Assembly (NCBI GenBank): GCA_024642065.1
Contig: JAHEBW010000044.1
Location: 1-64,000, forward strand
Source of the DNA: Polynucleobacter sp.
GTDB lineage: Bacteria; Pseudomonadota; Gammaproteobacteria; Burkholderiales; Burkholderiaceae
DNA length: 64,000 bases
Direction: 5' to 3'
Under the pieces are notes generated by a model, which saw nothing but the letters and a program-made list of their open reading frames with translations, was not told where the DNA came from and ran no database searches. Positions within the stretch are counted from its first letter, which is position 1, and every line of letters begins with the position of its first letter. Positions 1-64,000 of the stretch are shown here, one piece after another. A program made the position numbers and the translations under genes.

Positions 1-93
1 ACTTTTGGTGAGTCTGCGCCAGCGGGTGTTCTCTACAAGCACTTTGGCTTAACATCTGAAGCGGTCGCTAAAACAGTACGTCAATGTATTTAA
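1..93 (+). CDS. tkt: Transketolase, C-terminal end (partial)
   Basis: Frame 1 is open from the window edge to a TAA at 91-93 and encodes the last 30 residues of a protein. The stretch FGESAPAGVLYKHFGLT resembles the C-terminal end of transketolases, where an FGxSAP motif is followed by a short helix. Transketolase moves two-carbon units between sugar phosphates in the pentose phosphate pathway, using thiamine diphosphate. The gene lies 44 bases upstream of gap on the same strand, a linkage common in Burkholderiales, which supports the call. Only the tail is visible, so catalytic residues cannot be checked. Confidence 0.75.
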   Translation, partial: TFGESAPAGVLYKHFGLTSEAVAKTVRQCI

Positions 94-137
94 ATAAAAA
101 TAAACACTGAAACAGAATTTAAATAAGGGAGTTGGTT

Positions 138-1151
138 ATGACAATTAAGGTTGCTATTAACGGTTATGGTCGTATTGGTCGTATGGTTGTTCGTGCTATC
201 TATGAAGAGAAGCGTGACGACATTAAGGTGGTTGCGATCAACGGTTTAGGTGGTATTGATATCAATGCTCACTTAACTCAATATGATTCTGCTCACGGTC
301 GATTCCCAGGCACTGTAGTTGTTGATGGTGATCACCTTGTTATCAACGGTGACCGTATCAAGATGTTCTCAACACGTAACCCTCTAGAAACTAATTGGGG
401 TGAATATGGTGTTGATGTTGTTTTGGAATGTTCAGGTGCTTTTACTTCTAAAGAAAAAGCCATGGTTCACATTCAGCAGGGCGCCAAGAAAGTTGTTATT
501 TCTGCACCAGGAGAAAAAGATGTGGATGCAACGATTGTTTACGGCGTGAACCATCAAGTTCTTAAAGCAACGGATCAAGTGATCTCTAACGCAAGCTGCA
601 CAACGAACTGTTTAGCTCCAGCAGTTAAACCATTGTTAGAGTCAATCGGCATTGAATCTGGTTTGATGACAACGATCCACGCGTATACCAATGACCAAGT
701 TTTAACTGACGTTTATCACAAGGATATGCGTCGTGCTCGTTCAGCAACGATGAGCATGATTCCAACTAAAACAGGCGCAGCTAAGGCAGTTGGTTTGGTA
801 TTGCCAGAATTACAAGGTAAGTTTGATGGTTTTGCGATGCGCGTACCAACGATTAACGTATCAGTAGTTGATTTAACTTTCACACCAACAAAAGCAACAA
901 CTGTTGAAGAAGTGAATGAGATCATCAAAAAAGCCAGCGAAGGTCAGCTCAAGGGTATCTTGGGTTACAACACATTGCCTTTAGTTTCTGTCGACTTTAA
1001 CCATGATCCACGTCCAAGTATCTTTGATAGCACGCAAACACGTGTATCAAAAGACGGCAAATTGGTAAAAATCCTTGCTTGGTATGACAACGAGTGGGGC
1101 TACAGCTGTCAGATGTTGAATGCGACTAAAGCATTGATGGAAGCAAAATAA
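138..1151 (+). CDS. gap: Type I glyceraldehyde-3-phosphate dehydrogenase
   Basis: This glycolytic enzyme oxidises glyceraldehyde-3-phosphate to 1,3-bisphosphoglycerate with NAD in the cytoplasm. The 337-residue protein starts with the Rossmann motif [10 protein letters not shown] and carries the catalytic motif [12 protein letters not shown], with the active-site cysteine at about residue 154; it has the usual full length. The ORF track opens at a TTG six bases upstream, but the ATG at 138 follows an AAGGGAG ribosome binding site at good spacing and gives the standard [11 protein letters not shown] start. It probably shares a transcript with tkt. A strong palindromic terminator follows directly. 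Confidence 0.97.
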
Positions 1152-1172
1152 GAATTTCTGTTTGCACCTAAT

Positions 1173-1200
1173 AAAAAAGACCCTCTAGAGGGTCTTTTTT
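1173..1200. terminator. Bidirectional Rho-independent terminator between gap and the antitoxin gene
   Basis: A 28-base perfect palindrome: an A6 run, the arm GACCCTCT, its complement AGAGGGTC, and a T6 run. It has the features of an intrinsic terminator on both strands, so it can end gap transcripts from the left and toxin-antitoxin transcripts from the right. The TAG stop codon of the antitoxin (1185-1187 on the minus strand) lies inside the stem. Confidence 0.9.
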
Positions 1201-1517
1201 ATTTGTTTCTTTATTTGTTTTAAATCTGTTGCACTAAACAATTGGCTTCTTCCGATAATTTGTTTAGGCTTTAAACGTTGAGATTGAACTAGTCTTCTTA
1301 GCGTTGGCAAAGAGATCTCTAAGTAATTGGCAGCTTCTTCTGCTGAGAATAGCTCAGTTTTCAAGTGACCAAAAACTTCCTCGTGGCTGTAATTTTCCTG
1401 ATCTCGAAAGGCATTGTTAACTACAAGAGTGAAGAGTTTGACTCGCTCTTTCTCAGGCATCTCCTTAATTTGTAGAAATACATCCTCTGCCGTTAATGCG
1501 TAAGCCATTTTCAACAT
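1185..1517 (-). CDS. Excisionase-like helix-turn-helix antitoxin
   Basis: A 110-residue protein whose C-terminal half contains an excisionase/MerR-like helix-turn-helix: FSAEEAANYLEIS followed by LPTLRRLVQ. It is encoded directly after a RelE/ParE-type toxin and overlaps its end by seven bases (ATGTTGA), so translation is coupled. The role inferred from family and context is to bind the toxin and repress the operon through the palindrome upstream. The start at 1517 gives MLKMAYAL; an in-frame ATG at 1508 is an alternative. The order toxin first, antitoxin second resembles HigBA-type modules. The stop codon lies inside the gap terminator. Confidence 0.8.
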   Translation of the reverse strand: MLKMAYALTAEDVFLQIKEMPEKERVKLFTLVVNNAFRDQENYSHEEVFGHLKTELFSAEEAANYLEISLPTLRRLVQSQRLKPKQIIGRSQLFSATDLKQIKKQIKKTL

Positions 1518-1831
1518 TCCTCTTCTTTTCCAGCTTGCCGTAAATATTTTTTTAGATCTGTATAGAAATTTTCATGGCTACCAACTTTATAAAAGTTGAT
1601 AAATTCAATTTCGTTAAATTTATCATTATTTAAATATTTGTAAGCTATTAAATACTCTTGTCTATTTAATTTGAATTTGTGGACTCTAATTCCTGCAAGG
1701 TCTCCTACTTTGAGTTCCCCAATGTCAGGTTGTGCGCAAATATCTTCAACTGCATCTGAAATGGCTAATTGCAAAAATTTTGTTGCTTTCTTAACAAAAT
1801 GGGCAAAAGGCTTTTTGAAGGTGGTTTGCAT
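1511..1831 (-). CDS. RelE/ParE-superfamily toxin
   Basis: A 106-residue basic protein with the compact RelE/ParE layout: N-terminal helices, then strands around GELKVGDLAGIRVHKFKL and YLIAYKY, and a late block ending VGSHENFYTDLKKYL, which is typical of one RelE/ParE subgroup. RelE-type members cleave mRNA at the ribosome and ParE members poison gyrase; the sequence alone does not say which applies. The start codon lies at the edge of an 18-base palindromic operator and almost on the predicted transcription start, with no Shine-Dalgarno sequence, so the message may be leaderless. The downstream antitoxin overlaps it by seven bases. Confidence 0.82.
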   Translation of the reverse strand: MQTTFKKPFAHFVKKATKFLQLAISDAVEDICAQPDIGELKVGDLAGIRVHKFKLNRQEYLIAYKYLNNDKFNEIEFINFYKVGSHENFYTDLKKYLRQAGKEEEC

Positions 1832-1866
1832 GATCTAATATTAGATCAATTATGATCTGATGTCAA
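1831..1866 (-). promoter_or_regulatory. Toxin-antitoxin promoter with palindromic operator
   Basis: On the minus strand a consensus -35 TTGACA (1866-1861) is followed by exactly 17 bases and TAATAT (1843-1838). The -10 sits inside the perfect 18-base palindrome TGATCTAATATTAGATCA (1831-1848), and a further TGATCT half-site lies at 1852-1857. A repressor bound to the palindrome would block RNA polymerase, as expected for autoregulated toxin-antitoxin operons. Confidence 0.85.
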
Positions 1867-1962
1867 ATCAAAGTGACTGTCAAAAACACAGCTAGTGGGT
1901 TGGTTTGCTAAAAGGAGGCATTTAAGAAAATGTCTAACGAGCGTTAAATATCGAATAGATTT

Positions 1963-2418
1963 TTATTTAGCCTTTTTCTTCTTGGCGCAGTTTTTCTTCT
2001 GGCAGGTGCCATAAATGGCTAAAGCGTGGTCGACGATCTCAAAACCAAGGTTTTTAGCGATTTCATGCTGTCTTTTCTCAATGGCGGGGTCTACAAACTC
2101 CTCAACGTGGCCACATTCAACGCAAACGAGGTGGTCGTGATGATCCCCTTCGTTAAGCTCAAAAATCGCCTTACCCTCTGCCTTACCTGATTCAAAGTGA
2201 TTACGTAAAAGTAGGCCAGCTTGCTCAAATTGGGTCAAAACACGATAGACTGTCGCTAGTCCGACATCCATGCCTTCTGCAACCATGGCAAGATAGATAT
2301 CTTCGGCGCTGAAGTGCTTGTGGCGGTTCTGGTGGAAGAACTCCAGGATCTTCATCCGGGGTGCTGTAACCTTGAGACCCATGTCTCTTAAATTATTTGG
2401 AGATATTGTGTTTGTCAT
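1963..2418 (-). CDS. fur: Ferric uptake regulator Fur
   Basis: A 151-residue iron-responsive repressor. The N-terminal winged helix is visible in GLKVTAPRMKILEFF and GLATVYRVLTQFEQAG. The metal-binding half shows GDHHDHLVCVECGHVEEF with a CxxC pair, a second CxxxxC pair near the end, and a lysine-rich tail. The start at 2418 (MTNTISPNNLRDMGLK) matches Fur family length; the track opens 57 codons further up, inside bamE, which is unlikely. An alternative ATG at 2442 would add eight residues. It is divergent from bamE with only 37 bases between the starts, a pairing (fur/omlA) seen in many proteobacteria. No Fur box is clear. Confidence 0.95.
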   Translation of the reverse strand: MTNTISPNNLRDMGLKVTAPRMKILEFFHQNRHKHFSAEDIYLAMVAEGMDVGLATVYRVLTQFEQAGLLLRNHFESGKAEGKAIFELNEGDHHDHLVCVECGHVEEFVDPAIEKRQHEIAKNLGFEIVDHALAIYGTCQKKNCAKKKKAK

Positions 2419-2455
2419 AGCGCTAAAATCAATTTTTCTCATGATACGGCTTACC

Positions 2456-3028
2456 ATGCAAATCTGCTTAAAAAACATTAAAAACACCCCAGTTCTCAAG
2501 GGCTTAGCCTGGAGTGCTGTAGCACTTTTAACAGTGGGTTTAACTGCTTGCAGCGGGCTCACTACGATCTCTGAGGGTAGTAAAAGCAAAATTGGTCAGG
2601 TTTTCAAACCTTATAGACCGGATATGGTCCAAGGTAACTTCATTTCTAAGGAACAGTTAGACCGCGTTAAGGTTGGCATGGACCGTGAAGAAATTAAAGT
2701 TATTTTGGGTACGCCGCTACTCAATAGCGCGATGCATCCTAATCGCTGGGACTATGTGTTTGCTTTCAAGCGTGGCGATACACAATTGGTTGATCAGCGC
2801 CAAGTTACTTTGATTTTTGAAAAAGATCTGCTCAAAGAAGTTAAGGCAGATCAATTGCCAACAGAATATGAATTGATCGCTGAGATTGACGGTATTAAAT
2901 CTGATCGTCGTCCTCAACGTAAAGCAGTTACCAAAGAATTAGAGGGTGAGCATCGCGCACCGACAGTTCAAACTGTACCGAACCCAACTCAGGGGGTTGG
3001 TATTCCGCGCGGCGACACTAGAAACTAA
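2456..3028 (+). CDS. bamE: Outer membrane protein assembly factor BamE (SmpA/OmlA)
   Basis: A lipoprotein subunit of the BAM complex, which inserts beta-barrels into the outer membrane. The N-terminus is a lipoprotein signal peptide ending in the lipobox LTAC (Cys32). The SmpA/OmlA fold follows, with VKVGMDREEIKVILGTP and NRWDYVFAFKRG as family signatures. The tail beyond about residue 150 is low complexity and rich in Pro, Thr and Arg. The ATG at 2456 gives a standard signal peptide; ATG 2441 would add five residues. The ORF track opens far upstream inside fur, which is a shadow. It is divergent from fur. Confidence 0.93.
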   Translation: MQICLKNIKNTPVLKGLAWSAVALLTVGLTACSGLTTISEGSKSKIGQVFKPYRPDMVQGNFISKEQLDRVKVGMDREEIKVILGTPLLNSAMHPNRWDYVFAFKRGDTQLVDQRQVTLIFEKDLLKEVKADQLPTEYELIAEIDGIKSDRRPQRKAVTKELEGEHRAPTVQTVPNPTQGVGIPRGDTRN

Positions 3029-3085
3029 AAATAAATACGAAATCAGTAAAGATATAAATAACCAAAAGATATAGAGATTGAAATA

Positions 3086-3904
3086 ATGACCACTTTGAAA
3101 TTTGCCATTGCAGGCGCATCAGGCCGTATGGGCCGTATGTTGATTGAAACAGTTTTAAATGCTGCAGATGCGAAATTAGTTGGCGCTCTCGATATCGCTG
3201 GTAGTCCTTCGTTAGGGCAAGATCCTGCAGCTTTCTTAGGTAAAGATACAGGCATCAAAATCACAGCTGATATCAAAGAAGGTTTGAAGGATGCTGATTT
3301 TCTAATTGATTTCACAAGACCTGAAGGCACCTTGACCCATTTGGCTATTGCGCAAGAAATGGGTGTCAAGATGATCATTGGTACAACAGGTTTTACAGAT
3401 GATCAAAAAGCCATTCTTAAAAAAGCCAGTGAAAAAGTAGCTATCGTATTTGCGCCAAATATGAGCGTAGGCGTGAATGCTACTTTTAAATTGCTAGAAG
3501 TTGCAGCAAAGATTTTGAACCAAGGCTATGACATTGAAATCGTTGAAGCGCACCACAAGCACAAAGTAGATGCTCCATCTGGTACTGCAATTGGTATGGG
3601 CGAAGTGATTGCTAAAGCCTTGGGTAAAGAATTAAAGGATTGCGCTGTTTATGCTCGTGAGGGGCATACGGGAGAGCGTGAAGATGGCACGATTGGTTTT
3701 GCAACTATTCGTGGTGGTGACATTGTTGGCGATCACACTGTGATGTTCTGTGGTGATGGTGAGCGCATTGAAGTAACTCATAAATCTGCTTCACGCATGT
3801 CTTATGCGCAAGGTTCAGTGAGAGCGGGCCGCTTTCTAGCGAACCAAAAAACAGGCTTATTTGATATGCAAGATGTTTTAGGCCTTAAAACATTAAAGAT
3901 CTAA
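3086..3904 (+). CDS. dapB: 4-hydroxy-tetrahydrodipicolinate reductase
   Basis: DapB reduces 4-hydroxy-tetrahydrodipicolinate with NAD(P)H in the lysine and diaminopimelate pathway, feeding peptidoglycan synthesis. The 272-residue protein has the nucleotide-binding GASGRMGRM at residues 10-18 and the catalytic and substrate motif [15 protein letters not shown] from residue 154. Length and motifs match the family. It starts 57 bases after bamE on the same strand and may share its transcript. Confidence 0.97.
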
Positions 3905-3954
3905 ATAATCAGAAAAGAAAAAAGTAAAACTGATAGTAGAAAAATAAAAATTAA

Positions 3955-6624
<2,670 letters not shown>

Positions 6625-6656
6625 GCTAATGTATTAATAGGTAGAATAGAACCCGT

Positions 6657-7283
6657 ATGAAGAAAACCATCACTACTCACTCAGCAAGCCGTCGTTCATG
6701 GCTCGGTGGTGGTTTGTCATTAATTGTTTTAGCAACTACTGCTTCAGTAATAACTGGCTGTGCTTGGCGCATGCGCGGTAAGGTTGATCTGCCCTATAAA
6801 TCTTTATTTTTGACGGGTACTCTCACGCCTGAGTTGCGAGATGAGATTGAGATGCTACTGCGTGTTAACAATGTTGAATTGGTTAAAACCATAAAAGATG
6901 CTGAATTGGTTTTAGAAATCATCAGCGAGCAGAATGCACGTCAAGTATTGTCATACAACACTTCAGGTCAAATTACTGCCTATCGCATTATTTCTAGAAT
7001 TGTTTTTAGAGCCTTTGATCCTGTGAATGGTTTGGAGGCGATGCCGGAGTCTGATATTTTCTTGACGCGTGATATCGACTTTAACCAGTCGAATATTCAA
7101 GCTTTTGATCAGCAAGTTGCGGAATTTGTTAAAGCTATGCGAAGCGATATAGTTTCTCAATTGATGCGTCGTTTGGCCTCAATCAAGAAACTTCCAACTG
7201 AAGCAGATCTATTGAAAAAGAATTCTTCAGTAGCTCCATCCAACTCATCTGCTAAACCTGCAGCCCCTGACTCTAAGAAGTAA
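6657..7283 (+). CDS. lptE: LPS-assembly lipoprotein LptE
   Basis: LptE plugs the LptD barrel that delivers lipopolysaccharide to the outer leaflet of the outer membrane. The 208-residue product has a twin-basic N-region (SRRSW), a hydrophobic stretch and the lipobox ITGC (Cys35). After that comes AWRMRGKVDLPYKSLFLTG, matching the 'GFxLRG' beginning of mature LptE, and a helix LMRRLASI near the end. The last 30 residues are a Ser/Pro/Ala/Lys-rich tail. Its position between leuS and holA is the classic genomic location for lptE. Confidence 0.92.
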   Translation: MKKTITTHSASRRSWLGGGLSLIVLATTASVITGCAWRMRGKVDLPYKSLFLTGTLTPELRDEIEMLLRVNNVELVKTIKDAELVLEIISEQNARQVLSYNTSGQITAYRIISRIVFRAFDPVNGLEAMPESDIFLTRDIDFNQSNIQAFDQQVAEFVKAMRSDIVSQLMRRLASIKKLPTEADLLKKNSSVAPSNSSAKPAAPDSKK

Positions 7284-7292
7284 TTAAGCAAT

Positions 7293-8375
7293 ATGCTAAA
7301 AGCAGATGCTTTTGAAGCACATCTAGCAGTCGCTAAAAAAAATGGGCCTCATCCTTTATATGTACTAACAGGCGATGAGCCACTGTTGGTGATGGAGCTG
7401 CAAGATCGCTTAAGGGCTATGGTGCAAGCGCATGGCCACACCGAACGCGAAATCATGATGCATGAGAAAGGCTTTGATTGGTCAGCTCTCATGAATGCTG
7501 GTCAGACTATGTCTTTGTTTGGCGACAAACGTTATGTTGAATTACGTATCCCAACAGGTAAGCCAGGTCGTGACGGCTCTGATGCAATCAAACAGTTTTG
7601 TTCACAAATACAAGCTCAAGTGAATGCGAAAGATCCAGTTGATACAGTGACTTGTATCTTTTTACCAAGAGTTGATTTTCAAACCCAAAAATCAGCTTGG
7701 TTTACAGCTTTAGATGAAGCTGCGGTAGCTGTCAGAATCGATCCAATCGAGCGCAGCTATTTGCCAAATTGGATTGCGGCACGTTTAAAAAATCAAAAAC
7801 AACAAGTAGAAGCTGGTGAGACTGGCCAACGTGCATTGCAGTTTATGGCTAATCAGGTTGAAGGCAATCTAATTGCAGCTCATCAGGAAATTCAGAAATT
7901 AGGTTTGCTCTACCCAGAGGGAAATCTGACTGCAGAAAATATTCGTGATGCTGTTCTTAATGTGGCTAGATACGATGTTTTCCAGTTAACGGAATCTTTG
8001 TTGGCTGGAGATTTGGCAAGATTCAATCGAATGGTCGATGGCCTTCAGGGCGAGGGTGAGCCATTGGTGCTGATTCTGTGGACGGTGACAGAAGAGGTAA
8101 GGTTGCTCAACCGCTTACGCCAGGGAATAGACCGGGGCGACAATTTACAGATGCTCATGAAAATGAATCGTATCTGGGGTAATAAAGAGCGTTTGATTCC
8201 TCAAGCGATGCAAAGATTAAGCGCCGACCGCCTACAAAAAGCCCTGACCGTGGTCGGTGGTTTGGATAAACAGTCAAAAGGCCTGCATCTCAATAAAGGC
8301 TCTGGGCCTATTCTAGAGAAACTCCCTAGCGATCCTTGGGATGGGCTTAGGATGCTGGGGCGATTATTTGCTTAG
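7293..8375 (+). CDS. holA: DNA polymerase III subunit delta
   Basis: The delta subunit of the clamp loader opens the beta sliding clamp. The 360-residue protein begins its AAA+-like domain with HPLYVLTGDEPLLVMELQD and keeps the central VEGNLIAAHQEIQKLGLLYP block and the C-terminal collar with DPWDGLRMLGRLF, all characteristic of HolA. As usual for delta it lacks a functional Walker A motif. It is nine bases downstream of lptE, so the two are almost certainly cotranscribed. Confidence 0.95.
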   Translation: MLKADAFEAHLAVAKKNGPHPLYVLTGDEPLLVMELQDRLRAMVQAHGHTEREIMMHEKGFDWSALMNAGQTMSLFGDKRYVELRIPTGKPGRDGSDAIKQFCSQIQAQVNAKDPVDTVTCIFLPRVDFQTQKSAWFTALDEAAVAVRIDPIERSYLPNWIAARLKNQKQQVEAGETGQRALQFMANQVEGNLIAAHQEIQKLGLLYPEGNLTAENIRDAVLNVARYDVFQLTESLLAGDLARFNRMVDGLQGEGEPLVLILWTVTEEVRLLNRLRQGIDRGDNLQMLMKMNRIWGNKERLIPQAMQRLSADRLQKALTVVGGLDKQSKGLHLNKGSGPILEKLPSDPWDGLRMLGRLFA

Positions 8376-8430
8376 CCAGCCTGTTTAAGTATTTGGAACG
8401 ATCGCGCTTATTTCATTTAAAGTATTACTT

Positions 8431-9726
8431 ATGAGTACTCAAAACAATACAAATACCGACGCAGTAGCTCAGATGAGCGTCATTGGTCAAAAAGCGAGAG
8501 CCGCATCGCGTGCGATGGCTCGTGCTACAACAGCTTCTAAAAATGAAGCTTTGATCCATTTGGCTGGCTTGGTTAGAAAAAATGCGGAATCACTCAAGGC
8601 GGTGAATGCGCAAGATGTGGCTCGTGCCAAATCAAATGGGCAGGATGCTGCTTTTATTGATCGTTTAACGCTGACAGATAAAACCATTGCCACCATGGCT
8701 GAGGGTTTAGAGCAAATTGCCAAGCTCTCTGATCCTATTGGTGAAATGAGCAATATTAGAAAAATGCCATCAGGCATTCAAGTGGGGCAAATGCGTGTGC
8801 CATTGGGTGTGATTGGCATCATTTATGAGTCACGTCCTAATGTGACGATTGATGCAGCGGCACTTTGTTTGAAATCTGGTAACGCCACGATTTTGCGTGG
8901 TGGGTCTGAGGCGATTGACTCCAATATAGCTTTAGCTAAGTTGATTCAAGAAAGCTTGTCTTTGGCTGGTTTGCCTTCTGATGCTGTTCAGGTTGTTGAA
9001 ACAACTGATCGTGCTGCTGTAGGCGCCATGATCACCATGAATGAATACATTGATGTAATCGTGCCACGTGGTGGCAAGAGCCTGATTGAGCGCTTGATGG
9101 CGGATGCCCGAGTGCCAATGATTAAGCATCTGGATGGTATTTGTCATACCTACATTGATGTATTAGCTGATTCAGCGAAGGCTATCAAGGTGTGCGATAA
9201 CGCCAAGACTCAACGCTATGCGCCATGTAACACCATGGAAACATTGTTGGTGCATGAAGCTGCCATCAAGAGTTCTTTATTACCTTTGTGCAAAATCTAT
9301 CAAGACAAAGGTGTGGAGTTGCGCGTTTGTAAAAAAACAAAGCAATTGCTTGAAGCTGCTGGTGTCAAAAATTTAGTCGATGCGACTGAAGAAGATTGGT
9401 CTACAGAATACTTGGCACCTATTTTGTCGATAAAGACTGTATCTAATATGGATGAGGCGATTGAGCATATCAATCACTACGGCAGTCATCACACAGATTG
9501 CATCATTACTGAAGACTATTCAGCTGGTATGCGCTTTTTAAGAGAAGTAGATAGTGCTAGTGTGATGATCAACGCTAGCTCTCGTTTTGCTGATGGTTTT
9601 GAATATGGCTTAGGTGCTGAAATTGGTATTTCTAACGATAAGTTGCATGCCAGAGGTCCTGTGGGCTTAGATGGTTTGACTTCTATGAAATACATCGTAT
9701 TTGGGCATGGCGAAGTACGAGCCTAA
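8431..9726 (+). CDS. proA: Gamma-glutamyl phosphate reductase
   Basis: ProA reduces gamma-glutamyl phosphate to glutamate semialdehyde with NADPH in proline synthesis. The 431-residue protein belongs to the aldehyde dehydrogenase superfamily. Visible motifs are [19 protein letters not shown], the cofactor-region [12 protein letters not shown], and the catalytic-cysteine block [15 protein letters not shown]. Length is normal. It lies 55 bases after holA. No proB is present in the window. A hairpin lies between proA and the following hemJ. Confidence 0.97.
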
Positions 9727-9756
9727 GAGTGATAGCTTCAGATAAAGTTTTAATAA

Positions 9757-9783
9757 CCTCATCATTCAGCATGAATGGTGAGG
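9757..9783 (+). other. Hairpin between proA and hemJ
   Basis: CCTCATCATTCA (9757-9768), a three-base loop GCA, then TGAATGGTGAGG. In RNA this is a 12-bp stem with a single U-G wobble. No U-run follows, so it is not a standard intrinsic terminator; it could stabilise a processed 3' end of proA mRNA or attenuate transcription into hemJ. The function is unknown. Confidence 0.6.
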
Positions 9784-9820
9784 AGTAAGTTGGAAATGTA
9801 AACCTAAAGGGATGGTTGAG

Positions 9821-10279
9821 ATGAGTGATTCAGTGAATGTGGTGTTGGGAAGTGCTTATTTGTATGTGAAAGCTTTTCACATATTGTTTGTGGCAGCGTG
9901 GTTCGCCGGTTTATTTTACTTACCGCGTATTTACGTCAACATGGCGCAAGAGGCTAATCCACAAGTGCTGGAGCGTTTACTCGGTATGTCTCATCGCCTA
10001 TATCGTTTTATGACGATTTTGATGATCCCTGCAGTAACCCTTGGACTCATTCTTTGGCTTTACTACGGTATTGGTAAGGGCCCTGGCTCAGGTTGGATGC
10101 ACGCTAAATTACTTTTGGTGTTTGTCTTGTTGGGTTATCACCATGCCTGCGGTTCTATTTATAAGAAATTTAGAGCGGGTGTTAATCAGCGTTCACATGT
10201 TTGGTATCGCTGGTTCAATGAATTGCCTGTTGTTATTTTCTTGATTATCAGCATTCTTGTTGTTGTTAAACCTTTTTAA
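9821..10279 (+). CDS. hemJ: HemJ-type protoporphyrinogen oxidase (CopD-like membrane protein)
   Basis: A 152-residue inner-membrane protein of the HemJ/UPF0093 family, which oxidises protoporphyrinogen IX in haem synthesis where hemG and hemY are absent. Four hydrophobic helices are visible, with the conserved early histidine in KAFHILFVAAWFAGLFYLPR and a second conserved block YHHACGSIYKKF. The C-terminal RWFNELPVVIFLIIS is also a family signature. The track starts at 9812, but AAAGGG at 9806-9811 is correctly spaced (nine bases) only for the ATG at 9821. hemL lies about 2.4 kb downstream. Confidence 0.85.
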   Translation: MSDSVNVVLGSAYLYVKAFHILFVAAWFAGLFYLPRIYVNMAQEANPQVLERLLGMSHRLYRFMTILMIPAVTLGLILWLYYGIGKGPGSGWMHAKLLLVFVLLGYHHACGSIYKKFRAGVNQRSHVWYRWFNELPVVIFLIISILVVVKPF

Positions 10280-10319
10280 TCATTAAAAAGAAATATCCAA
10301 ATTTAAATAAGGTTTAACA

Positions 10320-11762
10320 ATGAAGTTTTTTATCGTTTGTCCCCGTGGACTTGAAATTCCCTTAGCGGAAGAATTAAAAGAAATTTCTGAGCGCTCCGAA
10401 GTAAAAGCTTTAGGCGCTTGGGTAATTGACCCACCACCACTGAACAATACTGGTGGTCTTGGCGTTGCTGGTCCTATGTCTGTAGCTTTAGCTATTAATC
10501 TACATTCTCGTATCGCGAGTCGTTGCTTACTCCAAATGACTCATGTGGCTTATCGCAAAGAAGATGATATTTATAAAGCAGTGAGATCTTTATCTTGGGA
10601 AGATTGGATTACCCCTGATCAAACAATGCGAGTGGATTTAACGGCTCATCGATCACCACTAACTAGCTTGAACTTTGTAACACTCCGCATTAAAGATGCG
10701 GTTTGTGATCGCTTAAGAGAAGTGAAGGGAGCTAGACCTAATATTGATACAGAGCTGCCTGATGTGCGCGTTCAAGCCCATTTAACGGCAACTCATGCCA
10801 CTGTTTACCTTGATACCAGCGGGCAATCATTATTCAAGCGTGGCTGGCGTGATGACAAAGGTGCCGCACCTTTAAAAGAAAATTTAGCTGCAGGTATTTT
10901 GGCTCTAACAGGCTGGAAGCCAGAGCAACCCTTGTTTGATCCTATGTGCGGTAGTGGTACCTTTTTAATTGAGGCAGCTTATCGTGGTTTAGGTATTCCA
11001 TCCGGTTCTATCCGCGCAGGATTAATGAATCCTAAAAAAGCTGAAGAACAGTCTGCACAAGCCCACATCCAAGCTGTTAAATCTGTTGATTCATCAGCGC
11101 CAAGTAAATTTACTCGCTACCGTCCTACTCGAGTTGATCTTGTGGGAGCAGATCAAGGGTTTGGCTTCCAGAGATTAAAACCATTTAATACCCCTGATCT
11201 TAAAAAACAGTGGGATGGTTTGTGTGAAGTGGCTAAGAAAAGCATCGAGACTGGATTAGCTAATGCTAATAAGCTCAAGATGGCTGCTTGTGACATTAAT
11301 GAAAACATGATCACGATTGTTAAAAGCAATTGGAAGCGTGCTGGCTTACCCGCTCAATCAGGTGTTTTATCCAATGTTCGCCAGATTGATGCTTTGGTCG
11401 CCAAGTCACCATTTACGGAGCCTGGTGTGATGCTCTTCAACCCACCTTATGGTGAGCGTTTAGAAATTAAGGGTGGTCGTGATGGTAGTGAACGCGTTAA
11501 AGGTCGTGGCGCACGTGATGCTTTGCCTAAAAATAACAACTCGCCAGAGTTCATGGAATTTTTAAATCAGTTTGGCAAACACCTCAAAGATAACTTTCAG
11601 GGTTGGCAGGTTGATGTATTAACAGCTGATATGGGATTACCAGGTCAGGTACGTATGAAAGAATCTAAACGCACGCCATTATTCAATGGCCCATTAGAGT
11701 GTCGTTTATTTAGATTTGACATGAAGAAGCCAGATGCTTCATCAACATCTTCTCAAGACTGA
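10320..11762 (+). CDS. THUMP-domain class I rRNA (guanine-N2) methyltransferase, RlmL-like
   Basis: A 480-residue SAM-dependent RNA methyltransferase. An N-terminal THUMP-type RNA-binding region covers about residues 1-165. The catalytic domain shows the SAM loop DPMCGSGTFLIEAA at about 207-220 and the N6/N2-methylating motif NPPYGERL at 374-381. This layout matches the N-terminal RlmL half of RlmKL, which makes m2G2445 in 23S rRNA in E. coli; the RlmK half is absent, as usual in betaproteobacterial members. The exact target base is inferred by homology. TAAGG precedes the ATG. Confidence 0.88.
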   Translation: MKFFIVCPRGLEIPLAEELKEISERSEVKALGAWVIDPPPLNNTGGLGVAGPMSVALAINLHSRIASRCLLQMTHVAYRKEDDIYKAVRSLSWEDWITPDQTMRVDLTAHRSPLTSLNFVTLRIKDAVCDRLREVKGARPNIDTELPDVRVQAHLTATHATVYLDTSGQSLFKRGWRDDKGAAPLKENLAAGILALTGWKPEQPLFDPMCGSGTFLIEAAYRGLGIPSGSIRAGLMNPKKAEEQSAQAHIQAVKSVDSSAPSKFTRYRPTRVDLVGADQGFGFQRLKPFNTPDLKKQWDGLCEVAKKSIETGLANANKLKMAACDINENMITIVKSNWKRAGLPAQSGVLSNVRQIDALVAKSPFTEPGVMLFNPPYGERLEIKGGRDGSERVKGRGARDALPKNNNSPEFMEFLNQFGKHLKDNFQGWQVDVLTADMGLPGQVRMKESKRTPLFNGPLECRLFRFDMKKPDASSTSSQD

Positions 11763-11884
11763 GCTTTAATAACTTATTTTCTTTAAGTCTTATCGTTGGT
11801 AGATTTGTTGATTTGATTCGTCGCCTTTTTATTTATAAAATTCATAATTAAATGACCGTTTAAATGAATAAATAGGAGAGGCAA

Positions 11885-12346
11885 TTGTCACATTTTGATA
11901 CCTATGTTTTTATAAAAAATCTAGAAAGCTCTGGAATACCAGAGCATCAAGCAAAAGCTATTTGCGATGGTCTTAAAGAGTGCCATGAAGCTTCTGACCA
12001 TGTCAGTAAGGCTGATTTGATGGAATTTAAATCAGAGATGAAAACAGAAATGTCTGACTTTAAGACGGAAATCAAAACAGAAATGGCTGACTTTAAATCT
12101 GAAATTAGGTCATATATGGCTGAATTCAAAGCTGATATCAAGGCAGATATGAGCGAGTTTAAGGTTAGTATGAAAGCTGATATGGATTGCTTAGAGAGTA
12201 GATTGGATAAGAAGATCTCTGATACAGCTCATCGCCAAACAAAGGTCATCGGCGCCATGGTTGTAGGTTCAATAACTTTGTTGTCATTATTTGATCGATA
12301 TATACCTACTAATATCGCCGGCGCTGCTCAAAATATATGGTCCTAG
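11885..12346 (+). CDS. DUF1640-like coiled-coil protein with one C-terminal membrane helix
   Basis: A 153-residue protein with a helical N-terminus (about 1-45), a long regular coiled coil (about 45-120) and one membrane helix near residues 125-142. The coil is built from 11-residue units: MSDFKTEIKTE, MADFKSEIRSY, MAEFKADIKAD, MSEFKVSMKAD. This hendecad rhythm and the overall layout resemble DUF1640/CCDC90-type proteins, which are membrane-anchored coiled coils of unclear bacterial role. The start is a TTG preceded by AGGAGAGG. It seems to be transcribed alone, with about 120 bases on its left and 100 on its right. Confidence 0.75.
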   Translation: MSHFDTYVFIKNLESSGIPEHQAKAICDGLKECHEASDHVSKADLMEFKSEMKTEMSDFKTEIKTEMADFKSEIRSYMAEFKADIKADMSEFKVSMKADMDCLESRLDKKISDTAHRQTKVIGAMVVGSITLLSLFDRYIPTNIAGAAQNIWS

Positions 12347-12443
12347 ATGACTTATCTCAAACAATATAAGAACTGATAAAACATAAAAATGTCTTATTTC
12401 TTTAGCCCTAGTAGAATAGTGAAAAATTTAGGAAAAAAGAATC

Positions 12444-12614
12444 ATGGAATTTAAAACTTATATGTGTTTGATTTGTGGCTGGGTCTACGATGAAGAAGCT
12501 GGCTTGCCTGATGAAGGTATTGCGCCGGGTACATTGTGGAAAGACGTCCCAATGAACTGGACGTGTCCTGAGTGCGGTGCACGCAAAGAAGATTTTGAGA
12601 TGACGGTTATTTAA
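12444..12614 (+). CDS. Rubredoxin
   Basis: A 56-residue iron-sulfur electron carrier, too short for the ORF track. It begins MEFKTYMCLICGWVYDEEAG and ends with TCPECGARKEDFEM. The two CxxCG pairs hold one iron atom, and the spacing and the Tyr/Trp core are those of a complete rubredoxin. AGGAAAAAAG upstream can serve as the ribosome binding site. A hairpin 15 bases after the stop may end the transcript. Its redox partner cannot be told from context. Confidence 0.95.
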   Translation: MEFKTYMCLICGWVYDEEAGLPDEGIAPGTLWKDVPMNWTCPECGARKEDFEMTVI

Positions 12615-12629
12615 GTCATCATGATGCAG

Positions 12630-12651
12630 AAAGCCACCCTCGGGTGGCTTT
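12630..12651 (+). terminator. Hairpin terminator after rubredoxin
   Basis: AAAGCCACCC, two bases TC, then GGGTGGCTTT form a GC-rich stem, effectively closed by a CTCG tetraloop. The downstream sequence TGAAGTTTTA has only a short T-run, so termination may be partial and hemL could receive some read-through. Confidence 0.65.
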
Positions 12652-12696
12652 GAAGTTTTAAATGCATCATTTTTGATATTTAAAGAATTTAAAGAT

Positions 12697-13989
12697 ATGA
12701 GCAAAAACGAAGAACTATTCCTAAGAGCCCAAAGAACAACTCCGGGCGGAGTTAATTCGCCTGTTAGAGCATTTCGTCAGGTGGGTGGTGTGCCACGTTT
12801 TGTGGCACGTGCACAAGGCGCTTATTTTTGGGATGCAGATGGTCGACGCTATGTTGACTGTATCGGTTCTTGGGGTCCTATGATTGTGGGGCACGCTCAT
12901 CCTAAAGTTGTTAAAGCAGTACAGGATGCAGCAGCTCATAGCTTTAGTTTTGGTGCGCCTACTGAAGGCGAGATCATCATGGCAGAACGTATCTGCCAAT
13001 TAGTGCCTAGTATTGAACAGGTTCGTTTGGTATCAAGTGGCACAGAAGCCACTATGAGTGCATTGCGTTTAGCTCGAGGTTTTACAGGGCGTGACTTAAT
13101 TATCAAATTTGAAGGTTGTTACCACGGTCATGCCGATAGCCTATTAGTAAAAGCAGGTTCAGGCATGTTGACTTTTGCTAATAGCACGCAAAATGCTCCT
13201 TCCTCTGGTGGCGTGCCACAAGATCTCGTTAAACACACATTAGTGCTTCCTTATAACGATGTGGAGGCGCTTGAGTTAGCCTTTAAACAAAATGCTGGCA
13301 AGATTGCAGCTCTGATTGTTGAGCCAATTGCTGGCAATATGAATTTGATTCAGCCAAGTCAAGCCTTTGTAAAAGCAATGCGCGATCTCACCACTAAAGA
13401 AGGTGCTGTACTTATTTACGATGAGGTTATGACTGGATTTAGGGTGGCTTTGGGCGGAGCGCAAAGTTTGCATGGCATTCAACCTGATTTGACTTGCTTA
13501 GGCAAGGTCATGGGTGGAGGTATGCCAATGGCTGCATTTGGTGGTCGCACAGACATCATGAACAAACTAGCTCCCATAGGTAACGTTTATCAAGCAGGCA
13601 CTTTGTCTGGTAATCCTTTGGCGGTTGCAGCTGGTTTGGCTAATTTAGACATCATCACCAGACCAGGTTTTTATGAATGCTTGAGCACGCAAACTAAAAA
13701 GTTTGTTGATGGCATGGCTGAGAGAGCTAAAGCTGCGGGCGTGAAATTTTCTGTTGATAGTGTAGGCGGTATGTTCGGTTTGTATTTCTCAGAAAAAGTA
13801 CCAAGCTCTTACGCTGAAGTGACTAATAGTGATATTGAAGCATTTAAGAAGTTTTTTCATTTGATGCTAGATAACGGCGTTTATTTGGCGCCATCGGCTT
13901 ATGAAGCCGGATTCTTATCAATTGCTCATGATGATGATGTGCTTGATGAAATGTTCAAAGCAGCAGAAAAATCTTTTGCTGCAATGTAA
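12697..13989 (+). CDS. hemL: Glutamate-1-semialdehyde 2,1-aminomutase
   Basis: HemL moves the amino group of glutamate-1-semialdehyde to form 5-aminolevulinate, the first committed tetrapyrrole precursor in the C5 pathway. The 430-residue PLP enzyme has [14 protein letters not shown] at its start, the aspartate motif YDEVMTGFR near 241 and the PLP lysine in [11 protein letters not shown] at about Lys270. The ATG at 12697 gives the standard [12 protein letters not shown] start; the track's TTG at 12673 adds eight unlikely residues. apaH follows ten bases downstream. Confidence 0.97.
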
Positions 13990-13999
13990 GTTGTGATGC

Positions 14000-14833
14000 A
14001 TGAATAATATTTTTGCCATCGGAGACGTTCAGGGTTGTCATCAACAACTGCAACAACTCATCAAAAAATTACCCCAAGATTCAAAAATCATTTGTGTGGG
14101 CGATTTAGTTAATCGCGGCCCAGATTCCTTAGGCGTACTACGCACGCTGAAAGCTTTGCAAGAGGCTGGTCAAGCAGAATGTATTCTGGGCAACCATGAT
14201 CTTCATTTATTGGCAAGAGATGCTGGTATCCGTGGTCCGAAATCTCTAGATACTCTTGATGCCATCTTTAAGGCACCAGATAGACGAGAGTTGATTGATT
14301 GGTTAAGACATCGACCAATGGTTCTATATAGCGGTCAAGATAACTTCAATACGATGTTTGTCCATGCGGGTATCTTGCCGCAGTGGAGTGTCACTAAAAC
14401 ACTTGAATTAGCCAATGAACTTGAAAAAGTCTTGCGGCACAAAAATTACGCCAAGTTTTTAGTGGACATGTATGGCAACACTCCCACACAATGGAATGAC
14501 AAACTCAAAGGCACGGAGCGCCTCAGAGTGATTGTTAATGCATTTACAAGATTACGATTCTGTACCGCCAAAGGTGTGATGGAGTTTGACAGTAAAGAGG
14601 GGGTTGGGGATGCCCCGAAAGGTTATATGCCTTGGTTTAATGTCCCAACTAGAAAAACCCAAGATGTAAAAATTGTTTTTGGTCACTGGTCCACATTGGG
14701 ACTATTGAAGAAAAAGAACCTAGTGGGTTTGGATACGGGTTGTGTATGGGGCGGTCAGCTCACTGCCATGTCCTTAGGCAAGAAACCACTATTTGTTCAA
14801 GTGCCCGGTTTAAAGCAACCTGTGGGTATGTAA
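14000..14833 (+). CDS. apaH: Symmetrical bis(5'-nucleosyl)-tetraphosphatase
   Basis: ApaH hydrolyses Ap4A symmetrically to two ADP and also acts on Np4-capped RNA. It is a 277-residue metallophosphoesterase with the motifs GDVQGC, GDLVNRGP, GNHD and a late GHWSTLG that form the two-metal site. The length matches the family. It starts ten bases after hemL and is convergent with the photolyase gene. Confidence 0.95.
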   Translation: MNNIFAIGDVQGCHQQLQQLIKKLPQDSKIICVGDLVNRGPDSLGVLRTLKALQEAGQAECILGNHDLHLLARDAGIRGPKSLDTLDAIFKAPDRRELIDWLRHRPMVLYSGQDNFNTMFVHAGILPQWSVTKTLELANELEKVLRHKNYAKFLVDMYGNTPTQWNDKLKGTERLRVIVNAFTRLRFCTAKGVMEFDSKEGVGDAPKGYMPWFNVPTRKTQDVKIVFGHWSTLGLLKKKNLVGLDTGCVWGGQLTAMSLGKKPLFVQVPGLKQPVGM

Positions 14834-14875
14834 AAAATAACTAGAAAGATAAGTATAAAAATAAGGACTTTCTAT

Positions 14876-16381
14876 TTAGAGAGTTTCCTTTTTAACAACC
14901 GCGTATCTGATTAATGTATTTTTTCTCGCCTCATCGTGTTGCACAATGGGTAGAGGGTAGTCTCTTCCAAGTCGAATACCTGCAATCTCTAATTCGATGT
15001 CGCCGGCTAACCATGGAGCATGGATAGTTTTCTTAGATAGTTTCGAGAGTTGTGGTAAATATTTTTTAATAAATTTACCTTCCGCATCAAATTTTTCAGA
15101 TTGAGTGATGGGGTTAAATATCCTAAAGTAGGGTTGCGCATCACAACCGCTTGAAGATGCCCACTGCCAGCCGCCATTGTTAGCTGCAAATTCAAAGTCA
15201 TTCAAGTGATCGGCAAAGTACTGTTCGCCCCATCTCCAATCAATACCAAGATCCTTGATTAAGAAGCACGCCACCACCATGCGTAAGCGGTTATGCATAT
15301 AACCGCTTTGATTCAGTTGATGCATGGCTGCATCAACTAGTGGGTAACCAGTTTTACCTTCGCGCCAAGCTTTGAATAATTTTTGTGCTTTGGCACCGCT
15401 TTCCCAAACAATTTTGTCGTAATCAGGTTTAAATGATTCATGTCCGGCTGTGCCATGCAAGAGTGCTTGCTTGCCAATGGATGGTGCGAGTCTTGGGTGA
15501 TTACTGAGGATCATGAAATAGAAATCACGCCAAATCAATTCTGATAGCCAGATGGTGGCACCCATGCTGCCGGCTAACATGCGTTGATGTGCTTCGCGCA
15601 CCAGCGCTCGTATAGAAATCGTTCCAAAGCGAGAGTGCACAGATAGATAGCTGGGTCCTTTCACTGCTGGATAATCGCGTGTGGCGTGGTAATGATCCAT
15701 GCGGCCTAGAAATTCTTCAAATAGCTCTGATGCACCAGACATACCGATTGGTAGATAAGATTCAATAGCAGTACTTTCAAAACCCATTGATTTAAGAGAG
15801 GGAATGCCCACATCTAATGATTGAGGGATCGCTACAAATTGTCCGCCATCCAAATCGACTGCATGGGCATCTAAATCATGCGCTTGTAATTTTTTTAGCC
15901 AAGCATTTTTATAGGGGGTGAACACTGAAAAAATCCCACCTTGTCCTGTAAGAACCTCTTGATTCTCAAAAATGACATGATCTTTGTAACTATGAAAAGC
16001 AATATCATGCTTCTCTAAAGATAGAGAAACTAATCGATCTCGTTCAATCGCAGCTGGCTCATAATCCTTATTCGTAAAAACAGATTGAACTCCTAATTGC
16101 TGAGCAAGCTCAGGAATGATGTTGGTGGCTTTGCCGTGTCGAACAATTAAGCCGCCTCCTTTAGATCGAAGTTCGGAATTAATTTCTTGCAAAGATTGCC
16201 AAATGAAATCCACCCGACGATCTTTTTGAAGACCTCGATCTAATAGGTGAGACAAGATATCTGTATCAAAAACAAAAGCAACCCACACCTGTTGGCAGGT
16301 TTTGATCGCCATGCGAAGCGCATGGTGATCATGAAGTCTTAGATCGCGACGCAGCCAAACTAAGCCCTTAGCAGTACTCAT
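14876..16381 (-). CDS. phrB: Deoxyribodipyrimidine photolyase
   Basis: A light-driven repair enzyme that splits cyclobutane pyrimidine dimers using FADH-. The 501-residue protein has an N-terminal antenna domain beginning LVWLRRDLRLHDHHAL and a C-terminal FAD domain. FAD-region motifs include ATIWLSELIWRDFYFMIL, YPLVDAAMHQL and ANNGGWQWASSSGCDAQPYF, the latter characteristic of class I CPD photolyases. The antenna cofactor (MTHF or another) cannot be told by eye. The start is preceded by AGGAG on the minus strand. It stands alone in this orientation among core genes. Confidence 0.95.
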   Translation of the reverse strand: MSTAKGLVWLRRDLRLHDHHALRMAIKTCQQVWVAFVFDTDILSHLLDRGLQKDRRVDFIWQSLQEINSELRSKGGGLIVRHGKATNIIPELAQQLGVQSVFTNKDYEPAAIERDRLVSLSLEKHDIAFHSYKDHVIFENQEVLTGQGGIFSVFTPYKNAWLKKLQAHDLDAHAVDLDGGQFVAIPQSLDVGIPSLKSMGFESTAIESYLPIGMSGASELFEEFLGRMDHYHATRDYPAVKGPSYLSVHSRFGTISIRALVREAHQRMLAGSMGATIWLSELIWRDFYFMILSNHPRLAPSIGKQALLHGTAGHESFKPDYDKIVWESGAKAQKLFKAWREGKTGYPLVDAAMHQLNQSGYMHNRLRMVVACFLIKDLGIDWRWGEQYFADHLNDFEFAANNGGWQWASSSGCDAQPYFRIFNPITQSEKFDAEGKFIKKYLPQLSKLSKKTIHAPWLAGDIELEIAGIRLGRDYPLPIVQHDEARKNTLIRYAVVKKETL

Positions 16382-16571
16382 ATCCTGGTCTCCTGAGGAT
16401 CTTTATTACTTTTGTTGATTTGAGCTTGTTATTTGTTGCTAAACCCTAGCGTACATTTCCCAGAATGTATCTAGAGCTTTGATTTTATAAGCTTATTCGA
16501 ATTTTGGTGAAAATGGTGCTTAATCACTATTTCAGCAGATATTTAAATCCTGAATCAGATAAAATTAAGTC

Positions 16572-17168
16572 ATGATTCAAGATGATGCTAAGTCCTTAGC
16601 CAATCAATTTTTAATTGCCATGCCTGGCATGGTCGATGAAAACTTTGCTGGTACGGTGGTCTACCTTTGCGATCACACTCCTAATGGTGCCATGGGTTTA
16701 GTCATTAATCGACCAACCGATGTTGATCTTGGAAGTGTTTTTGACAAAATTGACCTTAAACTAGAAATCCAGCCCAAAGCCAACGAGCCTGTATATTTTG
16801 GCGGCCCAGTGCAAACGGATCGAGGCTTTGTTTTGCATGAACAAAAGCAAGGTGAACATACCACCCATTACAGTTCGTCTCTCAGAATCCCTGGTGGCTT
16901 AGCTATGACCACCTCCAAGGATGTATTAGAAGAAGTTGCTGCCGGACATGGACCTCAGAGATTTTTAATGACTCTAGGTTATGCCGGTTGGAGTGCAGGG
17001 CAATTAGAAGATGAGATCGCTCGTAATGGCTGGCTCAATATTGCAGCTCCAATGGATGAGATGGCACATATCATTTTTGAAACGCCTGATGAATACAAAT
17101 ATCAGAATGTTTTAGCTCTCTTGGGCATTGATCCTAGCTTCTTATCCAGTGAGGCGGGGCACGCTTGA
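16572..17168 (+). CDS. yqgE: YqgE/AlgH family protein (UPF0301)
   Basis: A 198-residue cytoplasmic protein of the YqgE/AlgH family. Characteristic blocks are [54 protein letters not shown] and [15 protein letters not shown]. Its biochemical role is not established; AlgH was linked to alginate regulation in Pseudomonas. The stop overlaps the ruvX start (TGATG), so the two are translationally coupled, an arrangement widespread in proteobacteria. Confidence 0.93.
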
Positions 17169-17584
17169 TGTCTAGCCCAAGCAATCAAATGGAAAATCTG
17201 AATCCAAATGCCAATATCGTGCAAACGATATTGGCATTTGATTATGGTGAGAAACGCATTGGAGTGGCTGTTGGTAATGCCATGACTAAAACAGCGCAAG
17301 CTTTGAAAGTGATTCAAAACAAGAGCCAAGATATTCGTTTCAAAGAAATAGAACAGTTAATTCAGGAGTGGCAACCAGAGCTACTGGTCGTCGGTTTACC
17401 AATGCATCCTGATGGTACCCCTCATGAAATGACTCAAAAAGCGAAGCGTTTTGGCAATCAACTATCAGGACGATTCCAAAAGCATGTGGTTTGGGTTGAT
17501 GAGCGCTATACATCAGTATCGGTTGAGAAAGGAAATGATGCCCTAGCTGCTCAATTGATCTTGCAACAATACTTAGATGGTTAA
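17168..17584 (+). CDS. ruvX: Holliday junction resolvase-like protein RuvX (YqgF)
   Basis: An RNase H-fold nuclease that in E. coli acts in 16S rRNA 5' processing. The 138-residue protein has [17 protein letters not shown] with the first catalytic Asp, [18 protein letters not shown], and [15 protein letters not shown] with the later Asp/Glu. I take the ATG at 17168, which overlaps the yqgE stop by one base; the track begins one codon earlier at a TTG. The roughly 19 residues before ILAFDYG are longer than typical, and this extra stretch encodes a perfect hairpin (17205-17240). If the true start lies downstream, the hairpin would be a leader element instead. Confidence 0.92.
17205..17240 (+). 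promoter_or_regulatory. Perfect 16-bp hairpin with GCAA tetraloop at the start of ruvX
   Basis: The arm CAAATGCCAATATCGT (17205-17220) is followed by GCAA and its exact reverse complement (17225-17240). In RNA this is an uninterrupted 16-bp stem capped by a GNRA tetraloop, placed 37 bases after the ruvX ATG. No T-run follows, so it is unlikely to be a terminator. It may modulate ruvX translation or mRNA processing. Confidence 0.8.
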
Positions 17585-17666
17585 CTAACTCAAATCATTA
17601 AAATCGATCAAAATAAGAAACAAAATATTCAGAAAAACGCAGCCCAATAAACAAACACAAAAAGCT

Positions 17667-18200
17667 ATGACAACCTCTATAAATCCGCAGGAAATTCCTC
17701 AAGCAGAAGATCTCTATCAAATCCTTTTAGATCAATTAAAAGAACAAAAGAAGGTCAGTCCACAATTCCAGTTGGCAGGTTTGGCGAGTGGTGGTGCTTG
17801 GATTGCAGAACGTTTAGCCAAGGATTTGGGTTTGCCAGCTTATGGGGTCATTAATGTGTCATTCCACCGTGATGACTACTCTGAGAAAGGTGTTAAAGCT
17901 TTTAATAGTGCAGAAGGTTTGTCGACCAAGCTTCCGTTTGAAGTAGAAGGTGCTCACATCATCTTGGTGGATGATGTTTTAGATACTGGTAGAACTGTTC
18001 GAGCAGGTCTTAATGAGTTATTTGATTACGGCAGACCTGCTAAAGTGGATTTAGCTGTATTAGCTGATCGCCATCGCAGACAGTTACCAGTAGATGCAAC
18101 CTTCAAGGGGGCTAAAGTTAAAGTGGCAGATGATCAGATCTTGGTTTTAGAGCAGTCTGAAGATGGTCGTTTGGCATTCTCAACAGAGACTAAAGAGTGA
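17667..18200 (+). CDS. pyrR: Bifunctional pyr operon regulator / uracil phosphoribosyltransferase PyrR
   Basis: A 177-residue type I phosphoribosyltransferase. The PRPP-binding motif VDDVLDTGRTVRAGL is at about residues 101-115, and the family blocks GLASGGAWIAERLAKDLG and FHRDDYSEKG match PyrR. In Gram-positives PyrR binds pyr mRNA to attenuate transcription; in betaproteobacteria it is usually found next to pyrB. The 85 bases between pyrR and pyrB show no obvious attenuator hairpin, so RNA-level control is not supported here. Confidence 0.9.
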   Translation: MTTSINPQEIPQAEDLYQILLDQLKEQKKVSPQFQLAGLASGGAWIAERLAKDLGLPAYGVINVSFHRDDYSEKGVKAFNSAEGLSTKLPFEVEGAHIILVDDVLDTGRTVRAGLNELFDYGRPAKVDLAVLADRHRRQLPVDATFKGAKVKVADDQILVLEQSEDGRLAFSTETKE

Positions 18201-18285
18201 TCGAAAGAAAACAAGAGAAAACAAGAGAAAAATTCAAAATAAGTATCAAACTCAGCGCCCTAAAAGATTAAAATACTGACCTAAG

Positions 18286-19269
18286 ATGACCCAAACCAAT
18301 CAGACTGCTAAGACTGCCAGCCAACTTCAACTCAATGATCAGGGTGAGCTAACTCACTTGCTGACCTTAGAGGGTCTCTCTAAAGAACATATCCTTCATA
18401 TCTTGGATACAGCCCAACAGTTTGTGGCTGTAAGTGAATCAGATCGAGAAGTTAAAAAAGTACCACTTTTAAGAGGTAAAAACATTTTTAACCTCTTCTT
18501 TGAAAATTCAACAAGAACCAGAACAACATTTGAGATTGCTGCTAAACGCTTGTCAGCAGATGTGATTAATTTAGACATTCAAACATCTTCAACAGCCAAG
18601 GGTGAAACGCTACTTGATACGATTGATAACTTAGTAGCGATGCAAGCAGATATTTTTGTGGTGAGACATAAAACCACTGGTGCACCAGTTGAGGTGGCGG
18701 CACATCTGCCACCGCATGTACATGTGATCAATGCGGGTGATGGCACTAACCAACACCCGACGCAAGGTTTGCTAGATATGTTTACCATGCGCCACTTCAA
18801 GCAAGACTTCACTAAGATCAAAGTCGCGATCATTGGAGATATTGTCCACAGTCGCGTAGCCAAATCAAATATTCATGCCTTAACTACTCTAGGTTGTCCA
18901 GAGATCAGAGCGATTGGTCCAGAAAGCCTTTTGCCTAAAGACCTGAACATGATGGGTGTCAAAATCTACAACAACATCGAAGAAGGACTGAAAGATGTGG
19001 ACGTTGTGATGACCCTCAGAATTCAAAGAGAACGAATGGAAAGTCATCAGATTCCTCAAGGAGATGAATTTTTTAAGCAGTGGGGGTTGACTAAGCAAAG
19101 ACTTCAACTAGCAAAACGAGATGCCATTGTCATGCACCCAGGACCTATGAATAGAGGCGTTGAGATTGCCAGCGATGTAGCTGATGGTCCACAAGCAGTT
19201 ATTCTCCAACAGGTGAAATTTGGGATTGCTGTGCGAATGGCAGTTATGGCTTCACTCGCTTCGAGCTAA
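18286..19269 (+). CDS. pyrB: Aspartate carbamoyltransferase catalytic subunit
   Basis: PyrB condenses carbamoyl phosphate with aspartate, the committed step of pyrimidine synthesis. The 327-residue protein has the carbamoyl-phosphate loop [13 protein letters not shown] at about 71-83, the [10 protein letters not shown] block and [13 protein letters not shown] near the end. No regulatory subunit (PyrI) is adjacent, as expected outside enterobacteria. It is the last clear core gene before the accessory region; 17 bases separate it from the convergent lipoprotein gene. Confidence 0.97.
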
Positions 19270-19286
19270 TTTATAAATTCTTTGTA

Positions 19287-19757
19287 TTATTCTTTTTTTA
19301 ATTCTGTTTTAAGTTCTTTTTCATTTTCATTGTTAGTGGAATCTACTGGAGCAACTGAGTCAATAACAACTTTTGGCATTTGATCTGTGGTTCCAGTATT
19401 ATTTCCGCTTGAAACCGGTCCTACATTTTCTTTTGCCGTTGAGAGTTTTTCTGCTGGGGTCTTTTCTAATTTTTCTTCTCGGCTTTTGTCATTTAATTTT
19501 TTATTTTTACATACAATGATCATTTCTTTGTAATCAGAATTTGTAAATAACCCGCTTACTTTATTAGATGTCTTTTCAAGAACTTCATAACCTTCTTCGC
19601 CGCAAACTGTACTTGCTGATTTTAAGCATGGAAGCCATGTATGGGATGAGCAAGTGATAATTTCAGCTGCAGTACCATTTTTATAATAAAAAGGTTGAGG
19701 TGTAGAACATCCCGCAAGAATAAATGTTAGAAAAGTTGCGATAATTACTGGTTTCAT
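19287..19757 (-). CDS. Small lipoprotein with cysteine-rich core, function unknown
   Basis: A 156-residue protein with a short lipoprotein signal ending LAGC (Cys17). The core has the pattern CSSHTWLPCLKSAS, VCGEEGYEVLEKT and MIIVCK, which resembles a recurring small-lipoprotein type with four to five conserved cysteines spaced around a GYxV block. The tail (about 95-156) is hydrophilic low complexity rich in Glu, Lys, Asn and Thr. The biological role is not known. It is divergent from the protease gene at 19789, with 31 bases between the starts. Confidence 0.7.
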   Translation of the reverse strand: MKPVIIATFLTFILAGCSTPQPFYYKNGTAAEIITCSSHTWLPCLKSASTVCGEEGYEVLEKTSNKVSGLFTNSDYKEMIIVCKNKKLNDKSREEKLEKTPAEKLSTAKENVGPVSSGNNTGTTDQMPKVVIDSVAPVDSTNNENEKELKTELKKE

Positions 19758-19788
19758 AATGGTTTAGTGCTCACGGGAGTTATGGTAC

Positions 19789-20574
19789 ATGCTAGTTGTA
19801 AGATTCTATCACGCTTTATTGGGTCTCAAGATATGCAGTCCCCATACCTGCTTTTATTTTTTTAGCCACATAATTTTTTCTATGGTTGGCTCGTTGCCAG
19901 TTTATGTTTGGGGTTCCGATTTAGTATCTAATCAGACTCTTTTGAAAATGGTTGCGACGCCTCAAATTGTAGGTAGGGATGTGGTTAACATAGCAAGCCA
20001 GACAAGTGACTTGGTTGCTTATTATGAGAATATATCAGCTAGCGTTTATTTAATTACGGTCCATAATCAAGATACATCAGCAAGTCCAACGGGCGTAGGA
20101 AGTGCTGTTGCTGTTAACAAGAATCAGTTACTAACCAATTGCCATATTTTTGGTAAAAAAATTGAACTTGACGGCAACATTGTCAAAGTTATCAAAAAAA
20201 ATTCACCAGTCATGAATGGCAAGCTGATTTATAAACATTCCGAATCTGATAGATGTATTTTAGAGGTTGATGGATATATAACTCCAGTCAGAGCGATTAG
20301 ATCAGTTAGCTCACTTCGAGTGGGGGAGAGGGTTTATACAATTGGAAACCCCAAAGGATTTGTTGATGCTTTTGCTGAGGGTTTAATTTCCGCAATTAAA
20401 CCCTCAAAAAAAACTGGCATTACTTTATTAAGCACCACAGGTATAGCAAAGGGATCCTCAGGCGGCGCTTTATTTGATGCTAGAGGTAACCTTATTGGCA
20501 TTACAACTGCTGTTATATCTGATGCCCCTCATCTGTCGTTGGTGATTCCTGCGGAGAGTTTTTTTTCAGAGTAA
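19789..20574 (+). CDS. Trypsin-like serine protease (S1 family), exported
   Basis: A 261-residue chymotrypsin-fold protease with a complete catalytic triad: His in LLTNCHIF (about 119), Asp in SESDRCILE (about 154) and Ser in AKGSSGGALFD (about 224). No PDZ domain follows, so it is shorter than DegP/HtrA. The N-terminus contains a hydrophobic stretch ending SLPVYVWGSD that could be a signal peptide or anchor; the true start is uncertain. GGGAG lies ten bases before the ATG used. It abuts the type I secretion operon tail to tail with no spacer, and could process surface proteins; that link is only positional. Confidence 0.75.
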   Translation: MLVVRFYHALLGLKICSPHTCFYFFSHIIFSMVGSLPVYVWGSDLVSNQTLLKMVATPQIVGRDVVNIASQTSDLVAYYENISASVYLITVHNQDTSASPTGVGSAVAVNKNQLLTNCHIFGKKIELDGNIVKVIKKNSPVMNGKLIYKHSESDRCILEVDGYITPVRAIRSVSSLRVGERVYTIGNPKGFVDAFAEGLISAIKPSKKTGITLLSTTGIAKGSSGGALFDARGNLIGITTAVISDAPHLSLVIPAESFFSE

Positions 20575-21861
20575 TTATCTTTCGGTCAATGATTCTTTAA
20601 GCGTCTTAGTAATAGGTTTTGTTAGGTAACTAAGAACAGTATTTTGGCCGGTGATAATTTCGGCTTTGGCTGTCATACCAGGTTGAATTTCAAGATTCTT
20701 TTTGGAGCTAGAGAAACCTTGCCCATCAGTTTGAATTTGCACTCGGTAATAGGTCTGTTCTGCACCTTTATTTTCTTCCGTGAGCGTATCAGGGCTAATA
20801 AAAGATACTTTGCCTTTAAGTGTGCCGTAAATTGAGTAGTCATATGCATCAATTTTAACAATTGCAAAAAGTCCCGGTTTGATAAAGGCAATATCGGCAG
20901 GTCTTACTTTTACCTCTACCATCAGCGTGTCTCCATCGGGGACTATTTGCATAACCTCTTCACCAGGTTTAATAACTCCACCTAGAGTAGTGATTTTCAC
21001 ATTCTTAACAGTACCCGCCATAGGGGATTTTAGTTCTATTCTATCTAGCTGCTCTCTTTTCTGGGTAAGTGTTTGCAAAATGCCTGCATAATCCTCTTCC
21101 GCCTTGCTTAGCTCAGCTTGAGCATCTTGGAAATATTTATTTTTCTTATTGGCTATTTGAGCGCTTATATCATTCACTTGTTTTTTAAGTCTAATAATTT
21201 CAACTTTAGAAACATCACCTGTTTTTAGAAGAGGTTCAGTCATCGCCAATTCTTGTTTGGCAAGCTCTTGCTGTGACTCAAGTGCCGATAATTCGTCGCT
21301 AATTGATTTTTTTCTTTTGATTAGAAGTGTTTTTTGGTTATGAATAAAGTCAGGATAATCATCCATGATTTTTTCAAATTTTAACGGTATTCCATAGACT
21401 TCATTTTTTAATCTTGCTACAGCCCCTGAAAGAGCAGCGGCTTTTGCTCTAGCCTCTAAATAGCTACTTTCCATCCTTGTTTTATCAAGTTTCGCCAACA
21501 CTTGATCTTTGACTACCTTATCACCTTCTTTAACCAAAAGTTGTTCAAGTACGCCACCATCAAAAGATTGAATAATTTGAGATCGCGAGCTTGGAATAAT
21601 TTGACCGGCAGCGCTTGTGCTTTGTTCAATTTTACTAAAAGCCGCCCATAAAAAGAGCGCAAGGAAAATTACCCCAAATAATCGAATCACATTAACTTTT
21701 TTATGAGGAAGATCATCTGATAGATTGGTCTCCTCAACATAAAATAGTTTTTCTTCAATGTACTGTCTTAGCTTTGAGTTTTTAAATTTCTCAATGCCAT
21801 GAAGAATTAATGGGACTACTTTTTCAATTGAATTTTTAATAATGAGCTTAACTTTATTCAC
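20575..21861 (-). CDS. HlyD-family type I secretion adaptor (LapC-like)
   Basis: The periplasmic adaptor joining the ABC transporter to TolC. The 428-residue protein has a cytoplasmic N-terminus of about 50 residues, one membrane helix (VIRLFGVIFLALFLWAAF), the lipoyl half IIPSSRSQIIQSFDGGVLEQ, a long coiled-coil hairpin (about 140-270), the second lipoyl half ELKSPMAGTVKNVKITTLGG and a beta-barrel domain with VKVRPADIAFIKPG. These are standard HlyD/LapC features. The start is GTG. It is the third gene of the operon TolC - ABC - HlyD, nine bases after the ABC gene. Confidence 0.92.
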   Translation of the reverse strand: MNKVKLIIKNSIEKVVPLILHGIEKFKNSKLRQYIEEKLFYVEETNLSDDLPHKKVNVIRLFGVIFLALFLWAAFSKIEQSTSAAGQIIPSSRSQIIQSFDGGVLEQLLVKEGDKVVKDQVLAKLDKTRMESSYLEARAKAAALSGAVARLKNEVYGIPLKFEKIMDDYPDFIHNQKTLLIKRKKSISDELSALESQQELAKQELAMTEPLLKTGDVSKVEIIRLKKQVNDISAQIANKKNKYFQDAQAELSKAEEDYAGILQTLTQKREQLDRIELKSPMAGTVKNVKITTLGGVIKPGEEVMQIVPDGDTLMVEVKVRPADIAFIKPGLFAIVKIDAYDYSIYGTLKGKVSFISPDTLTEENKGAEQTYYRVQIQTDGQGFSSSKKNLEIQPGMTAKAEIITGQNTVLSYLTKPITKTLKESLTER

Positions 21862-21870
21862 TTTTTACTC

Positions 21871-24015
21871 TTATTTAGATTGACTTAATTGTCTTTTTTG
21901 AGCTGCTTCTTTGAGGTTGTTTAATATCAAATCCTTCGGACCAAATTGAACTAGTTCGTTGTTTTCCATGATCATGACATGAGTTGCAAATCTTAGAACA
22001 GCGGGCTTATGGCTAACAATGACAATTAAAGTATCTTTTGTCATATTTTTAAAAATCTCATTTAAGACATGATTTTCCAAATCAGTATCAAGTGATGCCG
22101 TTGGTTCATCTAAAAGCAGAATGCTTGGTTTAGCCAGTAATAATCGTGTGAGTGCCACCATTTGACGTTGTCCACCGGATAGTCCCAAGCCGCCCTCTGA
22201 GATCGGTAAAGCCATGCCTTGAGGGTGCTTTGAAATTAAACGATCTAACCCGGTTTTTTTGCAGGCCGCAAGAATTTCTGAATCTGCTATGTAGGGCAAT
22301 CCCAAGGTTAGATTATCTTTGAGACTTCCTTTGATGAGGCGAACATCTTGAGGGAGGTAACCTATTTTTTCACGAATGAGCCCGGATGGTAATTGAGTCA
22401 TTTCAATATTTGAAAGGAGCACTTTTCCTTCCTGTGCTCGATATAAGCCGGATAAAATCTTTAATAAAGTTGACTTACCCGAGCCTACGCGCCCCATCAC
22501 AACAATAATATTGCCTGCAGAGAATTTAAGATGGTTGATGCTTAATTGCTTTTGATCTTTATCATAGCTGAATTTAATATTTTCTAGGCTCAAATGAGCT
22601 TCAAGATGGTCTGGGGTAATCGAATTTTCGTGATTATCGGTATCAGAGGGTAGGCTCATGATTCGATCCAAACTTAAAAGACTGTGCTTAATTTGTCCCC
22701 ATTGGACTAATAATTGCGGAATCTGCGCAAGTGGTCCAAGAATGCGCCCACTTAATATCGTGCAACCTATTAATCCACCAGTAGTTAATTGGTTTTGATG
22801 AATCATCCATGCGCCGACTGCAACAGTAAAGATATAGGCTAATTGCTGAACTGAACTGGCCATATTGGCGCTACTGATAACTGTTTCTTTGTGATGTAGC
22901 TCACGAATAGCCTGATCTCTCACAATACCTTGCCAGCTTTTTAATAATTGAGATTCCCCACCCACTGCTTTAATAGACTCAATCCCATCCATAGCTTCAA
23001 TGAGTAAACCATTTTTTCTATTTCCTTGCTCGACCAGCTGTTCGTTGGTCGATTTCAAGCTCAAGCTGTAACGGTAACCTAAAATGAGCATGATGCACAT
23101 AAATACTAAAGGTATTAAGCCTAGTATTCCGCCAATCGTCATCATGACAAAGGCAAAAAATATTGCAAAAGGGGCGTCAGCAAGTATGAATAAAGTTGCC
23201 GATGTCATGAAGCCTCGTATAGATTCAAATTGCCTCAACTCTGAAATAAAGGTGCCGACGTTTTTGGGCCGTGCATCTAGACGAATACTTAAAGCTTTAT
23301 TAAAGAAGATGGAGCTAAGTTCGCTGTCAACGTCTTTAAAGGTCTTATCAACTAACTTAGCCCTCAGTTGTTTCATGAGGTATTCCGAAGATATGGCAAT
23401 CAATGTTCCAATCGTCAAAACGATTAGGGTGGCATTACTTTGCGAAGGAATCACTCGATCATAAATTTGCATAGAGTACATAGCTGTACCTAGTGCTAAG
23501 GTATTCATGATGAAAGTTCCGATCACCGCGTCTTTGAGCTGAGGTCTTTTTTTATTAAAAAGATATTTAAACCAGTCAGATGCTGATTTTGGTTTGTGCT
23601 GGGTCAGGAACTCGTCACTTTCAGGTTCAACTGACAGGATCACTAATTTCGACTGCTCTAGCAGGTGGGATGTTAGTTCTATTTTGACTTGTGATCGATC
23701 CGCATTTTCAACAACTAAGTAATTGTTTTCCTGTATACCTCTGATTAATTGAATAGAACGATCATCATTGATCTTAAGAGCTACTTGTTCGGCGCTGATA
23801 TTCTGAATATCAGCCAAACTGGTGGCTAGTTTAGCCACTCCTTTGGGGTGAACCCTTAACCATAGTTCTTGAATACTTAGAATGGGGTTCTCGATATTTG
23901 TACTATCTTGAGTAAAGTTGTGACGAGGAATGTGTATCCCCAAGATATCAGATGCTCTTGCAAGGGCGTCATCTAGTGTCCAAGGATTATTTAATGCGTT
24001 CAGGTGTATTGACAT
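21871..24015 (-). CDS. Type I secretion ABC transporter with degenerate C39-like domain (LapB-like)
   Basis: The inner-membrane ATPase of a type I secretion system. The 714 residues comprise an N-terminal C39-like domain (about 1-135) without the peptidase cysteine, a six-helix membrane domain (about 160-460) and an ATPase domain. The Walker A motif is GRVGSGKST, the signature LSGGQRQM, and Walker B ILLLDEPTASLD. The inactive C39-like domain is typical of exporters for large C-terminal-signal substrates such as LapA or RTX proteins. Its likely substrate is the giant protein encoded divergently at 25653. Confidence 0.93.
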   Translation of the reverse strand: MSIHLNALNNPWTLDDALARASDILGIHIPRHNFTQDSTNIENPILSIQELWLRVHPKGVAKLATSLADIQNISAEQVALKINDDRSIQLIRGIQENNYLVVENADRSQVKIELTSHLLEQSKLVILSVEPESDEFLTQHKPKSASDWFKYLFNKKRPQLKDAVIGTFIMNTLALGTAMYSMQIYDRVIPSQSNATLIVLTIGTLIAISSEYLMKQLRAKLVDKTFKDVDSELSSIFFNKALSIRLDARPKNVGTFISELRQFESIRGFMTSATLFILADAPFAIFFAFVMMTIGGILGLIPLVFMCIMLILGYRYSLSLKSTNEQLVEQGNRKNGLLIEAMDGIESIKAVGGESQLLKSWQGIVRDQAIRELHHKETVISSANMASSVQQLAYIFTVAVGAWMIHQNQLTTGGLIGCTILSGRILGPLAQIPQLLVQWGQIKHSLLSLDRIMSLPSDTDNHENSITPDHLEAHLSLENIKFSYDKDQKQLSINHLKFSAGNIIVVMGRVGSGKSTLLKILSGLYRAQEGKVLLSNIEMTQLPSGLIREKIGYLPQDVRLIKGSLKDNLTLGLPYIADSEILAACKKTGLDRLISKHPQGMALPISEGGLGLSGGQRQMVALTRLLLAKPSILLLDEPTASLDTDLENHVLNEIFKNMTKDTLIVIVSHKPAVLRFATHVMIMENNELVQFGPKDLILNNLKEAAQKRQLSQSK

Positions 24016-24031
24016 GAGTTCTAATAATTAA

Positions 24032-25339
24032 CTACTTAAGTGTTTCTAAGTTTTCTTTGGTGAGGGTGCCAGTCATGATCCCAATATGGATTTGTGCTTG
24101 CATCAATGACATTTTGGTGTCTATCACGACGTTCATGCTTTGAGTCATTTCTTTCTGAGCATTAAGCACATCTAACCAAGTTTTTTTGCCAACAGTATAT
24201 TGTCTGGCAAAGCTATCAACGACAGATTGAGATGCCTCCAGTTGTTTTTCCATATAAACCATTTGCGTTAAGCCTAAATTGTATTGATACCAATACTTGG
24301 TGAGTGTGTTAACAAGCTCTTTTTCGGTGGAATCAATACTGGCTTCAGCACTTTTAGATTGGTTGATGGATGCGCTCCAGGCATAAGCGCTCGATACACC
24401 GGTGCCTAGCTGATACTCAAGTGCTATGAAAGTTTGCGATTCTGGATACGAGCCTGTAGGATTTTGGCGATTGTATTTTTCGTGTCGTAGGTAAACTTGA
24501 GGCAGTAGTGCACTTCTTTCAATGGCAGAGCGTGATTGTGCGGCGTCATACTTAAATCTAGCAGCTACCATTTCTGGGGAGAATCCTAAGCTTGTTTGGA
24601 TCGCTTCTTCTAGGGTCTTGAATGGAACTTTTTGGGTTAACTTAGGGTGTTGCAATGGCAAAATAGCTCTCACTTCGGTATTAATGAGGCGAGCTAGGGT
24701 CTGAAGAGCTGTTGATTCTTGTGACTTAATGGCCTCAAATTCTGCTAAAGCTTGTTGCAATCTCATGTCGGCTGTAACGACATCATTTTGAGAGCTAATT
24801 CCCGCCTCAGTTCTTCGTTGAATGAGGGCGTGCAGGCGTTTGTGCTCGCGAAGATTGCTTTCTGCCGTTTTGCGCCGTTCTTGTAGGCGGATGCACTCTA
24901 AATAACTATCCGCTACTTTGCCGATGATGTTTTGTTCTGTTGCGCTAAATTCAGCTTCAGCACTGTCTCGTTTTGCTTGCGCCTCTTTAATACCATGCCA
25001 GATGCGCCCACCTGTGAATAAGGGTTGTTGAATACGTGTTGTTGAAGTGCTATTACCATAAGTATCTTTGCCCGTGCTAAGACTTAAGCTAGGGCCTAGT
25101 TGCCATGCTGCTCCAACACTAGTTTGCTGAGCAGATTCAGCCTGAGATTTTTTTGAAATAATTTCAGGGTGGCTATCCATGGCTAGACCTATGGCATCTT
25201 TTAGCTCAATTGCCCTGCTGGGTGTGCTCGTAGACAACAAAATGCCAGAGAATGCCAACAAGAGTCCTGATGATGTCAACTTAGGCTTAAATTGCCTAAT
25301 TGATTGGCGTAAGGTTTTGTTAGATTGTCTAATTTGCAT
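24032..25339 (-). CDS. TolC-family outer membrane channel of the type I system
   Basis: A 435-residue outer-membrane efflux protein forming the exit duct. A signal peptide covers about residues 25-45 (LLLAFSGILLSTSTPSRA), and the mature part begins IELKDAIGLAMDSHPEI, a typical TolC/LapE start. Two repeated helical halves with QSTALQTLARL and YTVGKKTWLDVLNAQKE follow. The track opens at a TTG five codons upstream; the ATG at 25339 has GAAGG eight bases before it and is preferred. It is first in the secretion operon. Confidence 0.9.
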   Translation of the reverse strand: MQIRQSNKTLRQSIRQFKPKLTSSGLLLAFSGILLSTSTPSRAIELKDAIGLAMDSHPEIISKKSQAESAQQTSVGAAWQLGPSLSLSTGKDTYGNSTSTTRIQQPLFTGGRIWHGIKEAQAKRDSAEAEFSATEQNIIGKVADSYLECIRLQERRKTAESNLREHKRLHALIQRRTEAGISSQNDVVTADMRLQQALAEFEAIKSQESTALQTLARLINTEVRAILPLQHPKLTQKVPFKTLEEAIQTSLGFSPEMVAARFKYDAAQSRSAIERSALLPQVYLRHEKYNRQNPTGSYPESQTFIALEYQLGTGVSSAYAWSASINQSKSAEASIDSTEKELVNTLTKYWYQYNLGLTQMVYMEKQLEASQSVVDSFARQYTVGKKTWLDVLNAQKEMTQSMNVVIDTKMSLMQAQIHIGIMTGTLTKENLETLK

Positions 25340-25652
25340 TGCTGAAACCTTCAAAAATGAGCGGGTATTGTTTAAAAATGATTGTTTGAGGGGTGTTTAT
25401 GTTTGATATTTTTCTTCAATTAGTAGCCGAGTGATTGTAAATGGCTTTATTGCTCTAAAGCACTTTTAATTGACTTAAAAAATATTTGGACATTTTTTAA
25501 AAATATGCTCTAATCCTTCAAAGTCTTTTATACCTTTGGTAGAGTCTATTTCGGAAAATTTGTTTTTGGTATAAAAAAATCAAATAAAACAATGAGTTAT
25601 TAAAAATTAACTCAACTAACAAACGTACAACTATTTTTCTGGAGCCGTAAGA
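25340..25652. promoter_or_regulatory. Divergent intergenic region between the secretion operon and the giant surface protein
   Basis: About 300 A/T-rich bases hold the control region for both directions. For the giant gene, TGGTATAAA at 25567-25575 fits an extended -10 element with a poor -35. A 7-bp hairpin (TGAGTTA, eight-base loop, TAACTCA; 25593-25614) lies in the predicted leader. GGAG at 25641-25644 is the ribosome binding site, eight bases before the ATG. I could not pick a convincing promoter for the tolC direction. Confidence 0.5.
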
Positions 25653-28600
25653 ATGTCAACCCAAAAAACTGTTAAGGCAGTCAAAAAAACATCCGAACAA
25701 CTATCAGTTGAATCAGCTGCAATTGCCGCTGGTCTAGTTGTGGGTGCTCAAGCTGAAACTCAGGTAGCACTAAATCCAACTCAGAAGCTTGGTAAACAGT
25801 CAAACAAGCGTGAAGATGATGTTGCAGAGGTAGAAGTAGCTGCATCAGAAGTTGTTGAGGTTCAAGCGGTCGATGTGGACTCTACGGTGGTGATTGCAGG
25901 CTTGGTTGAAAGCGCTGACAGTGACATCAGTTTGGTGGCTAACGACAAGAATTGTCGTGTTAATAGCAAGGGTGAGGAAGAGTGTGAGGGTGGCGCTTAT
26001 TGGTGGCTAGGTCTTTTAGGTTTGGCTGGTCTTGCTGCTGGCGGTGGCGGTGGCGGTGGTGCAGCGCCTGAAACAGTTGCAAATTATCGTCACATTGATT
26101 TTGTGGGTTCTACTGATGTGTCTGCTGATACTCTTTTGTTAGACGCAGATAATGATGCTAGAACTGTAAATGTGGTTTATTCAGCTGATGAAAGTTATTC
26201 AGATGATTACCGTATTATTAGTGTTGACTCATCAGCTGACATCAAACATTTAAATATTTTGGCGACATCAAGTGATGATGTTTTATTGAGCTTAGATATA
26301 ACAAACGCGGAAGAGCTAGAAAGTTTGTCTATTGCTGCGGATGGTAGCTCAGAGATCCAGACGTCTTATGATTTGGTTAGCGTCGAAGCTAACGAACTTT
26401 CAATCGCAGTATCTGCAAGTAGCGAGTCTTTGGTTGGTTCTTGGTGGTGGCATATTGTTGATTTTTCAGGTGATTCTGTAAGTGTTGATGTATCCGCTAA
26501 TGATTCATCTGAGGTTATTACTTACTCAAGTATTGTAAGAAGTGCTTCTGCTGATAATGCAGATATAGCTATTTTGGCTTCAAATGATTCTAGTGTCCAA
26601 AATGGCTGGTGGGACGGTATCAATAATTGGTCTGGCGATTCAGACTTTGTGGCTATGTCCGGGGATGATATTTCTTTGACAGTAGCAGCCTATGACGGTA
26701 GTTTCATTGGTGCCTATTCGTATGATGGTTCTGACTTGGCTGAGATTGATGGTAATCGAGTGACTGCAAATGTAGTTGCATCAAACAGTTCAATGGAGGT
26801 GACTGATTCTGTTATTGATGTTACTGGCGACTCAATGGATGTTGCAGTACTTGCTTCTGGTGACTCATATATTGACTCTTGGTGGAATGTTGTTGAAGCT
26901 GATGGTCAGGATGCAGAAATTGGCGTTGTGGCTGATGGAAACTCATGGGATGGTTCTGCGGAAATCTGGGCAAGTAACGATATTGTTTACGGAGACGGTG
27001 ATAATGCTCAAGTATCCGTTGAAGCTAATGGAGATTACTGGTGGTGGGGTGCCGCAGAAATTAGCGCTGATGAACACGTGGTAGAGTGGTATGGTGAGAA
27101 TGCTGATATCTCAGTTGCAGCTACAACAGGTTATGCGTTTGTCGCATCATATTGGGATGCCATTTATCTCGAAGGTGATGCTGCTCATGTGGATATTGAG
27201 GCAGATGGTTGGTATACAGAGGTTGTTTCTGACAATGACGATGTTGCCGAAATATACTCAAATTCTGCAGAAGTTCATATTACAGCAAGTAACGGCGCTT
27301 TGATTGCAGGTGAGGATGAAGTATTGGTTCTTGAAGGTGATAATGCTCAAGTTTCTCTAAGTGTGGATGACTCTACTGTTAGAGCTAGCGATGATGATGT
27401 GATTGATATAGACGGCAGTTTGGCCAGTGTTGATATCTACAATAACAATGGTGATATCTTTGCAGATGATGACATTGTTGTTGTTGATTTTGGTGGTAGT
27501 TCAGACATTTCCTTGGTTGGCGTTAGTGGGGCATTATTCTCAGCAGACGACGACATTATTGAGGTCAATGGAGATGATGCGCATGTTGTTGTGGATTTAT
27601 CCGACAGCAATATGTGGGCAGATGAAGATATCATTGACGTGTATGGTGAAAATGCAAGCGTAGAGCTTTTGGCTTCTAGATCAACAATTGAAGCGTATAG
27701 TGAAGATGTTGTTGCGTTAAGTGATACTGGCGATGCTGGACATGTTGATGTAGCTCTTAGTGAAACATATGTAGCTGCTTACGATGGCGATTTGGTCAAT
27801 ATTTCAGGTGATCACGCTACAGTAGAATTATTTGCAACAAATGACTCTTATATTCAAGCCCAGGACATTATTTATGTTCGCGGCGGGGATAGCGCTAATT
27901 CAAATTCAGTGATTAGTGCAGACGTGATTATGTCTGAAGTAAGTGCAGATGATGATTTACTCGATGTTGAAAGAAATAATATTTCAATTGATGTCTTGAT
28001 TGGCGCTTCTCAAGTTAATGTTGATGGGTCGCTTCTAGAATCAGGAGTTTCACGACAATCTGATAATGTGGTTGCTGATATTGCAATCATTGACTCCTAT
28101 GTCCAAGCAAGCAATGATTTGATAAAAGTCAAAGGTGATGACTTAGATTTGAATTTATATATCGATCCATCACTAGTTGTTGCGCATGAGGATATGGTTG
28201 ATGTAGATGGTGACAGTGCAACAGTTGCTGTGTCAGTTAGTGGTGATGAAAACGAAGTTTATGTAATTGATGACTTTGCGCAAGTTGAAGGTGATTTTGC
28301 GAATGTTAATATTACATTTGATGGATCAAGTGATATTGAAGTTGGAACTTCTGAACTCTATGACCACTTCGGTACTGAGCATGGTAGCAACCTCATCCAA
28401 TTAACAGGCGACTCTGCAGATGTGAGTCTAAATCTTCACGATGGTGCAACTGTATCAGTTGAGAATCATGTGGCATTAATTGACGGTGATGATGTAACGT
28501 TGTCAATCAATGTAAGTGGTGATGCAGGCTTGGAGAATTTTAGCGGGGATGATGCAATATTATTCCATGGCTCAACTGCAGATATCAGTGTTAACGTTAC

Positions 28601-30776
28601 CGGTAACAATAGCTACATCAATACTGAATCAGACTTGATTCAGTTTGAATCAAGTTATGTAGGTGGTGAATCCACAGTCAATGTTAATGTTACGGATGGC
28701 GCATCCATTGACGCGGGTGATGATGTTCTTTATGCAGAAATCAGTTTTGATATTGATTCGATCGAGGATACGGTGAATGCAACATCTGCAAACTTCCATT
28801 TTGCAGTAAATGTTGATGGTTCAGGTAATATTGATGCAACTGATAACATTATTGACATTGAGTCAGAAAGTTATTCGTGGGATGCCTCTTTTAATTACCG
28901 CGACAACAGTTACAGTTATGACGATGTACTCACACTACCAGTGAATGTTGAAGTAGATTTCACAGCTTCAAGTGATGCTAGTGTAACTACAGGATATGGT
29001 TCAATTATTGACTTAATCGCAGGTGAAAGCGAAAACTGGGATGTGAATGTAAATATCTCAGGAAGCTCTGATGTGATAGCATATGACTATAGTGCTGATA
29101 CCAACTTAGTAGAGTTTAGAGCTGGCGGCAATGGCTCGTACGCAGGAACACATTCGATTGATGTTTCTATTACAGATGAAGCGTATGTTGCTACTGATGG
29201 TGGGTTAATCAACGTTTATAATATTGAAAACAGTTTTGTTCACTTAGCCGTAGATGACTCAGAAGTTTATACAGATGAAGCACCGTTCTGGATTGAATCT
29301 CATTGGGCTTCAAGTTCAGTATTTAGTGTAGACATAATAGATTACGGTACTAACTACTGGTGGTCATCAGGTGATGTAGATGCATACTTCTATCTTGATG
29401 GCGAAGATAATACTTTTGATCTATCAATGCAGACAACTTCAATGGATGATATTTGGGTCTCAATGGACGCCTATTCTTCTGATTTTGGAACATCCACAGT
29501 TTCAGTGGATATGAATGATGTCTATTTGAGTGGTGACTTATCCATTGATGTTAATAACGATTCGAGTTCAGCAGACGCTCACGTCGAAGTAGCTTTACTA
29601 GATACATACATAGAGAATGATGTAAATGTATGGGTTTATGAAGGCTTCAGTGCTGACATTGGTGTTGAACTAGTTTCATCAACTATTGATGATGATTTAA
29701 TTGTCTATGCATCACCTTGGGATAATGATAGTTACATGGCATTATCGATGGATGATAGCTACATTGATGGCGTAGAATTGTATTTTGATGATGTAGATGA
29801 GAACGAAGCTATTTCTGTTGATATGTGGAGTTCAAGCACATTCTCTACTGAGATCTCAGTTGATGGCTGGTGGAATTATTCAGATATTGAATTAAATCTA
29901 TACGATTCTTCCATAGATCAGTTGGATGTTATGGTATTTGAAGGTGAAGATGGTAGTACTGATATCAACTTAAATTTCCAGGATTACAGCTCTGTTGATA
30001 GTTTAGAAATCTATTTAGATGGAGAATCTGATAATGAAGTGCTTTGGGCAGATGTAACTTTAACAGCCGATGATTCAACTGTCTGGGATACAGTAGTTGA
30101 TACTTATTACACACATATGAACCTAGCAATTTCATCAGATAATTATGGTTCTGGTGAAGATGCTTGGGGACAGAATGGAAGCGGAGTTGATTTATACGCT
30201 GAACATTCAATTGTATCAATTGATAGTATTGGTAATGAGGATGCGTATTTAGAAGTTGAGGCAGATTACAGCTCTGTTTATCTAGATTCAAATGCATTTG
30301 AATATATTGATATTAATAATTCATACAACAGCACTGTATACAATCTAGAAGATTATGTGGATGGTGATAAGTGGTATGTTTATGGTTCATATGCTACAGC
30401 TCAATTGGCTTCAGACCCTACGCCGGGTGATGGACCTGACATTTTGGATGGTGGTGATACAGATTATTTCTCATATTCTTTATCATCAATTGAGGGCAGT
30501 GGTTCAACGCTATATCTTTATGTGTCAAGCTCAGTTGTTGACAATTTGGATTTTGCAGACTACGGCGATGGATATGAAACAATTATCGATGATATTTTAG
30601 ATACATATGCTGATTTATATTTGGTAGTTGATGATGGTACAAATATTTCAATTCATCACGCAGTCGATCACTGGACATATGACTCGACACCAAATATTAC
30701 ATTTGCAAATGCGTCTTCGTATGTTGATAGTTATACAGATGTATATGGCTATTTAACAAATAGCACGGTAATTTAA
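25653..30776 (+). CDS. Giant acidic repeat protein, predicted type I-secreted beta-solenoid surface protein
   Basis: A 1707-residue protein with no Sec signal peptide. Residues 1-110 are a mixed region with the only dense Lys/Arg. A Trp-Gly hydrophobic stretch and a seven-glycine run follow (YWWLGLLGLAGLAAGG, about 116-131). From about residue 150 to the end it is Asp/Ser/Val-rich with very few Lys. The middle is built from units of about 26 residues following VxVxxxxSxVxADDDIIxVxGDxAx, such as SADDDIIEVNGDDAH, which I read as turns of a beta-solenoid with Asp-rich corners. WW pairs recur. No RTX nonapeptide was seen. A type I secretion operon is divergent from it and a GT41 glycosyltransferase lies downstream. 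No family was recognised; an adhesin or S-layer-like role is inferred. Confidence 0.8.
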   Translation: MSTQKTVKAVKKTSEQLSVESAAIAAGLVVGAQAETQVALNPTQKLGKQSNKREDDVAEVEVAASEVVEVQAVDVDSTVVIAGLVESADSDISLVANDKNCRVNSKGEEECEGGAYWWLGLLGLAGLAAGGGGGGGAAPETVANYRHIDFVGSTDVSADTLLLDADNDARTVNVVYSADESYSDDYRIISVDSSADIKHLNILATSSDDVLLSLDITNAEELESLSIAADGSSEIQTSYDLVSVEANELSIAVSASSESLVGSWWWHIVDFSGDSVSVDVSANDSSEVITYSSIVRSASADNADIAILASNDSSVQNGWWDGINNWSGDSDFVAMSGDDISLTVAAYDGSFIGAYSYDGSDLAEIDGNRVTANVVASNSSMEVTDSVIDVTGDSMDVAVLASGDSYIDSWWNVVEADGQDAEIGVVADGNSWDGSAEIWASNDIVYGDGDNAQVSVEANGDYWWWGAAEISADEHVVEWYGENADISVAATTGYAFVASYWDAIYLEGDAAHVDIEADGWYTEVVSDNDDVAEIYSNSAEVHITASNGALIAGEDEVLVLEGDNAQVSLSVDDSTVRASDDDVIDIDGSLASVDIYNNNGDIFADDDIVVVDFGGSSDISLVGVSGALFSADDDIIEVNGDDAHVVVDLSDSNMWADEDIIDVYGENASVELLASRSTIEAYSEDVVALSDTGDAGHVDVALSETYVAAYDGDLVNISGDHATVELFATNDSYIQAQDIIYVRGGDSANSNSVISADVIMSEVSADDDLLDVERNNISIDVLIGASQVNVDGSLLESGVSRQSDNVVADIAIIDSYVQASNDLIKVKGDDLDLNLYIDPSLVVAHEDMVDVDGDSATVAVSVSGDENEVYVIDDFAQVEGDFANVNITFDGSSDIEVGTSELYDHFGTEHGSNLIQLTGDSADVSLNLHDGATVSVENHVALIDGDDVTLSINVSGDAGLENFSGDDAILFHGSTADISVNVTGNNSYINTESDLIQFESSYVGGESTVNVNVTDGASIDAGDDVLYAEISFDIDSIEDTVNATSANFHFAVNVDGSGNIDATDNIIDIESESYSWDASFNYRDNSYSYDDVLTLPVNVEVDFTASSDASVTTGYGSIIDLIAGESENWDVNVNISGSSDVIAYDYSADTNLVEFRAGGNGSYAGTHSIDVSITDEAYVATDGGLINVYNIENSFVHLAVDDSEVYTDEAPFWIESHWASSSVFSVDIIDYGTNYWWSSGDVDAYFYLDGEDNTFDLSMQTTSMDDIWVSMDAYSSDFGTSTVSVDMNDVYLSGDLSIDVNNDSSSADAHVEVALLDTYIENDVNVWVYEGFSADIGVELVSSTIDDDLIVYASPWDNDSYMALSMDDSYIDGVELYFDDVDENEAISVDMWSSSTFSTEISVDGWWNYSDIELNLYDSSIDQLDVMVFEGEDGSTDINLNFQDYSSVDSLEIYLDGESDNEVLWADVTLTADDSTVWDTVVDTYYTHMNLAISSDNYGSGEDAWGQNGSGVDLYAEHSIVSIDSIGNEDAYLEVEADYSSVYLDSNAFEYIDINNSYNSTVYNLEDYVDGDKWYVYGSYATAQLASDPTPGDGPDILDGGDTDYFSYSLSSIEGSGSTLYLYVSSSVVDNLDFADYGDGYETIIDDILDTYADLYLVVDDGTNISIHHAVDHWTYDSTPNITFANASSYVDSYTDVYGYLTNSTVI

Positions 30777-30795
30777 AAAAAATATTCAATTTTTT

Positions 30796-30821
30796 AATGA
30801 GGGCTTCGGCCCTCATTTTTT
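30796..30821 (+). terminator. Strong Rho-independent terminator after the giant surface protein
   Basis: AATGAGGGC, loop TTCG, GCCCTCATT, then TTTT. A nine-bp stem capped by the very stable UUCG loop and followed by a T-run begins 19 bases after the stop codon. The glycosyltransferase ORF starts only 24 bases later, so expression of the next operon would need read-through or a promoter overlapping this element. Confidence 0.93.
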
Positions 30822-30845
30822 ATATGTGAAAATAAATCAAAACTA

Positions 30846-32558
30846 ATGAAACAAAGTAATAAGCTTGTGCATAATAAATTGGGTTTGCAGGAGTTAAAAA
30901 AACTCATCAGAAATGATCCAAAAAATGCAATTCAAAAATTGGAAAAAATTTATTCAATAAATAAAAATAATTATCAGTTTTTAATGGTGATGGTTGACCA
31001 ATATTCTCTGCACGGACAAAATAAACGTGCAAGAGAAATTGCGCTTGAGTTGATTAAGCTCGCAAATAATGAAAAGCAGAAATTAAACCTAGTGCGAACA
31101 CTAACAAGACTGGGCTTAATAAAAGAAGCAAATAAAATGATGGAAGAAGGTGCAGTTGGTCAGATTCAATTGCAAGATGCAAGTAAAATTCTTTTTACAG
31201 CAACACAAGTTTGTGATTGGGAAAAAATTAGACAATCAACAGAAGTGCTATTAGATCATTATAAAAGTGAAAAATGGAACTCGGCAGTTGAAACACCCAG
31301 AACACACTTACTTTGGTGCTCTGATGAAAAAATAAATAATAAAGTTTTCCAACTATTTGCGGGGAGCCAGCACGGTAAAAGCAATAAAAATATCATCGAA
31401 AAGATAAAGCCCCTAAGTGGTAGAAAAATTAAATTAGGGTATATGTCTAGTGATTTTAGAAATCATCCAACTGCACAATTAATTAAGGGGCTATTAGCAG
31501 CACATAACAAAGAAGAATTTGAATTAATTGCTTATGACACTGGATATGATGATAAATCAGAAATGCGCAAAGAAACCTTGCAGTTATTTGATAGGGTCGA
31601 GCTTCTATATGAAAAAAATGATGCTGAAGCTGAAGAGTTCTTAAGAAATGAAAATTTAGATGTCATTATTGAATTGAATGGATTAACACAAGGTGCTAGG
31701 TTGGGGATTTTAAAGAATCATCCGGTGCCAATACAAATTGATTACTTAGGTTTCCCAGGATCTGTTGGTGGTGGTGGAATTGATTACATTATCGCTGATA
31801 GCTATGTTCTGCCAGCAGGGGTTGATAAATATTATTCTGAAAAAATCATAAGAATTGAAAAAACATATCAAGCGAATAATCACATGAATGAAAAGCAATT
31901 GGAGCCTTTATCAAGGCAACAATTGGGGTTTAGTAGCGATGCATTTATTATGGGTATGTTTAATAATTGCAATAAGATATCCGGACCAACATGGAAGACA
32001 TGGGTTCAAATATTAAAGAGAGTACCTAGATCTGTATTGTGGATGTTGGTGCCGAATGATGTTGCACAGGTAAACTTAAAAAATAGTCTTAAAGAAGAGG
32101 GGGTAGACCCTAGGAGACTAATCTTTGCACCAAGAAAAGATAGGCTCGAGCATTTCCAACGAATGAGTGTATGTGATGTTATGTTAGATCCTTGGCCGTA
32201 TGGTGGACATACAACAACATCCGATGCGCTATATTCAGGTGTGCCAGTGATTGCGCTTGAAGGTAAAAATTTCGCATCACGGGTAAGCGGCGGTTTACTA
32301 ACTGCAGCGGGATTACCGGGATTGGTTGTGAAATCAATCGAAGATTATATTAATGGAGTAGTTAGATTATCTAATGATGACCAACTTCTAAATCAAATTA
32401 AGCAATATTTAATTAGAACAAAAAGCACATCATCAATTTTCAATAACACAGTAAAGGCAAGGCAAATTGAGCAAGCCATTAAAATTATCATAAATAATAG
32501 AATCAAGGGATTACCGGATAAAAGTATCAATATGTCATATAAGGCAAATAAATCATGA
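30846..32558 (+). CDS. GT41 glycosyltransferase (SPINDLY/O-GlcNAc transferase-like)
   Basis: A 570-residue cytoplasmic protein. Residues 1-165 look like degenerate TPR helices. The C-terminal GT41 catalytic part follows, with GYMSSDFRNHPTAQLIKG, DYLGFPGSVGGGGIDYIIAD, the nucleotide-sugar block LDPWPYGGHTTTSDALYSG and PVIALEGKNFASRVSGGLL. Family members attach sugars to Ser/Thr or Asn of proteins in the cytosol. Being directly downstream of a giant, Ser- and Asn-rich protein that waits for type I export, it is a good candidate to glycosylate it; that is inference from position. The stop overlaps the next start (ATGA). Confidence 0.85.
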   Translation: MKQSNKLVHNKLGLQELKKLIRNDPKNAIQKLEKIYSINKNNYQFLMVMVDQYSLHGQNKRAREIALELIKLANNEKQKLNLVRTLTRLGLIKEANKMMEEGAVGQIQLQDASKILFTATQVCDWEKIRQSTEVLLDHYKSEKWNSAVETPRTHLLWCSDEKINNKVFQLFAGSQHGKSNKNIIEKIKPLSGRKIKLGYMSSDFRNHPTAQLIKGLLAAHNKEEFELIAYDTGYDDKSEMRKETLQLFDRVELLYEKNDAEAEEFLRNENLDVIIELNGLTQGARLGILKNHPVPIQIDYLGFPGSVGGGGIDYIIADSYVLPAGVDKYYSEKIIRIEKTYQANNHMNEKQLEPLSRQQLGFSSDAFIMGMFNNCNKISGPTWKTWVQILKRVPRSVLWMLVPNDVAQVNLKNSLKEEGVDPRRLIFAPRKDRLEHFQRMSVCDVMLDPWPYGGHTTTSDALYSGVPVIALEGKNFASRVSGGLLTAAGLPGLVVKSIEDYINGVVRLSNDDQLLNQIKQYLIRTKSTSSIFNNTVKARQIEQAIKIIINNRIKGLPDKSINMSYKANKS

Positions 32559-33637
32559 AAATTGCATTACTAAGTGCCTTGCCTGCCGGTTTAAATACCG
32601 GCATGTTAACTGTTGAATATGCATTCAAATCGATTCAGAATGAAAAAAATTGGATAGTTAACCGGTATTGTCTTGAGCGTGACTTTTCATTTGAGCATCA
32701 GTATTTGGGTGAGATTAATGCTACAAAAATTGAGAATTCAGACCTACTAGAAGAATATGATCGAATCATCTATTGGGGTGATTTTCTGCATTGGCGGGGA
32801 TATTTGCATAAAGATCTATACTTGCGACATCAAAAATTAAATTCAGAGGAATCATTTGATAAAACAATAGAGCGATATTACGATATATTTTTCTTGGAAA
32901 AAAAGAAAAAATTATTGAAAAAATCGATTGCATTTGGCGGAACAATATACCCATTAAGTACAAGTGATCTAAAAGATGAGCGATACAGAAATAATCTACA
33001 GAATTTATTAACAAATGCAAGAAGTGTAAAGTTTAGAGATGTCTACTCTTCTGAGTTGGCAAGAGGAATAATAAATTCTGAGAAGAGTTTTATGGGTGTT
33101 GACCCAGCCTTTTTGTTAGATACCAAATCAATAAATACCCATCAACATAAAAATAAATATTTAGTATTTTCATTTGGCAGATCTGGTCACAATGAATTTC
33201 TTGCAAAAATTGCTATTATGATATCCAAAAAATTAGGTTTAGATGCTTATGATTTGCAATGGTTTGCATTACAAAATGGACAAAACCCATTAATTAAAAA
33301 ATTAGAAGTATTGAAGGGTGCAAGTTTGGTAATTACAGACATATATCATATGTCTATCAATGCATTTAGAGAGGGTAAGCTGACTTATATGTTTGGTAAT
33401 GGAGCTAGCTATGCAATGAGTAGTTTAAGTGATAAGAAAAAAGAAATTTTATTTAAGCAGTATCTTGTGGAGCCGCAATATTTATATACTGAATTAGTTA
33501 AGAATGAAAAATATCTAAATAGTGTAATTGACTCAATCGCTCAAAGATTGAACGAGAACACTGGCTTTCAAAACGAATATCTGGAGCAGCAAATTTCATA
33601 TGCTAGGACTATGCTCATAAAGAATATTGAGAAGTAA
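32555..33637 (+). CDS. Polysaccharide pyruvyltransferase-like protein
   Basis: A 360-residue protein that resembles the polysaccharide pyruvyltransferase (CsaB/WcaK) fold. The N-terminal SALPAGLNTGMLTVEYAF fits the early N-x-G phosphate-binding loop, ARSVKFRDVYSSELARG resembles the RDxxS block, and ASLVITDIYHMSINAFREG fits the conserved late T-D/R-x-H motif. These enzymes add a ketal-linked pyruvate to sugars, giving an acidic decoration. The match is remote, so substrate and activity are uncertain. It overlaps the GT41 gene by four bases and precedes the sulfotransferase by three, indicating one operon. Confidence 0.6.
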   Translation: MKIALLSALPAGLNTGMLTVEYAFKSIQNEKNWIVNRYCLERDFSFEHQYLGEINATKIENSDLLEEYDRIIYWGDFLHWRGYLHKDLYLRHQKLNSEESFDKTIERYYDIFFLEKKKKLLKKSIAFGGTIYPLSTSDLKDERYRNNLQNLLTNARSVKFRDVYSSELARGIINSEKSFMGVDPAFLLDTKSINTHQHKNKYLVFSFGRSGHNEFLAKIAIMISKKLGLDAYDLQWFALQNGQNPLIKKLEVLKGASLVITDIYHMSINAFREGKLTYMFGNGASYAMSSLSDKKKEILFKQYLVEPQYLYTELVKNEKYLNSVIDSIAQRLNENTGFQNEYLEQQISYARTMLIKNIEK

Positions 33638-33640
33638 ATA

Positions 33641-34801
33641 ATGAGAACGACTCTTGAAAAATCTTTAATAAGTCATAAAACCCCTTTAATATTCATGCAC
33701 ATCCCCAAGACAGGAGGGATGTCAATGTTTACAGCTTTTGCAGAATTTTGGGGAGAGTCAATTGCAGATATGTATAACATATCACCCAATATGGAGTCCA
33801 AAGCAATAGATCTGTTTTTGGATCATAAAAAAATTGCATATTGTGGACACTATGCTTTTGGAATAAACCATTGGTTTGATAGGCCAGTCTATTATGCATC
33901 TGTGATGAGAGAGCCTACAAGCAGAATGGCTTCCCTATATAATTTTTGTTTACCTGTTCTGCAAAGTGCTCAAAAAATAATTTCTCAAAAAAATGTAAAT
34001 TTTAGTTCACTTAAGATCCCAAATTTTCATTATGATTTTGCGAATTGGGTTGAAAAAGATTCAACGCCTGAGGGATTTTTCAATTCAACAAGCGCAGAGT
34101 TAGATAATGGAATGGTGAGGAGATTTAGTGGGTATGGAATAAATCCCCAAAAATGTACTAAAGAAGCACTAACACAAGCGAAGAAGAATATAGAAAAAAA
34201 TTTTGCGGTAGTGGGAGTTTTGGAAAGGTATGAAGAGACGTTAGAGCTTTTCTCAAATAAATTTAATTTACCAGCAATTAGTCACAATAAAGTCAATATA
34301 ACAAAGAAAATTCAATTGCCAAAGAGTGAATTTTCTAAAGAATTGTTGAGTAAAATAGAAAGACAGAATGAGCTCGATATCGAGCTATATCAATGGGTCG
34401 ATGCTAAACTTAATACGTGGATCGATGTCGCGCAATCAAAAAAGCCACCTATAGTAGCGCCCAATAAAAAACTAATGATTAGTTCTCCGCCACTATGGAA
34501 GGCAGTAGGTCAGTCCCCCCTTCGTGAGGCGGCAATGAAAAATAAAGGAGTAAAAGTAATGAATGAAAAAAAAGATGAAGTAAAAGCCAAAAAAGTGATT
34601 ATTTGTAAAAAAATCAAGCAAGTAGGGTACAACGATAAAGGTCTGTTATTGGGTTTGAATGTTGTAATCGCAAGAGCAAATCAAAAACTTCCTGAAGAGT
34701 CAGTTTCCATGGGGATGAGCTTAGCTAATGCTCGATTACTCTATAAAGCCTTAGGTGCAGCATTGCAAAAGCAGAAAGAAGCGACAGCTAAATCGGCATA
34801 A
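33641..34801 (+). CDS. Sulfotransferase-family protein with an extra C-terminal segment
   Basis: A 386-residue protein. Residues about 15-265 match PAPS-dependent sulfotransferases: the 5'-phosphosulfate loop FMHIPKTGGMSMF near residue 20 and the 3'-phosphate-binding block REPTSRMASLYNF near 90. It would sulfate a sugar or protein. The C-terminal 120 residues are not part of the domain. Their last 80 begin with an in-frame ATG (34559) preceded by AAAGGAG, so this part may also be made as a separate small protein. It is last in the operon with the GT41 and pyruvyltransferase-like genes and overlaps the convergent gene by 14 bases. Confidence 0.8.
   Translation: MRTTLEKSLISHKTPLIFMHIPKTGGMSMFTAFAEFWGESIADMYNISPNMESKAIDLFLDHKKIAYCGHYAFGINHWFDRPVYYASVMREPTSRMASLYNFCLPVLQSAQKIISQKNVNFSSLKIPNFHYDFANWVEKDSTPEGFFNSTSAELDNGMVRRFSGYGINPQKCTKEALTQAKKNIEKNFAVVGVLERYEETLELFSNKFNLPAISHNKVNITKKIQLPKSEFSKELLSKIERQNELDIELYQWVDAKLNTWIDVAQSKKPPIVAPNKKLMISSPPLWKAVGQSPLREAAMKNKGVKVMNEKKDEVKAKKVIICKKIKQVGYNDKGLLLGLNVVIARANQKLPEESVSMGMSLANARLLYKALGAALQKQKEATAKSA
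34559..34801 (+). CDS. Possible internal 80-residue protein within the sulfotransferase ORF
   Basis: An in-frame ATG at 34559 is preceded by AAAGGAG with eight-base spacing, a better translation signal than that of the full-length gene. It would give an 80-residue basic protein starting MNEKKDEVKAKKVIICKKI and containing ANQKLPEESVSMGMSLANAR. The sequence is well structured rather than linker-like. Either a small gene was fused to the sulfotransferase and kept its old start site, or both products are made. No function is recognised. Confidence 0.45.
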   Translation: MNEKKDEVKAKKVIICKKIKQVGYNDKGLLLGLNVVIARANQKLPEESVSMGMSLANARLLYKALGAALQKQKEATAKSA

Positions 34802-35732
34802 ACTCATTCAAATCTAATTTTTGTATGAGTTTAATTGGGGCGTATTTCTTCCAGTGCGCCTCAATTTTTAATAGGACTTGCCTATCAATTCCAAGGTCAG
34901 AACGAATAAGTTTGTTTCGTGCCATAAATTCATTTAAAAATTGATTGTTAAATGGTTGAGTGCAAACACCATCTTTAACAATAAATAAGCTAATCTTAGA
35001 GTCTGATGCAATACTAATTAAGTTCTCAAGAGCAGTTAAAATTTTATTATATGTTGTGAAGATTTTTTCAAATTCATCTTCTTTAATATTTTCAACTTTA
35101 AAATTTCGGATCACCCAATTTATCGGGCTTGATATCAAAAAATAGGTGTTGTCACCAAGTGCATGGCTAACATGATTAGAATAAGGACTAATTGCTGGAG
35201 CAAGTAGAGTTGTTACTTGACCAAGGTTCGTGGGAAGTAAGTTTTCAAATTCAGAGTGACAACTGGCAATGATTCCCCTTCTGGCACGTTCATCATGAAA
35301 TTTTAATTTTGATAAAGTGGTGTAAATTCCAGGATTGTTAATAAATGGAAGATTCAATTTAGAAAATTCCATTGAAAGAAGATTGTACAAATTTGAGTCT
35401 GTTGTGATAAAAATATCACTGATTCTATTTTTGGATGTTGCTTTCGATAGATAAAGATCCCAGGGTTTTGCCACAAGAAAATCCGCTTGCTTTACAAGCT
35501 CTTGTGTTAAAGAATTTTTATAGTCAATAAGATTAGGGTTAACAGGAATCCCTGAGTAAATAGATTTATCATTCGGGTTGCAATATATAGGAAGTGCTAA
35601 ACCTAGACCCAAAAGTTTTTTCTGGTCAATTTTTACATTATCAGTAGTAGTGAATTGATTATGACTATAAACGTCACTTTTTAAATTTATTTGTTTGTAT
35701 AAAACTTTGCTAAGTAAGATTGGATTAGTCAT
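34788..35732 (-). CDS. Protein of unknown function, in operon with an adenylate-forming ligase
   Basis: A 314-residue, probably cytoplasmic protein without signal peptide or membrane helix. Visible blocks include LGLALPIYCNPNDKS, DFLVAKPWDLYLSKA and FHDERARRGIIASCHSEFEN; none matches a family I know. It follows the ligase gene by two bases, so the two are cotranscribed and may act on the same compound. Its end overlaps the convergent sulfotransferase by 14 bases. The A/T-rich codon use is like that of its neighbours. Confidence 0.7.
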   Translation of the reverse strand: MTNPILLSKVLYKQINLKSDVYSHNQFTTTDNVKIDQKKLLGLGLALPIYCNPNDKSIYSGIPVNPNLIDYKNSLTQELVKQADFLVAKPWDLYLSKATSKNRISDIFITTDSNLYNLLSMEFSKLNLPFINNPGIYTTLSKLKFHDERARRGIIASCHSEFENLLPTNLGQVTTLLAPAISPYSNHVSHALGDNTYFLISSPINWVIRNFKVENIKEDEFEKIFTTYNKILTALENLISIASDSKISLFIVKDGVCTQPFNNQFLNEFMARNKLIRSDLGIDRQVLLKIEAHWKKYAPIKLIQKLDLNEFMPI

Positions 35733-35734
35733 TA

Positions 35735-37159
35735 TTACAATTTTTTAATTAAGTGTTTAAGTTTAGATTTTAGCGTTGTTCTGGAAATTTTCCCCATCTT
35801 ATTCCTGGGGATTTCAGAAACACGAAAGAAGTATGTTGGTACTAGTGAGTCGCCAAATTTAATTTTGAAATTAGATTTAATTTTTTTAAGATTAATTTTG
35901 TTGGAGTTAACAATGGCAACAGCTATCCTTTCAATTCCTGCGCTATCTTCAAGACCAAAAGTTCCGCAGTCATCAACAGATTCTTGCGTCATGAGAAATT
36001 CATCGATGATGTTAGGGGCAATTTTTACCCCTCCGATATTGATAATTTCTGTTAAGCGACCGTGGAGGGTGACGTTTCCTGAAATGTCTATGGACCCAAT
36101 ATCACCAGGATAAAACCAACCATCTATAAAATGTTTAATGGAAGAATTCGCATCTTCAAAATAGTGATCTGACATAGAATTTGATTTTATTCTAATGACG
36201 CCCTCCGAATTTATAGGCAAAGGATGTCTAGATTCGCTTACCGCTTCAATGGAAATATTATCTACTGGAATTGAATGTGGTTTATTTAATTTAGTCGAGT
36301 AAACTCTAAAGTAAACTCCGCCAACTTCAGTAGATCCATAGTAGTCAAGTAGGGTCAGATTTAATTCTTCGGTGATTATCTTTTTCAACTGAACTGGTAG
36401 TGGCGATCCTCCAAGCATGATGGCTGCTAGGTTATGTTTTTGGTATTTTTTTATATAAGGGGCTAAAGCTTCAATTTGAACCGGTGAGCCTGAGATAATA
36501 CCGATTTCATCATTCTTTAGCAGATTAATTAAATCCCTAGCGTCTGAAAAGAATGGATTGCCAAGTAGTAGAGATCTTAATGCTGCATTAAATCCTCCAG
36601 CTGTTGATAGTCCAAAAAGACTAAATTCATTGTGGAAAATGGAAAGTGTTAATGCGCCATCAGTGACCCTTTTTATAATCTGATTATTGGTAAGAGGAAC
36701 TGCTTTACTGGTTCCTGTAGTTCCACTGGTTAGGATCAATCTACTTATTCTATCTGGATTGTGTTGGTTGTGAAATGATATGTTTTTGTTGTTAGGAAGG
36801 TCATCAATAATATCTCTATTAATAAGTAATTGACGAATCAATCTATCCGAATTAAACGATTTATCTGAGATAACGCAACTGGGTAGAAATGAAGTTTTGG
36901 GAATTTGATAGGCTCCAATGGAGCAACTTATAGCGCCAATTTTATTCAAACTTAAAGTTACTAAAAGGTCCATCAATTTATCATGTGGATAGCAAATGGC
37001 AATAATATGACCTTCTTTAATGCCAGACTTTTGCAATAGATTAGCCACATAAGTTATACATTTGTATAATTGCTCATATGTCAATGTTTTAGTACCAAAC
37101 GTAACTGCAACTTTGCTTGGTTGCAAAATAGCATGCTGATAAATTTTTTTAATAATCAT
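35735..37159 (-). CDS. Class I adenylate-forming enzyme (acyl/aryl-CoA ligase-like)
   Basis: A 474-residue member of the AMP-binding superfamily, activating a carboxylate as its acyl-AMP. Core motifs are LILTSGTTGTSKAVPLTNNQ, YYGSTEVGGVYF, the aspartate motif GWFYPGDIG, the hinge GRLTEIINIGGVKI and a C-terminal catalytic lysine in NKMGKISRTTLKSKL. It is shorter than most CoA ligases (about 500-550) and has no fused carrier domain. The substrate cannot be told. It is first in a two-gene operon with an unknown protein; 14 bases separate its start from the divergent binding-protein gene. Confidence 0.85.
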   Translation of the reverse strand: MIIKKIYQHAILQPSKVAVTFGTKTLTYEQLYKCITYVANLLQKSGIKEGHIIAICYPHDKLMDLLVTLSLNKIGAISCSIGAYQIPKTSFLPSCVISDKSFNSDRLIRQLLINRDIIDDLPNNKNISFHNQHNPDRISRLILTSGTTGTSKAVPLTNNQIIKRVTDGALTLSIFHNEFSLFGLSTAGGFNAALRSLLLGNPFFSDARDLINLLKNDEIGIISGSPVQIEALAPYIKKYQKHNLAAIMLGGSPLPVQLKKIITEELNLTLLDYYGSTEVGGVYFRVYSTKLNKPHSIPVDNISIEAVSESRHPLPINSEGVIRIKSNSMSDHYFEDANSSIKHFIDGWFYPGDIGSIDISGNVTLHGRLTEIINIGGVKIAPNIIDEFLMTQESVDDCGTFGLEDSAGIERIAVAIVNSNKINLKKIKSNFKIKFGDSLVPTYFFRVSEIPRNKMGKISRTTLKSKLKHLIKKL

Positions 37160-37173
37160 TAAACTTTTAACTT

Positions 37174-38142
37174 ATGGACATTAATAAAAGATATTTACTT
37201 CAGGCGGGGGTGGGGTTTATTTTTTCAAAATGTTTAGCTTCATCAGCTTATGCAAGTAAAGAGGGGTGTGGCAGCTATTCACGTGTAGATTATGTTTTTC
37301 CATTTGGAGTTTCAACACCATTCTATCGAATTAGTCAAAAGTTTGTAGATTTAATTCATGAAAATACCTCCTGCAAATCAATTGTCTTATCTAAGACAGG
37401 GGCGAATGGTCTTATCGCTTCAAATTATGTCAGGGAGATGGCGAATGAGGCTAGGGTTTTAATTAGCAGTACATCAACTGCTACCCTAAATAATTTAATG
37501 GCTAAGGATAAAAATAGCTCATTACTAGAGCCGCTTGGTTTGATGTTTAAGCATCCTCAAGTTATGGTTTGCAGAAGAGATACAGCTAAGTCTCTAGGTG
37601 GCTTCTTGAAGTTTGCTTCCTCACGAACAATTAAATTTAGTACAACTGGCGTGGGCGGAGTTTTTCATCTATTGGGTAAGGCTTATGCTCATGAATTTGG
37701 TTTTCCAGCCATAGATGTACCATATCAAAGTAATCACTTTTTACCACTATTGCAGGGTGAAGTAGACTTTACGTTTCTCAATGTGGGGCAAGCGCAAGAA
37801 TATTTTAATCATGGCTCTATTACTCCTTTATTGAGATCTGGCGGTCCTAAATTAGAGGCTTTTCCCAATTTACAAAGTATTCAAGACTATTTTCCATATT
37901 TGGGTTTTGAAGTCACGTGGGGTTTAATGGCAGATAAAAATCTATCAACTTTGGTGAAGCAATTTATCTCAAGAGCTTTAGGCAATAAAGCAATATTCAA
38001 AGATGTTGAGTTGGTGACGCTAGCTAAGAATTATGGACTAACTATACCGAATATTGGTGATGTTAACACTTATGCTCATTACTTGAATAATGAAAAAAGA
38101 TTATTCATGGAAATAATGAATAAAGTTAATCTTGATATTTAG
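37174..38142 (+). CDS. Bug/TctC-family periplasmic substrate-binding protein
   Basis: A 322-residue protein with an N-terminal signal peptide ending SSAYA. The mature part shows a divergent TctC fold: RVDYVFPFGVSTPFYRISQ replaces the common 'VPFxPGGxxD', and STTGVGGVFHLLG and VPYQSNHFLPLLQGEVDF correspond to the conserved 'GxGSxxHL' and 'VPYKGxxPAxxDLxxGxVD' blocks. Such proteins bind carboxylates for tripartite tricarboxylate transporters. It is convergent with the porin gene (five bases apart). A TctA permease and a second TctC are encoded about 2-4 kb away. Confidence 0.8.
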   Translation: MDINKRYLLQAGVGFIFSKCLASSAYASKEGCGSYSRVDYVFPFGVSTPFYRISQKFVDLIHENTSCKSIVLSKTGANGLIASNYVREMANEARVLISSTSTATLNNLMAKDKNSSLLEPLGLMFKHPQVMVCRRDTAKSLGGFLKFASSRTIKFSTTGVGGVFHLLGKAYAHEFGFPAIDVPYQSNHFLPLLQGEVDFTFLNVGQAQEYFNHGSITPLLRSGGPKLEAFPNLQSIQDYFPYLGFEVTWGLMADKNLSTLVKQFISRALGNKAIFKDVELVTLAKNYGLTIPNIGDVNTYAHYLNNEKRLFMEIMNKVNLDI

Positions 38143-38147
38143 TTAAA

Positions 38148-39398
38148 TTAAAATTGAGCCTTAATTCCTGTTGCATATGAATTCATTGTTGAGCCTTGTG
38201 GTGCTGATGCATAACGACTTGCTTCTTTATTTTTGATTTCTGATGCAATAAAGAATACGCTAAGATTCTTTGTTGGTTGGTACATGGTGCCAAAACTGTT
38301 TTGATAGCCGCCCAAATTTGTTGTTGTACAATTCCCGCCCCCAGTCAGCATGCAGGAGCCTGGACTTCCAAATGCAAAATTGTAAGCAAGAATAAGGTTG
38401 TCAATCACTTTATATTCAAAGCTAAATTGAGTAGCATAGTTTTGAAATCTTATAAATTTACCATCTAAATTGGAGTTGCTTGACTCTGAGTATCTTAATT
38501 TTGCTACATCAATTGCAATCTTGTAAATTGGTTTCCTCATCGCTAGTGATAAGCGGGTGGCGGAATCTCTTGAAGATGTATTACGCGAATCATTCTTGAT
38601 AGAATATAGGCTTGGATCAATTTCAAATTGACTTAATGGTAGCCAGTCATAATGAATTTCATGAGCTAATGCGATATACCAAGTATCATTACTCCAGCGC
38701 GTAGCAATTGCAGCCAGCTCTGTTCCTGGACCGCCGGGGCCACTGGTCCCTTCATTAAAAGAATATGAAGCCCCAATTTCAAACTGGTTAAATTGAGAGC
38801 TGCTGTAAGTAATGGTGTTGTTTCGTCTATTGTGAAAGGAACGGTCTCCATTTCCTTTCCATGCGGCGTTAGAGAGAATTTTGGCTGTTGATACAAGATT
38901 GCCTGAACTTATGCCAAGCATTGGGTATTTATCTCCCCAATCTTTGTAGATGCTATCCATTTTTCCAAACGAGAATTTTCCGTAATGACTTTCAATGAAC
39001 AGGAATGCATCGCGGGTATCAAGATTATTTTTTAGATTGCCTAGGGCTGACTCATTGCCTGCGGTATCTGTAATTAATTGATAGTCAAAGCCAAACTTTA
39101 TAGTTTTATAATAACTTTGTGACTTAAGTCCTATGTATGAATTGGACCACGCCCAATCTGACGAGTTTTCTTTAGTCGATGCATTGTTTGCAAGTGTTTG
39201 GGTATTGTTTTTGAGTGTTCCCATTGTTCCGACATTGGTACCACTTAAAGATGCTTGAGAATATTTATCAATTCGCCATTCAGGATAAACCTTGCCATAG
39301 AATTCAAATGAAGATTCATTTGCAAGGCAAACGGGTATCGGCATAATGGCGACTACAGTTAGTAGTTGTATTAAAAGTAAAGATATATTTTTACACAT
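38148..39398 (-). CDS. Outer-membrane porin (Gram-negative general porin type)
   Basis: A 416-residue trimeric-type porin. The signal peptide MCKNISLLLIQLLTVVAIMP ends near CLANESS, followed by FEFYGKVYPEWRID, the first strand of Burkholderiales porins. The protein ends GIKAQF, with the C-terminal phenylalanine needed for BAM recognition. SYNFAFGSPGSCMLTGG-like loop sequence carries two cysteines. The track start at 39500 adds 34 residues that spoil the signal peptide, so I use 39398. It is divergent from the methyltransferase by only 23 bases and could pass the same solute as the nearby TTT system. Confidence 0.88.
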   Translation of the reverse strand: MCKNISLLLIQLLTVVAIMPIPVCLANESSFEFYGKVYPEWRIDKYSQASLSGTNVGTMGTLKNNTQTLANNASTKENSSDWAWSNSYIGLKSQSYYKTIKFGFDYQLITDTAGNESALGNLKNNLDTRDAFLFIESHYGKFSFGKMDSIYKDWGDKYPMLGISSGNLVSTAKILSNAAWKGNGDRSFHNRRNNTITYSSSQFNQFEIGASYSFNEGTSGPGGPGTELAAIATRWSNDTWYIALAHEIHYDWLPLSQFEIDPSLYSIKNDSRNTSSRDSATRLSLAMRKPIYKIAIDVAKLRYSESSNSNLDGKFIRFQNYATQFSFEYKVIDNLILAYNFAFGSPGSCMLTGGGNCTTTNLGGYQNSFGTMYQPTKNLSVFFIASEIKNKEASRYASAPQGSTMNSYATGIKAQF

Positions 39399-39421
39399 AT
39401 TCTTAAAGAGAAAGATCTTGT

Positions 39422-40246
39422 ATGGAGCCATTGAAAGAATTGTCGCTATTTGCATATCATTGGGCACCGCTTTTGTGCGATTCCGCCGATTGTACTTCAT
39501 ATCATAAGAACTGGAGTTTAATTCGGCTTTTGGATGGGCGGGGGCGACAGCCTGACTACCCAGAATTTTTTATTGAAAATATTAAAATTTATGCGAGTCA
39601 GCCAAGCTCAAAAATATTGATATCTGGGGCTGCAGATACGGGCGTTTTGTCTGTTGTGCATGACGCCATCGTTCAAATGGGCGTAACACCGCAAATTACA
39701 TTAATTGATAAATGTAAAACAACAATCCAACAAAATAAGTTGTATGCTGAGTACTTAAATTTAAAGGTTGATTTTATTGCTGGAGATGTTTTATTGGAAA
39801 AGTTATCATCTTATGATCTGATTCTGGCGCACTCATTTTTAAATTTCTTTAATGATCAATCTCTAGAAATTTTGTTTAAGCAGTGGAATTCCTTTTTAAA
39901 GGTCGGTGGAGTTTTACTTCTAAATAATAAGTCTGTTGAAATAAATTCTGCAAATGGCGCTCGTCAAGTTGATAGGTCATTAATTTGTGAAAGAATCAAG
40001 AATGTGGAACTTGAGGCTTTGAGATTAAATTTATCAACTGAGTATGTGAACTCAATAAAAGAGTTTTGGTTAAATGGGTCGATAAGGAAGTTAATTTTGC
40101 AATCAAGGTTGATTGAGCTCATTAAAAAAAATAACTTCCTGATTAAGAGTCACCAATCAAGAAAAAGTGAATCTGGTTCTGGGCCTACTTCGGTGAGATA
40201 TGGTGAAAATTGCCGGTTTGAAAATTTAATTGTTTTACAGAAGTGA
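39422..40246 (+). CDS. Class I SAM-dependent methyltransferase
   Basis: A 274-residue protein with a Rossmann methyltransferase core. Motif I is KILISGAADTGVLSVVHDA (about residues 60-80), the acidic end of strand 2 is TLIDKCK, and post-motif blocks VDFIAGDVLLEKL and YDLILAHSFLNFF followed by FLKVGGVLLLNNK complete the fold. The substrate is unknown. Its place among an ATP-grasp ligase, an adenylating enzyme and an aminotransferase suggests small-molecule modification. It is convergent with the TctA gene (three bases apart). Confidence 0.78.
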   Translation: MEPLKELSLFAYHWAPLLCDSADCTSYHKNWSLIRLLDGRGRQPDYPEFFIENIKIYASQPSSKILISGAADTGVLSVVHDAIVQMGVTPQITLIDKCKTTIQQNKLYAEYLNLKVDFIAGDVLLEKLSSYDLILAHSFLNFFNDQSLEILFKQWNSFLKVGGVLLLNNKSVEINSANGARQVDRSLICERIKNVELEALRLNLSTEYVNSIKEFWLNGSIRKLILQSRLIELIKKNNFLIKSHQSRKSESGSGPTSVRYGENCRFENLIVLQK

Positions 40247-40249
40247 TAA

Positions 40250-41920
40250 TCAATTTAATTTTTTATTTCTAAGTTTGATTGTAAGAATTAAAAAAGTAAA
40301 AATTACAGACCCGGAATAAATGATCCAGCTATAGGCACTTGCTTCCTTGTTGGTAATGAGGTCGGTAAATCCCATGAAGCTTATTAATAATGTCGCTAAT
40401 ATTAATAAATAAGGGGGTAGATCTTGATTTATTGATATTTTTTTTCTTGTTGGAAGTAGGGTTAAAAGGCAAATGATAATAAGAATAACTAGTGCAATAG
40501 ATAATGATCTTTCAATAATTAGTATGTTGCTGGCTTCAATTAATTTTGATGAAACAAGAAAGTTTGATTCTATAAACTTACCAAGAACAAAGCTAATGAT
40601 GAAGGGGATCTTAGGTAAATTGAACTTTTGGAATAAAAGTCCAAGCAATCCAAAAAAAAATAACAATATTAGGTCAATCCAAGACTCTTTCAAATCGTAA
40701 GTAATGAAACATATGATCAATATTGTTGGTATAGCAATCAGTTTTACGTTTAAATTTTTTAACTTAACAAATTGATTGATTAATAATATTCCTAATAATG
40801 AAGTCAATAAGTTAGAAAATAGTAAAGCTATAATCAGAGTGTGTGTTAATGATAGCTGGCTTGTGAGCATTGTATTGCCAGGGACTAGGCCGTGAATTGT
40901 GAATACACCGATTAAAATAATCCCAATTTCACTACCAGGAAGACCTAGGAGGATGGCTGGTAAAAGTGACCCTCCGTCTTTCGCATCTACTGCAGCTTCA
41001 GGGGCAATTATCCCCCGAATATCGCCTTGCCCAAACTGATTCTCATCTTTTATTCGAGATGCAAAAGCATAGCTAATCATGCTAGCAACGGTTCCCCCAA
41101 TCCCAGGGATGATGCCTACAATAGTACCCACTATAGATGATTGAAGTGTTAATTTTTTGTAAAAGAATACGGCTTTGATACCATCAAAAATTCTGTCGTT
41201 TGGGTGTGGTTGGTAATGGTGCGACTTGCCCCTTAGGCTATTTTGTCTCCATCCTAAGATTTCTGAGATTGAAAAAAACCCAAGCATAAATATGATTGGA
41301 TCAATACCATCATTAAGTATCTCTATTCCAAAAGTCATTCTTGTTGTTCCTGTATCAAGGTCTAAGCCGATTGTTGCAAGGAATAACCCTAAAAAAATGA
41401 CCCAAATTGATAACAATATCGTAGACTTCGTTACTAAGGTGACACACAATATGCCCCAGATTGCAATTAGCACTTTTTCAAATGGGCCAATTAATAGTAG
41501 GTAATTCTTAACGAATGGAAGAATTGTTAGTAGAACTAAAACTCCAAATACTGAACCAACAGCAGATGCTGTCGCAGAGGCTGCTAATGCTTTTTTGGGA
41601 TAACCTTTTTGAGCTAAAGGGTATCCATCCAATAAGATGGCAGCACTTGGAGTGCTTCCAGGAATATTGAATAGAATTCCTGTAACCGAGCCCATGAATG
41701 TAGCTCCGCCCACAATTGCCCCAAAAAATACGAGTGTCTGTTCAGTTGGCCAATAAGCTGAAATTAAAAGAAATATCGATGCCACACCAATCATGCCAAT
41801 GCCCGGCATAAAGGATATGATCATGGCAATTAAAGTCCCAGCAATTCCATATAGAATATTTGGGAAGCTTAAAACATTAATAAATCCCTCAATTAATGGG
41901 TTAGTCATTTGTGAAGTCAT
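40250..41920 (-). CDS. Tripartite tricarboxylate transporter permease TctA
   Basis: The large membrane subunit of a TTT carboxylate importer. The 556 residues contain about a dozen hydrophobic helices and both family signatures: GILFNIPGSTPSAAILLDGY early and VGIIPGIGGTVASMISYAFA in the middle. It is somewhat longer than usual; about 60 residues with two extra helices follow the normal end. No separate TctB gene is seen, so the extension may take its place, or TctB is elsewhere. It overlaps the binding-protein gene by 20 bases. Confidence 0.9.
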   Translation of the reverse strand: MTSQMTNPLIEGFINVLSFPNILYGIAGTLIAMIISFMPGIGMIGVASIFLLISAYWPTEQTLVFFGAIVGGATFMGSVTGILFNIPGSTPSAAILLDGYPLAQKGYPKKALAASATASAVGSVFGVLVLLTILPFVKNYLLLIGPFEKVLIAIWGILCVTLVTKSTILLSIWVIFLGLFLATIGLDLDTGTTRMTFGIEILNDGIDPIIFMLGFFSISEILGWRQNSLRGKSHHYQPHPNDRIFDGIKAVFFYKKLTLQSSIVGTIVGIIPGIGGTVASMISYAFASRIKDENQFGQGDIRGIIAPEAAVDAKDGGSLLPAILLGLPGSEIGIILIGVFTIHGLVPGNTMLTSQLSLTHTLIIALLFSNLLTSLLGILLINQFVKLKNLNVKLIAIPTILIICFITYDLKESWIDLILLFFFGLLGLLFQKFNLPKIPFIISFVLGKFIESNFLVSSKLIEASNILIIERSLSIALVILIIICLLTLLPTRKKISINQDLPPYLLILATLLISFMGFTDLITNKEASAYSWIIYSGSVIFTFLILTIKLRNKKLN

Positions 41921-42881
41921 GAACCATTTTTAAACTTTGATTAATTTGAATAAGTCTAGAATGGGCTTCATCGGGGGTCTCATAGAAAGTATTGAGGTTC
42001 AATTTGCTAGCTTTTTCTGTAAAGGTTTTTGAGTGAAGGGCTTGCTTTACAGTTTCATTAAGGCACTCTCGCTGAATTGCCGTTAATTTTTTTGAAGTAA
42101 AGATCATTCTATCTGATTGAGAGATCCTTGTTATATCCTTGGCAATATTTACATATTTTTTGTTTGAAATATTAGCAAGTTTTAATTTTGCTCTGGCTTG
42201 ATTCAAATTTTGCAAGGCTGGATAGTGAGAATCGGATTTATGGGAGATGATTAGTGAAGGACTGTATTCACCGGTTCTTATGAAGCGCTCCGCAGTTACT
42301 CTTGCGGGCCCAAAAAAATCAACTTCTCTTCTTAATGTTGCATGAGCATATTCTGAAGAACCAGAGTAACCACTAATTAGGCGCGATTTTTTCCCTAAGA
42401 ATTTGGCAATTGCTTTTGCCTCCAAGTCGTCATTTTTGGAACCGCCAATAATAATTTCTGGTACTTCTAAAATGTCTGCTGGTTCAACTTTTCTTGTTAA
42501 CCAGATAGTTTCTTCGCTCAGGTAGGTAGTTGTTGGAGTTACTAAGTTATCCCATGTAATTTTATTGTCATTGGAAAGTTCAATTAAATTTCTTCCCGAA
42601 AAAAAACCTAAATGTATATCTTTGGGTGTAGATCTAATTACTGAATTGAGAGAAATCAGTCCACTTAAGGAGGGATTGTTTTGAATAAATACTTTTTTAC
42701 CTGTGATTTCTCTAAAGCTTTCAGCTAGTGCTCTAGCTGTTAAGTCGTAGGAGCCACCTGGGTTAAATGGGACTTGAAAAGTAATTTTACTGTTACTTAG
42801 AAAGGTATGACAATCTGTATTATTTGCGGAGACATTTAATGCAATTAATGAGGAAAATAAAATAAAAATTTTCATTCGCAT
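41901..42881 (-). CDS. Bug/TctC-family periplasmic substrate-binding protein
   Basis: A TctC-type protein of about 326 residues. The signal peptide MRMKIFILFSSLIALNVSAN precedes the mature domain with ITFQVPFNPGGSYDLTARAL, the standard ligand-loop sequence of the family. The start is uncertain: the track uses a TTG at 42896; I prefer the ATG at 42881, while the ATG at 42875 also gives a good signal peptide. It is the second gene of the operon ATP-grasp - TctC - TctA and overlaps TctA by 20 bases, so it is very likely the binding protein for that permease. Confidence 0.85.
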   Translation of the reverse strand: MRMKIFILFSSLIALNVSANNTDCHTFLSNSKITFQVPFNPGGSYDLTARALAESFREITGKKVFIQNNPSLSGLISLNSVIRSTPKDIHLGFFSGRNLIELSNDNKITWDNLVTPTTTYLSEETIWLTRKVEPADILEVPEIIIGGSKNDDLEAKAIAKFLGKKSRLISGYSGSSEYAHATLRREVDFFGPARVTAERFIRTGEYSPSLIISHKSDSHYPALQNLNQARAKLKLANISNKKYVNIAKDITRISQSDRMIFTSKKLTAIQRECLNETVKQALHSKTFTEKASKLNLNTFYETPDEAHSRLIQINQSLKMVHDFTND

Positions 42882-42889
42882 GCCGCATC

Positions 42890-44650
42890 TTAACAATAAA
42901 AGTGCTCACTAATATTAAAAAGATCTTTTAATGTAGCTTTATCGATATCTTTTGAAAGAATATGAACTTTATCAAGTTGGTTGACTGATATCGGTAAACC
43001 ATACTTTTTAATATCTTCATATGATAGTAATGCAAAAAGGCTTGAAGCCTCTTTTCTATCAAGTGCAGCTTTAGCTGCCACAAATGAATTAGAAAATTTA
43101 TTTGTGAGTTTGGTGCGCCCTTGGTATAGCCCCTCTTCGCAAGACAAAAATATAGAGTCTACATTCAGATGGTTAACTAATTTTATGGGGGAGATTTGGT
43201 TGTTGTTTATGTCAATAGAATTGTATATTCCAATATCAATTGGGATTCTGCCTTTGTTGGGTAATAAACTAGTGATAATTTTTTCATAAAGCCTATCATC
43301 TTCATTAGCAGCTAACTGAGGTTTTGCATTTATTTCACATACAGTTGCCCCAATTTCTAGCCATGATTTTTTAATGTCTTCAATAATCAGATCTATTCCT
43401 ACAATATCAAAATTGAATTGAACAGATATCGACTTGACGAGATTAATATTGTCAGGATGAACATTATTAATATCAATAATTACGTTGTTTCCACCAGCGT
43501 TGATGTTATCTCTTCTTCTTAGTCTGATGTATTGACCTTCCTTGGGGATGTGGCTGGGGTCAATTTGATATTGTTTCAATAGACTCAGTGCTTCTTTATC
43601 AAGCTCAAGCAAATGTCGTGCTTTTCTATCCATCCTTCTTTTGTAAATCGGGGACTGTTGTTGCAAAAAAATTAATTGTTCAATAGAGTTTTTACCATCG
43701 CCAGTGACGCCACCAGCAATTCTTTTAACAATCTTAATAACTTCATGGTTGATAACAGTTAAGCGGTGAGTAAAACCTTGTTGATGTTTTTCAACTAATA
43801 TGTTTTTGGAATATTTTTGTGCTTCACTAAAGGCAATTTCAACATCACTGGTAGTTCTTAGGTCGGCATTTACACCAATCCCTTGCTCTTGATCTGCTGG
43901 TTTGATAACAAGTGGAAAGCCAATCTCTTTTACAGCTGTATCAAGTTCTGATTTTTGGCGGACTAATCTATGATTTGCACCTGGAAATCCAAGTTTATTG
44001 AGTAGTTGAGCAGTTAGGTGTTTATCAGATGCAAGGCTTACAGCGAGGCTTGGGGTTTGATCTGTTAGCGTGCTATTGAACGTTCTGCAATTAATGCCGT
44101 TACCAATAATCCATGTCCTCATCAAAGACTGACGGGTACTAATGCCTAATCTATCAGATGCTGATAAGATGAAATAATTATTGACACTTTTATCTAAAGT
44201 TCTTCTGACTCCACCTATTTTTTTGTTGTACCAGTCTTGAAGTTTTCTTAAAAATACTTGGTCATCAGATTTATTGGTATTAATCATCAAAGTGTTGATG
44301 ACTGATGTGGTAATTTGTGCAATCCCAAGAGTTTCTATTGGGTAGAAATAGGGTATTGCGACTAAATATTTTAATGGGGAGATTTCTTTAATAAAGTTGT
44401 TAGAGCTTGATGGCACCCTTGTCTTGAAACATATTTTGCAGATCATGTCGACGAAATCTTCAATGCTCAAATAATTTTTTGATTTAATGTCGTCACTCAA
44501 TGATATTTCAGTGATAATTTCAAAATGAACCCAGAAATGGACGGGTAGCTTTAAGTGTTTTTGTATGGATATTTCAAGTTCTATACTTGGTCTTTTTAAA
44601 CCGAAAAAGTGACCGATATTTATTTGAGGCTTGCGAGTAATTTGAATCAT
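42890..44650 (-). CDS. Cyanophycin synthetase-like ATP-grasp ligase without Mur-ligase domain
   Basis: A 586-residue enzyme. Residues about 1-190 are an N-terminal region of unknown type. The ATP-grasp core (about 205-480) is close to that of cyanophycin synthetases: LVIKPADQEQGIGVNADL, ILVEKHQQGFTHRLTVI, VKRIAGGVTGDGKNSIEQLI, IRLRRRDNINAGG and VCEINAKPQL. The Mur-ligase-like half of CphA is missing, so it should not make cyanophycin itself; it probably joins an amine to a carboxylate to form a peptide-like bond. It heads an operon with TctC and TctA. Confidence 0.8.
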   Translation of the reverse strand: MIQITRKPQINIGHFFGLKRPSIELEISIQKHLKLPVHFWVHFEIITEISLSDDIKSKNYLSIEDFVDMICKICFKTRVPSSSNNFIKEISPLKYLVAIPYFYPIETLGIAQITTSVINTLMINTNKSDDQVFLRKLQDWYNKKIGGVRRTLDKSVNNYFILSASDRLGISTRQSLMRTWIIGNGINCRTFNSTLTDQTPSLAVSLASDKHLTAQLLNKLGFPGANHRLVRQKSELDTAVKEIGFPLVIKPADQEQGIGVNADLRTTSDVEIAFSEAQKYSKNILVEKHQQGFTHRLTVINHEVIKIVKRIAGGVTGDGKNSIEQLIFLQQQSPIYKRRMDRKARHLLELDKEALSLLKQYQIDPSHIPKEGQYIRLRRRDNINAGGNNVIIDINNVHPDNINLVKSISVQFNFDIVGIDLIIEDIKKSWLEIGATVCEINAKPQLAANEDDRLYEKIITSLLPNKGRIPIDIGIYNSIDINNNQISPIKLVNHLNVDSIFLSCEEGLYQGRTKLTNKFSNSFVAAKAALDRKEASSLFALLSYEDIKKYGLPISVNQLDKVHILSKDIDKATLKDLFNISEHFYC

Positions 44651-44851
44651 GCCTTATTCTAATTGATTGCTGGGGTAGAGTGTTAAAAAGCCTTTACTGC
44701 ACGCAAAGCTTGTATCAACTGTCACTTTTAGTTTTAGACAAATTAATAATCATTTTTTATTCACAAATTGATCTGATGGGTTAAGTCAGATAAATTAGTT
44801 GGCCCTTTTAGATTTGTATTTTTGACAAATAATGTAGGCGAGAGAATTTTT

Positions 44852-45997
44852 ATGGGTAGATATTCCTTTGATAAATGCATTATTCGGTCTAACACTCACT
44901 CAGTTAAATGGGGTCAATTTGCAAATCAAGATATTGTGCCGTTAACTATTGCTGATATGGATTTTCCGGTTGCTCCTTGCATACTAGAAAGCCTATTAAG
45001 TAGGGTGAAACATGGCATTTACGGCTATTCTCAACGGGAAGATTTGGTATTAAAAATTCAAAAATTTCTCATAAAAGAGTATGGTTGGGATGTAAATAGT
45101 AAAGATATTATTATTGTCCCTAGTATAGTAAATGCCCTATACATGATGCCTCAACTTTTAATGAGTCATAGTGGACATGCACTTATCCCAAGCTCTATCT
45201 ATTCAAAAATTTTTAACACATTTGAGCGATCAAATCATCAAATATCATTTTCAAAATTAAAACTTTCTAATTGTCGTTGGTCGATTGATTATTCTGATTT
45301 AGAAAAACAATTATGATCTACTACACAATTAATGATGTTATGTAATCCGCACAACCCCGTTGGAACTGTATATACTCGAACTGAGTTGGAGAAAATTGGC
45401 GATTTTTGTAGCCAAAATAATTTATTTATATGTAGTGATGAAATTCATGCTCAACTAGTTATAGATGGATGTGAAAAGCATATACCCATAGCAAGTATTA
45501 ACGCTGATTTGTCAAATCGAACCGTCACCCTAATGTCTCTAAATAAGGTATTCAATATTTCTGGTGTGGGTTTGGGTTGGTGTATTTGTTCGAATCCAGA
45601 TATACGGAAAAAAATTGTGCGTATGGTTGATCATCAGTCCATATACCCTAATATTATTGCCTATGAAGCAACTTGTGCGGCGCTTGATGATGGCGACGCC
45701 TGGAGAAGTGAGTTGTTGGAATATTTGTGGGGCAATCAACTTCTTATCAGGAATTGGTTGAGGAACCGATCTGACTTTTTTTGGGCACTCTCTCCAGCAA
45801 CTTATTTGGCTTGGTTGAGGTGTGATAAGGGCTATACTCAAAATCAATTCCTCAATAATGGTGTTGCTCTAATGTCGGGTAAAGACTTTGGTGGTGATGA
45901 GTACTCAAATTTTTTTCGATTGAATTATGCGTTACCTAAACAACAATTGATGAAAGCTCTTTCAAAAATTGAGTTAGCCTGTCAGGCTAAAAATTAA
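44852..45997 (+). pseudogene. PatB/MalY-type PLP aminotransferase or C-S lyase, interrupted by an in-frame TGA
   Basis: Two track ORFs in the same frame (44822-45316 and 45332-45997) form one normal protein broken only by TGA at 45314-45316. The first part has NTHSVKWGQF and PLTIADMDFPVA, typical of PatB/MalY; the second resumes with MMLCNPHNPVGTVY and carries ICSDEIHAQL and the PLP lysine in LMSLNKVFNISG. Family members cleave cystathionine or transaminate. The preferred start is the ATG at 44852, eight bases after AGGCGAGAG, not the TTG at 44822. No frameshift and no other lesion is visible, so the mutation is recent, suppressed, or a sequencing error. Without the TGA it would be 381 residues. 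Confidence 0.85.
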
Positions 45998-46220
45998 TCA
46001 AATTTGAATCGGATTAAGTTATTGAGGCTTAAATCTTTGATCTAAAATTACCTACTAGGTGTCGGTCCATATTTTAGCCACTCGGTTAAGAGTGCCTGCT
46101 TTGTTCTCAGCCTAGCAAGTTAAGGATTTATTACTGCTATGATGGATTCATAAGTTATAATTGCCAGGGTGTATTTTCTAAAATACCTTTCTTCCGTTAG
46201 CTTTATTTTTTGGCAAACAA
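45998..46220 (+). promoter_or_regulatory. Intergenic region with candidate promoter for the repeat protein
   Basis: This 223-base gap holds a consensus -10, TATAAT, at 46156-46161 without a good -35 at normal spacing. A short inverted repeat (GTATTTT, CT, AAAATAC) lies between it and the ATG. No other gene was seen here. Confidence 0.4.
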
Positions 46221-47848
46221 ATGCCAACCTACACAGATAATAATTCTGACAATACAGCCTTGAAAAATAATCAATTTTTTGTTAGTAAATTTTTTGATGT
46301 TTATGTATTGTTTTTGATTTTTCTAAGTAAGGAAATTAATTCAGCGGAAGTAATTTGCTCCATTTTAGGCGAATCTTCGCCATTCCAGACAGTTAATCCA
46401 AATTACGAGGATGCCTTAGGTTGTCTGGGGTTAGATCGCAAAATTTATTGCCCCCAAAAAATTCATAAAAACACTTTTTGTGAGTCGAATGATCCTAATA
46501 ATGATGAAGATCTAGCTCTAAGCGATGACATTGATTTCCTTGAAGCGATCCTTGATAAGAATTCACTATGGTTTAATTATGTCGATATTGAATTAAATTC
46601 TGGCATTACATTAAATCTAGAAACATTGGTTTCTGAAGAGTTTTTTGGGGAAGTGCAAACTTTACCGTGGATAGAGACTTTGACGGTACTTGGTGCCATC
46701 ATGGTAAACCAAATAATATCAAACTCTAGGGACTCTGATACAAGTAAAAATCTACTAAATGAGCCAATGGTCAATGCGACTGACTTGATCGATTTAGATC
46801 TCGGTAAGTCAGATATAGTTGATGCATCAAGGATCTTGACAATTACCGGGAGTGCCTCTGACATTCTTTTTGTTGTTCAGTCATCTGGGATCACGACCTC
46901 TAGTACGTATAACGCGACAGTCTCTAATACAACGGTAGCTGCGGCTGATTTGAGTTTGATTGATGCAGACACGTCTGGCACGGTTGATGCTACAGCAGCG
47001 ACGACGATCACGGGTACGGCTGCGGAGCTGGTAACTGCTATCCAGTCATCTGGGATCACGACCTCTAGTACGTATAACGCAACCACTTCTAGTGGTACTA
47101 CAACTGTAGCGCAGGCGAATACGATGGATGGTGACACAACAGGGATTGTGACGGCGACGATATCGGATGGTGATTTGAGTACCTTGGGTGGTTTAACGGG
47201 TACTGGTAATGCTTACACGATCACGGTGACGGATACGACGGTAGCTCAGCTGACTTGAACACTTTGGATGGTAAGACGACGGTGGCTGTAGGAGCGACAG
47301 CGGCGACGACGATCACGGGTACGGCTGCGGAGCTGGTAACTGCTATCCAGTCATCTGGGATCACGACCTCTAGTACGTATAACGTGACGGTGAATGATGC
47401 TGTATCGGTGTCGGATGCAAACACGATAGATGCTGATACGACAGGGACTGTGACGGCGACGATATCGGATGGTGATTTGAGTACCTTGGGTGGTTTAACG
47501 GGTACTGGTAATGCTTACACGATCACGGTGACGGATACGACGGTAGCTGCAGCTGACTTGAACACTTTGGATGGTAAGGTGTTTGGTGTCTTGAACGTTG
47601 CGCTGGCCGTTAGTCTTAGCGGTAGTGATGATGATATTTATCAGTTAATAAACTCTATTGAGAGTTTAACTAGTTCTACATACGATGTATACATTGATGG
47701 TGAGGGAGTTGCCGTTTCTGCAGCATTTTTGCGAGCCATCGACGAAGATACAGCGGGATCAATTTTTGTATCAAATAATGATGGTTTAATTGGTTTGGCA
47801 GCAGACATTAATAGCGTAATGGCTTCAAATTTTATTTACTTTGTATAG
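46221..47848 (+). pseudogene. Repeat-rich secreted-type protein, broken by a one-base deletion
   Basis: The track shows 46221-47258 and 47255-47848 in different frames, but together they make one protein. An internal DNA repeat shows why: the second copy reads GTAGCTGCAGCTGACTTG (from 47543), while the first (from 47241) lacks one G after 47246, which shifts into an early TGA. The protein starts MPTYTDNNSDNT, has a hydrophobic stretch at about 27-40, cysteines at about 50-90, and then Thr/Ala-rich units such as TITGTAAELVTAIQSSGITT and TATISDGDLSTLGGLTGTG. It ends MASNFIYFV. I infer a surface or secreted protein; the family is not firmly recognised. Confidence 0.75.
46998..47578 (+). repeat. 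Near-perfect tandem DNA repeats of about 300 bases inside the repeat protein gene
   Basis: An 81-base block at 46998-47078 recurs identically at 47303-47383, and part of it also occurs at about 46878-46914. A 100-base block at 47147-47246 recurs identically at 47449-47548, and the match continues on the far side of the missing G. Such identity between copies favours recombination and also assembly errors. Confidence 0.9.
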
Positions 47849-47930
47849 TAAATAAGCACTCCAGCAATTTAAATTCTGCTTGTGGTTTTGAATTCATGGA
47901 TTTATATAGGCTAATTTTGTCTTCTCGTGG

Positions 47931-49259
47931 TTATACGAGGTTATTTTTACTTAGTGTAATTGCAACCTCAACCCCGGATGTTTTACCTTGAATAGGTGAA
48001 TTAATTTCCATCGTTGCATTGATCTGTTCTGCAAGCATTTGAGTTATGGATAATCCAATTCCTAATCCAAATTTTCTGCTACCCCTCTCGTAACGAGTCA
48101 GCATTTTTGCTATCTGTTCTGCAGTAAGGGTTGGGTGTTCGTTTTGTATTGTAATAGTTCTATTTGGTCCAATTACAACGTTGATTGGAGTTTCTTTGTC
48201 AGAGTGCTGATTGGCATTCTCAAGTAGGTTTAACAAAATAATTCCTAAAACTTCTTCATCACCTAAGCACTCTTCAATTGGAGATAGGATGCTGATGTTG
48301 TAGTACCTTTTATTTTTTATTTTTAATGTTTCAATGGTATGACGTGTAACTAACTCAATATTTATTGGATATAGATTCTGAATTTGATTGGTTTCAGCTC
48401 GAGTTAGTTGTAAAAACTTATTAACTAAATTTTCAAGCGCATCTAAACTTGAATTTAATTTAATTAATCTTACTAATACTTCATCATTTTTCAATCCTAT
48501 CCTTGCAACCTCTAATTGTGCTTTCGCAACAGATATAGGTGTTCTGAATTCGTGAGCAATGTTTTCTGAAAAATTTTTTTCCTTTTCAAGAATGCTTCTT
48601 AGTCTAGTAATTAAATAATTAACAGCGTTACCTACTTCAGCAATCTCTCTAGGCAGGTTTTTTATTGCAATAGGTTTTAGATCTTGAATAGATAGTTTTG
48701 AGATTTCTTGACTGTACTTTTGAATAGTTTCACTAAAATTGGAAAGCCCTTGGTAAACAGACCAATATATTAGAGGTATTAATAAAATTAATGGCCATAG
48801 TAGGACTAAATATATTTCATTAATAATTTCTTCACGGTGAGCTATTGGTTCAAATACATAAATCAGGTAGTCTCCATTTTCAGTGCTTGAGCCAAACACC
48901 CTCATGCCTTCCTTGTCGCTGAATCCTTCCTTTAACATTTTTTGATTATTCATGGGAGACCGATGTGATCTGACTAATATCTGGCCAAACTTATTTTGAA
49001 TTTGATAGCTTAGATTGTCATCAGTCAATGGGAGTGGCACGAGTTCAATATCAATGTTTTCTCTATTTCGATTTTCAATGTCAATGATGGCAAGTGGTAG
49101 GATGCGCTCTGCAGTTTCTTTCAAAGACTCATCCAAAAAGGCATACGTTTTTTTTTCAATTACTTTAAATGTGATGATCAAAACCACAAACCATAAAAGT
49201 ACTGATATCAGAATTATTCTTAATGCAATGTTGTGTTTTAGGTTAATTTTTACTCGCAT
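47931..49259 (-). CDS. Sensor histidine kinase (QseC/PmrB-like)
   Basis: A 442-residue membrane kinase. Two membrane helices (about 11-31 and 150-168) flank a periplasmic sensor of about 120 residues. The phosphoacceptor block is ENIAHEFRTPISVAKAQ with His236; the ATP-binding domain shows LLNLLENANQHSD (N-box) and FGLGIGLSITQML (G-box). It overlaps the response regulator gene by ten bases, so the two form one unit. Its signal is unknown; the predicted regulon (thiol-redox and DUF3570 genes) hints at envelope redox or metal stress. Confidence 0.92.
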   Translation of the reverse strand: MRVKINLKHNIALRIILISVLLWFVVLIITFKVIEKKTYAFLDESLKETAERILPLAIIDIENRNRENIDIELVPLPLTDDNLSYQIQNKFGQILVRSHRSPMNNQKMLKEGFSDKEGMRVFGSSTENGDYLIYVFEPIAHREEIINEIYLVLLWPLILLIPLIYWSVYQGLSNFSETIQKYSQEISKLSIQDLKPIAIKNLPREIAEVGNAVNYLITRLRSILEKEKNFSENIAHEFRTPISVAKAQLEVARIGLKNDEVLVRLIKLNSSLDALENLVNKFLQLTRAETNQIQNLYPINIELVTRHTIETLKIKNKRYYNISILSPIEECLGDEEVLGIILLNLLENANQHSDKETPINVVIGPNRTITIQNEHPTLTAEQIAKMLTRYERGSRKFGLGIGLSITQMLAEQINATMEINSPIQGKTSGVEVAITLSKNNLV

Positions 49260-49909
49260 AATGTTTTGATTCTATATCCAAGACCTCTAATTGTTTGAAT
49301 TAAGTCTGGACCCATTTTTTTTCTAAGAGAACTAATGTGAACTTCGAGTGTATTGCTGTCAATAAAATTTTCATTTGCATATACGGCATCTGTTAGTTGA
49401 TTTTTATTGACAATATGGTTTGGAGTTTGACAGAGTCTTTCAAGAATTAGCCATTCTTTATTAGTTAAATTAAGAGGCTCATTGTCAAGGGTCACTAGCT
49501 TAGCTATTAAATTAATTTCAATATCATTTATTTGTATTGATTTATTCCCACTCAATCTTCTTTGTATGGCGTTTATTCTCGCTAATAACTCCGAAAGTTC
49601 ATACGGCTTAGTAAGATAATCATCTGCACCCATATTTAATCCTTCAATACGGTCTTCAATTTGGTGTTTGGCTGTTGTGATGATGATTGCTGGCAAATAT
49701 TTTTTCCTTTTTGCATGCTGAATTAAATTCATACCATTACCATCTGGTAAGTTGATATCTAAAATAATTGCAGAATACTCCATTGCATCTAGATGTTTTT
49801 TTGCATCTTTTAGGTTGCTGGCAATTGAACCCTGGTGCTTGAATGCAATAAGATAACTCTGAATTGCATCTGCAAGATCTGCGCTGTCTTCAACAATAAG
49901 TACATTCAT
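49250..49909 (-). CDS. OmpR-family response regulator (QseB/PmrA-like)
   Basis: A 219-residue transcription factor. The receiver domain has the phosphorylated Asp51 in IILDINLPDGNG and Lys101 in DDYLTKPYEL. The C-terminal winged helix shows LTNKEWLILERLC and NTLEVHISSLRKKMG, typical of OmpR/PhoB. The direct repeat CTTAAG-N5-CTTAAG, 25 bases upstream of its start, resembles PmrA/QseB boxes, and a similar box precedes dsbD, so it likely controls itself, tlpA-apbE and dsbD. Confidence 0.94.
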   Translation of the reverse strand: MNVLIVEDSADLADAIQSYLIAFKHQGSIASNLKDAKKHLDAMEYSAIILDINLPDGNGMNLIQHAKRKKYLPAIIITTAKHQIEDRIEGLNMGADDYLTKPYELSELLARINAIQRRLSGNKSIQINDIEINLIAKLVTLDNEPLNLTNKEWLILERLCQTPNHIVNKNQLTDAVYANENFIDSNTLEVHISSLRKKMGPDLIQTIRGLGYRIKTLCE

Positions 49910-49934
49910 ATTTATTTAAGCTTAAAGGAAATTT

Positions 49935-49951
49935 CTTAAGATTACCTTAAG
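49935..49951. promoter_or_regulatory. PmrA/QseB-like operator between the response regulator and tlpA
   Basis: CTTAAG, ATTAC, CTTAAG: two half-sites 11 bases apart, matching the YTTAAK-N5-YTTAAK pattern known for PmrA-type regulators. Because CTTAAG is its own complement, the site reads the same on both strands and can serve both divergent operons. A TATGAT at 49968-49973 lies 16 bases downstream toward tlpA. Confidence 0.75.
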
Positions 49952-49996
49952 GTTAAAAGTTTACAGTTATGATATTGATCTAATTAAAGTAAACAA

Positions 49997-50506
49997 ATGA
50001 AAAAATTATTGCAAGCACTACTTGTGTCATTTTCGATTATTACCTGTATCCAGTATTCTGGGAACGCGTTGGCAGTTAGTCCCGGTGAGATGGCTCCTGA
50101 CATCAATCTTACGGGAAGTGGTTCTGAATCAGTATCTTTAAATCAATACCGTGGGAAAGTAGTCTATTTGGATTTTTGGGCATCCTGGTGTGGCCCTTGT
50201 AGACAGTCATTTCCTTGGATGAATGCGATGCATGATAAATATGCAGGTAAAGGTTTGGTTGTTTTAGCGATCAATCTAGATGGAAATCAAACTGATGCCC
50301 AAAAGTTTTTGCAAGAGAATCCAGCTCGTTTTGCTTTAGGATTTGACCCAAAGGCTCGAACTCCTAGATTATTTGGTGTTAAGGGAATGCCTACAAGTTA
50401 CTTGGTGGACCGTCATGGTAGAGTGGTCGATGTTCATGTTGGTTTTAATGTTGATAAAAAAGATGAGTTAGAGTTAAAACTTATTAAGTTGCTCGAAGGA
50501 AGGTAA
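49997..50506 (+). CDS. TlpA-like periplasmic thioredoxin-fold protein
   Basis: A 169-residue thiol-disulfide protein. A signal peptide covers about residues 1-26 (ending NALA). The mature domain begins PGEMAPDINLTGSGSE and has the active site FWASWCGPCRQSF (Cys65, Cys68), then KGMPTSYLVDRHGRV with the cis-proline loop. TlpA/ResA-type proteins reduce periplasmic disulfides and receive electrons from DsbD or CcdA; a dsbD gene lies 2.4 kb downstream under a similar operator. It is first in the operon tlpA-DUF4266-DUF3570-apbE. Confidence 0.9.
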   Translation: MKKLLQALLVSFSIITCIQYSGNALAVSPGEMAPDINLTGSGSESVSLNQYRGKVVYLDFWASWCGPCRQSFPWMNAMHDKYAGKGLVVLAINLDGNQTDAQKFLQENPARFALGFDPKARTPRLFGVKGMPTSYLVDRHGRVVDVHVGFNVDKKDELELKLIKLLEGR

Positions 50507-50508
50507 TG

Positions 50509-50745
50509 ATGATCAAAAAATATCACTTTTACAAATGGATTATTTTGTTGTTTTTTGTGAATATGTATGGTTGTGCAACAACTATACAATCTGTTCAGCC
50601 ATGGGAAAAAGGATATCTTGCAAAACAAGAAATGCTGTTGGAGTCTGATTCGATGGATGCAGCATTTGTTGAGCACACATACAGCAGTAAGGAAGCATCA
50701 TCTGGCGGAGCTGGTGTTGGTGGTGGTGGTTGTGGTTGTAATTAA
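50509..50745 (+). CDS. DUF4266-type small lipoprotein with Gly/Cys-rich C-terminus
   Basis: A 78-residue protein. A short signal peptide ends at a lipobox MYGC; VQPWEKGYLAKQEM follows, and the protein ends SSGGAGVGGGGCGCN. This compact layout is that of DUF4266 proteins, which usually sit next to DUF3570 and ApbE genes. The function is unknown. The two terminal cysteines in a glycine run look suited to metal binding or disulfide exchange with the neighbouring TlpA. The ATG at 50509 fits the AAGGAAGG site best; ATG 50506 overlaps the tlpA stop. Confidence 0.85.
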   Translation: MIKKYHFYKWIILLFFVNMYGCATTIQSVQPWEKGYLAKQEMLLESDSMDAAFVEHTYSSKEASSGGAGVGGGGCGCN

Positions 50746-50768
50746 TTTAAATGACAGAAGGTGCTTTT

Positions 50769-51908
50769 ATGAGTAAAGCTAATCAAACAACAAATACAAT
50801 AATTACAAAGTCTAAAACCTTAAAATTATTAGCTGTTGCAGCTGCCAGCTTACCAATTAGTCAGATTTTACATGCTGAAGCTGTTCCTGAAAGAGCTGAA
50901 ATTGGATTTAAGTATTTAGATTATCTTGATTACCAACCTGATCAAGATCGTATTCGAATCAAAGCCCCCTCCTTAATGATTATGACTCCCATAGCTGGAG
51001 AGTGGTCATTAACTGCAACAGCTGTCACTGATAGTGTCACGGGAGCCTCGCCAAGATATCAAGATCAGCAGTTAACTAAGCTCAAAGATCGTCGTAACGC
51101 ATACACAACATCTGTAACTAGATATTTACCTCATAGCACTTATACATTGGGTGTCTCTTATAGTGGAGAGACTGATTATGTTTCTCGCGGCCAGTCGTTC
51201 CAGGCGAACTTTTCTTCTGATGATAAAAATACTACTTTGACGCTTGGTGTGGGTAATTCTAATGATGTGATATTGCCTAATCATGCCTATTTAGAGCAGC
51301 GTGAGAAAAAAGATGTTGTTGACGGAATTCTTGGTATTACCCAAGTATTTACACCTTACGATATTGGTCAAGTAACATACAGACACTCTTCTGGAACGGG
51401 ATATTTCTCAGATCAATATAAGCAGTTTGATATCCGACCTACAAACAGAATAAGTGATTCTATTTTTTTACGATGGAACCATCATTTTCCTGGCGCCGAT
51501 GGAACCTTAAGAAGTTCCTATAGATTTTATAAGGATAATTGGCAGGTTAAGTCTCATACTCTAGGGTTTGAATACATACAAAATTTAGGCTCTGGTTGGA
51601 CGGTAACGCCATTGCTTCGCTATTATTCTCAAACAAAGGCTAGTTTTTATCAGGAAACCGCTGACTTCGCGATTTTAAATAACGTACTGGATTCTGGAAA
51701 TTATATGTCAGTGGATCAACGTTTGTCTGCTTTTGGTGCGGTGACTTACGGAGCTAAATTAAGCAAATGGATTGGTAAAGATTTTCTAGCCGATTTTAAG
51801 TTTGAACAATATGAGCAACGTGGCAGTTGGGCGTTGAGTAATGGTAATAACTTGCTTTCCCCTTTTAAGGCTCGTAGTTATCAAATTGGTGTCAAATATT
51901 TCTTCTAA
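50769..51908 (+). CDS. DUF3570 outer-membrane beta-barrel-like protein with flavinylation-like motif
   Basis: A 379-residue exported protein. The signal peptide ends near ILHAEA. The rest alternates beta strands with the spacing of a barrel and ends YQIGVKYFF, with a terminal Phe. AVTDSVTGASPRY at about residues 86-98 matches the ApbE target pattern Dxx(S/T)GA(T/S), and an ApbE gene follows nine bases downstream. I therefore infer a covalently FMN-carrying outer-membrane protein, which has not been shown here. The ATG at 50769 has GAAGG at good spacing; the track start 50751 adds six residues. Confidence 0.82.
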   Translation: MSKANQTTNTIITKSKTLKLLAVAAASLPISQILHAEAVPERAEIGFKYLDYLDYQPDQDRIRIKAPSLMIMTPIAGEWSLTATAVTDSVTGASPRYQDQQLTKLKDRRNAYTTSVTRYLPHSTYTLGVSYSGETDYVSRGQSFQANFSSDDKNTTLTLGVGNSNDVILPNHAYLEQREKKDVVDGILGITQVFTPYDIGQVTYRHSSGTGYFSDQYKQFDIRPTNRISDSIFLRWNHHFPGADGTLRSSYRFYKDNWQVKSHTLGFEYIQNLGSGWTVTPLLRYYSQTKASFYQETADFAILNNVLDSGNYMSVDQRLSAFGAVTYGAKLSKWIGKDFLADFKFEQYEQRGSWALSNGNNLLSPFKARSYQIGVKYFF

Positions 51909-51916
51909 GGATTGCA

Positions 51917-52810
51917 GTGAATGCTGAATTTGCTAGCCATGTTTTTAGATCCATGGCTAGCCGTTGTGAGATTTGTATTGCTGGCTTAAATAGTAAAAAT
52001 ATTCAGGATATTTTTATTTCAGGTGAGTCAGAGGTTAGGCGTATTGAAAAAAAATACTCTCGTTACTTGAATGAAAGCGTTATTTCAAGGATCAACGCTT
52101 CAGCTGGGAAAAATTGGCTATTTTGTGATGAAGAAACTAATCAATTGCTAGACTATACGGAATCTATGTATCAAATTAGTGGAGGACTATTTGATATCAC
52201 ATCAGGTGTTTTACGTCGTGCTTGGGATTTTTTTGAGTCAAAATTGCCTGACCCAGTGATTTTGCAGGAGTGTTTGTCAATCGTTGGGTGGCGAGATGTG
52301 GTTCGAGCCAACAATGCAATTTTCCTAAAAAATCATGGTATGGAGATTGACTTTGGAGGGGTTGCAAAAGAATATGCAGCTGATCGTTGCGCTCAAGTTT
52401 TATTAGATCAGGGCGTTACCAGTGGTTACGTCAATTTGGCAGGTGATATACGCATATTAGGCCCCAAGCCTGATAACACAGCCTGGTATATAGGGATTCA
52501 ACATCCTCGGGCTCGTTCAGGTGAGATGGTTGCTTCTGTTCCAATTGAGAGTGGTGGATTGGCAACTAGTGGTGATTATGAGAGATATTTTGAGCTAGAT
52601 AATAAGCGCTACTCTCATTTATTAAACCCAAAGACTGGCTACCCAAATCACTCATGGCAATCAGTTAGTGTATTGGCACCATCAACCCTCATTGCTGGTA
52701 CATACAGCACCATTGCGATGTTGATGGATCACTCAGCCATTGATTTTTTGAGAGAATCGAATTTACCCTTTTTTGCAATTGATTCAAGTGGAAAACATTT
52801 CACTAAATAG
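51917..52810 (+). CDS. apbE: FAD:protein FMN transferase (ApbE)
   Basis: ApbE attaches FMN covalently to Ser/Thr of target proteins, using FAD and Mg2+. The 297-residue protein shows YSRYLNESVISRINAS, FDITSGVLRRAWDF, EIDFGGVAKEYAADRC, VNLAGDIRILG and YSHLLNPKTGYP, all family motifs including the FAD-binding Gly-Asp block. It starts at a GTG after AAGG and has no signal peptide or lipobox, unlike most ApbE proteins, so its compartment is unclear. Its likely target is the DUF3570 protein encoded just upstream. Confidence 0.9.
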   Translation: MNAEFASHVFRSMASRCEICIAGLNSKNIQDIFISGESEVRRIEKKYSRYLNESVISRINASAGKNWLFCDEETNQLLDYTESMYQISGGLFDITSGVLRRAWDFFESKLPDPVILQECLSIVGWRDVVRANNAIFLKNHGMEIDFGGVAKEYAADRCAQVLLDQGVTSGYVNLAGDIRILGPKPDNTAWYIGIQHPRARSGEMVASVPIESGGLATSGDYERYFELDNKRYSHLLNPKTGYPNHSWQSVSVLAPSTLIAGTYSTIAMLMDHSAIDFLRESNLPFFAIDSSGKHFTK

Positions 52811-52816
52811 AGAATT

Positions 52817-52833
52817 CTTAAGGTCAGCTTAAT
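52817..52833 (+). promoter_or_regulatory. PmrA/QseB-like operator upstream of dsbD
   Basis: CTTAAG, GTCAG, CTTAAT: the same pattern and spacing as the box upstream of tlpA, 34 bases before the dsbD start. TATATT at 52844-52849 or TAACTA at 52852-52857 could be the -10. The shared box suggests that dsbD and the tlpA operon answer to the same response regulator. Confidence 0.65.
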
Positions 52834-52867
52834 TTTCACATTCTATATTGTTAACTATAGACATTTA

Positions 52868-54679
52868 ATGGTTAATAATATGAAGCAAATTAAGAAACTC
52901 CTCCTTGTATTTTTGGTCTTTATACCTCAATTAATTTGGGCTTCAGACAATTTTTTGTCTCCAGAGCAGGCATTCAGTGTTAAATGGCAGATCAATACTG
53001 ATTCAGTAGTTGTTAATTTTCAGATTGCTGAAGGTTATTATTTGTATAAGTCAAGTATCTCAGCTAAAGCTGGAAAAGATTCTGAAAGTATTCAATTGAA
53101 GTTGCCTCAGGGTACTAATATTTATGACAAGATTTTTAATAAGAATTTAGAGGTTTATCCCACTAGTTTTTCTTTTGAGATTCCGAACACGTCTTATACA
53201 AAAAATATTTCATACATTGATTTAACATATCAAGGATGCGCAAAAGAGGGTTTGTGTTATCCACCAGAAACAATGCGTATTAGTTCTATCGGAAGACAAG
53301 GGCAGGTCAATAATTCTGATGTGTTTCAACCCCAAAATAACAATGTAGCATTATCTAATTCTGGCGAAGCTTCTGACCCAACATTCATTCAGAGTATTTT
53401 GGTGTCAGATAAGATTTGGAAAATTATTATAAGTTTTATTGTTTTTGGAGTGTTATTGTCATTCACGCCATGTGTTTTACCGATGATACCAATCTTATCT
53501 TCCATAATCATTGGTAAGTCGGGTGATGTTGATAGAAAAGCTTCGAGATCCCACCCAACTCTAATGGCTGTCTCATATAGCGCTGGCATGATAACTGTTT
53601 ATACAGGTATGGGTATTGTTGCTGGCTTATTAGGTGAAAGCTTGTCAATTTATTTGCAGCAACCATATGTGCTAATTACATTCGCAACGATGATATTCAT
53701 TTTTGGATTATCTATGCTTGATGTAATTAAATTTGAAATGCCGGGCTTTCTCCAAAATAAGCTTCTCGATGTTAGTTCTAAAGCATCTGGAGGACGGGTT
53801 CTACCTGTATTTATTATGGGGGCGGTTTCATCTCTGATTATTGGCCCCTGTGTTGCCGGACCATTGGCTGGAACTCTTATATACATTGGGCAAACCAAAG
53901 ATGTGATGGTAGGTGGGGCTGCATTATTTTCAATGGCTTTGGGTATGAGCGTTCCCTTAATTTTGACTGGAATGTCTGCGAATCATTTTCTTCCAAAGGT
54001 GGGACCTTGGATGATTCAAGTAAAAAGTTTTTTTGGTTTTATGTTGTTTGCAATTGCATTATGGATGCTTGTGCCAGTAATACCGGTAAGTTTATTGATG
54101 TTCTTGCTGGGGTTGTATGCAATATTAGCTGCAACATATCTAGGGATATTTAAGAAAATATCAGCGGAATCAACATTCTTAGAGAAGCTATTAAAAATAT
54201 CATCTGTAATGTTTTTTTTCATAGGCATTTCTCAGTGGGTGGGACTTGCCGCAGGAAACGAAAACATTATTAGACCACTAAGTCAGATTGCAATAGTAAA
54301 AGATAGTAATATTCTCATGGAATCTAGAACCCAGTCTGTAAAGTCAGTCGCAGAATTAGATCATCTAATCAAAGTAAGTAAGCAGCCTATAATTTTAGAC
54401 TTCTATGCTGATTGGTGTGTTTCATGTAAGGAGTTGGAGGTTAAAACTTTTGCAGATGATCGCGTTATAAATGCTCTAGAAAATTTCAAAAAAATTAAAG
54501 TTGATGTGACGCAGATCAATGTTGACTCAAGAACACTGCTCAAAAAATATGAATTATATGGACCGCCTGCCATACTATTTGTGAGTAGTGAGGGCAAGTT
54601 GATAAATAGCAAGAAGATTATTGGGTTTATTGAGCCTGATAAGTTAGCTAAACATTTACAGACAGTTCAAAATAATTGA
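52868..54679 (+). CDS. dsbD: Thiol:disulfide interchange protein DsbD
   Basis: DsbD carries electrons from cytoplasmic thioredoxin across the inner membrane to periplasmic thiol proteins. The 603 residues include a signal peptide (ending IWAS), an N-terminal alpha domain with the cysteine pair in YQGCAKEGLCYPPE, eight membrane helices with cysteines in FTPCVLPMIP and IIGPCVAGPLAG, and a C-terminal thioredoxin domain with FYADWCVSCKELE. All six electron-relay cysteines are present. ATG 52880 is an alternative start. Its natural client here is the TlpA protein encoded upstream. Confidence 0.95.
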   Translation: MVNNMKQIKKLLLVFLVFIPQLIWASDNFLSPEQAFSVKWQINTDSVVVNFQIAEGYYLYKSSISAKAGKDSESIQLKLPQGTNIYDKIFNKNLEVYPTSFSFEIPNTSYTKNISYIDLTYQGCAKEGLCYPPETMRISSIGRQGQVNNSDVFQPQNNNVALSNSGEASDPTFIQSILVSDKIWKIIISFIVFGVLLSFTPCVLPMIPILSSIIIGKSGDVDRKASRSHPTLMAVSYSAGMITVYTGMGIVAGLLGESLSIYLQQPYVLITFATMIFIFGLSMLDVIKFEMPGFLQNKLLDVSSKASGGRVLPVFIMGAVSSLIIGPCVAGPLAGTLIYIGQTKDVMVGGAALFSMALGMSVPLILTGMSANHFLPKVGPWMIQVKSFFGFMLFAIALWMLVPVIPVSLLMFLLGLYAILAATYLGIFKKISAESTFLEKLLKISSVMFFFIGISQWVGLAAGNENIIRPLSQIAIVKDSNILMESRTQSVKSVAELDHLIKVSKQPIILDFYADWCVSCKELEVKTFADDRVINALENFKKIKVDVTQINVDSRTLLKKYELYGPPAILFVSSEGKLINSKKIIGFIEPDKLAKHLQTVQNN

Positions 54680-54688
54680 GAGATAGAC

Positions 54689-56584
54689 ATGCCATCATAT
54701 ACAGGAACGGATACAGCAAATACTTGGGTGGTGCCACGATATGGTACAAGTACATCAATTAATTATTATGATGGATTGGGTGGTACTGATACATTAAGTT
54801 TTGATCGTTTGCTTAGATCAAAATTTTCTATTACTAAAGATGCTACAACTGGTGTAATTAGTATTGACACAATTGGGACAGCAAGCTCTTATTTCCATAT
54901 GAGATTAACTAATGTGGAAATTGTCACATTTAACAAGGGTGCAGATGTTGTTAACTTATTAACAATGTTTGCAGGAGCTGCGGATACGACGGCACCAACG
55001 GTGAGCAGTTTTAGTCCTACAGATGGCGCAACAGGTGTTGCGGTGGGTAGTAATATTGTGTTGACCTTTAGTGAGGCGATCCAAAAAGGTACAACGGGAA
55101 CTATTTATTTACGTTCTGGTTCTGCAACGGGTCCGGTGGTTGAGTCATTTGGTGTAAGTAGTGGCTTAGTGACTATCTCAGGATCTACCTTAACCATTAA
55201 TCCTGCGAATAATTTATCGAATGGCACACAGTATTTTGTGACATTTGATTCGGGTGCGATTAAGGATGCTGCTGGGAATGCATACGCAGGAACTTCAATA
55301 TATGACTTTACAACAGTAGATGCTGCGGATACGACGGCACCAACGGTGAGCAGTTTTAGTCCTACAGATGGCGCAACAGGTGTTGCGGTGGGTAGTAATA
55401 TTGTGTTGACCTTTAGTGAGGCGATCCAAAAAGGTACAACGGGAACTATTTATTTACGTTCTGGTTCTGCAACGGGTCCGGTGGTTGAGTCATTTGGTGT
55501 AAGTAGTGACTTAGTGACTATCTCAGGATCTACCTTAACCATTAATCCTGCGAATAATTTAGCTTACAACAAAAAGTACTTTGTGACTTTAGATGCCGGT
55601 TCTATAGCTGATGAATCAGGAAATGCAATAAGAAAAATTGCTACTTATGATTTTAAAACTGGTAAGGATGTTAATGCTCCTGAAGTTATCAATTTTTCGC
55701 CCGAATTTCATGGTGAAAATATTTCTGAGCAGTCTGACATTGTTTTGACTTTTAGTGAAGCAATTAAATTTGGGGGAAAAGGTAAGATTCAGATAAGAAT
55801 AGGTGATGAAAATGGCGAGCTAATTTCTGTGCTGACTTCTAAGTCCTCGGGCATTTCAATTTCTGGTAATGATCTGCGCATAAGTGCTGCGGATATTTTG
55901 GAATTTCAGACAACTTATTGTGTCGTCATTCAAAATGGGTTTGTTAAGGATTATGCTGGTAATTCTTATTCTGGATCGTCAAACTATACATTTACTACTG
56001 AAAATGATGTAACAGCACCTGAACTTTTGTCAATTTCATCATCCAGCGATGATGAATATTCTCCTGGTACTCAGATTGAATTAACCTTTAGTGAGTCTAT
56101 AGTCGTTGGGGATGGTTCACTGGAGATTATTAATTCAGATCTTGGTTATTCATATTTGTTTGATTTGGGTGATGAGAATTCAATTTCGATTGACGAAAAT
56201 CAACTATCTCTTGTGCTACCTGAAGATTTGATTGGTGGTAATGAATATCACTTAATGCTTAATTCTGGAGTTATCCAAGACTTGCACTCGAATCAGCAAG
56301 CTTTAGTTGATGTATTGATATCGATCCCTTTATCCGATTCAGATGATGATTCGGATGATGATTCAGATGATGATTCAGATGAATTTGTAAGGCTTTTAAA
56401 GCTTAATTATGAAGATCTTCAGGTTGGCAAAGCAAATGGCAACTTTGAAAGGTCTAATGATGTTTACTATAAGCACACGGAAAGGTTTTTCGATACACAT
56501 GAATCAAGTGCAATTTACTCTGATTCTGCAGAGATTCAAAAAAATGATTATGATGGATTAATTAAAATACAGTTTGTGATTTAA
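54689..56584 (+). CDS. Ig-like (Big_5/SwmB) repeat protein, predicted secreted
   Basis: A 631-residue protein without Sec signal. Residues about 1-95 form a head domain starting MPSYTGTDTANTW. Four Ig-like units follow, each opening like TTAPTVSSFSPTDGATGVAV and containing IVLTFSEAI; the first two are almost identical at DNA level. Near residue 550 is an acidic (DSDD)4 stretch, then an 80-residue tail ending IKIQFVI. Big_5 units are common in secreted and surface proteins. With no Sec signal and a hydrophobic end, type I secretion is possible. It is nine bases after dsbD; the next gene shares one Ig-like unit. Confidence 0.8.
   Translation: MPSYTGTDTANTWVVPRYGTSTSINYYDGLGGTDTLSFDRLLRSKFSITKDATTGVISIDTIGTASSYFHMRLTNVEIVTFNKGADVVNLLTMFAGAADTTAPTVSSFSPTDGATGVAVGSNIVLTFSEAIQKGTTGTIYLRSGSATGPVVESFGVSSGLVTISGSTLTINPANNLSNGTQYFVTFDSGAIKDAAGNAYAGTSIYDFTTVDAADTTAPTVSSFSPTDGATGVAVGSNIVLTFSEAIQKGTTGTIYLRSGSATGPVVESFGVSSDLVTISGSTLTINPANNLAYNKKYFVTLDAGSIADESGNAIRKIATYDFKTGKDVNAPEVINFSPEFHGENISEQSDIVLTFSEAIKFGGKGKIQIRIGDENGELISVLTSKSSGISISGNDLRISAADILEFQTTYCVVIQNGFVKDYAGNSYSGSSNYTFTTENDVTAPELLSISSSSDDEYSPGTQIELTFSESIVVGDGSLEIINSDLGYSYLFDLGDENSISIDENQLSLVLPEDLIGGNEYHLMLNSGVIQDLHSNQQALVDVLISIPLSDSDDDSDDDSDDDSDEFVRLLKLNYEDLQVGKANGNFERSNDVYYKHTERFFDTHESSAIYSDSAEIQKNDYDGLIKIQFVI
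54977..55561 (+). repeat. Two 240-bp direct repeats, one mismatch, period 345 bp
   Basis: 54977-55216 and 55322-55561 are identical except for one G/A difference (about 55164 versus 55509). They encode most of two consecutive Ig-like domains (115 residues per unit). The near identity points to a recent duplication or ongoing gene conversion. Confidence 0.93.
56336..56383 (+). repeat. Four 12-bp tandem repeats encoding DSDD
   Basis: GATTCAGATGAT is repeated four times with two single-base changes, giving (DSDD)3-DSDE near the end of the Ig-like protein. Units are multiples of three, so copy changes would alter only the length of the acidic stretch. Confidence 0.9.
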
Positions 56585-56624
56585 TTTTTACGGACTTGGT
56601 TCTAGCCATAACGGTGGGAAGTTT

Positions 56625-58544
56625 ATGCGAAAAAAAGGAAAGCTATTCCTTGATGATTTCTCTGCTATAAATAGTCTTGATGATTATTTTAATGATCATC
56701 AACTATTGCGTTCGACTCGAGTTGTTAGAGATATTGCGGCATCTAATAAGACAACAGCAGTGGCAGTGATGAACCAACCTTTTTCGAGTGTTATCGATAA
56801 GGCTAGTGATGTTGACTGGGTCAAGTTAAATTTGTCTGCCGGCCATATTTATCAAATTGATTTGCGTGGCTTAGATACTGGTCATGGGACTCTTAGTGAT
56901 CCTTTTATTAAGGGAATTTATGGCTCTAATGGAAAATCCTTAGGCGCGATTTACTCTGATGATGATTCGGGTGAAGGGCGTAATGCTCACTTAACATTCG
57001 CACCAACAACGTCTGGAATTTATTATGTAGCAGCAGCGGCTTATGGAAAGCTGACAGGAAGCTATTCTCTATTGGTTAGTGAAGACTTAACTGCTCCTAC
57101 ATTGACTTCAATTCAACCAATCCAAGATGGTGCGGTAGCAGTAAATACAAATATCACTATTCAATTTTCTGAGGTTGTGGAAGCCGCTGGTGGCAGTATT
57201 CATATTATTGGCGATGATGGTCATCAGATTAATATCCTTGCTTTAGATATCAATCAAGTTCAAATTGTTGGGCAGCAAGTCACAATTAATCCCTCTATAA
57301 ATTTACATCCAGGTATAACCTATACAGTGTCATTAGATGCTAATGCATTTAAAGATTCATCTGGTAATGCCCATATTGGACTTGCTCGTGGAGTTTATGA
57401 ATTTACAACTGAAGTAAATTCAGATCTATCCAGTAGTTTGTCAGACTGGACAATAATGGTCTACATGGCTGCTGATAACGATTTGGAATCATATGCTCTA
57501 TCAGATATGAATGAATTAGAGCAAATTGCAAATTTGTCTGGTTTATCAATTACAGCGCTACTTGATCGGTCAACCAGTTATGATTCAACTAATGGCAATT
57601 GGTCTGATACTCGTGTAGGTGCAGTCCAAGCTGACTCAAGTTCAAGTGTAATTAGTTTTACCTCTGAAAATTCATGGGGGGAATTGGATACTGGTAATTC
57701 ACAAACATTGACTGACTTTATTTTATGGTCGGTCGAAAATCGACCCGCTGAAAATTATGCTCTTGTCATTTGGAATCATGGTGGCGGCATTGATGGTATT
57801 GCTTGGGATGACTCTTCAAATGGCTATTTGACCATGAATGAGATTAGTAGGTCTTTAAATACCGCTATTTCAAGCAGGACTGATGATAATCTGGATAAGT
57901 TTGGTTTGATTGCGATGGATGCATGTTTGATGGGTATGATTGAAGTTGCATACCCACTCACAGGCATGGCGGAGTATGTGGTTTTATCTGAAGAATTAGT
58001 TCCAGGCACTGGCTTTGCATATGATGATTGGTTGAGTGTATTTTCATCTTCGGATGTAACTCCTTTGCAGTTGGGTGACGCAGCATTGAATAGCTATGCC
58101 AATGAATATGCTTGGGATTCCGATATTACTTTATCAAATTTAGATATGTCACAGATGGGTGTGCTGGTTGATTCCTTGAATCAGTTTACACAGTTAGCGA
58201 TTAATGCCAACTCAAGAGACTTGAAAGCAATATCAAAAGCTGTAGCCGGTGCAAGAGATTACCCAAGTGATCAAAGTTATGATTTTGCTGATTTAGGTCA
58301 CGCTATGGATCTGATTTCTACTGGTCGAAGTGTGACGAACATGGCATTAAAAAATGCTGCAAGTGCAGTCAGTGATGCTGTCGATTTGCTAGTTCACGCA
58401 GAGGTTGGTACGGTCAGTCAAGCATCTGGAGTAAGCATTTATTTGCCTTATGGAAATGAATTAATTTCTTCTACTTATAATTCAAGTAGCTATACATTTC
58501 TTCAGGCGGTACCTCTTTGGGATGATTTTTTGAGGGTTATCTAA
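56625..58544 (+). CDS. Clostripain-family (C11) cysteine peptidase with PPC-like and Ig-like domains
   Basis: A 639-residue predicted secreted protease. Residues about 55-150 form a PPC-like beta domain (SDVDWVKLNLSAGHIYQIDL), 155-265 an Ig-like Big_5 unit like those of the preceding protein, and 275-639 the clostripain domain. The latter has IMVYMAADNDLESYALSDMN, the catalytic histidine in VIWNHGGGIDGI (His385) and the catalytic cysteine in LIAMDACLMGMIE (Cys434). No Sec signal peptide is visible; the end is DDFLRVI. C11 peptidases cut after Arg or Lys, which are scarce in the giant acidic protein. It is probably cotranscribed with the Ig-like gene. Confidence 0.87.
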   Translation: MRKKGKLFLDDFSAINSLDDYFNDHQLLRSTRVVRDIAASNKTTAVAVMNQPFSSVIDKASDVDWVKLNLSAGHIYQIDLRGLDTGHGTLSDPFIKGIYGSNGKSLGAIYSDDDSGEGRNAHLTFAPTTSGIYYVAAAAYGKLTGSYSLLVSEDLTAPTLTSIQPIQDGAVAVNTNITIQFSEVVEAAGGSIHIIGDDGHQINILALDINQVQIVGQQVTINPSINLHPGITYTVSLDANAFKDSSGNAHIGLARGVYEFTTEVNSDLSSSLSDWTIMVYMAADNDLESYALSDMNELEQIANLSGLSITALLDRSTSYDSTNGNWSDTRVGAVQADSSSSVISFTSENSWGELDTGNSQTLTDFILWSVENRPAENYALVIWNHGGGIDGIAWDDSSNGYLTMNEISRSLNTAISSRTDDNLDKFGLIAMDACLMGMIEVAYPLTGMAEYVVLSEELVPGTGFAYDDWLSVFSSSDVTPLQLGDAALNSYANEYAWDSDITLSNLDMSQMGVLVDSLNQFTQLAINANSRDLKAISKAVAGARDYPSDQSYDFADLGHAMDLISTGRSVTNMALKNAASAVSDAVDLLVHAEVGTVSQASGVSIYLPYGNELISSTYNSSSYTFLQAVPLWDDFLRVI

Positions 58545-58554
58545 GGCAACTGAA

Positions 58555-60441
58555 TCAGTAATTTAATGCTTGGATGACTCGTTTCGCACATTCTGTGACA
58601 GTATATTTTTCTGTGTCAAGTATGATGTCCGGGTTAATAGGTGCTTCATAGGATGAGTCTATGCCTGTAAAGTTTTTTATCAATCCCGCCCTCGCTTTTT
58701 TGTATAAGCCTTTGGGGTCACGCATTTCAGCGGTGCTTAAGGGTGTGTTGACATAAATCTCAAGAAACTCATTGGTGCTAAAAAGTGATCTTGCAAATTC
58801 ACGATCTTTTTGAAATGGCGATATCAGGGTGACTAAAACTATTAAGCCTGCATCAGCCATCAGCCTAGCAACTTCGGCCACTCGACGAATATTTTCAATC
58901 CGATCTGATTCTGTAAATCCTAAGTCTTTATTAAGTCCATGTCGGACATTATCACCATCAAGAATGTAGCAATGTTTTCCAAGTGAAAAAAGTTTCTCTT
59001 CGACTAAGTTTGCAATAGTACTTTTGCCTGATCCCGATAGTCCAGTAAACCACAACACTTTAGGTGTTTGATTCTTTATCTGTGAGCGCTCTTTTGAGGT
59101 TATTTTGAAATATTGAGGAACTATGTTTTGGGAGCGTCTGAGGGCGAAATCGATGACACCTGCACCAACGGTATTATTGGTAAGTTTATCAATCAAAATA
59201 AAACTACCAAGTGTGGAGTTATCTAGATAAGGTTCAAATACTAAATTTTGATCAGTATGAAGGTTGCATACAGATATTGAGTTTAATCCTAAGTAAGTAG
59301 CTGCAATATGCTCTAGGGTATTAACGTTGATGATGTATTTAATTTTTGTGATGGATGTGTTGACTGTTTTTGAACCACATTTAAGTAGGTATTGTCTTCC
59401 GGGGTGAAGTTCTTCTTCTGACATCCAGATGATTTTGGCTTCAAATTGGTCAGCAAGGATAGCTGGGTCATTTTTGGCGCAAATGACGTCACCGCGTGAA
59501 ATATCAATTTCCTCATCGAGTGTGATGGTGATGGCTTGGTTTTGTTGTGCACTTTTCAGTGGGCCATCTTTGGTAATAATCTCTTTAATTCGGGTGATTT
59601 TCCCTGAAGGCAATACCTGAATTTCATCGCCACATTGAATGCTTCCCGATGAAATGGTTCCTGCATATCCTCTGAAATTTGAATCCGGTCTGTTAACCCA
59701 CTGAACTGGCAATCTAAAGGACTGTTTGGAGACTTTTTTGCTGGGTGACACATTCTCTAAATGCTCAAGAAGTGTAGGGCCTTTGTGCCATGTCATATGG
59801 ATACTTCGCCTGGTAATATTGTCTCCGTTCAGAGCTGAGAGGGGTATAGGAGTGATATTTAGAAGCTTAATTTTTTTGGCAAATTGAACATACTCATGAG
59901 TCAATAAGTCGAATTGCTTTTGGGAGTAATCAACTAAATCCATTTTGTTGATAGCAAGAATAACTTCTTGAACGCCCATTAGTGAGGCTAAAAAACTATG
60001 CCGCTTGGTTTGAGTTAAAACCCCTTTGGTGGCATCTATCAGAACTATGGCTAGGTCAGCGGTTGATGCTCCGGTAATCATGTTTCTGGTGTATTGCTCA
60101 TGTCCAGGTGTATCAGCAACAATAAATTTTCTTTGGTCGGTGGAGAAGAATCGATAGGCAACATCAATCGTAATTCCTTGCTCCCTTTCGGCAGCCAATC
60201 CATCAACTAATAATGCAAAGTCAATCTTGTCTCCTTGCGTCCCCATTTTTTTTGAGTCAATTTCTAATGATTTCATCTGATCTTCAAAAATCATTTTTGA
60301 TTCGTATAAAAGGCGACCTATTAACGTACTTTTTCCGTCATCGACACTTCCGCATGTGATAAATCTCAATAGAGTTTTATTTTGTTGTGTTTTCAAGTAC
60401 CGGTGAAGGTCTTGACTTGTTTGATGATGGTTGATGTGCAT
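58555..60441 (-). CDS. cysNC: Bifunctional sulfate adenylyltransferase subunit 1 / APS kinase
   Basis: A 628-residue fusion making activated sulfate. The GTPase part (about 20-440) has GSVDDGKSTLIGRLL, DTPGHEQYTRNM and NKMDLVD. The APS kinase part (about 455-628) has GLSGSGKSTIAN at 467, DGDNVRHGLNKDLGF and a phosphorylation-site region VTLISPFQKDREFAR. With CysD it forms APS, which the kinase turns into PAPS. Many betaproteobacteria reduce APS directly, so a kinase suggests a need for PAPS itself, such as for the sulfotransferase at 33641. It follows cysD with a TAATG overlap. Confidence 0.94.
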   Translation of the reverse strand: MHINHHQTSQDLHRYLKTQQNKTLLRFITCGSVDDGKSTLIGRLLYESKMIFEDQMKSLEIDSKKMGTQGDKIDFALLVDGLAAEREQGITIDVAYRFFSTDQRKFIVADTPGHEQYTRNMITGASTADLAIVLIDATKGVLTQTKRHSFLASLMGVQEVILAINKMDLVDYSQKQFDLLTHEYVQFAKKIKLLNITPIPLSALNGDNITRRSIHMTWHKGPTLLEHLENVSPSKKVSKQSFRLPVQWVNRPDSNFRGYAGTISSGSIQCGDEIQVLPSGKITRIKEIITKDGPLKSAQQNQAITITLDEEIDISRGDVICAKNDPAILADQFEAKIIWMSEEELHPGRQYLLKCGSKTVNTSITKIKYIINVNTLEHIAATYLGLNSISVCNLHTDQNLVFEPYLDNSTLGSFILIDKLTNNTVGAGVIDFALRRSQNIVPQYFKITSKERSQIKNQTPKVLWFTGLSGSGKSTIANLVEEKLFSLGKHCYILDGDNVRHGLNKDLGFTESDRIENIRRVAEVARLMADAGLIVLVTLISPFQKDREFARSLFSTNEFLEIYVNTPLSTAEMRDPKGLYKKARAGLIKNFTGIDSSYEAPINPDIILDTEKYTVTECAKRVIQALNY

Positions 60442-62000
60442 TAGAAATAACCTTCTTGCTTTTTCTTTTCCATAGAGGCATTGCTGTCATGGTCAATCAT
60501 GCGCCCCTGTCGTTCAGAGGTCTTGGATAGAAGCATTTCTTGAATGATTTCTGGCAATGTTGCTGCGTCAGAATCAATAGCGCCCGTTAATGGATAGCAA
60601 CCAAGCGTTCTAAATCGGACTCTTTTAATTTGAGGTATTTCCCCAGGATTTAGTGGTGTTCGATCATCATCCACCATGATCCAGGTATCATTTCTATAGA
60701 CTACTGGACGTTCTTTTGCGAAATACAGGGGGACAATTGGTATATTTTCTAAAAAGATATATTGCCAAATGTCCAGTTCTGTCCAGTTTGATAAAGGGAA
60801 TACTCTAATGGTCTCTCCATTATTCTTTCGGGTGTTATATAAATTCCAAAGCTCAGGCCTTTGATTTTTTGGATCCCAGCGATGCTGATCATTTCTAAAA
60901 GAAAAAATACGTTCTTTGGCGCGTGATTTTTCTTCATCACGGCGTGCGCCACCAAAAGCCACATCGAATTTATATCGATCGAGTGCTTGTTTTAGAGCTT
61001 CTGTTTTCATGATATCGGTATGAATTTGTGAGCCGTGCACAAATGGATTGATATCCTTATCGATGCCATCAGGATTTGTGTAGACAATTAATTCAAATCC
61101 ATACTCTTTAGCCATTTGATCTCTAAAGCGGTACATATCTTGAAATTTCCAACGCGTGTCTACGTGAAGAAGTGGAAATGGTAGCTTCGCAGGGTAAAAC
61201 GCTTTCATTGCTAAGTGCAACATCACGGCGCTGTCTTTGCCAATGGAGTAAAGCATGACAGGGTTGTTCGCCTCAGCGATTACTTCACGCATGATGTGGA
61301 TGCTTTCTGCTTCAAGCATCTCCAGGTGTGTTAGTTGATTAGAATTTTTGATGAGAGTATGGTTGGTAGGCTTTGAAATTGGTAGATGTGCGCCCTTTTT
61401 TTTGAGGGGCGTGGTGTGAATTTTAATTTTTCTCTGTAAGAGAGTTAGTTCTTGGCAATATTTTAAATCAGCAATATCTGTATGTATTTCATTAATCTGA
61501 TCATCCATACCCATTAATTTTTCACACATAAGCGTGTAATTGGTATCAACGGGTGGCTGATCATGAAAGCTCCACAAGTGCACCTTTTTAATCCGCGCGT
61601 GCAGTATGTGAAGACCTCTTATTTTGTCCTGTAGGGATTCAATTTGGCCTGAATTGTTGAGGCGAGTATTTTTTTTATGCCATTCAACCTTTTGAAGTAA
61701 TGAGAGAAATGATCGATGATTGATATTTTTGTTGTGATGTAATTCAAGAAATGTTTGCAACTCTGTTGCAGTAAAAATTTTTTCAGAATTAATTAATGCT
61801 TGTATACAGCTGGCGTCAAGCCAGAGAGATTCGAGTCTTGGTCGACCAGCATTAACTTTGGTTTCAATATTAGTCGAATAGTTCTTGTAGGCTGCAATAA
61901 TGGTTGGGCGACTCAAGCCCGTGACTTTGGCAATTTCAGATAGACTATTCCCGGCTAATTTCATCTGCAGGGCTTTTTGTTTAGCATTTATTTTGCTCAT
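60441..62000 (-). CDS. cysD: Sulfate adenylyltransferase subunit 2 (CysD) with N-terminal double-HTH extension
   Basis: Residues about 222-519 are a complete CysD of normal length: [18 protein letters not shown], the PP-loop [34 protein letters not shown] and a C-terminal QGRMIDHD. CysD joins ATP and sulfate to APS. Residues 1-221 are extra: an HTH ([19 protein letters not shown]) followed by GRPRLESLW and a second wHTH-like block ([14 protein letters not shown]), a layout like IS630-type DNA-binding domains. A Gln/Lys-rich helical linker follows. No Shine-Dalgarno and start pair was found at the junction, so the fusion appears real. It heads the cysD-cysNC operon. Confidence 0.88.
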
Positions 62001-62099
62001 GCTTAATTAAACATTATATTTTTTACTAGGTAAAGTTTTTAATTGTTAATTCTCATCGGGTGGTAATATCACGGACTACTTTTGATATTCACTATCTAT

Positions 62100-62870
62100 A
62101 TGCTTATATTGTCTGGTTTTCTAACGGGGCTTTTGGTTGGCTTGACCGGTGTGGGTGGTGGTGCACTCATGACTCCCATATTGTTGATTTTTTTTGGGTT
62201 TGCCCCAACAACAGCCATAGGGACAGACCTTTTTTTTGCGGCCTTTACAAAAATTGTTGCAGGTGGGGTTCATCACGCTAGTGGGCTTATTGATTGGCAA
62301 GTGCTAAAGAGAATGTGGCTTGGTAGCTTGCCGGCATCTGGACTGACTATATTTTTGATCAAAGACTTTGATGGTTTATTACAGACTGATCTTTTAAAAG
62401 ATGCTATCGCCTATTTGGTCGTATTAACAGCCTTAGGCATCTTGTTGCAAGGACACTTACAGCGTTTAGGCAAGAAATTCAGAATCAATGATCATGAGAG
62501 TTTTAAATACTTTCAACCGCCATTGACCGTAATGGCAGGTGCCTTATTAGGTGTATTGGTCACATTGACGTCTATTGGTGCAGGTGCGTTGGGAGCCGTT
62601 TTCCTAACATACTTATATCCCCTGCGACTTCATCCTGCGCGATTAGTCGCCACAGATATAGTTCATGCAATACCATTAGCGTTATTTGCCGGGCTTGGAC
62701 ATTTATTAATTGGTCATGTCGACTTTCTTTTGTTGGGGGCTCTGTTATTGGGTTCTGTGCCTGGGGCTTATATTGGTGCTAGGTTATCCTCTTCATTACC
62801 GTCGAAATCAATCAAACTCATATTAGCACTGGTATTGATCATTGTTAGTATGAAACTACTACTCATTTAA
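62100..62870 (+). CDS. TauE/SafE-family membrane permease
   Basis: A protein of about 256 residues with seven to eight hydrophobic helices. It opens MLILSGFLTGLLVGLTGVGGGALMTP, the glycine-rich signature of TauE/SafE/YfcA proteins, and repeats a related block in the second half (LLGVLVTLTSIGAGALGAVF). Members move sulfite, sulfoacetate or sulfate. Lying between cysD-cysNC and cysQ, it most likely imports or exports an inorganic sulfur anion. The track begins at a TTG (62082); the ATG at 62100 gives the usual family start, but neither has a clear ribosome binding site. Confidence 0.85.
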   Translation: MLILSGFLTGLLVGLTGVGGGALMTPILLIFFGFAPTTAIGTDLFFAAFTKIVAGGVHHASGLIDWQVLKRMWLGSLPASGLTIFLIKDFDGLLQTDLLKDAIAYLVVLTALGILLQGHLQRLGKKFRINDHESFKYFQPPLTVMAGALLGVLVTLTSIGAGALGAVFLTYLYPLRLHPARLVATDIVHAIPLALFAGLGHLLIGHVDFLLLGALLLGSVPGAYIGARLSSSLPSKSIKLILALVLIIVSMKLLLI

Positions 62871-62873
62871 CTC

Positions 62874-63671
62874 ATGTTTATAAGGCCACTTGAAGATATT
62901 GACTATTTGGTAGAGCTTGTAGATCGTGCATCAAAGGCGATCATGGCGATTTATGATTCTAAGCAAGAGATTCATTTTAAGCATGATCAAAGTCCTGTTA
63001 CGCAAGCAGACCTAGTCGCAGATAAGATATTGTGTGAGGGGCTAATTTCGCGCTGGCCTGATGCGTGGATCTTGAGTGAAGAATCCTCCTCTATGTCTCA
63101 GAGGTGTGCAGAGGCCTTGTTTTGGGCAATTGATCCTTTGGATGGAACGAAAGAATTCATTAAAAAAAATGGTGAATTCACAGTGAATGTGGCTTTAATT
63201 GAGGATGGTCAACCAATTCTGGGGGTAGTTGCTGCCCCAGCAAAAAACACCCTATACATTGGTTGGGTGGGGCATTATGCAAAAAAAAGAGTTCAAGGGG
63301 TTTGGCAAACTATGACTATGAGTTGGTCTGAGCCGAATTGGGAGGATACCGAGCAAAAATTGCGTGTGGCAACTAGTCGCTCGCATCCTTCCATTGAATT
63401 AGATGAATGGTTGAAAACTTACCCTAATCATCAGGCAAGTACATTTGGCAGTTCTTTAAAAATTTGTGCTGTCGCTGAAGGTTTGGTAGATTGTTACCCA
63501 CGTCTTGGTAGAACATGTTATTGGGATATTGCTGCGGGACACGCAATTTTAAAATCCGTGGGTGGTAATATTTGGCAGTGGCCCATTCAGTCAAGAATTC
63601 CATTGCGATACGATCATGTCAACTCACCTTTTAATGAATTTTTTATTGCCACTGGAATGTATCGAGAATAA
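62874..63671 (+). CDS. cysQ: 3'(2'),5'-bisphosphate nucleotidase CysQ
   Basis: CysQ hydrolyses 3'-phosphoadenosine 5'-phosphate (PAP), the by-product of PAPS reductases and sulfotransferases, to AMP. The 265-residue inositol-monophosphatase-fold enzyme has WILSEESS, WAIDPLDGTKEFIKKNGEF with the Mg-binding acidic residues, GVVAAPAKNTLYIG and CYWDIAAGHAIL. It starts three bases after the permease gene, and with cysD-cysNC it completes a PAPS production and recycling set. Confidence 0.94.
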   Translation: MFIRPLEDIDYLVELVDRASKAIMAIYDSKQEIHFKHDQSPVTQADLVADKILCEGLISRWPDAWILSEESSSMSQRCAEALFWAIDPLDGTKEFIKKNGEFTVNVALIEDGQPILGVVAAPAKNTLYIGWVGHYAKKRVQGVWQTMTMSWSEPNWEDTEQKLRVATSRSHPSIELDEWLKTYPNHQASTFGSSLKICAVAEGLVDCYPRLGRTCYWDIAAGHAILKSVGGNIWQWPIQSRIPLRYDHVNSPFNEFFIATGMYRE

Positions 63672-63683
63672 GATGATTTTGAT

Positions 63684-64000
63684 ATGAGCATCAAGCAATG
63701 CACTGGTAAGTGGTCCCCGACAGAGGATCGTATTTTATTTCGCTTTAATACACCTCAAAAAGATGAGTATTCTTTTTGGCTGACTCGTCATATCGTAAAT
63801 CAAATGATTCATGGTTCAGGAGAAGCCATTAAGAAGTTGTTAGAAATTGATCATGATCCAAGGGTAGCAAAAACTATTCAGGAATTTCAGCAGGCAGCAG
63901 TTACTCGAAAAACAAACTTCAAAAGTCAATATGATCAAGTATCAGGGCATCCTCTGGGGCCAGATCCAATTTTAGTGATTGGTTGCAGTATTAGTTCGAA
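63684..64000 (+). CDS. Protein of unknown function, N-terminal part (runs off the window)
   Basis: An open frame starts at ATG 63684, 12 bases after cysQ, and continues past the window end (at least 105 residues). It begins MSIKQCTGKWSPTEDRILF, then YSFWLTRHIVNQMIHGSGEA and ends in view at LVIGCSISS. It has no signal peptide. I do not recognise the family; position suggests cotranscription with cysQ and a possible link to sulfur or surface modification. Confidence 0.65.
   Translation, partial: MSIKQCTGKWSPTEDRILFRFNTPQKDEYSFWLTRHIVNQMIHGSGEAIKKLLEIDHDPRVAKTIQEFQQAAVTRKTNFKSQYDQVSGHPLGPDPILVIGCSISS

Follow-up and report, generated by a model that had tools for sequence, protein, structure and literature searches.

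The window analysed here is the whole stretch of 64,000 nucleotides at the start of contig JAHEBW010000044.1 of Polynucleobacter sp., a freshwater-type bacterium. It carries genes for a type I secretion system (T1SS), a giant acidic protein, three putative modification enzymes directly behind the giant, and a set for the synthesis and recycling of PAPS. The features are as follows.

20575..21861, minus strand: HlyD-family T1SS adaptor (TIGR01843, 3.5e-97, above cut-off)
21871..24015, minus strand: T1SS permease/ATPase of the LssB type (TIGR03375, 4e-188, 627 bits against a cut-off of 693)
24032..25354, minus strand: TolC-family outer-membrane channel (OEP, 5.6e-44; TIGR01844, 5.3e-54)
25653..30776, plus strand: giant acidic protein of 1707 aa, presumed T1SS substrate, predicted beta-solenoid with ~26 aa per turn
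30796..30817, plus strand: terminator hairpin with a 9-bp stem, TTCG loop and T tail (z -2.87)
30846..32558, plus strand: GT41 (OGT-like) glycosyltransferase of 570 aa with a short N-terminal TPR-like region (PF13844, 1.9e-71)
32555..33637, plus strand: polysaccharide pyruvyl transferase-family protein of 360 aa, divergent subgroup (PF04230, about 8e-10)
33641..34801, plus strand: Sulfotransfer_2 sulfotransferase of 386 aa, carbohydrate-type and PAPS-dependent by family (PF03567, 4.4e-5; PF06990, 0.0035)
58555..60441, minus strand: CysNC, a fusion of sulfate adenylyltransferase subunit 1 and APS kinase for PAPS synthesis (NF004035, 6.7e-303; APS_kinase, 1.2e-66)
60441..62000, minus strand: CysD with a 215-aa N-terminal HTH-like extension (NF009214, 6.5e-167, aa 216-519)
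62082..62870, plus strand: TauE/SafE-family permease (PF01925, 2.4e-44)
62874..63671, plus strand: CysQ, the PAP phosphatase that recycles the product of sulfotransfer (TIGR01331, 1.8e-70, above cut-off)

The ORFs of the GT41 enzyme and the pyruvyltransferase overlap by 4 bp, and 3 bp separate the latter from the sulfotransferase. The ORFs and Pfam matches thus confirmed the positions and spacing given by the initial annotation, which had described the three genes as a decoration operon behind a giant surface protein. The term operon holds for the three enzymes, but the giant is set apart from them by an intrinsic terminator and would be linked to them via read-through. The hairpin starts 20 bp past the stop codon of the giant, and the ATG of the GT41 gene lies 28 bp past the hairpin. 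As this leaves little room for a promoter, it suggested that GT41 is expressed by read-through from the transcript of the giant, which would yield less enzyme than substrate. Between 20 and 50 kb, the window showed no genes for a lipid carrier, a flippase or a polymerase.

The HlyD, LssB-type ABC and TolC genes (20575-25354, minus strand) are divergent from the giant, which is presumed to be their substrate from its position beside them alone. The protein has a pI of 4.05, with 14.2% Asp, 13.1% Ser, 5.1% Tyr and very little Lys or Arg, and its sequence shows a periodicity of 26/54/78. AlphaFold2 without an alignment modelled aa 501-1200, with fair confidence, as a solenoid of nearly all strand (pLDDT 80, pTM 0.73). 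Foldseek searches with the model gave weak beta-helix matches alone, such as pertactin. No Pfam domain was found in the giant, and its single NCBIfam match, in the N-terminal part, is below cut-off; neither a recognised T1SS C-terminal signal nor RTX repeats were found with Pfam and NCBIfam, and its N- and C-termini have no relatives on the plasmids searched. It had been proposed that the giant contains many N-x-S/T sequons and Ser-rich stretches. The sequons show a modest excess over the 18.7 that composition predicts, with 27 in the giant, a number reached by 2% of shuffles. SS pairs, 30 in all, are about as frequent as expected (28.9).

The GT41 protein matches Glyco_transf_41 above the curated Pfam cut-off (1.9e-71). 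It aligns with OGT across both halves of the catalytic region, with 'NHP', the K of 'NCNKIS' and 'GHTT' conserved, and its nearest solved structures are OGTs (3.5e-58), compared with 2.3e-38 for SPINDLY and 1e-8 for NGT. At the N-terminus, a single sub-threshold TPR_19 match covers aa 22-75. An identity as an HMW1C-like NGT was considered and rejected, since NF049992 reached 38 bits against a cut-off of 1000 and OGTs score far above NGTs. This is the only GT41 gene in the genome. GT41 genes are common in the genus, but these are less than 40% identical to the window enzyme and are located elsewhere, in many cases close to a porin. Many of them (loci L036-L075) occupy a shared TatC-porin-GT41-mscL-petA site. 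A GT41 tree placed the window enzyme apart from the copies of the genus, next to a GT41 of a Burkholderia plasmid, with low support (0.45) and a long branch (1.7) for the window enzyme. To our knowledge, the characterised GT41 enzymes are protein glycosyltransferases.

The second enzyme scored 39.5 bits with PS_pyruv_trans (Pfam cut-off 25.3) and keeps the R and H columns of the family in the alignment, which places it in the family. Its closest relative, at 30% identity, is found within an exopolysaccharide cluster of Agrobacterium, about 5 kb from T1SS genes, and the two proteins have 'SLSDKKKEILF' in common. Neither 150 related genomes nor 399 genomes of the phylum yielded further relatives at E<=0.001. 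A structure model made without an alignment was unusable (pLDDT 33).

The sulfotransferase has a weak Sulfotransfer_2 match, just above the Pfam cut-off (24.2 bits against 22), and an even weaker one to the Gal-3-O-sulfotransferase family PF06990. Its only PDB match was heparan sulfate 6-O-sulfotransferase (0.0017). The PAPS-binding motifs, 5'-PSB 'HIPKTGGMSM' and a 3'-PB-like 'VMREPTSRMASLY', are largely common to three homologs. Among 150 genomes there was one weakly matching relative, in another family and without a T1SS, and within its own genome the protein matched only itself. Single-protein scans of viral contigs returned no relatives of the pyruvyl- or sulfotransferase. Taken together, the motifs present in the GT41 enzyme, the pyruvyltransferase and the sulfotransferase suggest that all three are probably active.

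A complete PAPS cycle (CysD, CysNC and CysQ) lies within the window, apart from the assimilatory cluster of the genome. The latter is on another contig; its CysN lacks the kinase, and its CysH has cysteine motifs that we assign to APS reductases. This set suggests that sulfate assimilation should not need PAPS in this bacterium. The kinase in CysNC is the only APS kinase of the genome, and Sulfotransfer_3 is absent from it. Across the 101 related genomes compared, a strong APS kinase occurred in 14 of the 15 genomes with Sulfotransfer_3 and in 19 overall (Fisher 3e-12, not corrected for the kinship of the genomes); of the five APS-kinase genomes that remain, two carry Sulfotransfer_2, namely the present genome and G098. 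From the sole APS kinase, the lack of Sulfotransfer_3, the single sulfotransferase match and this co-occurrence, the PAPS set most likely serves the window sulfotransferase, although divergent sulfotransferases of other families may have escaped detection. The proposed sulfation is therefore supported indirectly, by a PAPS cycle in the window of a genome with no other recognised sulfotransferase; that its acceptor is a glycan rather than tyrosine or LPS, we infer.

Similar associations were found in other bacteria. In three related genomes (G034, G025 and G038; loci L270, L273 and L274), the APS kinases adjoin Sulfotransfer_3 proteins, two of which are 1725-1764 aa long with TPRs and two sulfotransferase domains, and ESPR-bearing giant type V proteins are also nearby in G034 and G038. 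A proteobacterial MAG encodes flagellin, GT41, CysQ, CysD and CysNC one after another in the same direction (L155:7898-15004). These parallels suggest a possible wider theme of sulfated surface proteins. The CysD with an N-terminal HTH-like region occurs in two genomes of the genus (window:60441-62000 and L271:6656-8425). Next to the PAPS genes (window:54689-58544) are a Big_5-repeat protein and then a Big_5-clostripain (C11) peptidase.

The pairing of GT41 with a giant T1SS protein is a recurrent arrangement of a minority of GT41 loci; T1SS genes are lacking at most of them. The collection was scanned with a three-sequence GT41 alignment, as a nine-sequence alignment gave no usable conserved stretch. 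On plasmids of P. asturiensis and Pseudomonas sp. DTU and on a P. viridiflava contig, a giant with ALTTAQ repeats (found by Pfam in the former two and read from the sequence in the last) is followed directly by GT41, and TolC-HlyD-ABC genes are nearby. In all three Pseudomonas loci, a similar hairpin, read from the sequence, follows the giant, and GT41 starts so soon after it that little room is left for a promoter there too. A Cereibacter plasmid carries ALTTAQ and Calx-beta proteins, GT41 and HlyD near each other, and a Chlorobiaceae contig has a TolC-ABC-HlyD-GT41 run. Two candidate neighbours were dropped: L169 turned out to encode an RND pump of the AcrAB type, and L158 an M50-peptidase/HlyD fusion. 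The Pseudomonas loci thus resemble the window in their giant T1SS protein, terminator hairpin and GT41 immediately behind, but they encode another repeat protein, no pyruvyl- or sulfotransferase, and transporter genes that are distant from those of the window (HlyD 22-23% identity). We found no published account of them in the open-access literature. The suggestion that GT41 glycosylates the giant in the cytosol before type I export gained support from these three loci and that of Cereibacter.

On the other hand, the four genes together were found in no other genome searched, and this test of co-occurrence did not support pyruvylation or sulfation of the giant. Weak profiles detected no relatives of the pyruvyl- or sulfotransferase at 79 GT41 loci of public genomes, at 40 from the genus or at those on plasmids. 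Among the genus genomes searched there was no close relative of the T1SS ATPase, the pyruvyltransferase or the sulfotransferase, and the closest ATPase elsewhere, from another family of the order, is 42% identical. The G+C content is ~0.38-0.45 left of 20 kb and ~0.33-0.37 across 30-46 kb. This gene distribution and the shift in G+C fit a locus that was probably acquired as an island.

We propose that the island was gained by horizontal transfer and that it combines the acidic giant, a surface protein folded as a beta-solenoid, with a T1SS of its own and an operon of three modifying enzymes. In the cytosol, GT41 would add a sugar to Ser/Thr of the giant before it folds. The pyruvyltransferase and sulfotransferase would then place pyruvate and PAPS-derived sulfate on the short glycan, and the T1SS would export the modified giant afterwards. 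CysD-CysNC would make the PAPS and CysQ would clear PAP, all three being encoded 24-29 kb away in the window. Leakage through the terminator of the giant would read GT41 and the downstream genes and keep the enzymes scarce relative to their substrate. We give this reading, with the giant as acceptor and one glycan for all three enzymes, an even chance of being correct. The decoration idea has partial support and is plausible. Its best-supported step is the glycosylation of the giant through GT41; sulfation comes next with its indirect evidence, and pyruvylation comes last. The more general claim is tentative and falls somewhat short of an even chance: that a T1SS-exported giant bears a pyruvylated and sulfated glycan which GT41 initiates and whose assembly needs no lipid carrier, and that GT41-T1SS pairs with read-through form a recurrent, undescribed system of cytosolic glycosylation and export, to which sulfation is an add-on.

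The pyruvyl- and sulfotransferase, and perhaps GT41, might instead decorate the LPS O-antigen or an exopolysaccharide, with their place beside the giant a by-product of island assembly. The Agrobacterium setting of the nearest pyruvyltransferase fits this, as does an O-antigen-type locus of rmlBDAC (dTDP-rhamnose) and acyltransferase genes that starts ~6 kb past CysQ on this contig; in a related genome, the CysD-CysNC-TauE set also stands among polysaccharide genes, and that genome has no relative of the window sulfotransferase. However, the GT41 enzymes characterised so far, such as HMW1C, are known to act on proteins, and at least 35 kb separate the tightly packed trio from the rml genes, with no carrier-lipid genes near. 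We regard decoration of LPS or exopolysaccharide as unlikely, though LPS sulfation is a serious rival.

The giant could also be modified in two other ways. In Xanthomonas, the RaxABC T1SS works with the sulfotransferase RaxST and PAPS synthesis by RaxPQ, and by the same logic the window sulfotransferase could sulfate tyrosines of the giant directly before export, with GT41 glycosylating it independently. The acidic, Tyr-containing giant would suit such an enzyme, but the Sulfotransfer_2 assignment, the Gal-3-O-sulfotransferase match and the nearest structure all point to a carbohydrate-type enzyme and make direct tyrosine sulfation improbable. The recurrence of GT41-giant pairs without the other two genes would also agree with GT41 alone modifying the giant, the other two being passengers with unrelated small-molecule or glycolipid acceptors. 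Against this, the 4-bp overlap and 3-bp gap suggest co-translation and the genome keeps a PAPS cycle, so we consider a role of GT41 alone more improbable still.

Both halves of the proposed system, glycosylation of an exported adhesin by GT41 and sulfation before type I export, have precedents, and the locus is best filed as a variant in which the two are combined. In Haemophilus, the gene of HMW1C, a member of the GT41 family, adjoins that of a large exported adhesin, on which HMW1C acts in the cytosol before export (PMC3983070). The HMW1/HMW1B/HMW1C system differs from the window in its type V export and Asn linkage; the window has a T1SS, an OGT-like enzyme and the additional pyruvyl- and sulfotransferase. 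In Xanthomonas, RaxX/RaxST/RaxABC and RaxPQ unite a T1SS, PAPS synthesis and a sulfotransferase for an exported polypeptide (PMC4216712). The window likewise has PAPS-synthesis genes besides a T1SS, but RaxX is a small peptide with a tyrosine acceptor, whereas the window sulfotransferase belongs to a carbohydrate-type family and is accompanied by GT41 and a pyruvyltransferase. As for the novelty claimed at first for the export of a sulfated glycoprotein by a T1SS, sulfation coupled to a T1SS and GT41-modified exported adhesins are thus known, and what would be new is their combination on a T1SS giant, which was not found in the open-access literature searched. Synechococcus SwmA and SwmB are likewise large surface proteins, SwmA is a glycoprotein, and transporter and glycosyltransferase genes are nearby. 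Neither protein is known to be sulfated or pyruvylated.

If the proposed reading is correct, GT41 glycosylation of exported adhesins would extend from type V to type I secretion, an exported protein would gain acidic end-groups known mainly from polysaccharides, and bacteria would have a second route, after RaxX, to present sulfated proteins extracellularly. Because GT41 and T1SS genes are also paired in Pseudomonas, the general claim can be tested in strains that are tractable.

The region beside the trio has features of its own. Genes for an AMP-ligase, a TctC/TctA-type transporter, a porin-like protein and a cyanophycin-synthetase-like ATP-grasp protein (window:34788-44650) form a possible small-molecule cluster. 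Behind them, a PatB-like aminotransferase/C-S lyase, so named from reading its sequence, is split into two ORFs and is probably a broken gene (window:44822-45997), and two overlapping ORFs with 'SGITTSSTYNATV' repeats (window:46221-47848) are probably a single repeat-protein gene with a frameshift.

Follow-up and report, generated by a model that had tools for sequence, protein, structure and literature searches.

A predicted outer-membrane barrel and an ApbE clade lacking recognisable signal peptides in a DUF3570/DsbD-type flavinylation locus of Polynucleobacter

Introduction

The closest described counterpart of the locus considered here is the DUF3570/DsbD flavinylation system, in which the DUF3570 protein of Chlorobium luteolum is flavinylated by its own ApbE when the two are co-expressed in E. 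coli (Meheust 2021, PMC8238504). Both [S/T]GA[S/T] motif serines of that protein are modified and either one is sufficient, and the same study described the gene cluster, with its thioredoxin, DUF4266, ApbE and DsbD, together with the CXC end of DUF4266; electron transfer from DsbD to the flavin was proposed there but not measured (PMC8238504). In our literature search DUF3570 was named only in this paper, the text of which, searched for these points, is silent on a barrel, on which side of the membrane the motif lies and on the missing signal peptide of ApbE (PMC8238504). The idea of a flavin-bearing DUF3570 protein is therefore largely published; what is new concerns the place and timing of flavin attachment.

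Here we consider a stretch of 64,000 nucleotides (contig JAHEBW010000044.1, hereafter the window) from a Polynucleobacter species, a freshwater bacterium. The window holds the same five families as the published system, clustered together, and since DUF3570 flavinylation has been published with the same cluster, the locus belongs to that known system. New here are a predicted outer-membrane barrel with its motif loops on the extracellular side, a clade of ApbEs that appear to lack signal peptides, and an active site in this clade that, as judged by alignment, has exchanged an Asp for Gly and gained a Glu.

Organisation of the cluster

The five genes abut one another on the forward strand (49997-54679), in the order TlpA-like thioredoxin, DUF4266, DUF3570, ApbE and DsbD. 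The first (49997..50506, +) encodes a TlpA/ResA-like periplasmic thioredoxin with a CGPC motif and an N-terminal signal sequence, which matches Pfam AhpC-TSA (E=4e-23) and Redoxin and scores under the cut-off of the NCBIfam ResA-like model. It is followed by a small DUF4266 lipoprotein (50509..50745, +; PF14086, E=1e-21) with the lipobox YGC and the C-terminal sequence GGGGCGCN; the Ala at position +2 of the lipobox suggests sorting to the outer membrane. The DUF3570 gene (50769..51908, +) starts at the ATG at 50769, which is preceded by the ribosome-binding sequence AAGGTG, and its product scores 190.8 bits against PF12094 (E=4.6e-56; Pfam gathering cut-off 25). A hydrophobic signal peptide, with predicted cleavage near HA/EAVPER, precedes the region modelled as a barrel. 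The fourth gene (51917..52810, +) encodes an ApbE, that is, an FAD:protein FMN transferase (PF02424, E=2e-71), here without a signal peptide; it lies directly downstream of DUF3570, as the sequence-only reading had it, although the gap from the DUF3570 stop to the GTG start of apbE is 8 bp rather than nine. The last product (52868..54679, +) is a DsbD thiol:disulfide interchange protein (NCBIfam PRK00293, 499 bits, cut-off 330; also Pfam DsbD_TM, DsbD_N and thioredoxin) and is the probable inner-membrane electron donor of the cluster.

For comparison, 64 further DUF3570 loci were assembled, giving 65 with the window. All 65 have DUF4266, 58/65 a thioredoxin homologue and 50/65 an ApbE of the window's type, and the C-terminus of DUF4266 reads GCGC and then N, T or Y at every locus (65/65).

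The flavinylation motif and its conservation

The ApbE flavinylation motif DSVTGAS occupies residues 88-94 of DUF3570, counted from the ATG at 50769, which agrees with the original description of the protein. On the DNA it spans 51030..51050 (+), and the end at 51053 quoted earlier takes in the next Pro. FMN is predicted to be attached at the last Ser of the motif, residue 94 of the precursor and 58 of the mature protein. The combination of a D-x-x-[ST]-G-A-[ST] motif with an adjacent, single-copy apbE marks the protein as a probable ApbE substrate, and the neighbouring enzyme, which is of the DUF3570 type, is the sole ApbE of the window's genome. A search of that genome for FMN_bind or DUF2271 substrate proteins found none.

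A chance origin of the motif was considered and ruled out: shuffling of the mature window protein yields the pattern D..[ST]GA[ST] in 0.29% of cases, and a single one of 140 control ORFs, similar in length and taken from the same loci, contains it, against 46 of the 52 DUF3570 proteins encoded at apbE-bearing loci. Five of the six exceptions are off by one position and the sixth is a truncated frame. Conservation of the motif in DUF3570 proteins that adjoin apbE, the absence of which would have told against the sequence-only reading, is thus clear, and together with the published flavinylation of the C. luteolum homologue (PMC8238504) it supports the view that DUF3570 carries a flavin. In many relatives the motif recurs 11 or 19 residues further on, or upstream in Chlorobium, and this second copy has been gained or lost at least six times on the DUF3570 family tree. 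It was looked for in the window protein, which has a single motif only, whereas the C. luteolum protein has two.

The companion expectation, that the motif is lost where apbE is absent, was borne out in part. At least one ApbE is encoded in each of the 56 genomes with DUF3570 (56/56), so strict absence of ApbE does not occur, and four genomes without apbE beside DUF3570 keep the motif and encode an ApbE of the DUF3570 clade elsewhere. The part that stands concerns a sister clade of nine loci (class II) with no adjacent apbE, where the strict motif is retained in only 3/9 and replaced by SSAS or SNAS in 6/9; motif retention at apbE-linked and class II loci differs with a Fisher p = 0.001, a value uncorrected for phylogeny and drawn from loci that are not independent within a clade. 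Within class II, setting the motif against the presence of a clade ApbE gives 2/3 versus 1/6. Across the loci compared, the motif appears to track the presence of the DUF3570-specific ApbE clade. Because class II retains TlpA, DUF4266 and DUF3570 alongside its altered motifs, the window protein might likewise be unmodified, its motif merely inherited within a thiol system for which flavin is dispensable, but with the window motif intact and the only ApbE of the genome adjacent and belonging to the DUF3570-specific clade, we regard this as very improbable.

The DUF3570 clade of loci L082, L083, L087 and L089-L094 retains the thioredoxin and DUF4266, has no adjacent apbE, and combines a degraded motif with a TAS(P) element as a second one. 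At these loci an ApbE that does bear a signal is often found 6-18 kb off. It may be the enzyme that class II DUF3570 uses, but the genes lying between the two are unrelated (barrels, HZS_alpha-like, laminin-G, pirin).

A predicted barrel with the motif on the long-loop side

AlphaFold2 modelling drew on six sequences, the window DUF3570 protein and five relatives. The window protein is modelled with 16 strands (mean pLDDT 83.1, pTM 0.79) and ends in KYFF, so that its last residue is Phe. A signal peptide, an even number of amphipathic strands and a C-terminal aromatic residue are the features of an outer-membrane barrel, and a Foldseek search of the PDB likewise gave outer-membrane barrels as its best matches, which lends support to the barrel proposed in the sequence-only reading. 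As these matches are generic, with a best TM of about 0.6, the fold points to no closer function, and no solved relatives of DUF3570 were found by sequence.

Both termini of the model lie on one side, where the turns have 2-5 residues, while the loops of the opposite side reach up to 33. In outer-membrane barrels the side bearing the long loops is, as a rule, extracellular. The motif opens in strand 3 and runs into loop L2 (57-68), on the long-loop side, where its Ser (mature 58) lies. In the model of the Chlorobium DUF3570 protein (pLDDT 73) the same Ser stands at the beginning of L2, with the second motif in L1, on the same side. Family-wide, these two loops take in 79 of the 81 [ST]GA[ST] motifs (77 in L2, two in L1). 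DUF3570 is accordingly modelled, and predicted, as a 16-strand outer-membrane barrel with its motif serines in extracellular-side loops.

Given the pLDDT of <50 for loop L2 in the AlphaFold2 model, the flavin might instead fold inwards, into the lumen of the barrel. If the flavin sat in the lumen or on the periplasmic face only, the system would be a periplasmic thiol/flavin redox device that passes no electrons to the outside, an arrangement that would suit TlpA, DUF4266 and DsbD, all of which face the periplasm. It accords less readily with the placing of nearly all motifs on the long-loop side, second motifs at +11, +19 and in L1 included, and we consider it somewhat unlikely; a flavin at or near the cell surface is the reading that we prefer.

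Two variations on the domain were seen among the relatives. A Chlorobium sp. MAG carries two DUF3570 genes at one locus (L033, 1444-5097), each with a motif in L1 and in L2. At L074 and L095-L099 the DUF3570 proteins are 900-1000 residues long, with about 350-400 extra residues past the domain, for which no Pfam family match was found, and several GASP-like motifs within a long L2 insert.

An ApbE clade without recognisable signal peptides

Signal peptides of ApbEs were judged by a simple hydrophobicity rule, and none was recognisable, from any plausible in-frame start, in the 50 DUF3570-linked ApbEs or in the four clade members encoded in trans; the one formal exception, L113, owes its apparent signal to a 325-residue read-through frame. 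The linked enzymes start roughly 5 to 40 residues ahead of the conserved FxAM motif, and the 50 linked and 4 unlinked proteins form one clade (support 100/97). A lipoprotein or Sec signal is present in 34 of 35 other ApbEs of the same genomes, a count that excludes a separate eight-member group of cytosolic type and the distant class II ApbEs, most of which have one as well.

As the clade has no recognisable signal peptide, FMN is most likely attached to the unfolded DUF3570 precursor in the cytosol, ahead of Sec export and barrel folding. FAD is made in the cytosol, and a surface loop of the finished barrel is out of reach for a cytosolic or periplasmic enzyme, which makes attachment to the unfolded cytosolic precursor the simplest reading of the predicted topology as well. 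The FMN-bearing chain would then, we infer, pass through Sec. This order is compatible with the published work, in which flavinylated DUF3570 came from the insoluble pellet of E. coli (PMC8238504). The cloning strategy of that study removed the signal peptides (PMC8238504), and its result thus shows that cytosolic modification can take place, not that things happen in this order natively.

Most of the characterised ApbEs are periplasmic lipoproteins, and so are those with known exported substrates (PMC12052999); DUF3570 could be flavinylated in the periplasm before barrel insertion if its ApbE were exported by a non-classical route or from a missed upstream start. However, 0/54 clade ApbEs have a usable hydrophobic signal from in-frame starts of a fitting frame, and the window gene, which starts at a GTG behind the ribosome-binding sequence AAGGA, has no earlier in-frame ATG, GTG or TTG. 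Cytosolic ApbEs are, moreover, known from Klebsiella (PMC12052999), and periplasmic modification is in our judgement distinctly unlikely. The K. pneumoniae enzyme, which serves fumarate reductase, resembles the window ApbE in having no signal peptide, but its substrate remains in the cytosol, whereas that of the window ApbE carries a signal peptide and is a predicted outer-membrane barrel; in a recent review cytosolic ApbEs are given solely for substrates that do not leave the cell (PMC12052999). Cytosolic attachment ahead of Sec export would explain how an ApbE, usually a periplasmic enzyme, modifies a site whose final position is outside the cell.

With the periplasmic ApbE/Ftp enzymes of Nqr and Rnf (V. 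cholerae, E. coli, T. pallidum) the window ApbE shares the fold family, the Ser of TSGDY, the His and the metal-binding Thr, but it and its clade lack their lipoprotein or Sec signal and differ in the active site. In the alignment, every DUF3570-clade ApbE long enough to cover the position (the L101 sequence is truncated) has exchanged a metal-ligand Asp for Gly, and the active-site Lys is followed by Glu rather than Gly (KG to KE); the Chlorobium ApbE has both changes. The Asp corresponds to E. coli D280, which binds metal site 1 (PMC4767422), and to D285 of the V. cholerae triad (PMC12052999), the equivalence of the two being judged by counting on the alignment. The loss of Asp and gain of Glu form a correlated swap across the clade (51917-52810 in the window, loci L032-L122), and our guess is that the Glu is a relocated acidic metal ligand.

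A possible route for flavin and electrons

On balance we think it probable that the window encodes a DUF3570/DsbD-type system with cytosolic flavinylation, a flavin in a surface loop and a thiol-based route for electrons. In this scheme the clade-specific cytosolic ApbE would move FMN from FAD to Ser94 of the unfolded DUF3570 precursor, a reaction known in the homologue, with its timing inferred from the features set out above. Sec would then export the precursor and BAM would fold the 16-strand barrel, leaving the flavin in L2, predicted to be at or near the cell surface. Electrons would pass from cytosolic thioredoxin through DsbD and the TlpA-like thioredoxin to the CGC thiols of DUF4266 and from there to the surface flavin, by which an outside acceptor such as a metal, a quinone or an oxidant could be reduced; speculatively, the glycine-rich CGC end of DUF4266 may be a flexible arm that reaches into the barrel.

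The known extracellular electron conduits of Gram-negative bacteria depend, to our knowledge, on multihaem cytochromes. The window locus resembles MtrCAB-type porin-cytochrome conduits in the proposed passage of electrons at the outer membrane via a barrel, but the window DUF3570 protein has no haem motif and no cysteine, a flavin and CGC thiols would stand in for the haems, and a profile search found no cytochrome families among the cluster proteins. The narrower proposal, that a dedicated line of cytosolic ApbEs whose metal site is altered attaches FMN to an unfolded barrel precursor, and that this FMN travels via Sec and BAM to a surface loop, there forming a cytochrome-free site fed by DUF4266 thiols, is more tentative, the case for and against it being nearly balanced. 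If true, this would be a haem-free route, built on thiols and a covalently bound flavin at a surface loop, and a different solution from the cytochrome conduits.

Origin and surroundings of the cluster

Among 186 genomes of the window's genus, DUF3570 and DUF4266 were each found in one, and among 200 genomes of the family DUF3570 was again found in one; given this rarity within the genus, the cluster appears to have been acquired horizontally. Its nearest relatives are in MAGs or genomes of Rhodocyclales, Oxalobacteraceae and Chlorobium. The GC content of the cluster is close to that of the window, so the acquisition was either not very recent or from a donor of similar GC. Plasmid carriage was rejected, with just three weak Vibrio matches. 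Most of the 186 genomes of the genus encode a different, lower-scoring ApbE of about 270-300 residues, which is absent from the window's genome.

Divergent from the cluster, a sensor kinase and a response regulator are encoded on the reverse strand (47931-49909), with a GC content of 33% against 38.7% for the window; this two-component pair possibly regulates the cluster. Beyond it, a protein rich in repeats (TTITGTAAELVTAIQSSG) is spread across two overlapping forward frames (46221-47848, +), possibly as a result of a frameshift in a long adhesin-like gene. Immediately 3' of the cluster lie two genes for large proteins with Ig-like (SwmB-type) repeats (54689-58544, +), the second of which contains a clostripain-like peptidase sequence (DWTIMVYMAADNDLE).
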